Source: a virus. From it: a stretch of DNA of 26,490 nucleotides. Made by a program: the position numbers and the translations under genes. The stretch is from positions 1 to 26,490 of IMG/VR virus record IMGVR_UViG_3300013102_000066; one strand, written 5' to 3'. A model generated the notes under the pieces. That model made no database searches. It worked only from the letters and a program-made list of their open reading frames with translations, and had not been told where the DNA came from. This document shows positions 1-26,490 of the stretch, piece after piece (position 1 is the first letter of the stretch; the number at the start of each line of letters is the position of its first letter).

Positions 1-32
1 CGGTTTACCTTCTGACCAGCACCCTTCGCCAT
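1..32 (-). CDS. Start of an unidentified gene leaving the left edge (partial)
   Basis: An ATG at 32-30 opens a frame reading MAKGAGQKVN and continuing off the window. An AGG-containing ribosome-binding sequence lies about six bases upstream. It is the next leftward gene after Rz1, separated by about 80 bases that hold a 7-bp inverted repeat (60-82). In related phages the gene after the lysis cassette is often the small terminase subunit, but ten residues cannot establish that. Confidence 0.4.
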   Translation of the reverse strand, partial: MAKGAGQKVN

Positions 33-112
33 GCCCTGCCTGTGTTTCGACTATCTGGACGAAAACAGAAAACCCGTTTTCGAAGGCCTCGCACACTGCA
101 ATATCTGCGGTG

Positions 113-523
113 TCAGGGACCCCGCAGGCCCACCCCCATCGGGGAGGACCCATGTTTATGCACAGACTTATCCACAGACTTATGCACAGACTCGGACGGG
201 GGGAATATCGGCCAGCACGCGGCGGGCTGCACGGGTGCCGCCCCGTTGATCGTGATGCCCGTCGCCCCTGTCACTGTGCAGATCAGCGCCGTGTAATCCG
301 TGACCACGTCGTGGAACGCATGCGCCACGTCGACATGGTTCGCCAGCAGGTCGCCACGCCGCCCGCTCAGTGGTTGCGGCAGATCGTCAGCGGGCACCGC
401 CAGCTGCCCCGCCGGAATGCTCAGGTTCGGAGTGGGCGGGTCGGCCGGCGTTTGCTTCACGCCATGCGCGCAAGCCGTCGCCATCAAGGTCGCAGCCGCC
501 AGGATCAGGATTCGCTTGAACAT
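113..523 (-). CDS. Rz1-like outer-membrane spanin lipoprotein, C-terminally extended
   Basis: Small lipoprotein with a signal peptide ending in a lipobox (ATA then Cys18), so it should be lipidated and sorted to the outer membrane. It begins inside the Rz gene in another frame, the classic nested Rz/Rz1 arrangement. With Rz it would form the spanin that fuses inner and outer membranes at the end of lysis. The part after the lipobox is proline-rich, as in other Rz1 proteins. At 136 residues it is much longer than typical Rz1 (about 60). The extra C-terminus contains the peptide repeat HKSVDKSVHK, encoded by a 12-bp DNA repeat that matches DnaA boxes. Identification rests on position, lipobox and nesting rather than clear sequence similarity. 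Confidence 0.75.
   Translation of the reverse strand: MFKRILILAAATLMATACAHGVKQTPADPPTPNLSIPAGQLAVPADDLPQPLSGRRGDLLANHVDVAHAFHDVVTDYTALICTVTGATGITINGAAPVQPAACWPIFPPSESVHKSVDKSVHKHGSSPMGVGLRGP
156..191. repeat. Three tandem 12-bp repeats, each a DnaA box
   Basis: TTATGCACAGAC (156-167), TTATCCACAGAC (168-179) and TTATGCACAGAC (180-191) are head-to-tail 12-bp repeats. The first nine bases of each match the bacterial DnaA box consensus TTATNCACA exactly, and the middle copy is the strong box TTATCCACA. They lie in the C-terminal coding part of the Rz1-like gene. The match is seen directly. DnaA binding, replication initiation or DnaA titration is inference. Confidence 0.7.
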
Positions 524-794
524 ATCGGTACACCGTCCTTTCGATGGTTTTGAAATTCACTTCACTTGCCGCTTTCTTGTCGACGCGTTTCGCCTCGCCC
601 TTTGCCGCTCCCTGCTCATTCGCGTGATCGTTCACACGCGCCTCAACAGCCTGGTCGGCTCGCGCCGTTTCCTGCGCCGTTGCAGTCACCGCGACCGCCG
701 CATCCGCGCGCCCGTCCCTCACCTGATACCCGACCGCGAACGCCACGACCGACCACACAACGAACGCGATCGCAAACACCGGCAAGCTCTTCAC
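387..794 (-). CDS. Rz-like inner-membrane spanin subunit
   Basis: A 135-residue protein with one N-terminal membrane segment (about residues 5-23) followed by an Ala/Glu/Lys-rich periplasmic helix likely to form a coiled coil. This is the topology of i-spanins (Rz). The gene starts with a 4-base overlap on the endolysin stop, and the Rz1-like lipoprotein gene starts inside it in a different frame. Rz and Rz1 would span the periplasm and disrupt the outer membrane after the wall is cut. The call is based on topology and gene order. Confidence 0.8.
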   Translation of the reverse strand: MKSLPVFAIAFVVWSVVAFAVGYQVRDGRADAAVAVTATAQETARADQAVEARVNDHANEQGAAKGEAKRVDKKAASEVNFKTIERTVYRYVQANPDPGGCDLDGDGLRAWREANAGRPAHSEPEHSGGAAGGAR

Positions 795-1273
795 GCTGCA
801 CCCCCGAAACGGACATACGCGACCCGAAGGTCGCTGAACTCCTGCTCATGCTGGCCGTAGCCAGCCCCCGGCAAGCTCGCCCAAATCTTCCGGGCTGCCT
901 GCATTGCCTCTTCGAACTTCCCGGCCTGCAGCAGCGCAAGGGCGCCGCATTGCTTCAGCAGCTCGACACATGCGCGATCCTGCGACGCAGGACTGAAGTC
1001 AGGCAGGCCCAGCCGTGCATCCAGGTCGTCCCATGTCGCGCGCAGGAACTGATACCTGCCCGCAGCGCTCGACCGGATGCCGTAGTGCGGCAGGTTCACC
1101 AGCTTGCGGGGATGGTCGGCGTAGCTGTCCAGCAGCCCGCCGCCGACGATCACGTCATAGCCGTCGTCATGCGTCTTCTGTCGGCCGTCGTCAGTGCCCT
1201 CGGACACCGCGAGCATGTCCATGAATGCGGCGACGTTCACGCCGCCAACTTCGTCAGGCGCGAGTCGCGGCAT
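791..1273 (-). CDS. Endolysin, lambda R-like lytic transglycosylase
   Basis: Murein-cutting enzyme related to phage lambda R. Segments FMDMLAVSEGTDDGRQKT, GYDVIVGGGL, DHPRKLVNLP, SAAGRYQFL and IWASLPGAGYGQ closely match the lambda family. Glu25, in SEGTD, corresponds to the catalytic Glu19 of lambda R. Length (160 residues) matches the family (158). No signal peptide is seen, so it should depend on a holin for release. The gene overlaps the 3' end of the holin-like gene by 20 bases and ends in an ATGA overlap with Rz. Confidence 0.95.
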   Translation of the reverse strand: MPRLAPDEVGGVNVAAFMDMLAVSEGTDDGRQKTHDDGYDVIVGGGLLDSYADHPRKLVNLPHYGIRSSAAGRYQFLRATWDDLDARLGLPDFSPASQDRACVELLKQCGALALLQAGKFEEAMQAARKIWASLPGAGYGQHEQEFSDLRVAYVRFGGAA

Positions 1274-1598
1274 GCTCGCCCCCAGTAATACCCCTCACCA
1301 GCTCCGTCAGCTGGTCGACCTGGCTCGACAACACCTCAACCTTTCCGCTCAGCTCGCCGATCTGTTTCACCATCGACTCGCGCTCGACCATCAGTCGGTC
1401 TGCGCGATCACGCTCAGTCACGACCTGCGCCTGAAGCCGGATGATCGTCTGCGCATTCGCGTCGTTCGCGGTGCGGTCAACGTTCGACTGTGACAACCAT
1501 TGCCGAAGAAACAGCAAGGACGCGCCACCACCACCGACGGCGGTAACGATGTACTTCGCCCAGGTCGGGACGTGATCAAGCAAATCAGGTTCATTCAT
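1254..1598 (-). CDS. One-TM, coiled-coil membrane protein, probable holin
   Basis: A 114-residue protein with one hydrophobic segment near the N-terminus (about residues 14-32), then a long polar helix rich in Arg, Glu, Gln and Leu heptads (about residues 45-105) likely to form a coiled coil. Directly before the endolysin gene is the usual holin position, and the ATGA overlap with the upstream Mor-like gene ties it to the late operon. The single TM and long coiled coil are not the classic two- or three-TM holin architecture. It could be a pinholin-like protein or a lysis accessory protein. Confidence 0.55.
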   Translation of the reverse strand: MNEPDLLDHVPTWAKYIVTAVGGGGASLLFLRQWLSQSNVDRTANDANAQTIIRLQAQVVTERDRADRLMVERESMVKQIGELSGKVEVLSSQVDQLTELVRGITGGEHAATRA

Positions 1599-2056
1599 GC
1601 AACGGACGCCTGCGGGATGTCCGGCGCATGATTTGTGCGCGAGTGACCGCGCTCCATTGGCGGAATGTCCGCCCGCGCTGCCGCTGCGACTCTTCGGACC
1701 TGCCTCTCAGAAATGCCGAACCGGATCGCCACCGCGCCCGGCGATGCACTCCCCAGTAATTTCAGGATGTCGTCATTGCGTGTCGCCTTGCGATGGAGCG
1801 AACACGTCGCAAGGAACATCAGCTCGCCGCCGAAATGTCTCGACAGCTTCAGCGCGTCGGTCCACCCGATAATTGCCACCAAGCGATGATCCGGCGGCAA
1901 CACCTTCGGCACGTACAGCACAGGCTCCCCGGCCCGGTGGCCTTTTGAGAATGCGCGCGGCAATTTGTCGACGAGCCGCAAAGCCAATTCATCGCCGATG
2001 ACTTCGGCAATCTGCTGCACGCTATCGGGGAGCGGCTTCGACATAGGCGGGGACAC
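1595..2056 (-). CDS. Mor-type transcription activator
   Basis: Resembles the Mor family (middle operon regulator of phage Mu). An N-terminal helical region reads IAEVIGDELALRLVDKLP, followed by a VLYVPK strand and a C-terminal helix-turn-helix, about residues 108-131, containing AIRFGISERQVRRVA. Mor proteins bind as dimers and recruit RNA polymerase to promoters lacking a good -35. As first gene of the lysis operon it would activate late genes. The start is uncertain: GTG at 2056 gives 153 residues and ATG at 2044 gives 149, and neither has a good ribosome-binding site. A palindrome (2107-2124) lies about 50-60 bases upstream. The stop overlaps the next start (ATGA). Confidence 0.7.
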   Translation of the reverse strand: MSPPMSKPLPDSVQQIAEVIGDELALRLVDKLPRAFSKGHRAGEPVLYVPKVLPPDHRLVAIIGWTDALKLSRHFGGELMFLATCSLHRKATRNDDILKLLGSASPGAVAIRFGISERQVRRVAAAARADIPPMERGHSRTNHAPDIPQASVA

Positions 2057-2106
2057 AAGGGACGATTGACTGTCCCCATTGTCCCCACTGTGCCGCTGCC
2101 GTCAAT

Positions 2107-2124
2107 TATCCCCGTTCGGGGATA
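2107..2124. promoter_or_regulatory. Palindromic operator TATCCCCG-TT-CGGGGATA, copy 1
   Basis: A perfect 8-bp inverted repeat around a 2-base centre, upstream of the Mor-like gene. The identical 18-bp sequence recurs at 11999-12016, upstream of the HTH gene. On the minus strand its right end forms GATAAT, a good -10 hexamer without an obvious -35, as expected of an activator-dependent promoter. Role as operator is inferred from symmetry, duplication and position. Confidence 0.55.
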
Positions 2125-2146
2125 GGAGTTTCGGCCGTCCTCGCAT

Positions 2147-2206
2147 TCACGCCTTACATATCAACGACTTGAGTACGTGAGTACGGGTGAGTACCGGAAA
2201 TCCCAT
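2147..2206 (-). CDS. Possible 19-residue leader peptide
   Basis: A short frame (MGFPVLTRTHVLKSLICKA) begins at ATG 2206 with a strong GGGGAG ribosome-binding site five bases upstream. It begins 15 bases after a copy of the TCCCTSTYATCCTGM element, a spacing similar to that at 11959 and 15802. Three of the GAGTAC iterons lie inside it. It may be a leader peptide of the Mor/lysis operon or simply a chance frame within the control region. Confidence 0.25.
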   Translation of the reverse strand: MGFPVLTRTHVLKSLICKA

Positions 2207-2380
2207 ATAGCTCCCCAACATCAGGATAAGAGGGACATCTATTGTCCCCAATATCCAGCATCGGCAGAAGTTTGGACTACTTACCCATCCTCTCCATACT
2301 CATATTCTATAAGTAATTGATAATAATACAGAAAAACGAGTACGGCATAGAGTATGGCCCTAGAGTACGGGGTGAGTATG
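2171..2380. repeat. GAGTAYG iteron cluster around an AT-rich core
   Basis: GAGTAC or GAGTAT followed by G (one copy C) occurs at 2171, 2179, 2189, 2338, 2350, 2363 and 2374, with an inverted copy at 2295-2301. Three are packed left and four right of an unusually AT-rich stretch (about 2295-2336) in otherwise GC-rich DNA. Iterons flanking an AT-rich unwinding region are typical of plasmid and phage replication origins or of partition and activator binding sites. No gene in this window is proven to bind them. The Mor-like and ParB-like proteins are candidates. Confidence 0.6.
2221..2235 (-). promoter_or_regulatory. TCCCTSTYATCCTGM element, copy 1
   Basis: On the minus strand this reads TCCCTCTTATCCTGA, 13 of 15 identical to the copy at 15774-15788. 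It points toward the Mor/lysis operon. A TTGGGG hexamer lies 17 bases upstream of the inner TATCCT, so it may itself contain a -10 hexamer. Confidence 0.5.
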
Positions 2381-2471
2381 AGTCCCCCGAAATCGTCGCA
2401 AATTGAGCGTTCGGCCTGAAGTCGGCCAGCAGCCCCAATTTTCAAGTTGTCCCTGTTGTCCTGCTCGGTCT

Positions 2472-2514
2472 TGAATTACTGCACGATTCCAGCTGCTCGC
2501 AGTGCAGTAATTCA
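2472..2514. repeat. Perfect 13-bp inverted repeat
   Basis: TGAATTACTGCAC (2472-2484) and its exact reverse complement (2502-2514) flank a 17-base centre. It lies between the iteron cluster and the terminator at 2520-2542, in a stretch with no gene. There is no U-tract on either side, so a simple terminator is unlikely. It could be a cruciform, a dimer-binding site or part of an origin. Confidence 0.55.
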
Positions 2515-2519
2515 GGCGC

Positions 2520-2542
2520 AAAAAAAACCGGCACATGGCCGG
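2520..2542 (-). terminator. Rho-independent terminator after the lipoprotein gene
   Basis: On the minus strand CCGGC, a five-base loop and GCCGG are followed by eight T residues. It sits 29-51 bases past the stop of the gene ending at 2571 and separates that operon from the 2057-2519 control region. Confidence 0.85.
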
Positions 2543-2570
2543 GTCCGGTGCGCTGGCTGCCGTATACCAG

Positions 2571-2873
2571 TCAATAAGTCGCCCCGGTTGAACTCACCTT
2601 GCGGCACGTCCGCACGATATCGTCCCGAGTGACGGCGACGCTTTCGCCAGGCTTGGCGCGGAACACGCCGTCGACCACGTAGCCCATTTGATACTCGCCC
2701 CGCGCCGATAGGTCCGCCAGCGCCTCACGCTCCGTCATGCCCACCGCGCGCTGCTCGATCAGCTTCGACGCCAGGTCCCGCGCCTTCTCGCACGTCGCAT
2801 GCTGCGCCATTTCTGCCGGTGAGCTGCACGCCACCATCAGGGCCGCACAGACCACGGCCGACAGCCTCACCAT
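2571..2873 (-). CDS. Small predicted lipoprotein, unknown function
   Basis: A 100-residue protein starting MVRLSAVVCAALMVACSS, a signal peptide with a lipobox-like ending (MVAC) and a lipidation candidate at Cys16. The mature part is mainly helical and has two further cysteines (CEKARD and VRTCRK). The ATG at 2873 is preferred over a longer start at 2936 because it places the signal sequence at the N-terminus and gives a 7-base overlap with the preceding exported-protein gene. Followed by a terminator. Family not recognised. An envelope role such as superinfection exclusion is possible but unsupported. Confidence 0.6.
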   Translation of the reverse strand: MVRLSAVVCAALMVACSSPAEMAQHATCEKARDLASKLIEQRAVGMTEREALADLSARGEYQMGYVVDGVFRAKPGESVAVTRDDIVRTCRKVSSTGATY

Positions 2874-3214
2874 AGCTTCACCGCCTCGCCCTTGCGCTGC
2901 GGCCTCTCGGCGCTCTGCACGCTCACCAGCACGCACCCGCGAATGGCAGGCAGGTCGATCAGCTCGCAGGCAAACGTGGCGTGTTGCCCGATGTCCACCT
3001 TTGCGCCGCGAACAGGCACCGTCACGCCGCCGTCAAGATCGACGCTGGCCGCGCTGAACGCCACGACGTCGCCGTCGATCTGCGGGCGCATGTCGTCACC
3101 AGGGCCGGACCATAGCTGGACCTGCGGCCTGGTGATCGTGTAATCAGCAGCACAAGCAGCGCCAGCCGCCAATAGCAGCATGGCGGCGAACGCGAGCGCG
3201 TGACGTGGTTTCAT
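2867..3214 (-). CDS. Predicted exported protein, unknown function
   Basis: A 115-residue protein with a clear signal peptide (MKPRHALAFAAMLLLAAGAACA, probable cleavage before ADYT). The mature part is mostly beta-strand-like, with two cysteines (FACELID and RGCVLV). A good ribosome-binding site (AAGGGG) precedes the ATG at 3214. It overlaps the downstream lipoprotein gene by 7 bases, so two envelope proteins are translated together. I do not recognise the family. Lysogenic conversion or superinfection exclusion are possible contexts. Confidence 0.65.
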   Translation of the reverse strand: MKPRHALAFAAMLLLAAGAACAADYTITRPQVQLWSGPGDDMRPQIDGDVVAFSAASVDLDGGVTVPVRGAKVDIGQHATFACELIDLPAIRGCVLVSVQSAERPQRKGEAVKLW

Positions 3215-3257
3215 GGCTGGCCCCTTGTGGATGGTCAGCCATGATAGGCGCGTCCGC

Positions 3258-3506
3258 TCAGTGCTTCCAGCCGGGCCGCCCCTTGCGTCTTGCCTGCACC
3301 TTCAGCGCGATAAGGCGAGCATCAGCCTCGGCGAAAAGGCCGGCGAGCCGACACGCTGCCAAGGACTCGCCCAGAAGGCGCATTGCCTCGGCCGCTTCTT
3401 TCACTCGCTCTAGAAAGGCCGGGTCATATAAGCGGATCGGTCGAACGAATGCGCCCCACAGCTCTTGACGAGACCGTTCCATTGTATCCCGCACTTGGTC
3501 GTTCAC
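3258..3506 (-). CDS. Hypothetical helical protein
   Basis: An 82-residue charged, mostly helical protein (MNDQVRDTMERSRQELW at the start, basic C-terminus KVQARRKGRPGWKH). No catalytic motif, cysteine cluster or membrane segment is seen. Its start overlaps the stop of the preceding 54-residue gene (ATGA), so the two are probably translationally coupled in the operon driven from the promoter near 3952-3979. Family not recognised. Confidence 0.6.
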   Translation of the reverse strand: MNDQVRDTMERSRQELWGAFVRPIRLYDPAFLERVKEAAEAMRLLGESLAACRLAGLFAEADARLIALKVQARRKGRPGWKH

Positions 3507-3667
3507 TTGGTGGCCTCGGTAATGATCCGCAACGCTTCGTCGATGTCATCATCTTCCAACGCAAGACGGACCTGTTCAAGCGTGTTGATTGCCCTGCTTA
3601 CAACGCTTCGCGCGTGCTGCAACTCGTCGCGGAGCTGCTGCACTTCCATTGCGTGTTCAATGCTCAT
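3503..3667 (-). CDS. Hypothetical 54-residue coiled-coil protein
   Basis: A short acidic, helical protein (MSIEHAMEVQQLRDEL at the start, ALEDDDIDEALRIITEATK at the end) with heptad-like leucine spacing over its first 40 residues. It lies in a chain of 4-base ATGA overlaps between the genes ending at 3258 and 3664. The small size, coupling and regular spacing support it as a real gene. Function unknown. Confidence 0.55.
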   Translation of the reverse strand: MSIEHAMEVQQLRDELQHARSVVSRAINTLEQVRLALEDDDIDEALRIITEATK

Positions 3668-3912
3668 GCCTGCTCCCCCGCCTGGATATAGAACTGCGTT
3701 CCCCACGAATACGTTGCCAGCGGTGAAACTTCGATCCCTACCGCCGCCAACACGCCCTGCGCCACGATCAGAGCAGCAAGCGGACCCTTGACCGTGCCGC
3801 CGCGAACGTAGTCGTCGCACTTGACCTTCACGCCGTCGACGCCAGCGTTGCGAAGCGCTGCGTTTGCCTTGCGGCTCAGTGCGGAAGCGTTGTTGCTGCG
3901 GCTGTTGATCAT
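3664..3912 (-). CDS. Hypothetical protein, first gene of a palindrome-controlled operon
   Basis: An 82-residue protein with a basic N-terminus (SRSNNASALSRKANAALR) and an Ala/Gly/Val-rich middle (PLAALIVAQGVLAAVGIEV) that might be one weak membrane segment or a buried helix. A GGGGA ribosome-binding site lies six bases before the ATG at 3912. The promoter upstream carries the GTTACGCGCGTAAC palindrome. It ends in an ATGA overlap with the 54-residue gene. Family not recognised. Confidence 0.6.
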   Translation of the reverse strand: MINSRSNNASALSRKANAALRNAGVDGVKVKCDDYVRGGTVKGPLAALIVAQGVLAAVGIEVSPLATYSWGTQFYIQAGEQA

Positions 3913-3951
3913 GGTATGTCCCCAATCCGTTTAAACGTGGTCGATGGGGAC

Positions 3952-3979
3952 ATCTTACAGAGTTACGCGCGTAACGCAA
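3952..3979 (-). promoter_or_regulatory. Promoter with palindromic operator, copy 1
   Basis: On the minus strand -35 TTGCGT (3979-3974) and -10 TAAGAT (3957-3952) are 16 bases apart. The perfect 14-bp palindrome GTTACGCGCGTAAC (3962-3975) fills the spacer and touches the -35. Bound protein would block polymerase, so repression is the simplest reading. It serves the gene starting at 3912. Confidence 0.65.
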
Positions 3980-3993
3980 TACCCCAGGGCATA

Positions 3994-4023
3994 AAAAAAC
4001 CCGCCGGGGACGTGGCGGGTTTT
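3994..4023 (-). terminator. Strong rho-independent terminator
   Basis: On the minus strand CCCGCC, an eight-base loop and GGCGGG are followed by seven T residues. A T-run on the plus strand as well makes it potentially bidirectional. It ends transcription arriving from the units at 4085-4611 just before the next operator-promoter. Confidence 0.85.
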
Positions 4024-4084
4024 CAGACATAGCGGCGGGACCTGGCTATCTTCTGCGTGGTGGCTGCGTGGTGGCGTTCATGGC

Positions 4085-4153
4085 TCAGCCTACCCGGCCA
4101 CTTGTGTCTGCGCATCGTGCATAGCGTTCCTCGCTCTTCATGCTGCTGTCCAT
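4085..4153 (-). CDS. Possible 22-residue micro-protein under an operator-promoter
   Basis: ATG at 4153 opens a 22-codon frame (MDSSMKSEERYARCADTSG then RVG) ending in TGA at 4085. An AGGGA ribosome-binding sequence lies about nine bases upstream, and the palindromic operator lies 57 bases upstream, the same distance as for the genes at 3912 and 9082. A terminator follows. The transcription unit looks real. Whether the product is this peptide or a small RNA cannot be decided. Confidence 0.35.
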   Translation of the reverse strand: MDSSMKSEERYARCADTSGRVG

Positions 4154-4199
4154 TATGGTCTGTCCCTGTTGCGAAAGCGGTCCCACCGCCGGTGCAAGT

Positions 4200-4228
4200 A
4201 AATTCTCATGTTACGCGCGTAACTTCAA
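4200..4228 (-). promoter_or_regulatory. Palindromic operator, copy 2, with weak promoter
   Basis: The perfect palindrome GTTACGCGCGTAAC is at 4210-4223. On the minus strand a -35-like TTGAAG (4228-4223) lies directly upstream and the -10 region (GAATTT or GAGAAT) is weak. The palindrome again occupies the spacer. Downstream are only the 22-codon frame and a terminator. Confidence 0.55.
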
Positions 4229-4257
4229 CCCCTGCCGTCTACGTCTTCAGCATCCGG

Positions 4258-4611
4258 TCACAATTCAAACAGCATGTTCCCGCCAGTTTTGCGCGGGGTT
4301 ATCCCAGCTTCCCGCAGCCATCGGCCGACGTTCAGGGCGTCCGATCGCGTCGACGGGAACTTGCCGGCAAGCAGCAGGAAGCGGCCGACGGTCACGCGCT
4401 CCCCCGTGCCGCGCAGCTTCTTCAGGGTATCGACAAACCACTCCGGGGCCTCTTCATCGCTTGTCCTGCGGACCTTTGCGGGTTCGGCGGCCTGGCTCGC
4501 CAGCGCCATGAATATGGCATCAAGCGATACCTTCAGCTTGTCGCGCGCCGGCTGTGCACTGAACAGCTCGCCGGCTTTCGCCCGCAAAGCTTTGAACTCT
4601 GCCGTGTTCAT
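4258..4611 (-). CDS. Hypothetical protein with possible winged-helix C-terminus
   Basis: A 117-residue protein. The last 45 residues (VGRFLLLAGKFPSTRSDALN, then VGRWLREAG and a basic hairpin ending NMLFEL) have the helix-helix-wing spacing of winged-helix DNA-binding domains found in some phage replication proteins. The N-terminal half is helical and charged. GAGGA precedes the ATG at 4611 by seven bases. It appears monocistronic under its own palindrome-bearing promoter, fitting a regulatory or early role. The domain call is tentative. Confidence 0.6.
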   Translation of the reverse strand: MNTAEFKALRAKAGELFSAQPARDKLKVSLDAIFMALASQAAEPAKVRRTSDEEAPEWFVDTLKKLRGTGERVTVGRFLLLAGKFPSTRSDALNVGRWLREAGITPRKTGGNMLFEL

Positions 4612-4640
4612 CGTTCATCCTCGGATGTTGTGGCGCGCAG

Positions 4641-4669
4641 GGTATCACTTACGCGCGTAACCCCGTCAA
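4641..4669 (-). promoter_or_regulatory. Promoter with palindromic operator, copy 3
   Basis: On the minus strand -35 TTGACG (4669-4664) is followed 17 bases later by GATACC (4646-4641). Between them CTTACGCGCGTAAC (4648-4661) carries the 12-bp palindromic core TTACGCGCGTAA, with one changed outer base compared with copies 1 and 2. It serves the gene starting at 4611. Confidence 0.6.
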
Positions 4670-4678
4670 CCCCGGAAC

Positions 4679-4703
4679 GAAAAACCCGCCGGGTCGCGGC
4701 GGG
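4679..4703 (-). terminator. Terminator closing the long early operon
   Basis: On the minus strand CCCGCCG, a five-base loop and CGGCGGG are followed by a five-base T-run. It lies 18 bases past the stop of the gene ending at 4721, so it probably ends the unit starting near 9130. Confidence 0.85.
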
Positions 4704-4720
4704 CTGTGTTCAGGTTGGCG

Positions 4721-4933
4721 TCACTTCCGGTATCGTTCAGCAGCCTCGACGATAGCCCGATAAATACACGTCGATGCGCTATCCCCATATCCCTCGGCCT
4801 GCAGTACGCCCAGGGCGTCGGCCGCATCCGCCGGCATGACTCCGCCAGGCATACGCCGCCCGCCATCGCGGATTTTCCGCAACTCGCTTGCGCGTACGCG
4901 TTCGGCGGCTGTTGCTGTCGGCTTCTTCGGCAT
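4721..4933 (-). CDS. Hypothetical 70-residue protein, possible small DNA-binding protein
   Basis: Starts MPKKPTATAAERVRASELRK and ends in a helix (IYRAIVEAAERYRK). The layout, a basic N-terminal stretch followed by two helices around MPADAADALGVLQAEGYGDS, resembles small phage regulators such as MetJ/Arc-type proteins, but no family match is certain. ATG 4933 is chosen over the longer start at 5029 because upstream residues overlap the dNMP kinase gene and are unlike a protein N-terminus. Last gene before the operon terminator. Confidence 0.55.
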   Translation of the reverse strand: MPKKPTATAAERVRASELRKIRDGGRRMPGGVMPADAADALGVLQAEGYGDSASTCIYRAIVEAAERYRK

Positions 4934-4953
4934 GCCTTCGATTCTACCGCGCG

Positions 4954-5550
4954 TCACGCCGAGCCGCCAAACAGTCCATCCGAAATCAGATCGTCGAAGA
5001 ATCTCACTAGCGTATTCTTGCTCTTGCAACCCGACAATCCATCCAGCGCAGCGGCGAGCATATCGTTCGGCGTGCCGATATTCCGAACCCGAAACGTAAC
5101 CAGCTCGGCCGGAAGCGGGCTCTCGCTGATATGCGAATCACCCTCGCCGGTGCCTGGCCTGTCGACCGCAATCACGACGCCACCATGCGCGAGGATCGCG
5201 CGCGCTTCGTTCGGGAAACGGACGTCGGAAATCACCACGTGCTGCGTGTGGCTGACACGGGCCATCAGCGAATTAACCCACAGCTCGGGGTGCACCATGA
5301 CGCGCCCCCACTCCGTGCCGACGGTCTGCATCATCTGGCGCGGCGTCACGCCATCCAGCCAGGGGATCGGGGTTTCCTTGTGCAGCTCCAACAGCTCCGG
5401 GTCCAGGCCGATAAGCTCGCCGATGAAGTTTCGAATCGGCGCCGCAAAGCTGTCCTGTCGCGCGTTCAATGCACCACACAGCAGGCGCGCAAGTGTGTCC
5501 TTGCCGGAGCGCTTCGGGCCGGCGATGCCGATCAGTAGTTTTGAAGTCAT
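4954..5550 (-). CDS. Deoxynucleoside monophosphate kinase
   Basis: Phosphorylates dNMPs to dNDPs for phage DNA synthesis, as T4 gp1-type kinases do. The P-loop GPKRSGKDT is at residues 11-19. The segment VVISDVRFPNEA (about residues 105-116) matches the conserved DVRF region of phage dNMP kinases. Length (198) fits the family. ATG 5550 overlaps the upstream stop (ATGA), and upstream residues in this frame have no P-loop context. Recycling host nucleotides beside a DNA methyltransferase gene suggests an operon for making and protecting phage DNA. Confidence 0.88.
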   Translation of the reverse strand: MTSKLLIGIAGPKRSGKDTLARLLCGALNARQDSFAAPIRNFIGELIGLDPELLELHKETPIPWLDGVTPRQMMQTVGTEWGRVMVHPELWVNSLMARVSHTQHVVISDVRFPNEARAILAHGGVVIAVDRPGTGEGDSHISESPLPAELVTFRVRNIGTPNDMLAAALDGLSGCKSKNTLVRFFDDLISDGLFGGSA

Positions 5551-5780
5551 TTTGCGTTTGTTCCCTCGGTTGTGCCATGCGCCAGCGTCACCAGCGACGA
5601 CACTGCTACGCGTCTCATTTCGCCGTCCTGGTACAGGTTGACGTACAGGCCGCCGCGTCCGCGCTGCTTGCGGAACGGCTTCAGCTCGCCCCGCGTCGTC
5701 GACCGCACCCGACCATCTGGCGTCGCCTGGTAGCGGCCACCGTGGCCGGGGATGTCGGCCCACCGCACGCCGCCGCTCAT
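5547..5780 (-). CDS. NUMOD4-domain protein without HNH nuclease
   Basis: A 77-residue protein whose first half (VRWADIPGHGGRYQATPDGR then VRS) is a clear NUMOD4 motif, a DNA-binding module normally fused to HNH homing endonucleases. The remaining residues (GLYVNLYQDGEMRRVAVSSL) match the conserved strand region that usually precedes HNH, but the frame ends there without HNH histidines. It overlaps both neighbours by ATGA. It may be a domesticated DNA-binding remnant of a homing endonuclease. Confidence 0.75.
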   Translation of the reverse strand: MSGGVRWADIPGHGGRYQATPDGRVRSTTRGELKPFRKQRGRGGLYVNLYQDGEMRRVAVSSLVTLAHGTTEGTNAK

Positions 5781-6082
5781 GGCGTCACGTCCAGCTGCTT
5801 GAACACGATCGCGCGCATGTCCTTCAAGTGCTGTTGCGTCGCCAGCAACGCACCAGCACTGCCGCTGCCCTCACTCGGCCGCAACCCCGCATCCCACAGC
5901 GCGTCAATGAGCGCCTGCGCCTCGCCCGGCTTCATGTACAGCGCCGGGTTAGTGGCCTCGTTTTCGCTGATCGGCTTGAACAACACCGGCACGGCCGCCG
6001 CGAAATCGTTGCCGGCTTCGTCGACGATGGTCAGCGCGATTGCGTTCCGCCGGAATTCGCGCTCCGCGTGGAATTTCAGCAT
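5777..6082 (-). CDS. Conserved phage hypothetical protein
   Basis: A 101-residue protein. The segment GEAQALIDALWDAGLRPSEG, then GSAGALLATQQHLKDMRAIVF, is a pattern I recall from many proteobacterial phage hypothetical proteins of similar size in early regions. No catalytic residues, cysteines or membrane segments are evident. The start overlaps the previous gene by 7 bases and the stop overlaps the NUMOD4 gene by ATGA. Confidence 0.7.
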   Translation of the reverse strand: MLKFHAEREFRRNAIALTIVDEAGNDFAAAVPVLFKPISENEATNPALYMKPGEAQALIDALWDAGLRPSEGSGSAGALLATQQHLKDMRAIVFKQLDVTP

Positions 6083-6411
6083 GACGGCTCTCCCGTCGGC
6101 GTGGCGGCCTCGGTGATCAGCTTTGCAAGCCTGTCGGTGATCAGTTTCACTTCGCTGGCGGCTACTCCGTTGACAACTGAAGATGATTGCGACAGCACAT
6201 CCCGGCGGCCGCTCATGTACGCCAGCAGCTCCCTAGCCCTGTGGATATGGATGGAGCCATCCATTGGACTCTCCGGCATCCGCGCGGCGGCCAGCATGAT
6301 CGCGTCCACCACCCAGTCATGCGGAGTGAACGGCACGCTGAAATAGCTCGGCGGGTTTGCCTTCGCGCACGCCACCGCAATGGAAATTGCTTGATCGCGA
6401 GCAATCCTCAT
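6076..6411 (-). CDS. Hypothetical early protein
   Basis: A 111-residue protein with an N-terminal helix (IARDQAISIAVACAKA) and a Trp/His-containing segment (SVPFTPHDWVVDAIMLAA) that recalls small phage proteins of unknown function. No recognisable motif. Starts with an ATGA overlap on the upstream small membrane protein gene and overlaps the next gene by 7 bases. Family not recognised. Confidence 0.6.
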   Translation of the reverse strand: MRIARDQAISIAVACAKANPPSYFSVPFTPHDWVVDAIMLAAARMPESPMDGSIHIHRARELLAYMSGRRDVLSQSSSVVNGVAASEVKLITDRLAKLITEAATPTGEPSC

Positions 6412-6647
6412 CCCCGCACGCTCCCAACAAAATTAGTGATCTGCCGCTTCACCGCAGCAGGAAGACGCACGCCGGATAGCGTCACCAGGCCATCAACAAG
6501 CCCGACGATCTGCGCCGCTTCAGCCAGCTTTCCGCGCGCGTCCCGCCGTTCCTCGCGCAGCATCCACGCGCTGCACGCCATGCCGATCGTGAACGCGACC
6601 AACACCATGATCCAGAAAAACACCAGGTCTACCGATGTCGTTTGCAT
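6408..6647 (-). CDS. Small single-pass membrane protein
   Basis: A 79-residue protein with one strongly hydrophobic segment (residues 8-30, FFWIMVLVAFTIGMACSAWML) followed by a charged helix (REERRDARGKLAEAAQ) and a basic tail. The Arg-rich flank suggests N-out/C-in topology. ATG 6647 is preceded by GGAG at a suitable distance, and the membrane segment starts near it. The longer frame to 6794 is rejected because it overlaps the next gene. Function unknown. Confidence 0.6.
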   Translation of the reverse strand: MQTTSVDLVFFWIMVLVAFTIGMACSAWMLREERRDARGKLAEAAQIVGLVDGLVTLSGVRLPAAVKRQITNFVGSVRG

Positions 6648-6661
6648 GCTCTTTGCTCCGG

Positions 6662-6928
6662 TTACGCGGAAGACAGCCGCTTCAGTACGTTGTCGGTTTC
6701 GATGCGCACGGCCTCGGCTCGCGCGGCATCGGCAATCTTGGTTTCGGCCTCGCGCAGGATGCCCGCGACGATCACGTCGAACGGACGTCCACATGCGGGC
6801 CGCAACGCGTCGGCATAGGCCGGCAGGGCGACCAGTCGCGCCGAGACAATGGCCGCTTCCACGCGCTCGATTGCGCGCTCGCGTATGCCTTCCTCGATCC
6901 GGTCGGAAAGTGGTTTCAGCGGACTCAT
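6662..6928 (-). CDS. Hypothetical helical protein
   Basis: An 88-residue alanine- and arginine-rich, almost entirely helical protein (SDRIEEGIRERAIERVEAA then a central PAYADALRPACGRPFDVIVA). The ATG at 6928 overlaps the stop of the zinc-finger gene (ATGA), which fixes the start. A much longer frame to 7288 exists but would lie over the zinc-finger gene. Function unknown. Confidence 0.6.
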   Translation of the reverse strand: MSPLKPLSDRIEEGIRERAIERVEAAIVSARLVALPAYADALRPACGRPFDVIVAGILREAETKIADAARAEAVRIETDNVLKRLSSA

Positions 6929-7242
6929 GCGTATTGCCTCGTTTCGTAGCGCTCGCGCATCATGTCGGGCGACAGTGCCGGGTTGTGCGCGCAGTACCCC
7001 CGGCCACGCCAGTGGGGGAAGCTGTAATTTCCGCAGCGGCATGTGTGCCCGCGCTGTTCGCGGCCGTCGGTGCGGTAGATGTCGACGCGATACACGCCCT
7101 TGCCGCAGCTGCGGCATTTCGGCGGGCGCAGGTAGTCGTCCGGATGGCGCGGCAAACGCCGACGCGACTGGCACTCGGCGCGATTGCAGCGGCACGCGTA
7201 GGAGTGCCGGCGCTGCACGAAGGCGCGGAACAGGACACTCAC
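6925..7242 (-). CDS. Cysteine-rich zinc-binding protein
   Basis: A 105-residue basic protein with cysteine pairs in two clusters: YACRCNRAEC near the N-terminus, then CRSCGKG, HTCRCGNYSF and YCAHNP. This suggests one or two zinc-binding folds and nucleic-acid binding. The GTG start at 7242 overlaps the stop of the 38-residue membrane protein (GTGA), matching the coupling seen across this operon. An ATG at 7275 would overlap far more. Family not recognised. Confidence 0.65.
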   Translation of the reverse strand: MSVLFRAFVQRRHSYACRCNRAECQSRRRLPRHPDDYLRPPKCRSCGKGVYRVDIYRTDGREQRGHTCRCGNYSFPHWRGRGYCAHNPALSPDMMRERYETRQYA

Positions 7243-7355
7243 CGGAACCACCGGAAGAAAGCGAGCGCGATCCACACCAGCGCGTCAACGCCCAGGGTAA
7301 GCAGGGCCAGCTGCACGCTTGAGTGGTGCCACCACGTACCGCTGCGGCGGCTCAT
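7239..7355 (-). CDS. 38-residue single-pass membrane protein
   Basis: A short frame (MSRRSGTWWHHSSVQLALLT then LGVDALVWIALAFFRWFR) with one membrane segment and basic residues at both ends. The ATG overlaps the methyltransferase stop (ATGA at 7352-7355) and the TGA overlaps the next GTG start. This double 4-base coupling in a tightly packed operon is the main evidence that it is a gene. Function unknown. Confidence 0.6.
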   Translation of the reverse strand: MSRRSGTWWHHSSVQLALLTLGVDALVWIALAFFRWFR

Positions 7356-8275
7356 GCGGCCGCCTTGAGCGCGGCAATCACGCGCTCGACGCCGACGGGC
7401 GGCGCGGCATTGCCGAGCATGTGCATCGCCATCCGGCCGTTTGTCGGCAGCAGGTAGCCGGCCGGGAACGTCATCGCCTGGCGTGCCTCGTCGACCGTGA
7501 TCATGCGCATGCGGTCGCCGTCGATCACGGCCCAGCGGTCGCGCGTGGTAATCGTGCCGATGGCACGGGCGAGTGATCTGCCGCCGGTGGTGGCACCGTA
7601 GAACGACATCAAGAACCGCTCGCCATGCTGCCGCCGGCCGTTCGCGATCCTCGCCAACGTCTTGACCGCTCTCCCCTTGCGCTCGATCGGCGACCAGCGT
7701 CCGGCGCTGAAGTCGATGATGTCGCTCGCTGGCACATGCGCCAGCTTCGGCAGCTGCAGCGTGAGCGGCGACTTGCTGCGCGTTAGCACGATCACGACGC
7801 GCTCGCGGTTCTGCGGGACGCCCAGGTCCGCGAAGTCGATCACATGGGGCGACACGGCGTAGCCGAGCGCCTGCGCAGCGTCACGCCACGCGCTGTAAAG
7901 CGTCCACTTCAGGAACGCCGGCACATTCTCGACCAGCGCGAATTGCGGCCGATGGCATTCAAGCGCGGAGATAACAGCCCATGCCGTGCTGCGGCACGCA
8001 TCGTGATGCGGGCGTTCCTTGCCGCGAGCCGGTGAGTGCCCCTGGCAGGCCGGCGACGCCAGCAGCAAATCGTGCGCCGGGACTTGCGTCCAGTCGGCTT
8101 GCTGAAGGTCCTGGCACGCGTGCGCGGTGTGCGGATGGTTCTGCGCGTGAATCTGCACGGCTTCCGGCCAGTGGTTCGCAGCCCATACGACGTGCACGCC
8201 TGCCGACTCGGCGCCAGTCGTGAAGCCGCCGACGCCTGCGAACAGGTCGATTGCGCGGAGCTGGCCGGCCATCAT
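7352..8275 (-). CDS. C5-cytosine DNA methyltransferase
   Basis: Transfers a methyl group from S-adenosylmethionine to cytosine C5. With the ATG at 8275 (307 residues) the motifs are: I, LFAGVGG (11-17), for AdoMet binding; IV, SPACQGH with catalytic Cys77 (Ala replaces the usual Pro before Cys); VI, ENV (116-118); VIII, QNRERV (155-160); and X, GNAAPPVG near the C-terminus. The start overlaps the upstream stop (ATGA). A 349-residue frame exists, but its extra N-terminus lies over the upstream gene. No restriction enzyme is adjacent, so it is an orphan methyltransferase, probably protecting phage DNA from host restriction or marking it for regulation. Confidence 0.93.
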   Translation of the reverse strand: MMAGQLRAIDLFAGVGGFTTGAESAGVHVVWAANHWPEAVQIHAQNHPHTAHACQDLQQADWTQVPAHDLLLASPACQGHSPARGKERPHHDACRSTAWAVISALECHRPQFALVENVPAFLKWTLYSAWRDAAQALGYAVSPHVIDFADLGVPQNRERVVIVLTRSKSPLTLQLPKLAHVPASDIIDFSAGRWSPIERKGRAVKTLARIANGRRQHGERFLMSFYGATTGGRSLARAIGTITTRDRWAVIDGDRMRMITVDEARQAMTFPAGYLLPTNGRMAMHMLGNAAPPVGVERVIAALKAAA

Positions 8276-8583
8276 CGCGGCAGCCTCACGACGCGATCGA
8301 TCGCGCCAAACAGCGTGTAAGGCACGTAGCACCCTGCGCGATGGTATCCACGGCGGAATTGCACCGGCATGGACAACGGGTCTCGCACTTTGCCGCACCA
8401 TGCCGCAGTTCGCGCCACGCGACAGACGTTGATCGGCAACGATTCCGTCTCAAGCTCGCGGCGCTTTTCCGCTGTCGTCCATTCGACGCCCTCGACAGGG
8501 CACCGAATCATGCGGAACAACCGGAACGCGCGATGCCAGGTCTTGCGGGCCGGGGATGAACGCTTGCGACGGGCGTTCATCAC
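8272..8583 (-). CDS. Hypothetical basic protein
   Basis: A 103-residue, arginine-rich protein (MMNARRKRSSPARKTWHRAF at the start, ending FGAIDRVVRLPR) with three scattered cysteines. The charge suggests nucleic-acid contact, but no fold is recognised. Both ends couple by 4-base overlaps to neighbours, and it directly precedes the methyltransferase gene, so it could be an accessory to it. That link is inference from position only. Confidence 0.6.
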   Translation of the reverse strand: MMNARRKRSSPARKTWHRAFRLFRMIRCPVEGVEWTTAEKRRELETESLPINVCRVARTAAWCGKVRDPLSMPVQFRRGYHRAGCYVPYTLFGAIDRVVRLPR

Positions 8584-8771
8584 TCGCTCCTGAAGAACGT
8601 AGCTTCGCGGTCGCCTTCGATAGCCATGTAAATGCTCTCGTCGACGTCCGGAAGGGCAATGATCTTCTGAGTGAGTTGGCCGGCAGTGTTCTCGGCTTGC
8701 TCAAGCAAGTAGGCAGCAGCCTCGCTTGCCGATGTTTCGTCGGGCAAGGTGATGGACAGATTCAGGATCAT
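8580..8771 (-). CDS. Hypothetical 63-residue protein
   Basis: A small acidic protein (MILNLSITLPDETSASEAAA then YLLEQAENTA and an acidic C-terminus EGDREATFFRSE) with a beta strand followed by helices. The ATG at 8771 overlaps the upstream stop (ATGA). The longer frame to 8828 is rejected because it would overlap the upstream gene by about 60 bases. Function unknown. Confidence 0.6.
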   Translation of the reverse strand: MILNLSITLPDETSASEAAAYLLEQAENTAGQLTQKIIALPDVDESIYMAIEGDREATFFRSE

Positions 8772-9082
8772 GACGCGCTCCCGACGTTGGCGAGGGCGGC
8801 GCGGACAACATCTTGGATCGTGAGCCACTGGCCATACGCGGGCTCTCTGCCGCTTTCACGCCATTGCGTGATCACGTGGTCTACATCGCGCAGAGCGGAA
8901 GTTGCCTCCGCCACGGCGGCGGTGTCGATGGCATACAGCTTTGTCCCGACAGGCCAGCGGCTACCGTCAGGCTGCTTGCGCAGATTGATGATGCAGTCCT
9001 CGCGAATCTCCGCGACCGGAACCAGCACACCCACCGATCTTCTTTCGGCCTTTGGAGCCTCGATTGCGTTGACGTTTTCCAT
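8768..9082 (-). CDS. Hypothetical protein, first gene of the methyltransferase/kinase operon
   Basis: A 104-residue protein. The middle (RKQPDGSRWPVGTKLYAI) resembles a segment common in short phage proteins of unknown function. No catalytic motif. AAGGGAA lies about six bases before the ATG at 9082. The promoter (9126-9156) carries the TTACGCGCGTAA operator, and the leader contains a 7-bp hairpin (9101-9119). It begins a run of coupled genes down to 4721. Confidence 0.65.
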   Translation of the reverse strand: MENVNAIEAPKAERRSVGVLVPVAEIREDCIINLRKQPDGSRWPVGTKLYAIDTAAVAEATSALRDVDHVITQWRESGREPAYGQWLTIQDVVRAALANVGSAS

Positions 9083-9100
9083 TGCAGGTTCCCTTGTATG

Positions 9101-9119
9101 CGGCCCCGAAGTGGGGCCG
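9101..9119 (-). promoter_or_regulatory. GC-rich hairpin in the operon leader
   Basis: CGGCCCC (9101-9107) and GGGGCCG (9113-9119) form a 7-bp stem with a five-base loop between the operator-promoter and the start at 9082. There is no U-tract, so it is more likely a 5' stabiliser or a translation-affecting structure than a terminator. Confidence 0.5.
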
Positions 9120-9125
9120 ACAGGG

Positions 9126-9156
9126 TTATCCTGCCACCATTACGCGCGTAACGCAA
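9126..9156 (-). promoter_or_regulatory. Promoter with palindromic operator, copy 4
   Basis: On the minus strand -35 TTGCGT (9156-9151) is followed after 18 or 19 bases by AGGATA or GGATAA. ATTACGCGCGTAAC (9139-9152), with the intact 12-bp core TTACGCGCGTAA, overlaps the end of the -35 and the spacer, as at copy 1. The shared extension TATTGCG upstream of both copies strengthens the match. It drives the operon 9082-4721. Confidence 0.65.
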
Positions 9157-9159
9157 TAT

Positions 9160-9429
9160 CTATTGATCCCCGGCATCCTGCGGGGACCTTGCGCCCCGCC
9201 AGATGGCGGTTGCCAGGCGCTCCAACGCGTCCCGCGCCGCCCTGCCTCGCCTACGCTCGATCATGTCCAGGTAGTACCGGCGACGCTCGCGCGTGGGTAG
9301 GCGGAGAATGCCCCGCGCCTCGCATTCAGCCATCCATTCCGGCGACCAGCTGCTAACACTGGTGCCATCGTGCAGCGTGACCATGCGCTCGCCGCGCCGT
9401 GGCGCCACGTTGATCGAAGGCGCGTTCAA
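9160..9429 (-). CDS. Conserved phage hypothetical protein downstream of primase-helicase
   Basis: An 89-residue basic protein (APRRGERMVTLHDGTSVSSW then SPEWMAECEARGILRLPTRERRRYYLDM). This pattern is one I recall from Burkholderia phages and prophages next to replication genes, but its role is unknown. The Arg-rich central helix (RERRRYYLDMIERRRGRAAR) suggests nucleic-acid or protein binding. It starts with an ATGA overlap on the primase-helicase stop, so it is probably co-expressed with it. Confidence 0.7.
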   Translation of the reverse strand: MNAPSINVAPRRGERMVTLHDGTSVSSWSPEWMAECEARGILRLPTRERRRYYLDMIERRRGRAARDALERLATAIWRGARSPQDAGDQ

Positions 9430-11765
9430 AACGGCGACCCGCGACCGGAGCGCGGCGGCATCATCCAGCGCTTTGACCGCTTCATGCCGACCTGCTTTGT
9501 CTCAACGTTGTACTGCGCGACGACGTAAGCGGCTGCCTCGTTAACCTCTTTTTGCGACGGCTTTTCGATGCCGGCCGCTCGCGCGATATCCGTAGCGGAC
9601 ATTGCCGTCGTCCAGATCGTCGGCATGCACTCCCAATCAAATTCCTTGTCGATCAGATCATGCACAGGCTTGCTTGTTTCGTGCTGCTTGTTGTGGCTGT
9701 TCAGCGCGGTCACTTCGTCGGCGTCCAGGTGCCACGACTCGCCTGCATCGAAAAGTGACTTCACTTCAGCCCACACCTGTTGCATGTCGATGGTGTGCTT
9801 GTTGTCCAGCGCTTCCGCATGGATCGTCCACCACCGGGTATTTCCGGTCGGGTCGTGCAGGAATTGCGGGTCGTTGACGCTGGCGAAAAATACCGTTCTT
9901 CGCGCGTACTTCGAATCCGTGCGCGCGTAGGGTCTGCGCAGCGTGTCGCGGTCCTTCGAAATGAATGCCTTCAGCGCGGCGATGTCGGACTTGCGGAACG
10001 TGGCGTCGACCTCACCCAGCTCGACGATCCACTTCGATACGACGGTCATCACGCTGTCTTTGTCGGCGGGGTTGAGAATCAAGCCGTCGGCGATAACGTC
10101 CAGGTCCTTCGGCGCGAGCCGCTTCGCCCAATGCGTCTTGCCCAAGTTCTGCTTTGAGACGAAAGTCAGCACGCCGCGCGCGACAACCCCGTTCGGCGAG
10201 TAGGCGGCAGCCACGGCCGAAATAAGCCACTTGCGCATAAGCGCTTCTTTCAGGCTGGACCCGTCCGGCAGCTCGGTATCATTCTTCGCCGTGACCGTGT
10301 TGAAAAAGTCCTGCAGCCTCGACACACCATCCCACGGCGCCGAGTCGATCCACGTCGCCACCGGGTTGTATTGGTTCGCGTCGGCCAGGCTGCACAGGTT
10401 GCCGTCAAAGCCGCCGACTGGCATGCGCACGCGGTGCAGGCAGTTGTAAATTTCGTTGTAGCTGGCTTCCTTCGCGTTATCCAACGAAGTTCGCAGGCCG
10501 GGGACGATGATTTCAATATCCTTCTTGATCACGTCATAGCGCACGTTCGCGCCGATCCTGCGGAACAGCTCCGCCAGGTTGACCGCCGTCGGCAGCGGCT
10601 TGCCCTTGCCATCGAACTCGGGGAACGGGGTGAACGTGTCGAACGCCTGCACAGTGCGCGGCGCGATGTAGTGGCCGGGGCTTGCCATCTGCGCATCGTC
10701 ATCATCTTCCGGCGGCGCGATCGGGGCCGGCATCGGCGGAAACACCTGCGCCTGCACAACCTCGATACCCTCGCGCGACATCAGGTCATTGAAGTCTGTC
10801 GGCTTGTCGTCTTCATCGTCGGGGTCGATCCACGCGAACTCCGGAAACACCACGCGGGCGCCAACTTCTGCGGCGGCACGGCGTGCGTACGTGACGCCGG
10901 GGTTGTCGACCGGCGATTTCGTCCATTGGTCGTTATCCGCGCAGATGACAAACAGCGCCGCCGGCATTACCTCGCGCCATGACGCGACAACGTGCGGCAG
11001 GTTGTACGCGTCCCAGCAAACCACGACGCACCATCCCGTCGCTTGGTGAATCGTCTCGGCTGTCGCGTAGCCCTCGGCGAAGGCAACAGGCTGCCCCGGC
11101 ACCGGCCGTCCAATGACAAAGAAGCAACCACGCTTGCGGCCGCCGACAAGGAAATCCTTGTCACGACCGAACGCAGAATCTTCCGCAGGGAACACGCCCT
11201 GAAGGGAATAGATTTTCCCCTTCACGTCCATGATCGGAATGATCAGTGTGTTCGCGATCGTGCGGAACACTTCGCCAGCGGTGTTGCGCACCGGCCAGTC
11301 GCAGACGCGCAGGCCATGCGATCGCACGCCCTTGCGGGCAAGGTAGGGATGGTCGTCGCCGTCGACCGGCGCCGCATCGTTCCACAACAGGTTGGCGGTC
11401 TTCGCTGCCGCGCCTTCGCGCGCCTTCTGTGCCTTCTCGCGCTCGATCTGCGCCGCCTCGATCCGGCGGTTAATCTCGCGCTGCTCTTCAGGCGTCAACG
11501 TAGACCTGTCTTTCGCGCACCACGTCACGCTGTGTCCGGTCTTCCAGCTGCCGAACTCGCCGGCCGGGATGCCATCGGCAAATAGGATGTACCAGCCGTT
11601 GCGCGTGCCCTTGCTGTCGCCGTCGACATGGAACCGGCGCGGGTTGCCGTCGGCTGTCGGGCCGACCTCGATACCGCCGCCGCGCGGAAACACCGGAACG
11701 ATGCCAGCGGAGCGCATCGCAGATTCAAAATCGGCGATGATGTCCTTTTCGTTGAACTCACTCAC
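9426..11765 (-). CDS. Toprim primase / VapE-like helicase fusion
   Basis: Replication protein of 779 residues. The N-terminal part contains a Toprim-like catalytic region (FAEGYATAETIHQATG about residues 228-243, with the acidic ADNDQW about 278-283), as in phage primases. The C-terminal half (about 380-760) matches virulence-associated E/superfamily 3-like phage helicases. Its P-loop is SKQNLGKTHW (about 536-545) and a Walker B-like segment is KWIVELGEVD. The usual first Gly of the P-loop is Ser, though GKT is intact. It would prime and unwind phage DNA. It overlaps the HTH gene and the 89-residue gene by ATGA. Confidence 0.88.
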   Translation of the reverse strand: MSEFNEKDIIADFESAMRSAGIVPVFPRGGGIEVGPTADGNPRRFHVDGDSKGTRNGWYILFADGIPAGEFGSWKTGHSVTWCAKDRSTLTPEEQREINRRIEAAQIEREKAQKAREGAAAKTANLLWNDAAPVDGDDHPYLARKGVRSHGLRVCDWPVRNTAGEVFRTIANTLIIPIMDVKGKIYSLQGVFPAEDSAFGRDKDFLVGGRKRGCFFVIGRPVPGQPVAFAEGYATAETIHQATGWCVVVCWDAYNLPHVVASWREVMPAALFVICADNDQWTKSPVDNPGVTYARRAAAEVGARVVFPEFAWIDPDDEDDKPTDFNDLMSREGIEVVQAQVFPPMPAPIAPPEDDDDAQMASPGHYIAPRTVQAFDTFTPFPEFDGKGKPLPTAVNLAELFRRIGANVRYDVIKKDIEIIVPGLRTSLDNAKEASYNEIYNCLHRVRMPVGGFDGNLCSLADANQYNPVATWIDSAPWDGVSRLQDFFNTVTAKNDTELPDGSSLKEALMRKWLISAVAAAYSPNGVVARGVLTFVSKQNLGKTHWAKRLAPKDLDVIADGLILNPADKDSVMTVVSKWIVELGEVDATFRKSDIAALKAFISKDRDTLRRPYARTDSKYARRTVFFASVNDPQFLHDPTGNTRWWTIHAEALDNKHTIDMQQVWAEVKSLFDAGESWHLDADEVTALNSHNKQHETSKPVHDLIDKEFDWECMPTIWTTAMSATDIARAAGIEKPSQKEVNEAAAYVVAQYNVETKQVGMKRSKRWMMPPRSGRGSPF

Positions 11766-11959
11766 GCGGCAGGACCTTCGACGGCCGTCGCGGCAAGCTT
11801 CACGCGCAGGACTTCCAGGGCATGTTCCGGAATGGTGCGGTCGTTACTGCTGCGCCAATTGCGCACGGTCTGCGCGTCACGGTTCAACAGCTCGCCTACC
11901 TGGCGCGCAGTCAAGCCGTGGTCGCGCATGATTCTGTCAAGCTCGGCGGTGCGGTTCAT
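11762..11959 (-). CDS. Small helix-turn-helix DNA-binding protein
   Basis: A 65-residue protein with a Cro/C1-type helix-turn-helix: LDRIMRDHGLTARQVGELLN then RDAQTVRNWRSS (residues 7-38). Its size is typical of phage Cro-like or replication-initiation regulators. Upstream lie the palindrome TATCCCCG-NN-CGGGGATA and a TCCCTSTYATCCTGM element, so it may autoregulate. It is coupled to the primase-helicase gene by ATGA. It is one of few candidates in the window for binding either regulatory element. Confidence 0.75.
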   Translation of the reverse strand: MNRTAELDRIMRDHGLTARQVGELLNRDAQTVRNWRSSNDRTIPEHALEVLRVKLAATAVEGPAA

Positions 11960-11976
11960 GGGCGCTCTGTGTAAGG

Positions 11977-12016
11977 GCAGGATGACAGGATACCTTGTTA
12001 TCCCCGTTCGGGGATA
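11977..12016 (-). promoter_or_regulatory. Composite control region of the HTH/primase operon
   Basis: Two elements are side by side. The perfect inverted repeat TATCCCCG-TT-CGGGGATA (11999-12016) is identical to 2107-2124. ATCCTGTCATCCTGC (minus strand, 11991-11977) is 13 of 15 identical to the copies at 15702 and 19240. The region lies 18-57 bases before the HTH start at 11959 and after the stop of the gene at 12026. The palindrome's right end makes GATAAC on the minus strand, a possible -10. Confidence 0.55.
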
Positions 12017-12025
12017 GTGGGGACA

Positions 12026-12358
12026 TCAAGCGCGGCTTGTCAGATGCCAGCCATCGCACCAGTTGCACCGATACGCCCGCACCGGGATGTACGCGTGCGC
12101 CGCGCGCGCTTGGATACGCTCAAGCTCGGACATGGCTGCCCGCTCGCTGCGAAACCGCTGTTTGTCGCACGCTACGCTGCCATCAGGCAGGCGGTAGCCG
12201 ATGCGTCGCCCATGCGGGACGATCAGCGCGGCACCGGCACGGCGCACAAGCGCGCGCAGTGCCTTGACCCTGTAGCGCGGCCCGTGCAACCGGCAGGTGC
12301 CGCCCTTGTCGCTTACGATCCTCGCGCGACGGCGAGCGAACTCCCCGGCATGCATCAC
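12026..12358 (-). CDS. Hypothetical protein with C-terminal zinc-ribbon-like motif
   Basis: A 110-residue, very basic protein. The C-terminus (RAYRCNWCDGWHLTSRA) is a CxxC-GWHLTS motif I recall from many small phage proteins. With the upstream histidines and Cys in HAGEF/GGTCRLHG it may bind zinc. The ATG at 12358 overlaps the VRR-NUC stop (ATGA). It lies between the VRR-NUC gene and the HTH/primase promoter. Nucleic-acid binding is likely from charge, but the exact function is unknown. Confidence 0.65.
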   Translation of the reverse strand: MMHAGEFARRRARIVSDKGGTCRLHGPRYRVKALRALVRRAGAALIVPHGRRIGYRLPDGSVACDKQRFRSERAAMSELERIQARAAHAYIPVRAYRCNWCDGWHLTSRA

Positions 12359-12774
12359 TCACCCCTCACGATGCGCAAGGCATCGGCAATGCTGCGCGCG
12401 AAGCCGGTACGGCCGCCGAGCTGTTTGACGGCGACCGCGAAGCGCTCTTGCGCCTCGCGCGCCCTGCCCTTCGACGACTTGCACTCGATCGCGGTGAAGA
12501 CAGCGACGGTCGACCCGACCATGTCCGCCGTTACGACGACCGGGACCGCGCCGAAAACGTCACTGAAGCCCACCGGCAACCCAGTCGAAAACGGGCGCGG
12601 GTTGCGCAGAATCAGCGAGCCATCGGGCAGCTTTGCGATGTCATTCGACGCCCAGGCCGTGCCGACGTTTGCGCGGAAGAACATGCCATCGTCGACAAGT
12701 GCGTTGCGGATGTCGGTCTGCGTGGCATGTTCCGTCGACCGAACGCGGACGCGGGTGTTCTTCGTGTGGATCAT
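12355..12774 (-). CDS. VRR-NUC domain nuclease
   Basis: A 139-residue stand-alone PD-(D/E)XK nuclease of the VRR-NUC type, a family cutting branched or junction DNA. The motifs are visible: DIRNALVDDGMFFRANVGTA near the N-terminus, GFSDVFG with the active-site Asp, FTAIECKSSKGRA giving the E-x-K pair, and QERFAVAVKQLGGRTGFARS as the C-terminal helix. The start at 12774 (MIHTKN) is chosen for its ATGA overlap and because upstream residues are low-complexity. It may resolve replication or recombination intermediates. Confidence 0.85.
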   Translation of the reverse strand: MIHTKNTRVRVRSTEHATQTDIRNALVDDGMFFRANVGTAWASNDIAKLPDGSLILRNPRPFSTGLPVGFSDVFGAVPVVVTADMVGSTVAVFTAIECKSSKGRAREAQERFAVAVKQLGGRTGFARSIADALRIVRGE

Positions 12775-13085
12775 GCGGGCCTCGCCTTCGCCGCGCCCTC
12801 GGCGATCTTCAGGTTCTTGATGCGGTTTTCGGCGTGCGAGAAAACCGCCGTCCACACCGCGCGCGGTGATCTGCACGCGGCTTGTGTGCCAGTCATGGCC
12901 GATTGGTCGGCGGTCGCGTGCACGACCACCAGGGCATCAATCGCGGCCAGAAGGTGCGCCGTCGACGTACCGACGGCTTCCGGGCTGGCCGCGATCGACG
13001 ACAGTGTTGCGAGCGCGGGGCCGCGAACGTCACCCGTCTTGCCTACGGCCGTCGTCTTGTAGATGACGACTTTGCCGGCGCTCAC
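12771..13085 (-). CDS. Hypothetical protein in the replication operon
   Basis: A 104-residue Ala/Val-rich protein, predicted mixed helix and strand, with one cysteine (QAACRSPRAVW) and a basic C-terminus. The GTG start at 13085 overlaps the stop of the P-loop gene (GTGA), matching its neighbours, whereas an ATG at 13115 would overlap by 34 bases. It ends in an ATGA overlap with the VRR-NUC nuclease gene and may act with it. Family not recognised. Confidence 0.6.
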   Translation of the reverse strand: MSAGKVVIYKTTAVGKTGDVRGPALATLSSIAASPEAVGTSTAHLLAAIDALVVVHATADQSAMTGTQAACRSPRAVWTAVFSHAENRIKNLKIAEGAAKARPA

Positions 13086-13312
13086 GGCTTCGCCTCGATG
13101 CGTGCCAGTGCGCATGCCTTCGCGAAGGGGATCGTCTGTCTTGACCGCGTCGGGATGACATTCGTCAGGATCAGCGCGCCAGCAGCGGGAACGTCACTGA
13201 TACCGTCCCAATCGTCGACGACGCGGTTTAGTCCGAAATGCCGGCGCAGGGCTTCGGCATTGCGCGTCTTCCCGCAGCGCTGCGGGCCGTACACGACCAC
13301 GGACCGATTCAT
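13082..13312 (-). CDS. Miniature P-loop protein
   Basis: A 76-residue protein beginning MNRSVVVYGPQRCGKTRNAE. GPQRCGKT (residues 9-16) is a full Walker A motif after a hydrophobic beta strand. A later VVDDWDG could supply a Walker B-like acid. It is far too short for a normal AAA+ or kinase domain (usually over 150 residues), so it is either a minimal nucleotide-binding protein or a truncated relic. Coupled by 4-base overlaps to the ParB-like gene and the 104-residue gene. Confidence 0.7.
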   Translation of the reverse strand: MNRSVVVYGPQRCGKTRNAEALRRHFGLNRVVDDWDGISDVPAAGALILTNVIPTRSRQTIPFAKACALARIEAKP

Positions 13313-14187
13313 GCGGGCACCTCAATATCCGTCTGCGCATCCTTGACCGCCTTCGCCTGGCCGCGCTCGGCCTGCTTTTTCCGGCACGCGCGAATCTCGG
13401 CGATAATTTCCAGCAGGTTGTCGACGACAACGGCGTCCGGCTTACGATCATTCGGGCTGTACGTGTCCACGAATTCAAACAGGACTTCTTCAAGCTCACT
13501 CACCAGCTTTCGCGGCAACGGCTTGCCCTTGATCGCGCCTGAAGTGGCTTTCGATTTCCCGGCCGCACGCGCGGCATCGACCGCACCACCCAGCACCTTG
13601 CCGGCATCCTCGCCATGCTTACGCACCGCGTCGATGGCCGACGTTGCCGACACACCGCCGCCAGCCACAAGGGCCTGCACGTCACTGTTCGCGTTCGCCA
13701 GAATCAGCGCCTGGTCGACGTGCTGCCGGGTCTTGCCGACCTTTTGCGCGATCTGTTCCGGCGTCCAGTTGTACGCAATCAACCGCTTGTAACCCTCGGC
13801 GACTTCCAGCGGCGACAGCGCGCGGCCTTCGGCGCTTGTGATGATGCGGGCAACGCGATCGGCATCATTGCCGACGAATGCGACCACCGACAGCCACAGT
13901 TCGCCGCTACCGTCGCGCACCTGGTCGGCAACCTGCAGATACGCCCGGCGCCTGCGGTGACCGTCGACGACAAACACGCCGCCCTCTTCGCGCGGGCGGA
14001 CTTCCATCGGCGGGACGATGCCGCCGGACACGATGTGTGCGGCCAGCGCGTCGATGCTGGCGGTCAGGTCCTCGCCTTCGCGGCGCAGGTTGAAACCCGG
14101 CTCTTCGTGGATGTCCTCGATCCGGACCTTCATCGCGTCGGCCCGCTTGATGTCGCCGTCTTTGATCATCTGTTTAAACGATTTCAT
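13309..14187 (-). CDS. ParB-like DNA-binding protein
   Basis: A 292-residue protein. The ParB/Srx-like domain (about 20-115) contains the nucleotide-binding box VFVVDGHRRRRAYL (71-84). A KorB/ParB-type helix-turn-helix follows (TPEQIAQKVGKTRQHVDQAL, 142-161) with the preceding LSPLEVAEGYKRLI segment. The basic linker (RAAGKSKATSGAIKGKPLPR) precedes a C-terminal helix that may dimerise. AAAGGAAA lies before the ATG at 14187. No ParA ATPase is present, and the only neighbour with a P-loop is the 76-residue protein. Roles could be DNA segregation, replication control or nuclease. Confidence 0.85.
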   Translation of the reverse strand: MKSFKQMIKDGDIKRADAMKVRIEDIHEEPGFNLRREGEDLTASIDALAAHIVSGGIVPPMEVRPREEGGVFVVDGHRRRRAYLQVADQVRDGSGELWLSVVAFVGNDADRVARIITSAEGRALSPLEVAEGYKRLIAYNWTPEQIAQKVGKTRQHVDQALILANANSDVQALVAGGGVSATSAIDAVRKHGEDAGKVLGGAVDAARAAGKSKATSGAIKGKPLPRKLVSELEEVLFEFVDTYSPNDRKPDAVVVDNLLEIIAEIRACRKKQAERGQAKAVKDAQTDIEVPA

Positions 14188-14228
14188 GCTCTGTTTCCTT
14201 TCGTGGTTTGATGCCCTTTCGGGCGGGG

Positions 14229-15692
14229 TTAAGCGGATTGCAGCTGTGTGCTATCCCTCGCAATTTGTTTGCGCCAGGGCGAATTGCTCCATTTCTTGAA
14301 AGCCCAGCCTGTCGGGTTCGAATAACCGCGACGGTTCGCGAGCGCGATCAGGTCGGCGATCGATTTCGCGTCGTGTTCTTCGCGGCGAAGCTGCGCGCGG
14401 ACGGCGGCCTTGTCGGCGTCGGTGCGGCGTGTCAGCTCTTCGTCGCCTTCGTCGACCGGCTTCACGTCGGGCACGATTGCGATACCGCAATGCGGGCACT
14501 TCGTCGGCAGCGGCCGCTTGATCTGGCGGAAGCACTTGCAGGTATACGGCGGCGGCGGCCCGTCTTCGCCCTTGCCGCCCTTGCCGGTGCGCTCGCGATC
14601 GTCCAGTGACCATTCCCGTTCGTCGTCGGGGAAGCCGTGCACGTTGCTGTTACCGGCGTGGTCAAGGATCACGGCCGGAAAGTCTTTCGGGCGCAGCACG
14701 CGACCCCACCGCTGCAGTACGGCAGACAGTGATTGCGTGGGCGCCGCGTCAATCAGGCAATCGACGGTCACGTCCGTCTGCGCGATGGCGGACAGGTCGA
14801 AGCCTTCGCCGAAGAGCGCGACGTTCGACACAACCAGCAGGCGGCCATCGGCAAAATCTCGAATGATCTGCTTGCGGTCTTCCTTCGGGGTGTCGGCATC
14901 CAGGTGTGCGGCGGGAATGCCGGACTCATTGAAGCGCGCGACGATCGTCATACTGTCCGCGACGTTCACCGCGAACGCGATCGTTCGAAGGCCGCTCGCG
15001 TACTTGCGCCAGTGCTTCACGATGTCGCCGGTGCGCTTCGGCATGTCCATGCGCTGCGATGCGTCGCGCTTCGTCCAGTCGCGTGACTTGTCTTTCCGCG
15101 CCCCGGTCATATCCGGCGGGTTCGGCGCGAAGATTTCATATCTCGACAGGAACCCGCGCTCGATCAACCAAGCGGGCGTCGGCCCCTCAACCATGTATTC
15201 GAACTGCCGCCCCAAGCCGGAGCCGTCAAGCCGCCAGGGTGTCGCGCTCAGGCCGATGTGTCGCGCGTTCGGCCACGCGTCCATGATTGCTTGCCAGCCG
15301 GCGGCGCCCAGGTGGTGGCATTCATCCCATATCGCGATAGCCGGCTCCGGCGTAGTCAGAAGCCGGTTCTTCAGCGTGTCGATGCTGCAGATCACCGCGT
15401 GCGCTGGTGCCTTCGGTCTGCCGGCGGCGATGAAGCCGTGCGCGATGCCGTACTTCTGCCACGTCCTGGACGTCTGCTCGACCAGCTCGGCGCGATGGCA
15501 GTTGAAATAAACCAACTTCCCGCGCGCGGCGATTTCCTGCGCGAGGAATGATGCAATCGCGGTCTTTCCGCCGCCGGTCGGCAGCTGCAACAGCACGCGC
15601 CGGTACTTCCGCAGCGCCTCGCGCAGCGCATCAATCGCTGGCACCTGATATTCAGGGCGCAGGACCAGTGCGGCGGCCGGACGTGCGTTCAT
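14229..15692 (-). CDS. SF2 DEAD/DEAH-type helicase with zinc finger
   Basis: A 487-residue ATP-dependent helicase. Motif I PTGGGKT is at 38-44, motif II DECH at 123-126 and motif III SAT at 149-151. The C-terminal helicase domain carries QRWGRVLRP (motif VI type). A zinc-ribbon-like insert (CKCFRQIKRPLPTKCPHCG) lies near residues 388-407. The ATG at 15692 is preferred because GAGG lies six bases upstream. An ATG at 15737 would extend the protein through the inverted-repeat control region. It probably unwinds or restarts forks with the primase-helicase operon. Confidence 0.9.
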   Translation of the reverse strand: MNARPAAALVLRPEYQVPAIDALREALRKYRRVLLQLPTGGGKTAIASFLAQEIAARGKLVYFNCHRAELVEQTSRTWQKYGIAHGFIAAGRPKAPAHAVICSIDTLKNRLLTTPEPAIAIWDECHHLGAAGWQAIMDAWPNARHIGLSATPWRLDGSGLGRQFEYMVEGPTPAWLIERGFLSRYEIFAPNPPDMTGARKDKSRDWTKRDASQRMDMPKRTGDIVKHWRKYASGLRTIAFAVNVADSMTIVARFNESGIPAAHLDADTPKEDRKQIIRDFADGRLLVVSNVALFGEGFDLSAIAQTDVTVDCLIDAAPTQSLSAVLQRWGRVLRPKDFPAVILDHAGNSNVHGFPDDEREWSLDDRERTGKGGKGEDGPPPPYTCKCFRQIKRPLPTKCPHCGIAIVPDVKPVDEGDEELTRRTDADKAAVRAQLRREEHDAKSIADLIALANRRGYSNPTGWAFKKWSNSPWRKQIARDSTQLQSA

Positions 15693-15701
15693 TGGACCTC
15701 G

Positions 15702-15788
15702 GCAGGATGACAGGGAAAGGGTTGACGGGGACATCATGGCGCATACATGATGCGAACCGCAATACCCGTGTTGTCCCTCTCATCCTGC
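15702..15788. promoter_or_regulatory. Divergent control region between helicase and exonuclease genes
   Basis: Two copies of the TCCCTSTYATCCTGM element face outward: minus at 15716-15702 and plus at 15774-15788, 14 of 15 identical. The centre carries CATCATG (15732-15738) and CATGATG (15746-15752), an inverted repeat. A plus-strand promoter is visible as TTGACG (15722-15727), 18 bases, CATGAT (15746-15751), so the inverted repeat overlaps its spacer and -10. It likely coordinates replication and recombination operons. Confidence 0.65.
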
Positions 15789-15801
15789 TAGGAATCCACG
15801 A

Positions 15802-16890
15802 ATGAACACAGTCAGACCAGGCGTCTACAGGGGCGTGTCAAAAGACGCCTATCACCACGGCCCCGGCGATTCGAAGTCGGGGCTTGATCTTGTGCACAAG
15901 GCCCCAATCAATCTTCACGCCGTGCGCACCGGCGCGGTGGAGCGCAAGCCGACTCCGGCGCAAGCGCTCGGAACAGCGTTTCATGCGCTGGTGTTGGAGC
16001 CGGAAGTCTTCGCAGCGGAATACGCGCTGCCGTTCGTCCCGCCTACCGGCGCGCTGTGCACCGTCGACGACATCAAGACAGCGCTCTCCGAAGCGGGCGC
16101 GGTGTTCAAGGCATCGGCGAAGAAAGCCGATCTTGAAACGATCGTGCGCATGGAACTGCCCGATGCCGTGCTGTTGACGGACGCCAGCGACGCGTACGAC
16201 GCCGAGAATGCAGACCGCCAGGTGATCGGCCTGGACGACTGGGATCGGCTGCACCGCATGCGTGATGCCGTCATGGCCCACCCTGCCGCGCGCAAGTTGC
16301 TTTCAGCGCCGGGGGAGTCCGAGCTGTCGGCGTACTGGTATGAGCCTGTTGTCGATCTGAAGACGGGCGAACAGCTGTTGAACGAAGACGGCACGCCAGC
16401 GGAATTGCTGCTGCGTTGCCGCCCCGACAAATGGCGATATGACGGCATCCTTATCGACCTGAAGTCGACCAGTCCCGGCGGCGCTTCGCCGGATGCGTTC
16501 GCGAAGTCCATTCACGACTGGCGCTATCACGTGCAGCACCCGATGTACCTGCGCGGCGCAGGGGAAGCGCTGAAGGCTGCCGACCGTGACGATTGCGCCG
16601 ACGGCATGGCCGCTGATTTCGAAAGGTTCCAGCCGCCACGCGCCTTCGTCTTCATCGCCGTGGAAAACGACGCCTGCGTTGTCGACGGCATCGCGAAGGG
16701 CGTCGGCGTGTATCAGCTGCAGCCCGATTCTGTCGCTCTCGGCGTCGCCGAAATGCGCGAGGACATCGCCACGCTGCACGCGTGCACGCAAGCCAATCGC
16801 TGGCCCGGTTACTCCGACCTGGTGCAGCCGATCGAACTTCCGCCCTACGCATTCACCAAAGCCGCCGCCCGCATGGGCGCAACGGACTAA
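15802..16890 (+). CDS. RecE-like / PDDEXK exonuclease
   Basis: Probable 5'-3' double-strand DNA exonuclease of the RecE C-terminal/DUF3799 type, which makes 3' overhangs for the annealing protein. Motifs include GTAFHALVLEP (residues 57-67), RCRPDKW (Asp near 209), ILIDLKST (Asp and Lys near 219-221) and QHPMYLRGAG (near 244-253), the order expected of PD-(D/E)XK exonucleases. 362 residues. The promoter lies in the divergent region just upstream. It heads the plus-strand recombination operon with the Sak4-like ATPase and SSB. Confidence 0.88.
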   Translation: MNTVRPGVYRGVSKDAYHHGPGDSKSGLDLVHKAPINLHAVRTGAVERKPTPAQALGTAFHALVLEPEVFAAEYALPFVPPTGALCTVDDIKTALSEAGAVFKASAKKADLETIVRMELPDAVLLTDASDAYDAENADRQVIGLDDWDRLHRMRDAVMAHPAARKLLSAPGESELSAYWYEPVVDLKTGEQLLNEDGTPAELLLRCRPDKWRYDGILIDLKSTSPGGASPDAFAKSIHDWRYHVQHPMYLRGAGEALKAADRDDCADGMAADFERFQPPRAFVFIAVENDACVVDGIAKGVGVYQLQPDSVALGVAEMREDIATLHACTQANRWPGYSDLVQPIELPPYAFTKAAARMGATD

Positions 16891-16904
16891 CCGGGGATAT
16901 GAGC

Positions 16905-17159
16905 ATGTCCGAACAGATCATAGATCAAGTGACATCCGACCTTGCGGCGGCCATCGAAGCCATTTCGATGGCGTCGGTACTCATCGGAAACGCTCGCGCG
17001 GCGAAGGTCGCCGAAGTATCGGGCGGGGCCGTAACCACCACGCCCGAACAACTCGCCGCGATCACTGCGGCTGCCGACAGCGAGCTGTCCATCGCGTTGC
17101 GCGAACAGATTCGCGACGTCATCAGCGTTTACATCGTCAACATCAGCACAGGGGCATAG
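16905..17159 (+). CDS. Hypothetical protein between exonuclease and Sak4-like ATPase
   Basis: An 84-residue acidic, alanine-rich helical protein (MSEQIIDQVTSDLAAAIEAI at the start, ending SVYIVNISTGA). GGGGA lies seven bases before the ATG at 16905, so this start is preferred to ATG 16899. It sits between the exonuclease and ATPase genes with short gaps. It has no similarity I can name. Co-expression suggests a small accessory of the recombination machinery. Confidence 0.65.
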   Translation: MSEQIIDQVTSDLAAAIEAISMASVLIGNARAAKVAEVSGGAVTTTPEQLAAITAAADSELSIALREQIRDVISVYIVNISTGA

Positions 17160-17163
17160 AAGC

Positions 17164-18123
17164 ATGTCAGTCATCAACATCCAGAAAGCGGAGCGCGCGG
17201 GCGCGAGACTGGTCGTCTGTCTCGCTGGCCCGAGCGGTAGCGGAAAAACCTTCACAGCGCTTCAGCTCGCTTACGGCCTGGCGAACTTCAACGCCAGCAA
17301 GGTCGGTCTACTCGACACGGAGAACCGTCGCGGCCGGCTCTATTCGAACATCCTTGTCGATGGCAACGGGGAGATTCAGCCGTTCCTTGTCGGCGACATG
17401 GAGCCGCCATTCAGCCCGAAGCGCTACACCGAAGCGATCATGGAGTTTCAGCGCGCGGGCGTAGAAGTCCTGGTAGTCGACAGCGTTTCCCATGAATGGG
17501 AAGGCACCGGCGGCTGCGAGGAAATCGCGCACGCACAGAACCCGCGCCTGCCGGACTGGGCCACTGCGAAGCGCGAACACAAGGCGTTCATGAACGCGCT
17601 GCTGCAGTCGGATATGCACATCATCGTGTGCGCTCGCGCTCGCGAGAAAGTGAAGATCACGAAGATCGGCGGGAAGACGGCCGTCGAAAGCATCGGCATC
17701 CAGCCGATCACCGAAAAGAACTTCATGTTCGAAATGACGGCATCGCTTTTGATGTGCGACGAAGGCACGCAGCAGGACGTGATCAAGTGCCCGTCGGAAC
17801 TGCGCGCCATCCTCGGACGCGGAAGCGACTACATCACCAGCGCCGACGGTAAGGCGTTGCGGGAATGGGTCGACGGCGGCGCCAAGCTCGACCCGGCAAT
17901 CGAACACGCGCGCAACACCCTGCGCACGATCGCCGCCCAGGGCGTCGAAGCGTACCGCAAGGCGTTCGAAGCCGCCTCGGCGAAGATCAAGAAGGCCCTT
18001 GTCGACGACGGCACGCACGCCACGCTGAAGGCATCCGCTGAAGCCTTCGACAAGCAGCGCATCGACGCCAAGCCCGGCGGTGCCGGGTTGGATTCCCTGA
18101 ACCAAGAAATTGACGCCGGATAG
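17164..18123 (+). CDS. Sak4-like RecA-family single-strand annealing ATPase
   Basis: A 319-residue ATPase. Walker A is GPSGSGKT (22-29), Walker B is EVLVVDSVSHEW (101-112), and a later loop reads KITKIGGKTAVESIG. The single RecA-like core of about 220 residues plus a C-terminal helical domain matches Sak4-type phage recombinases, which pair with an SSB. The exonuclease upstream and SSB three genes downstream support this role in phage recombination and repair. The C-terminal helix region (ASAKIKKALVDDGTHATLKA) is charged and may bind partners. Confidence 0.85.
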   Translation: MSVINIQKAERAGARLVVCLAGPSGSGKTFTALQLAYGLANFNASKVGLLDTENRRGRLYSNILVDGNGEIQPFLVGDMEPPFSPKRYTEAIMEFQRAGVEVLVVDSVSHEWEGTGGCEEIAHAQNPRLPDWATAKREHKAFMNALLQSDMHIIVCARAREKVKITKIGGKTAVESIGIQPITEKNFMFEMTASLLMCDEGTQQDVIKCPSELRAILGRGSDYITSADGKALREWVDGGAKLDPAIEHARNTLRTIAAQGVEAYRKAFEAASAKIKKALVDDGTHATLKASAEAFDKQRIDAKPGGAGLDSLNQEIDAG

Positions 18124-18138
18124 TCGCAGGTTCAGCGA

Positions 18139-18172
18139 CGCGCCCGACGTGTAATTCCATGCGTCGGGCGCG
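18139..18172 (+). promoter_or_regulatory. 11-bp GC-rich stem-loop between ATPase and zinc-finger genes
   Basis: CGCGCCCGACG (18139-18149) and its exact complement (18162-18172) enclose 12 bases. No U-tract follows. It lies 16-49 bases past the ATPase stop and could protect the upstream mRNA from 3' exonucleases or lower expression of downstream genes. Confidence 0.55.
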
Positions 18173-18216
18173 CCATGCAATCAACAGCGTGTCAATTAGA
18201 CCAAATCGAAAAAATA

Positions 18217-18438
18217 ATGACTGACATCATTGACTTAGCGCAGCAGTTCCAAGCACAGAATATGGCACAGTCCATGCTTGCGCATGCTGCGTCCGCAAAA
18301 TGCTGCGTCCGACCGAAGCCTGTCGGCCATTGCCTCAACAGCGATTGCTTGGAGCCGTTCGAAAAGGACTCGCTACGCCTCTTCTGCGGTCCACCATGCG
18401 CCGTTTCATACGACGCTCAGCTAAAACACAAACGCTAA
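18217..18438 (+). CDS. Small treble-clef zinc-finger protein
   Basis: A 73-residue protein with four cysteines spaced GHCLNSDCLEPF and RLFCGPPCAVSY, a treble-clef or TraR/DksA-like zinc-binding arrangement. The helical N-terminus (MTDIIDLAQQFQAQNMAQS) recalls phage DksA/TraR-type proteins, but the acidic coiled-coil tip is not recognisable. The start is uncertain: ATG 18217 has only a weak A-rich leader and ATG 18175 lies right after the hairpin. It could influence transcription or bind DNA. Confidence 0.6.
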   Translation: MTDIIDLAQQFQAQNMAQSMLAHAASAKCCVRPKPVGHCLNSDCLEPFEKDSLRLFCGPPCAVSYDAQLKHKR

Positions 18439-18451
18439 ACAGGGGTTAGTA

Positions 18452-18727
18452 ATGCAGGGAAGAAAAGTAGTCCGTGACAGGCCCGAGCCTGGCGCGGCAT
18501 TGATCGACAAGGTGCGGGCAGCTGCGGAAGAGCTGCGGACGCTGCTCCAACAGGTCGAAAACCACCTTGACGACCAGCACCAGCACGCGAAGGCCACTGG
18601 CGACATCGACGAAATGCAGCGCTTGCAGGACGCCGATCCGTACCGCTGGCACGCCGACGCAAAGCACTCACTACAGGCCGGCGTCATGTTCGCAGAACGT
18701 GCGCTCGGTCAACCATCATCGTTCTAG
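18452..18727 (+). CDS. Small helical-hairpin protein, possible Acb2/Tad1-like fold
   Basis: A 91-residue mostly helical protein. It has a long charged helix (RAAAEELRTLLQQVENHLDD), a short link and a C-terminal helix (YRWHADAKHSLQAGVMFAER then ALGQPSSF). The Trp followed by QxGxMxxxRAL and a QPSSF tail recall small phage proteins that I associate, from memory only, with the hairpin domain of anti-CBASS/anti-Thoeris sponges. This is tentative. AGGGG precedes the ATG. It sits between the zinc-finger gene and ssb. Confidence 0.6.
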   Translation: MQGRKVVRDRPEPGAALIDKVRAAAEELRTLLQQVENHLDDQHQHAKATGDIDEMQRLQDADPYRWHADAKHSLQAGVMFAERALGQPSSF

Positions 18728-18740
18728 GAGATAGCCCGAC

Positions 18741-19181
18741 ATGGCTCGCGGAATCAACAAAGTCATCTTGATAGGCAACCTCGGGGCGGACCCCGAGTTG
18801 CGCCACACCGGCGGCGGCACGGCCGTCTGTAGCTTCAACATTGCCACGTCGGAAACGTGGACGGACAAACAGTCCGGCGAAAAGCAGGAGCGCACCGAGT
18901 GGCACCGCATCAAGGTGTTCGGCCGGCTCGCTGAAATCTGCAGCGAGTACCTGAAGAAAGGCCGGCAGGTCTACATCGAAGGCTCGTTGCGAACGGACAA
19001 GTACACCGATAAGCAGGGCGTCGAACGCTACTCGACCGACATCATCGCCAACGAAATGCAGATGCTTGGCGGCGCTGGCGAGTCAAGCGGCGGGCAGCGC
19101 CAGGCGGGATCGTCGCCACGCCAGGACAGCGCGCCGCCTGCGCAAAGCCCCGGCTTCGACGACGACGAAATACCGTTCTAG
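18741..19181 (+). CDS. ssb: Single-stranded DNA-binding protein
   Basis: A 146-residue SSB. The OB fold covers about residues 1-110, with [40 protein letters not shown] and [20 protein letters not shown] as typical segments. A flexible Gly/Gln/Pro tail ends in DDDEIPF, the acidic tip that recruits replication and repair partners. The gene is last in the recombination operon and is followed by a strong terminator. It probably coats single strands for the Sak4-like ATPase and the primase-helicase. Confidence 0.97.
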
Positions 19182-19203
19182 CGACTGCCGTTTTCAGCCG
19201 AAA

Positions 19204-19232
19204 AATAACCCCGCCATCCCGGCGGGGTTATT
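19204..19232 (+). terminator. Bidirectional terminator after ssb
   Basis: A perfect 12-bp stem (AATAACCCCGCC, five-base loop, GGCGGGGTTATT) lies 23 bases past the ssb stop. The T-rich flank follows on the plus strand, and a TTTTT run appears on the minus strand as well. Confidence 0.85.
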
Positions 19233-19259
19233 GTTTGTATCCCTGTCATCCTGCATAAT
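19231..19259 (+). promoter_or_regulatory. Promoter of the AlpA-like gene with TCCCTSTYATCCTGM element
   Basis: TTGTTT (19231-19236), a 17-base spacer and CATAAT (19254-19259, five of six consensus) form a good sigma-70 promoter. The spacer and the first -10 base hold the element copy TCCCTGTCATCCTGC (19240-19254). A bound factor here would directly control expression of the AlpA-like gene. Confidence 0.65.
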
Positions 19260-19285
19260 GGACGCCATCGGACGCACTAGGACGC
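19260..19285 (+). promoter_or_regulatory. Three GGACGC repeats at exact 10-bp spacing, upstream of the AlpA-like gene
   Basis: GGACGC occurs at 19260, 19270 and 19280, directly after the -10 hexamer and before the GTG at 19292. The same phasing recurs in the attP-like region (20877, 20887, 20897 and 20824, 20834). Repeats on one helix face suit cooperative binding of a small excisionase-like protein, and here would give autoregulation. Confidence 0.6.
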
Positions 19286-19291
19286 CTCGCA

Positions 19292-19519
19292 GTGGCACGC
19301 AATCTAATCAGACTTCCCATCGTGAAGGCACGCACCGGACTTTCGAAGTCCACGATTTACGCGCGCGTCAAGGAAGAGCTGTTCCCGAAGCCCGTCCCGC
19401 TCGGCAATTCGCTTTCCGCATGGATTGAAGACGAAATAGACGCGTGGGTCGAAGCCAGAATCAGCGCGCGCGACGCGATGCCGCCCGCTTCGACGACTTC
19501 GGCCCAGGCTTCCGCCTAA
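19292..19519 (+). CDS. AlpA-family regulator / excisionase
   Basis: A 75-residue protein with the AlpA winged-helix pattern: LIRLPIVKARTGLSKSTIYA (residues 5-24), PLGNSLSAWIEDEIDAWVEA (36-55). AlpA proteins activate or repress integrase genes and act as excisionases, the closest known members being the regulator of prophage CP4-57 and P2 Cox-like proteins. The start is GTG. Its 3' end overlaps the convergent integrase gene by 59 bases, so each transcript is antisense to the other's end. The GGACGC repeats upstream are its likely operator. Confidence 0.88.
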   Translation: MARNLIRLPIVKARTGLSKSTIYARVKEELFPKPVPLGNSLSAWIEDEIDAWVEARISARDAMPPASTTSAQASA

Positions 19520-20723
19520 TCGGGGACTCGTCGGCGCCGGCCTGCTCGATCCACTCCGACCACTCTTTCATCATCGCGATTCGCTCCGGCAGATATTCCG
19601 CGTGGTTGTACGCCGCGCCCACCTTGTCGGTTTTCGCGTGCGCCATCTGCATTTCCACGACATCACTTCGGTAACCCATTTCGTGCAGATGCGTCGATGC
19701 GGTCGCGCGGAAGTCGTGCCCGGTGAAGTAGCCCGATGGATAGCCCATGTGTTCCAGCGCGCGATTGATCGTCGTCGCTGTCATGACGTCCTTTGGCCGA
19801 CGGTTGTTCGGGAACAGATGGACATTCGCCCCGGTGATGTCGTGCAGCTCGCGCAGAAGCTCCACAACCTGCGGAGCCAGCGGCACCAGGTGAATACGGC
19901 GCTTCTTCATGCGCTCGGCCGGGATGGTCCACAGCGCGGCATCAAGGTCGAATTCTGACCACGGCGCCCTGCGCAATTCGACCGTACGCACGAACGTCCG
20001 CAGCAGCAGGCCGAGCGCTATTGTCGTCGTCCGGTTACCGCCGTAGGCCGCCACCCGTTGCAGCATGTCGCGGATCGTGTCGCGGTCTTGCGCGCTGGCG
20101 TGCTGCACTTGCGGCTTGATGATCGCGCGGCGAATCGGCCAGGTCGGGTCGATGTCGGCCCGCAGGTTCGACACGGCGTAGACGTACACTTGCGACACCA
20201 GTTGCCGGACAAGGATCGCGGCCGACTCGGCGCCACGGTCAGCGATGGCGCGGACCACGGCCAGCCATTCCGCCGACGTGATGCTTCGAATCGGTCGCCG
20301 CCCCACCTTCGGGTAAACGTCCCTGTCGAAGTAGGAGCGCACCTGGTCTTCATACTTCGCCGACCACCCTGGCCGGTTTTCCTTCGTGATCTTCGCGTCG
20401 ATCCACTCTTCCGCGACGGCGCGGAAGTGATCGCCTGAAGCCGACACAGCGGCGCCCAGTGCGCGCGCCCGATCGTGTGCCGGGTGTGTGCCTGCCTGCA
20501 CCAGTGCGCGGGCCTTTGCGTGCGCTGTGCGCGCGTCCTGTAAGGTGACCTCGGGATAGGCGCCAAGTGCGAACAGATTAGGCTTGCCGCCGATGCGGTA
20601 CGCGTAGCGCCAGAGCTTCGATCCGTTCGGCCGAACCTCGATCAGTAGGCCGCCACCGTCGGCCAACCGGAAAGGCTTCGCCGCCGGCTTCGCTTGGCGG
20701 ATGCGGACATCAGTAAGGGGCAT
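19461..20723 (-). CDS. int: Tyrosine integrase, DUF4102/P4-like type
   Basis: A 420-residue site-specific recombinase. The N-terminal arm-binding domain (residues 1-88, LADGGGLLIEVRPNGSKLWR) is the DUF4102 type of P4-like integrases. Catalytic residues of the C-terminal domain are visible: Arg246 (TFVRTVELR), a Lys near 273, His336 and Arg339 (GHDFRA), His362 (MAHAK) and the nucleophile Tyr372 (AAYNHAEYL). It would integrate and excise the phage. It is convergent with the AlpA-like gene and divergent from the attP-like region upstream. Confidence 0.95.
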   Translation of the reverse strand: MPLTDVRIRQAKPAAKPFRLADGGGLLIEVRPNGSKLWRYAYRIGGKPNLFALGAYPEVTLQDARTAHAKARALVQAGTHPAHDRARALGAAVSASGDHFRAVAEEWIDAKITKENRPGWSAKYEDQVRSYFDRDVYPKVGRRPIRSITSAEWLAVVRAIADRGAESAAILVRQLVSQVYVYAVSNLRADIDPTWPIRRAIIKPQVQHASAQDRDTIRDMLQRVAAYGGNRTTTIALGLLLRTFVRTVELRRAPWSEFDLDAALWTIPAERMKKRRIHLVPLAPQVVELLRELHDITGANVHLFPNNRRPKDVMTATTINRALEHMGYPSGYFTGHDFRATASTHLHEMGYRSDVVEMQMAHAKTDKVGAAYNHAEYLPERIAMMKEWSEWIEQAGADESPIRRKPGPKSSKRAASRRAR

Positions 20724-20755
20724 GGCGGGCGCGTGCTATGTACGGGGCTGCGAGC

Positions 20756-21011
20756 GTACCAACAAACGGCCACCGTACCAACAAATCTACCAACAATTTT
20801 CGCGGATGGGGTCGATCCGGCTCGGACGCGTTCGGACTGCCTACCTTCGAAAATCAGTCACTTGCGACGACATGCCGGACACGGCCGGACGCGTTCGGAC
20901 GCGCATGCTTATTGTCGATCATCAGGAGCATATAGAACCTAAACTATTGATTACATTGCGCGGTACTGCGGTATCTCGGCGGCCGTACCTGCAGCCGTAC
21001 CAACAATTTTT
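20756..21011. promoter_or_regulatory. attP-like region with integrase arm-type repeats and GGACGC arrays
   Basis: No gene is seen between 20724 and 21145. GTACCAACAAA occurs at 20756-20766 and 20775-20785, CTACCAACAA at 20787-20796 and GTACCAACAATTTTT at 20997-21011, all direct repeats typical of arm-type integrase sites. Between them lie phased GGAC arrays (20824/20834, and GGACAC at 20877 then GGACGC at 20887 and 20897). The stretch 20905-20960 is AT-richer and may hold the core. The crossover site itself cannot be identified without the host att site. Confidence 0.55.
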
Positions 21012-21076
21012 CCCGCTGGCCGGCGCACCTATCGGCAGCCATCTATTCTGCCCGATCATCGCTAGGATATGGGGGA

Positions 21077-21106
21077 TTGCTACTTATCCCCGTCATCCTG
21101 TATCGT
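21077..21106 (+). promoter_or_regulatory. Promoter of the SprT-like gene with TCCCTSTYATCCTGM element
   Basis: TTGCTA (21077-21082), 18 bases, TATCGT (21101-21106). The element TCCCCGTCATCCTGT is at 21087-21101, and a half-site TATCCCCG of the 2107/11999 palindrome is at 21085-21092. The leader to the ATG at 21146 also holds the palindrome GCGTTTAAACGC (21116-21127). Confidence 0.5.
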
Positions 21107-21145
21107 CTGTCCATCGCGTTTAAACGCATAGACGGACGGCACGAC

Positions 21146-21823
21146 ATGACGAAGAACAACCGCGAAACCTGGCTCAACCAGCTGGCCGAAATGATGGCGC
21201 CGCGCTTCGCTGAACTCGGTTACCCGTTGCCGCCGTTCCGGGTATCGGTCGGCTTCCCGTCCGCCGGCATGAAGTCGCGCGCGATCGGCGAGTGCTGGGA
21301 CAAGTCCGCATCCGGTGACAAGCACTTCGAAATCTTCCTTCGCCCCGACCGCTCCGACTCGATGGACGTAGCCGCCACCCTGGCTCACGAACTGGCGCAT
21401 ACGGCCGTCGGCCTGGATCAGGGCCACACCGGCAACTTTGCCCGTGTCGCGCTCGCGCTCGGCCTGCGCCGCCTGTTCGCCACGACTGCCGGCCCTGCTT
21501 TCATCGCGTGGGTAGAGCCGATGCTGGAAAGGCTCGGCCGGATCCCGCATGCGCCTCTGTCATGGCGAACAGGCGGCGGCGTGACGCGTGGCGGTGGCGG
21601 TATCCTGCCGAAGCCACCGCGCGACGACAGCGGCGCCAGTGACGCCGATGGCGAGCATGACGACGACGTGCCACAGTCCAGTGCGCCGCCGAAGCAGACA
21701 ACCAGGCTCCGCAAAGCATGCTGCGCCGACTGCGGCTACACCGTCCGCGTAACGTCCAAGTGGCTGGAAATCGGCCCGCCGCACTGCCCAGTGCACGGCG
21801 CGATGGCGGTCGACGTGGAGTAA
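21146..21823 (+). CDS. SprT-like zinc metalloprotease
   Basis: A 225-residue protein with the SprT motif HELAH at residues 81-85, followed by a third zinc ligand candidate His94 (QGHTG). A C-terminal cysteine cluster (CCADCGYTVRV and PPHCPVHG, about 190-211) forms a probable zinc ribbon, the layout of SprT/SPRTN-like proteases. Related enzymes cut proteins crosslinked to DNA. Whether this one does so is inferred. ATG 21146 is chosen because upstream residues cover the promoter. A terminator follows the stop. Confidence 0.88.
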   Translation: MTKNNRETWLNQLAEMMAPRFAELGYPLPPFRVSVGFPSAGMKSRAIGECWDKSASGDKHFEIFLRPDRSDSMDVAATLAHELAHTAVGLDQGHTGNFARVALALGLRRLFATTAGPAFIAWVEPMLERLGRIPHAPLSWRTGGGVTRGGGGILPKPPRDDSGASDADGEHDDDVPQSSAPPKQTTRLRKACCADCGYTVRVTSKWLEIGPPHCPVHGAMAVDVE

Positions 21824-21838
21824 CCCGCACGCAAAAAG

Positions 21839-21861
21839 AAACCCCGCCGGAGCGGGGTTTT
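21839..21861 (+). terminator. Bidirectional terminator between SprT-like gene and RNA locus
   Basis: A 7- to 9-bp stem built on ACCCCGC and GCGGGGT around a four-base loop, with TTTT on the plus side and TTTCTTTTT on the minus side. It ends the SprT-like transcript and can also end leftward transcription from the promoter at 22472-22500. Confidence 0.85.
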
Positions 21862-22103
21862 AGTGGTGGCCGGCGCTGATCTCGGCTTGCTTGGTTTACC
21901 CGCTATTGACAAGACGGCTGGCGACTCTGTTGACCGGGGCACCCTGTCTTAGCCCCGAACGGTCATGACTCGCTGCGCCTTTATCTTCAGATGGTCGCGT
22001 CGCAAGTCGCCATGCGTCTGGTGCCTCTCGGCCTACCGCGCGGGCGAGGACTCCGCGCGGATTCCCGACAAGTTACACCGGGACGGCCTCTCTTGTTGTT
22101 GTC

Positions 22104-22175
22104 TGGTGGATCGCGTGAGAATCGAACTCACCGCGCCGATCTTGCAAGGATCAGCTGCGCCCCAGCGCGCAACCC
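22104..22175 (-). tRNA. tRNA-Ala(UGC)-like gene
   Basis: Read on the minus strand: acceptor stem GGGTTGC pairs with GCGATCC (two G-U pairs), then A and encoded CCA. The anticodon arm is TGATC, loop CTTGCAA, GATCG, with anticodon TGC (22146-22144) preceded by T33. The variable loop is GCGCG. The T arm is GTGAG, TTCGATT, CTCAC, perfectly paired. Oddities are positions 8-9 reading GC instead of TA and a very short D loop. It may be a divergent phage tRNA, or degenerate. 72 bases including CCA. Confidence 0.65.
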
Positions 22176-22184
22176 GAAATCGTT

Positions 22185-22205
22185 GCCGGTCTTTCCCGGC
22201 TGTCA
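22185..22205 (-). repeat. 21-base hairpin repeat, copy 1
   Basis: The plus-strand sequence GCCGGTCTTTCCCGGCTGTC plus A forms a 5-bp hairpin GCCGG/CCGGC with a six-base loop. It is 20 of 21 identical to 22348-22368. It lies ten bases upstream of the tRNA-like gene on the transcribed strand. Confidence 0.5.
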
Positions 22206-22347
22206 GGTGTGAAGCGGCTGCTCGACGTATACCAACGCCTTCGATTACAGGTGCCGCCTTCTGTCCAGGCCCTTACGGAATCTGCCTGGCAAGTCATACG
22301 CCCGATCCCCAAACTGGGAAGTTGTGCGCACCGCGACTCAATTCATG

Positions 22348-22368
22348 GCCGGTCTTTCCCGACTGTCA
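22348..22368 (-). repeat. 21-base hairpin repeat, copy 2
   Basis: Matches copy 1 at 20 of 21 bases (CCGAC instead of CCGGC, weakening one pair). It lies inside a longer helix AAGTTGT/ACAACTT (about 22319-22325 with 22373-22379). The copies are 163 bases apart, suggesting a repeated RNA unit. Confidence 0.5.
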
Positions 22369-22466
22369 CCGGACAACTTTTCTTTACTGCGGCTTCCGAA
22401 GACCCCACACAGCAGATTCACCCGTTTTCGTGGTCGGTTACGCTGCTGCCCGATGTCACTCCACGG

Positions 22467-22500
22467 TCAGGATATTAGGGACGTCTTTCTGCCCTGTCAA
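22467..22500 (-). promoter_or_regulatory. Strong sigma-70-like promoter of the RNA locus, with TCCCTSTYATCCTGM element
   Basis: On the minus strand TTGACA (22500-22495, perfect -35), 17 bases, TAATAT (22477-22472). The element TCCCTAATATCCTGA (22481-22467) overlaps the -10 and is 13 of 15 identical to copy 1 at 2221-2235. It starts just past the stop of gene D and reads away from it into the non-coding region. Confidence 0.75.
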
Positions 22501-22503
22501 CCC

Positions 22504-23580
22504 CTATTCGACGACGGTCGCGTCCTGCGCCTGGTCGACCGCTTCAGCACGCGTCGCGGCCGCCGCTTCCTCGGCCGTGTTCGGCTGCTCGGCCTCGATC
22601 GTGCAGCGGTAGCCGTTCGACCCGACGTAGTGTTCCGCGCGTGTAATCAGCCAATCGCCGTCGACGCCATCACGGAAGCCATGCATGGTCACCAGCGCTT
22701 CAGCCGCAAGTTCAGGGCGCCCCGGAAGCGAGTAGAACATGGTCCGCTGCGCACGCGCCCGCTTTCGCTGCGCCGACCTGGCGGCATTCTCGGCCGACAC
22801 GCGGTCGGCGTAGGACATGCGCAGACGGATCACCGGCTCGCCGTCGCCGATCGACACTTCGCGGCGCTGTGCCTTGCGTGTGTCGCGGTAGTACGCGACG
22901 CACGTTCCGGGACTGTCGCGGCTGGCGATCGTGACGCGGTAGTCATTGCCGTCCAGCGGCGTCAGCGTCACATGCGGCAGCTGCATGCCGCCTGCGGACA
23001 CCGCATCGCCACGCTTGGCGAATACCAGGGCGCCGCCCGCAGGCTTCGCCACGGCGTCATAGCGCTTCGCGAGCCGCGAAAGCAGGTTCATGTCCGATTC
23101 GTGCGCCTGGTCGGTATGCGGGAGCGCAATGCTCGCCAGCGCGGCCGACACGGCTGGCTTGAGCCGGTGTTCACCCGCGATCCGCTTGACCATCGCCCCG
23201 ATCGTCGTCCCTTTCGGCCAGCTGCGCGTCTTCTGCGTTTGCAGCTGCGACTTGCCGGCCTTGCTGGCTTCATACGGCGCCGCGCGCGCGCGGATAATCA
23301 TTTCACCAGGGAAGCCGGACACTTCGATTTCGTCGACGACGAACAGGCCCATGCGCTGCACTGTGCCGTCATACCCAAGGAAGATTTCCAGCTCCGCGCC
23401 TGTCGGCGGCAGCGCTACCGGATTCGCTTTGTCGTGATCGGCGAGCGCGATTTCTACTGTATCCGCCGTCGTGCCGGTGCCGTCGACAAGCCGCAGCGAC
23501 TTGAACTGCTCTTTGATTCGCGCAGTAATGTCGACGCTGTTCGCGACGACACGGAATGCCGGCACGATATTCAGTCCCAC
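22504..23580 (-). CDS. P2 D-like tail protein / late control protein D
   Basis: Baseplate/tail-hub protein of contractile-tailed phages (P2 gpD, related to the T4 gp27 hub). The start of the conserved domain, PAFRVVANSVDITARIKEQF, and LVDGTGTTADTVEIALADHD, PTGAELEIFLGYDG and GDWLITRAEHYVG are characteristic. About 358 residues. Initiation is uncertain: GTG 23580 overlaps the X stop by 10 bases, and GTG 23565 lies just beyond it with GGGA upstream. Last tail gene in the operon, with X and U directly upstream. Confidence 0.93.
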   Translation of the reverse strand: MGLNIVPAFRVVANSVDITARIKEQFKSLRLVDGTGTTADTVEIALADHDKANPVALPPTGAELEIFLGYDGTVQRMGLFVVDEIEVSGFPGEMIIRARAAPYEASKAGKSQLQTQKTRSWPKGTTIGAMVKRIAGEHRLKPAVSAALASIALPHTDQAHESDMNLLSRLAKRYDAVAKPAGGALVFAKRGDAVSAGGMQLPHVTLTPLDGNDYRVTIASRDSPGTCVAYYRDTRKAQRREVSIGDGEPVIRLRMSYADRVSAENAARSAQRKRARAQRTMFYSLPGRPELAAEALVTMHGFRDGVDGDWLITRAEHYVGSNGYRCTIEAEQPNTAEEAAAATRAEAVDQAQDATVVE

Positions 23581-23780
23581 AGTGCGGGGACCGTCGTCGT
23601 GCTGGCCGGCTGCTCGATGTCGGGAAGCGTCACGGACACGCCAGCGGGCAACTTCGCCCACTCGGCCAGGCCGGGGTTTGCATCAAGCACCTGGCGCAAC
23701 ATGGCCGGGTTGAGCGCGCCGTAGTGGCGCAAGACGATATCGTCGATCATGTCGCCGGTGCGGGTCTTATACGTCAGCAT
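23571..23780 (-). CDS. Tail protein X-like, LysM-type
   Basis: A 69-residue protein equivalent to P2 gpX. It starts MLTYKTRTGDMIDDIVLRHY and ends in a hydrophobic VSVTLPDIEQP segment, the usual LysM-like fold of this family (67 residues in P2). The protein helps tail completion. The start overlaps the U-like gene by 14 bases and the stop overlaps the D-like gene. The order U, X, D matches P2. Confidence 0.92.
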   Translation of the reverse strand: MLTYKTRTGDMIDDIVLRHYGALNPAMLRQVLDANPGLAEWAKLPAGVSVTLPDIEQPASTTTVPALWD

Positions 23781-24234
23781 CGCCGAACTTCCGCAGTGAT
23801 ACGTTGAACTCTTGCCGGCGCGGCGAGCCGTCCGGCTTGAACGATGAAGCGGTTTCGCTGATTGAGTCGATCACCCACAAGCCGAGAATTTCGCCGGACG
23901 CAGCGATCAAGCGAACCGGCTTTCCGCCGCTCGCGATCTGCCGCAGTGACTCGATCTGTCGGTCGCCGCCGCGAAAGTCGGGATAGACGATTCCCGGCAG
24001 ATTGATCGTGTCGTCGGCGGGGCCGGTGAACTGCAGCGCGTCATACTGCCCGACGCGTTCCTGTGCCGCCCATCGCCAGGCCGTCGACCGCTGCATTTCC
24101 TGAAATACTGCGGTGTTCAGCGAGAACTTGAAGCCGCCGAGCATCAGCATCACCGGGGCGTTACCGCTATCGTTCCCGGTGAACGATGCCAGCGCGTTGT
24201 CTACCAGGCCCGTCAGAACTTCGCGGTATGACAT
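23767..24234 (-). CDS. Tail protein U-like
   Basis: A 155-residue protein equivalent to P2 gpU, needed for tail completion. Conserved segments include MLMLGGFKFSLNTAVFQEMQ, RVGQYDALQFTGPADDTINL, RGGDRQIESLRQIASGGKPV and GLWVIDSISETASSF. Length is close to P2 gpU (159). The ATG shares its first base with the last base of the tape-measure stop (TGATG), so translation is probably coupled. Confidence 0.92.
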   Translation of the reverse strand: MSYREVLTGLVDNALASFTGNDSGNAPVMLMLGGFKFSLNTAVFQEMQRSTAWRWAAQERVGQYDALQFTGPADDTINLPGIVYPDFRGGDRQIESLRQIASGGKPVRLIAASGEILGLWVIDSISETASSFKPDGSPRRQEFNVSLRKFGDADV

Positions 24235-26490
24235 CAGTTAGTCGCCCCGTCGACCAAGCTGCCGCGACGCGCAGTTGCGTCCTCGCGCTTCATCTGCGCG
24301 ACGCGGCGCGCGAACTCTTCCGACGACTCGCCCGGAAGCTGCGTAATGTTGAACGTGTTCTGCTGGTGCACGACGGTGCTACCACGGCCGCCCCGACCCG
24401 TTCCGGAAGGCATCGGCGGAGCCTTGCGGCCACTCGCCGGAGCCATGAGCGGAGGCGGCTGTGCGTCGTCGGCGGCGCCGGTGTTCCACTGCAGACCAGC
24501 GTTCCGCTCGCGGCGTGCCTTGAATAGATCAGCGGCGAACGCCCCAGGCATGGTAATCGCCTTCACGGTCGTCATCACCACGTCGCGGCGCGCTTCGGTT
24601 TCCTTCGTGGCCTGCTCCTTGCCGACTTCCATTTCGCGCTTCTTCTTGTCCAGCAGGCCCATCGCTTCAAGCGCGTCGTCGACGATGGTCACCAGGCCGT
24701 CGGCGATACCCTTGAACAAGTGATCGACATACGACTTGAAGCCGCCGAACATTTGCTTCACGCCGTCGATCATCATCCCGAAGTCGGCGGTAAATACGCC
24801 CTTCAGCACCTTGAGTGCGCCGCCGAAAATCGACTTGATGTCAGTCCACAGCGTTCCGAAAAACGCCTTCACGCCATCCCAGTGCTTGTAAATTTCGTAG
24901 GCCAACCCCGCGACCGCCGCACCGATCAGGAAGATAGGATTCAGCAACACCGCGCGACCGAGCCACATGAAGCCACGGCCGAGCGCGACGACCGACCGCC
25001 CCAGAAACCCAAGGTTGCCCGCGATTCGCGCAGCGTTGAACCGCGCGAACAGTCCCCACACCTTCAGCACCGGCGTTGCGAGCGTCGCCCAGGCGAAGGC
25101 AACGCCCGTCGTCACGACGCGCAGGCCAGTCAGTGCGAGCGCGGCGCCGACGACGCCCTTGATAAGTCCGGGGTGTTCCGCCGACCACTTCGCGAAGCGC
25201 TCGACCAGCGGCCCGGCGGACTTCAGCAGATCATTGATGGCCGGCAGCAGTGCGCTACCGATCGTTACGCTGACTTCCGTCATGCGGTTTTTTGCAATCT
25301 GCCACTGTGCGGCAGTGGTCTGCATGCGCGCCTGGAACTCGCGCGACATGCTGCCCTTTGCCGCCGCGCCGTTCGCCAACTCAAGCTGGCGCCGATACTC
25401 GTCGACGCCGTTCGCCAGCTTCGCGATCGCGCCGCCCCAATCCTTGCCGAACAGGCGGGTAACGGCCTCCATCTGCTGCTCTACGGGAAGCTTCTTGATG
25501 CGGCCCAGGACGTCAAGAATCATCGCCTGCGGGTCGTCGATCATGCCCTTCTGAAGCTGGTCGGCCGTCATGCCGAGCATCTGCACGGCGACCTGAAACC
25601 GCTTCGGGTTCATCTTCGCGACTTGCAGCTGTCGCATCATGCCGGCAGCGGCCGTGTCGGCTCGCTCGGCCGACTCGCCAAGGGTCAGCAGCGTCGACGC
25701 CAGCGCGGCGGCATTCTTCGCGGACAGCCCCATCGTCGCGGACGCGCCGGCAAGGTCGCCCTGCAGCACGCGGATGATGTCGCCGCCCTTCGACAGGGCG
25801 TTGTCGTCAAGGTAGTTGATCGCGTCGCCAAGCTCGCCGATCGCGGTCACCGGGATTTTGAAGACCCCGGCAATCTTGCCCACGCTGTCCGCCAGCTCAC
25901 CCGGCGCCTGTTCGAACGCAGTCGACATCATCGCCGCGTCGCGCACAAAGCCAATCAGGTGTTCGCGAGCGATACCCATACGGGCGCCGGCTGTCACCAT
26001 GTCGGCGATATCATTCGTCGCCAGCGGCAATTCATGGCCGAGCTGCTGAATCTGCCGCCCCATGTCGAAGTAGATTTTCGTCAGGTTGCCCGACGCGTCG
26101 CGCGCGCCGTCAACCTGCTTGGCGACGCCGAGCATCGCCGTTTCGAACTGCACCGCCTGCCGTACCGGGAACATGGTCGTCGCCGCAACGGCGCCGAACA
26201 CGCCAACAGCGCCGCGAAACTGCCCGCCGAGTTCCTGTCGGCGCGCGCGGTTCGCGTCGATGCGTGCCTGCACGTTCGCCAGCCGCGATTGCGCGCCGCG
26301 CAGCCTGTCGGCCTGGATGGCAAGGCCGGCGTACTCGCGGCGCAACCCCTCGACGCCCTTGCCCATTCGGCGGAACGTGTCGATGCTGCGGCCGAGTAGC
26401 CGCTGCCGGCGCTCGACGTTGACGATTTCCTCGCCAATTTGCTTCAGGCCGGTTTTCGTCGACGACAGCGCCGTCCGAAACGCGCCCGAC
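24234..26490 (-). CDS. Tape measure protein, P2 T-like (partial)
   Basis: Sets tail length and is threaded through the tail tube. The frame stays open to the right edge, so the 5' end is missing. At least 751 residues are in view. A coiled-coil N-terminal region (QIGEEIVNVERRQRLLGRSI, then LRGAQSRLANVQARIDANRA) precedes the phage-tail-minor-protein core (VQFETAMLGVAKQVDGARDA, MGRQIQQLGHELPLATNDIA). Hydrophobic helices follow, for example LIKGVVGAALALTGLRVVTT and FLIGAAVAGLAYEIY. An internal ATG at 26366 is not the true start. The Gly/Ser/Pro-rich C-terminus (PPPLMAPASGRKAPPMPSGT) is near the stop. Confidence 0.93.
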   Translation of the reverse strand, partial: SGAFRTALSSTKTGLKQIGEEIVNVERRQRLLGRSIDTFRRMGKGVEGLRREYAGLAIQADRLRGAQSRLANVQARIDANRARRQELGGQFRGAVGVFGAVAATTMFPVRQAVQFETAMLGVAKQVDGARDASGNLTKIYFDMGRQIQQLGHELPLATNDIADMVTAGARMGIAREHLIGFVRDAAMMSTAFEQAPGELADSVGKIAGVFKIPVTAIGELGDAINYLDDNALSKGGDIIRVLQGDLAGASATMGLSAKNAAALASTLLTLGESAERADTAAAGMMRQLQVAKMNPKRFQVAVQMLGMTADQLQKGMIDDPQAMILDVLGRIKKLPVEQQMEAVTRLFGKDWGGAIAKLANGVDEYRRQLELANGAAAKGSMSREFQARMQTTAAQWQIAKNRMTEVSVTIGSALLPAINDLLKSAGPLVERFAKWSAEHPGLIKGVVGAALALTGLRVVTTGVAFAWATLATPVLKVWGLFARFNAARIAGNLGFLGRSVVALGRGFMWLGRAVLLNPIFLIGAAVAGLAYEIYKHWDGVKAFFGTLWTDIKSIFGGALKVLKGVFTADFGMMIDGVKQMFGGFKSYVDHLFKGIADGLVTIVDDALEAMGLLDKKKREMEVGKEQATKETEARRDVVMTTVKAITMPGAFAADLFKARRERNAGLQWNTGAADDAQPPPLMAPASGRKAPPMPSGTGRGGRGSTVVHQQNTFNITQLPGESSEEFARRVAQMKREDATARRGSLVDGATN

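Follow-up and report, generated by a model that had tools for sequence, protein, structure and literature searches.

The window, by which we mean the whole 26,490-bp stretch of viral DNA that was analysed, carries a lysis cassette on the minus strand near its left edge. The cassette comprises a small protein that is a possible holin (1254..1598; PHROG 'hol-like chemotaxis'), an endolysin (791..1273), an Rz-like inner spanin (387..794), and an Rz1-like outer spanin lipoprotein (113..523). The Rz1-like protein is a small lipoprotein with a lipobox-like ATAC near its start, and its gene overlaps Rz in another frame at 387-523. It matched phrog_20998, which carries no named function, and its homologue in Murka is annotated as a spanin. 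The start of the terminase small subunit gene (TerS) occupies 1..32 on the same strand and is truncated by the window edge. The complete gene was found at 6492-7016 of the L123 contig, which is 99.8% identical to the window over 6,521 bp and extends past its edge; there, Rz1 is followed by TerS and then by the terminase large subunit.

Within the Rz1-like gene, three DnaA boxes lie on the plus strand at 156..164, 168..176, and 180..188. The first and third boxes read TTATGCACA, and the second reads TTATCCACA. Perfect TTATNCACA sites number exactly three in the 26,490 bp, all on the plus strand, with starts at 156, 168, and 180 and hence a period of 12 bp. The expected count was 0.16, and three or more sites were reached in 0 of 100 dinucleotide shuffles, so that the array is a DnaA-box cluster beyond chance expectation. 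Additionally, Tandem Repeats Finder returned it as the highest-scoring tandem array of the window (156-192, period 12, score 67). The preliminary description, which had reported three boxes at exact 12-bp spacing and judged a chance origin very unlikely, was confirmed on both points, and no further perfect site occurs in the window. It was also right that the array encodes a peptide repeat, as the Rz1 frame reads ...SVHKSVDKSVHKH... across it. From the perfect consensus sites, and from variation in the window lineage that affects the position left free by the consensus, we infer that host DnaA would bind the array.

Judged by motif and gene order, a lambda-type cos site borders the array on its left; it had escaped the first reading of this DNA. 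On the minus strand, the box at 156-164 is followed, after a 4-bp gap (152-155), by the cosQ motif GGGTCCT (151-145), by a cosN-like core, CGGGGTCCCTGACACC (124-109), which is the predicted cohesive-end cut place, and by TerS from position 32 down, 119 bp after cosQ. The cosQ motif is part of GGGTCCTCCCC (141..151), and the corresponding right end of lambda reads GGGTCCTTTCC. As in lambda-type cos sites, a short, constant interval separates the 7-bp cosQ from the predicted cut, and the whole lies between the spanin/lysis genes and TerS. The GGGTCCT motif is also present in lambda, N15, phi80, and most relatives, and the phi80 record annotates cosQ. In relatives with a different Rz1, the interval between Rz1 and TerS is conserved as GGGTCCTYCC, about 17 nt, and CGGGGTCC..GACACC. 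The cut position in the window is given by homology only: in the record of Achromobacter phage Mano, PhageTerm predicts a cohesive end at the homologous place, and TerS begins at base 82; both ends of the Murka record repeat GTCGCATGACACCGC at the homologous cosN-like point; and the L126 contig ends at that point. We took GGGTCCT as cosQ on the basis of its sequence, its position, and the Mano PhageTerm end. With cosQ, the cosN-like core, and TerS next to it, the array is placed on the upstream side of cos. The 7-bp cosQ and its role in packaging termination have been described (PMC4669245; termination role also PMC9026076).

Residues 104-136 of Rz1 (113-214) are a run-through across the array and cosQ, and the TGA (115-113) falls inside the cosN-like core. 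The protein had been thought to be about twice the usual length; in fact, with 136 aa against the 109 positions of phrog_20998 (residues 3-103 matched), it is about one quarter longer. The Rz1 frames of the box-less L158 and L163 likewise run through cosQ, so the run-through is usual at this junction and no sign of the array. The best explanation, belonging to a reading that we favour as a whole at slightly less than an even chance, is that the peptide repeat is incidental and the Rz1 extension a by-product of a stop-less reading frame entering cos.

The proposal that the Rz1 frame was extended over a DNA-level DnaA-binding array is supported by relatives that keep the boxes and lack the extension (L157, L165, groups D and E, and L127/L233); no case was seen in which the peptide repeat was conserved while the box DNA was altered. 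In L157, whose TerS is 71% identical, Rz1 stops 16 bp before a row of five boxes, four of them perfect and one near-perfect. Rz1 also stops before the boxes in L165 and group D (L187-L190, L193, L194, and L222), as well as in group E (L192 and L195-L211) wherever an Rz1 homologue was found. In L127/L233, Rz1 is lost, and two perfect boxes and one degenerate box stand beside the same cosQ. Between the window and L127, 22 of 27 box columns are kept vs 3 of 10 spacer columns, and the box substitutions occur at the position left free by the DnaA consensus. The group E alignment has 35 of 36 invariant columns in boxes vs 20 of 43 outside, and the group D alignment 18 of 18 vs 9 of 28.

For the wider comparison, a TerS-alignment search resulted in 80 viral loci, and 34 non-redundant junctions of 3-5.5 kb were analysed; the contigs in this comparison are metagenomic or prophage predictions. 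Of the 39 perfect boxes in these junctions, 36 are located no more than 100 nt upstream of cosQ, which corresponds to 36 boxes in the 3.4 kb directly upstream of cosQ vs 3 in the other 171 kb, or an enrichment of about 600-fold. The associated p value (2e-58) treats the boxes as independent and ignores relatedness; because the boxes are not independent, the number of lineages is the more cautious measure. On the TerS tree, the state changes at least twice, by parsimony three times, and the box-bearing junctions belong to at least two terminase lineages, or three by parsimony. In 25 of the 26 box-bearing loci, a distance of 2-7 nt separates cosQ from the nearest box, whose TTAT end is turned towards cosQ. 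The sole exception is L215, where the nearest perfect box is 56 nt from cosQ and reversed. Box layouts beside cosQ vary among direct 12-bp repeats, paired 11-bp repeats, and inverted pairs.

The boxes are far from universal. Thirty of the 45 rows of the TerS tree are without boxes, from which it follows that DnaA is no general need of these phages, and no DnaA boxes were found at cosQ in lambda, N15, phi80, or Persinger. The exact pair TGTGGATAA-N2..7-GGGTCCTTCC occurs in just 25 stretches among all viral contigs, nearly all of them from the groups described here. It was found in 0 of 398 Pseudomonadota genomes; as a reversed control pattern was equally absent (0), this null result shows rarity only. 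A scan of genome contigs with the cos pattern gave six matches, none with boxes; when 398 genomes of one order were searched for TerS, only three matches (29-50% identity) were obtained.

Host-factor sites near phage genome ends and clusters of DnaA boxes have precedents. The gene order Rz/Rz1, cos, TerS, TerL is common to lambda and the window phage, and both have the same 7-bp cosQ and, in the cos region, a site for a host DNA-binding protein, which in the window phage is putative. The host factor known at lambda cos is IHF, on the cosB side. The lambda IHF site I1 lies in cosB, between TerS sites, whereas the boxes of the window are of the DnaA type and lie on the opposite side, upstream of cosQ. 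The role proposed here for DnaA is comparable to that of IHF at cosB in kind, but not in place. The datA/DARS loci and oriC are clusters of consensus DnaA boxes; in contrast to them, the window array has no melting region and is bound to cosQ by distance and direction. Tandem TTATCCACA arrays of other phages and viral contigs have the same 9-mers, often with an 11-12 bp period; among the tandem-array loci compared, cosQ within 40 nt was found only in the window's own phage. Triple TTATNCACA sites at a 12-bp period were recorded in at least 120 viral stretches (L003-L122), with spacers that are mostly GAG, GGG, or GAC and with no nearby cosQ. In alphaproteobacterial phages, sites for the host regulator CtrA cluster in terminal repeats or gap regions (PMC9437464). 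The window offers a parallel in that putative sites of a host cell-cycle regulator are concentrated beside cos, although the regulator and the host class are different and the control is over lytic genes instead of cos. The same study saw no positional clustering for DnaA (PMC9437464).

The reading that we prefer, at a little below even chance, is that the array is a host-DnaA site that belongs to cos and not to the spanin, and that it probably acts at packaging termination. Within this joint statement, the presence of DnaA at cos is the safer half, and the termination role is less sure. The packaging motor would come from the upstream side and meet the boxes just before cosQ, where it must stop and cut. 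DnaA directly upstream of cosQ could then be an accessory factor for terminal cutting, with the bound protein serving as a bumper, or as an architectural clamp by which terminase is slowed or oriented, and cutting could thereby be tied to the DnaA state of the host. Since cosQ and cosN end packaging and the motor would reach the boxes just before cosQ, an accessory factor of termination is the simplest reading. On the other hand, tandem DnaA boxes with no cosQ beside them occur commonly among phages, so that some unrelated function of DnaA could have become established at this site. No paper combining DnaA boxes with cos or cosB was found in the open-access literature that was searched.

Among the alternatives, a DnaA sink is unlikely but deserves consideration. 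Two to four strong boxes per phage copy would titrate DnaA after replication and restrain host initiation, in the manner of datA, and the clustering of high-affinity consensus boxes and the frequency of tandem boxes in other phages are consistent with this. A sink would function from anywhere, however, and predicts neither the fixed distance of 2-7 bp nor the single direction relative to cosQ; it also leaves unexplained why the rest of the junction loci is almost free of boxes. The titration of host DnaA suggested in the preliminary description thus keeps some plausibility as an activity of the boxes, but does not account for their geometry.

A replication origin, at which DnaA would open the DNA by cos and load the replisome, is improbable. 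Tandem DnaA boxes at 12 bp, which are intergenic in relatives, would fit an origin, but no A+T-rich melting region exists at the array, where GC ranges from 0.50 to 0.75 (40-nt windows, 141 to 260). The earlier suggestion of a replication start was not borne out, given that no A+T-rich unwinding element was found beside the boxes. A VapE-type primase-helicase is encoded by the window phage and several box-bearing relatives, yet also by box-less relatives; the boxes thus do not track the replication module. No DnaB-type helicase was detected above the cut-off in any box-bearing record. The most A+T-rich stretch of the window (2171..2380; 37% GC) contains seven of its eight GAGTAYG repeats and adjoins a Mor-like activator gene; it is a possible origin or operator and, by its composition, a better candidate than the array for an origin or control region of the phage itself.

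A transcription switch, with DnaA at cos controlling a terminase-gene promoter or stopping late transcripts, also seems quite doubtful. DnaA is a known transcription factor, and, along the direction of late transcription, the boxes precede the start of TerS by about 120-160 bp. Against this, a simple sigma-70 scan found no promoter-like site between the array and TerS, nor was a terminator-like site found there, and the gene order implies that late transcription would read through cos, as in lambda. We attach a similarly low probability to a phage protein, for example TerS, that would read the sites through a DnaA-box-like motif. The box-less L156, L160, and L161, which have GTTA repeats with 11-bp phasing in the same slot, are in its favour, but the TerS proteins of the box lineages are diverged (about 45-50% identity) while their boxes are the same, and box-less TerS proteins are closer. 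Moreover, the window-type boxes vary at the position that the DnaA consensus leaves free. That the Rz1 peptide repeat happens to spell the boxes, as its 12-bp unit of four codons, readable without a stop in the Rz1 frame, might suggest, was rejected as practically negligible, given the shuffles (0/100) and the boxes that persist where Rz1 stops or is absent.

Apart from the window, cos sequences were noted in several other elements. The L127/L141 element (IMGVR 3300014497_000199) is 9 kb long and has its own integrase, a cos with DnaA boxes, a Mor-like gene, a 33-residue TerS stub, and a tape-measure start; it is a satellite or a deleted prophage. Near-identical cosQ-cosN sequences without adjacent Rz1/TerS are present in Dyella monticola (L146), a Ca. 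Eremiobacteraeota MAG (L147), and Dyella acidisoli (L149); in the last, the opposite strand carries a large helicase-like ORF at a distance of about 2 kb from the cos sequence. By their arrangement, these three look like packaging-site-carrying satellites (PICI-like).

Clusters of DnaA boxes were also observed in other phages. Klebsiella phages vB_Kp_H01 and Kp7 and Proteus phage PmP19 (L259-L264) have four to five perfect same-direction boxes, which in the SP6-like vB_Kp_H01 and Kp7 are inside direct terminal repeats of 218-238 bp; vB_Kp_H01 has just four other perfect boxes in 45 kb. The terminal repeats of SP6 and T7 contain no DnaA boxes, and as that of SP6 has related CCTGTGG motifs, another motif reader is possible there.

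The position upstream of cosQ is occupied by other motifs in other lineages. In lambda (L270), N15 (L267), phi80 (L268), and Persinger (L269), cosQ directly adjoins a Fur-like dyad (TGATAATNATTATCA or a similar sequence). In lambda, the dyad is TGATAATCATTATCA (48452-48466), and the genome has no other perfect Fur-type dyad; N15 has CGATAACTATTATCG, with both arms changed in matching fashion, phi80 has TGATAATTATTATCA, and Persinger has ATGAGAAAAATTCTCAT. We take the cosQ-adjacent dyad of lambda, N15, and phi80 to be a putative Fur recognition site. In the box-less L156, L160, and L161, the GTTA-containing repeats end at -11 from cosQ. A speculative and rather unlikely generalization is that this is a 'host-state' slot, in which lineage-specific sites for host regulators would gate cutting or packaging. 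The window phage would read replication state through DnaA, and lambda, N15, and phi80 would read iron state through a dyad that fits Fur; Persinger would use a similar dyad, and other relatives phased CGTTAA-like repeats. No paper linking a Fur box to lambda cos was found in the open-access literature that was searched. If the lambda slot really binds Fur, the question could be taken up immediately in the best-studied phage.

To return to a DnaA site belonging to cos, the placement of boxes in distant relatives suggests that some phages may use host DnaA when cutting and packing their genomes. In the study of packaging, it has long been asked how a lambda-type terminase comes to halt at the correct position and for what reason cosQ is required. 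If our reading is true, a replication-initiator site fixed beside cosQ would couple the replication state of the host to packaging or to its timing, and would offer a simple handle on termination through box mutation or through the addition or removal of DnaA.

Follow-up and report, generated by a model that had tools for sequence, protein, structure and literature searches.

The palindrome TTACGCGCGTAA is probably the operator of a 70-aa protein encoded on the minus strand at 4724-4933, which would be an autorepressor of early operons in this phage. This assignment rests on the sites themselves, the geometry of their promoters, the finding of gene and operator together in unrelated elements, and a conserved gene order. 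From these data we inferred that the protein binds the site, dimerises, represses rather than activates, and acts early. The two partners were paired purely from sequence, in phages with little else in common, and they would make up a repressor-operator pair whose protein family is named by no library.

We also put forward, more tentatively, that an unnamed family of ribbon-helix-helix (RHH) autorepressors, similar to the anti-CRISPR-associated (Aca) proteins, moves together with one operator among unrelated phages and plasmids, and that this operator marks early counter-defence operons. If this is true, operator scanning would be a route to new anti-defence proteins. An Aca-like regulator would make the operator a tag for operons of small uncharacterised proteins, a class in which anti-defence functions are known to be frequent. 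Moreover, a correct reading would give an initial insight into regulatory logic in the Foxunavirus phages, a group under study for the biocontrol of crop disease.

Palindromic Sites in the Spacers of Leftward Promoters

The window, which is the whole stretch of DNA analysed (26,490 nt), contained TTACGCGCGTAA exactly four times, at 3963-3974, 4211-4222, 4649-4660, and 9140-9151. Under a first-order Markov model of the window, 0.0013 exact copies are expected, and a scan of the window with up to two mismatches gave no TTACGCGCGTAA-like site beyond the four exact copies. The initial annotation had described these copies as a regulon of leftward promoters whose spacers hold a repressor-like palindrome, and the sequence scan agreed with its details: copies 1 and 2 form the 14-bp palindrome GTTACGCGCGTAAC, the 12-bp core is what remains in copies 3 and 4, and copies 1 and 4 share an upstream TATTGCG. 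The distance from site to leftward start codon is 37-57 bases, as claimed, with site 2 measured to the 22-codon frame at 4153-4085. The same annotation held that many copies scattered inside genes would speak against a regulon. Such intragenic copies occurred only as chance matches among 2.9 million contigs, and none was found in the phage or its relatives. A text search of 5.39 million papers for the palindrome sequence gave no match.

Read on the minus strand, each of the four sites has a TTG-type -35 before it and a -10-like hexamer after it, so that the palindrome falls in the spacer of a leftward promoter at every site. Operator 1 (GTTACGCGCGTAAC, 3962-3975) occupies the spacer of TTGCGT (3979-3974)-N16-TAAGAT (3957-3952) and drives 3912-3664 and the genes after it. 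Operator 2 (GTTACGCGCGTAAC, 4210-4223), located before the 22-codon frame, has the -35 box TTGAAG (4228-4223), an N15 spacer, and the -10 box GAGAAT. Operator 3 (TTACGCGCGTAA, 4649-4660), flanked by TTGACG (4669-4664) and GATACC (4646-4641) at N17, drives 4611-4258. Operator 4 (TTACGCGCGTAA, 9140-9151), with TTGCGT (9156-9151), N17, and CAGGAT, stands at the head of a leftward gene run from 9082 to 4724, which ends with the candidate regulator. The -10 boxes of these four promoters are each weak, and a generic consensus promoter scan called none of the four. The promoters were assigned because the pattern is common to 20 further sites in other phages; an inverted repeat within the core promoter is conserved across the 24 aligned sites. 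That this arrangement recurs in many other phages supports the regulon proposed initially. A reading of the palindrome as an RNA hairpin or terminator was rejected, since it sits upstream of the predicted transcription start.

A degenerate fifth operator, TGACGCGCGGTA (4945-4956, minus strand), lies in the spacer of TTGGCG (4970-4965)-N18-TAGAAT (4946-4941), a consensus-like promoter directly 5' of the gene for the 70-aa candidate regulator. Comparable weak sites were found ahead of the regulator gene in L093 and L094. On the same strand, shortly before operator 3, the regulator operon ends in a terminator-like hairpin (4683-4705).

Association of the 70-aa Family With the Operator

The initial annotation saw no obvious binding protein in the window. 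Cross-record comparison picked the 70-aa protein as the strongest candidate. The open reading frames of palindrome-bearing viral records were compared all against all, with no prior assumption on the family, and the 70-aa family was the most widespread, being present in 11 records compared with 7 for the next best; G010 and G013 likewise carry it. An unbiased table was then drawn up from 50 records picked by the 14-mer alone, with promoter-like placement defined as a promoter score of 8 or more. This score, which was selected after the pattern had been seen, was reached in 12/12 carriers of the family and 4/38 non-carriers (P 1.5e-8). When duplicates were removed, the numbers were 10/10 and 4/30, respectively (P 1.2e-6). 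Furthermore, 15 of 18 records had an operator-promoter on the same strand as the regulator gene, 0.3-4.3 kb ahead of it. Scans for TTG together with the 12-mer brought in 15 further records. None of these had the regulator gene and most lacked a suitable -10, and they were taken as chance hits; the short pattern alone is therefore insufficient to prove the system.

In the reverse test, searches were made with the 70-aa protein alone and the records found were inspected for operators. An exact site was present near the gene in phage Rb1, a Synechocystis plasmid, and the metagenome phage L096, where 0.0005-0.001 exact sites each are expected by chance. In Rb1 the operator is downstream of the gene and overlaps the -10, and it is not clearly within the spacer. 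Variant operators, palindromic or nearly so, were found at the same promoter position in FoX2 (TTACGTGTGTAA), L106 (TTACATGTGTAA), and L102 (TAACGCGCGTTA); FoX2 has three such operator promoters. Kintu, L103, and L104 encode regulator homologs but had no recognisable operator, and a search for spacer palindromes in them gave nothing convincing.

Homologs of the 70-aa protein include gp48 of Xanthomonas phage FoX2, whose genome is syntenic with that of the window phage, and proteins of Murka, M29, and Rb1. All four are annotated as hypothetical or DNA-binding protein only, and the main text of the Murka paper does not mention a promoter, palindrome, or repressor. The regulator module persists in the FoX phages (Foxunavirus), which are described as lytic phages whose integrase is a pseudogene (PMC10892653).

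Features of the Candidate Regulator

The open reading frame of the candidate regulator spans 4721-4933 on the minus strand (cited here as 4724-4933). A distance of 64 bases separates the gene from site 3 downstream of it, and the leftward run from site 4 ends with this gene. The protein matched no family library, no HTH family, and no Pfam entry. Its sequence contains an RHH-like core, RRMPGGVM, followed by two helices, and the predicted model has two short strands, a helix at 35-46, and a helix at 53-69. In a monomer model, a ribbon that is shared in the dimer may appear as a hairpin. Foldseek searches with the core model returned weak hits, mostly to RHH, RHH-like, or TCP DNA-binding domains, with E values of 3.5 to 10 that are not significant. 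The full-length model matched nothing in the PDB and, among viral models, one relative just above the threshold. Profile comparison with Arc, CopG, Mnt, NikR, and PutA was weak (hhalign probability 4%), and single sequences did no better. The core is probably of the RHH (MetJ/Arc/CopG) type, with a strand-helix A-helix B topology. In the homologs, altered strand residues went together with operators that were altered or undetected, an indirect hint that a dimer may read the symmetric operator with its ribbon.

Genes Behind the Operators

The first gene behind operator 1 encodes an 82-aa protein (3664-3912) and the first behind operator 4 a 104-aa protein (8768-9082), both on the minus strand and without assigned function. 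The operator-4 run also contains a C5 cytosine DNA methyltransferase (7352-8401, minus strand; PF00145, E 3.6e-43) and, directly upstream of the regulator, a deoxynucleotide monophosphate kinase (PF21448), listed as an open reading frame at 4954-5763 on the minus strand, with its true start probably near 5551. The 117-aa protein behind operator 3 (4258-4611, minus strand) had been called a possible winged-helix protein; its sole match was PHROG 23491, which has no assigned function, and it has homologs in at least six related phages. A sample of the operon proteins matched no functional family in Pfam or PHROGs, and these searches brought up no known acr gene in the operons of the candidate regulator. 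In a blastn search of the region against phages, only fragments of the methyltransferase and kinase were matched. With the primase and the 117-aa protein as baits, viral contigs yielded a near-identical record and one distant relative. An alignment considered as a further bait had no sufficiently conserved stretch.

Proposed Mechanism and Alternative Readings

Placed between the -35 and -10 of sigma-70-type promoters, the operators would lie within the footprint of RNA polymerase. Upon infection, these promoters would fire unaided and the operons of small proteins would be expressed. The regulator produced from those operons would dimerise, bind the palindromes, and shut the promoters, its own included, so that expression would be capped as Aca caps anti-CRISPR operons.

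The same regulator and operator could instead serve lysogeny, with an immunity repressor silencing the early operons and, in some relatives, the late-activator gene until induction. The window and G013 carry an integrase gene and an AlpA-like gene. A Mor-like late activator gene follows an operator-promoter in G010, and the Mor genes of G008 and G013 have weaker matches in front of them. However, integrase and AlpA were not found in most carriers, and the gene is not restricted to lysogen-forming phages, since the lytic FoX phages with their integrase pseudogene carry it (PMC10892653). Moreover, the gene is part of the operon that it would shut down, which is how feedback control is arranged. 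We consider this reading unlikely. Between the two options of the initial annotation, genes silent in the lysogen or read early, the latter appears to fit the sequence better.

If the 70-aa protein bound the palindrome as an activator, it might work from the spacer in the manner of MerR, and the position of the site and several poor -10 boxes are compatible with this. MerR promoter spacers are 19-20 bp long, whereas the spacers here are mostly 15-18 bp and many have good -35 and -10 boxes (for example, TTGACG-N16-TATAAT in G016). Such spacers and -35 boxes would suit an RNA polymerase without an activator, and activation is quite improbable.

It is very improbable that another phage regulator binds the site. 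A ParB-like protein, a 65-aa HTH protein, and a Mor-like activator, all of DNA-binding families, are encoded in the window, but they are mostly restricted to close relatives. In whole-record searches of 22 records, the three occurred in 6, 8, and 10, respectively, and six distinct operator-bearing phages had none of them; some records lacking them are fragments. On this distribution, they were rejected as the common binder. Phages can use host repressors, but a host regulon is the least probable reading, as a search of bacterial and archaeal genomes totalling 257 billion bases did not find TTGACGTTACGCGCGTAAC and the site tracks the phage gene through unrelated elements.

Comparison With Known Systems

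Arc of P22 and plasmid CopG are small RHH repressor dimers that autoregulate through a symmetric operator overlapping the -35/-10 spacer, and each controls a single local promoter region. The 70-aa autorepressor proposed here would resemble them as a putative small dimer of RHH type, in the symmetric operator in the spacer, and in the predicted autoregulation. It differs in its proposed dispersed regulon and in an unusual PGG in the strand segment, and no significant sequence or profile match links them.

The autorepressors Aca1-Aca10 belong to helix-turn-helix families (PMC9410906), whereas the 70-aa family is probably RHH-like, without a library sequence match; the Pfam and PHROGs searches of sampled operon proteins brought up no known acr gene, and the promoters predicted to be under its control number up to four or more in a phage. 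The likeness to Aca lies in a small, predicted DNA-binding protein encoded within the operon proposed as its target, in a conserved inverted repeat in the core of a promoter that would otherwise be constitutive, and in a regulator that is retained while the remaining operon genes vary between phages. Aca8 and the early-gene regulatory sequence of rudiviruses differ in their archaeal promoters with BRE and TATA box, their winged-helix regulator, and their unrelated sequence, but they share with the present system the scheme of one proposed repressor and one conserved promoter element for several early operons of small uncharacterised genes (PMC11065993).

Putative palindromic operators in the window

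Four copies of the palindrome TTACGCGCGTAA are present in the window (putative operators 1-4 at 3963-3974, 4211-4222, 4649-4660 and 9140-9151) against about 0.0013 copies expected, and no further copy within two mismatches was found elsewhere in the window. The initial annotation had described two 14-bp palindromes and two sites keeping a 12-bp core, 37-57 bases upstream of leftward start codons, with TATTGCG common to copies 1 and 4, and all of these details were borne out. On the minus strand, every site is flanked by a TTG-type -35 and a -10-like hexamer. The assignment of these promoters rests on comparison with other phages because a generic promoter scan called none of the four. The regulon that had been proposed from these sites is real, and it extends further than was first described.

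Identification of a candidate regulator

When 2.9 million viral contigs were scanned for GTTACGCGCGTAAC, 59 stretches were returned. Many were apparent chance matches within coding DNA, while one class showed the pattern TTGACG-TTACGCGCGTAACG-(-10), in some cases with two to four copies. Longer stretches of the records in this class were retrieved and all ORFs were compared against all ORFs. The most widespread family comprised small proteins from 11 records, compared to 7 for the runner-up cluster; it is also encoded in G010 and G013, two palindrome-bearing viral records overlooked by the clustering. The window member lies within ORF 4721-5029 (-), and alignment places its start at 4933, which gives a protein of 70 aa (4724-4933, -). 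No match to the family was found in Pfam, NCBIfam, PHROGs or PDB sequences. The binding protein had been considered not obvious in the window; judged from sequence, this window-encoded protein is the likely binder of the palindrome, a regulator of new family and known design.

Three other window-encoded proteins were rejected as the common binder: the Mor-like activator, the 65-aa HTH protein and ParB were present in 10, 8 and 6 of 22 records, respectively, and six distinct operator-bearing phages lack every one of them. Strict patterns detected neither TTGACGTTACGCGCGTAAC nor relatives of the regulator protein among 84,980 bacterial and archaeal genomes; distant relatives could escape such patterns.

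Link between the candidate regulator gene and the palindrome

Fifty records were selected by the 14-mer alone, irrespective of the regulator gene, which was present in 12 of them. Around the palindrome, the highest promoter score was at least 8 in 12/12 carriers compared to 4/38 non-carriers (P 1.5e-8) and, with duplicates removed, in 10/10 compared to 4/30 (P 1.2e-6), P values that are somewhat optimistic since the score was picked after the pattern had been seen. A score of at least 9 was reached by 6/10 carriers and 0/30 non-carriers after removal of duplicates.

In the reverse test, the regulator protein was the sole bait. It reached the Xanthomonas phages FoX1, FoX2, FoX3, FoX5, Murka, M29, Rb1 and Kintu, together with a Synechocystis plasmid and records L093, L096, L102, L103, L104 and L106. 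Rb1, the plasmid and L096 have the exact palindrome close to the gene, where 0.0005-0.001 copies would be expected in each, L093 has one-mismatch operator sites, and FoX2, L102 and L106 carry variant sites, palindromic or almost so, at the same promoter position. No operator was seen in Kintu, L103 and L104 despite the regulator homolog, and it is in the strand segment that their proteins diverge most, with RRLSTM or GRQVGV in place of RRMPGG. The L106 protein has RRLSPM in this segment, yet the variant site is retained. The plasmid, recorded from Synechocystis sp. B12 (L090; operator at 19049, regulator at 19983-20222), would represent a wide jump from proteobacterial phages.

Anatomy of the putative operators and operon layout

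In an alignment of 24 sites, TTGACG or TTGCG abuts TTACGCGCGTAAC, and the -10 follows a few bases further. In 15 of 18 records, the regulator gene has an operator-promoter, with the palindrome in the -35/-10 spacer, 0.3-4.3 kb upstream on the same strand; in two of the three exceptions the gene is near a contig end. This operator-promoter is the sole one in G014, G016, G017, G018, G019, L102 and the plasmid, where it heads a short regulator-containing operon. Operator 4 of the window stands at the head of a run of leftward genes that encodes, among others, a dNMP kinase and a C5 methyltransferase; the regulator is the last gene of this run and is followed by a good predicted terminator, and operators 3, 2 and 1 each precede one further predicted unit (three in all). 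The kinase-regulator order recurs in L093 and G010. Moreover, a degenerate operator sits in a consensus-like promoter immediately before the window regulator gene, and similar weak sites precede the gene in L093 and L094. Record G003 (L067) carries two pairs of exact operators, at 12761/12798 (starts 37 bp apart) and 14609/14632 (23 bp), a pairing that would suit cooperative binding or looping. In G003, a homolog of the SprT-like metallopeptidase gene of the window (21077-21823, +) sits behind the operator-promoter at 14632.

In G010, an operator-promoter precedes the gene of a Mor-like late activator. The corresponding promoter of the window (2030-2100, -) retains the hairpin and TTGACG of G010 (CCCGAACGGGGATAATTGACGG) and has lost the operator; the late activator may therefore have left the regulon in the window phage. 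Upstream of the same gene, the non-coding segment 2171-2379 (-) contains seven GAGTA[CT] (leftward: GTACTC or ATACTC), with one copy in the rest of the window, and this cluster may constitute another set of binding sites.

Predicted fold of the candidate regulator

The AlphaFold model (pLDDT 91) consists of a helix at 9-22, short strands at 26-28 and 31-33, and helices at 35-46 and 53-69. The full-length model had no neighbour among PDB structures. The matches of a core-only model (pLDDT 90) were all weak (E 3.5 and above) and were nearly all ribbon-helix-helix (RHH) antitoxins, CdbA or plant TCP domains, the last of which are RHH-like. Compared as profiles, the regulator family showed no significant similarity to sequences of Arc, CopG, Mnt, NikR and PutA. 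The models thus suggest an RHH-like protein, short of a proven RHH member. The regulator of G016 (L075) carries a fused N-terminal domain (MSKFAV...), which a neighbouring gene (9823-10167) encodes without the predicted DNA-binding core.

Origin and gene content of the window

The window is an IMG/VR virus record of 26,490 bp, and one further record (L005/L066) is near-identical to it. In gene order and homologs, the window agrees with FoX2 and other Foxunavirus phages, including tail proteins, SSB, helicase, ParB, the small HTH protein, primase, early small genes, the Mor-like activator, endolysin and spanins; with FoX2 as yardstick, the record lacks the genes for terminase, head and baseplate. 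A tyrosine-type integrase of 420 aa (19461-20723, -) and, at its end, an AlpA-like gene (19292-19519, +) are common to the window and G013 (L073; 62% identity) and were not found in FoX2. The window may therefore represent a temperate phage related to a lytic genus. An integrase pseudogene has been described in the lytic genus Foxunavirus, some relatives of which look temperate (Murka paper, PMC10892653). Between the integrase and tail genes lies a tRNA-Ala (TGC; 22104-22175, -), and the same region of FoX2 holds a tRNA-Leu.

Proposed mechanism and known parallels

Most likely, a regulator dimer would bind the spacer palindrome and block RNA polymerase at the operator promoters, and expression from these promoters, the regulator's own included, would be capped. 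In a sample of operon proteins, the predicted targets matched almost nothing known. By analogy they may have an anti-defence role, for which the sole further help is the methyltransferase in the window operon. The arrangement proposed here is the same as that shown for Aca proteins, the anti-CRISPR-associated autorepressors, whose operons encode the regulator and have a conserved inverted repeat inside the core promoter (PMC9410906). For archaeal viruses, a similar design that involves Aca8 and the early genes has been put forward as a proposal (PMC11065993).
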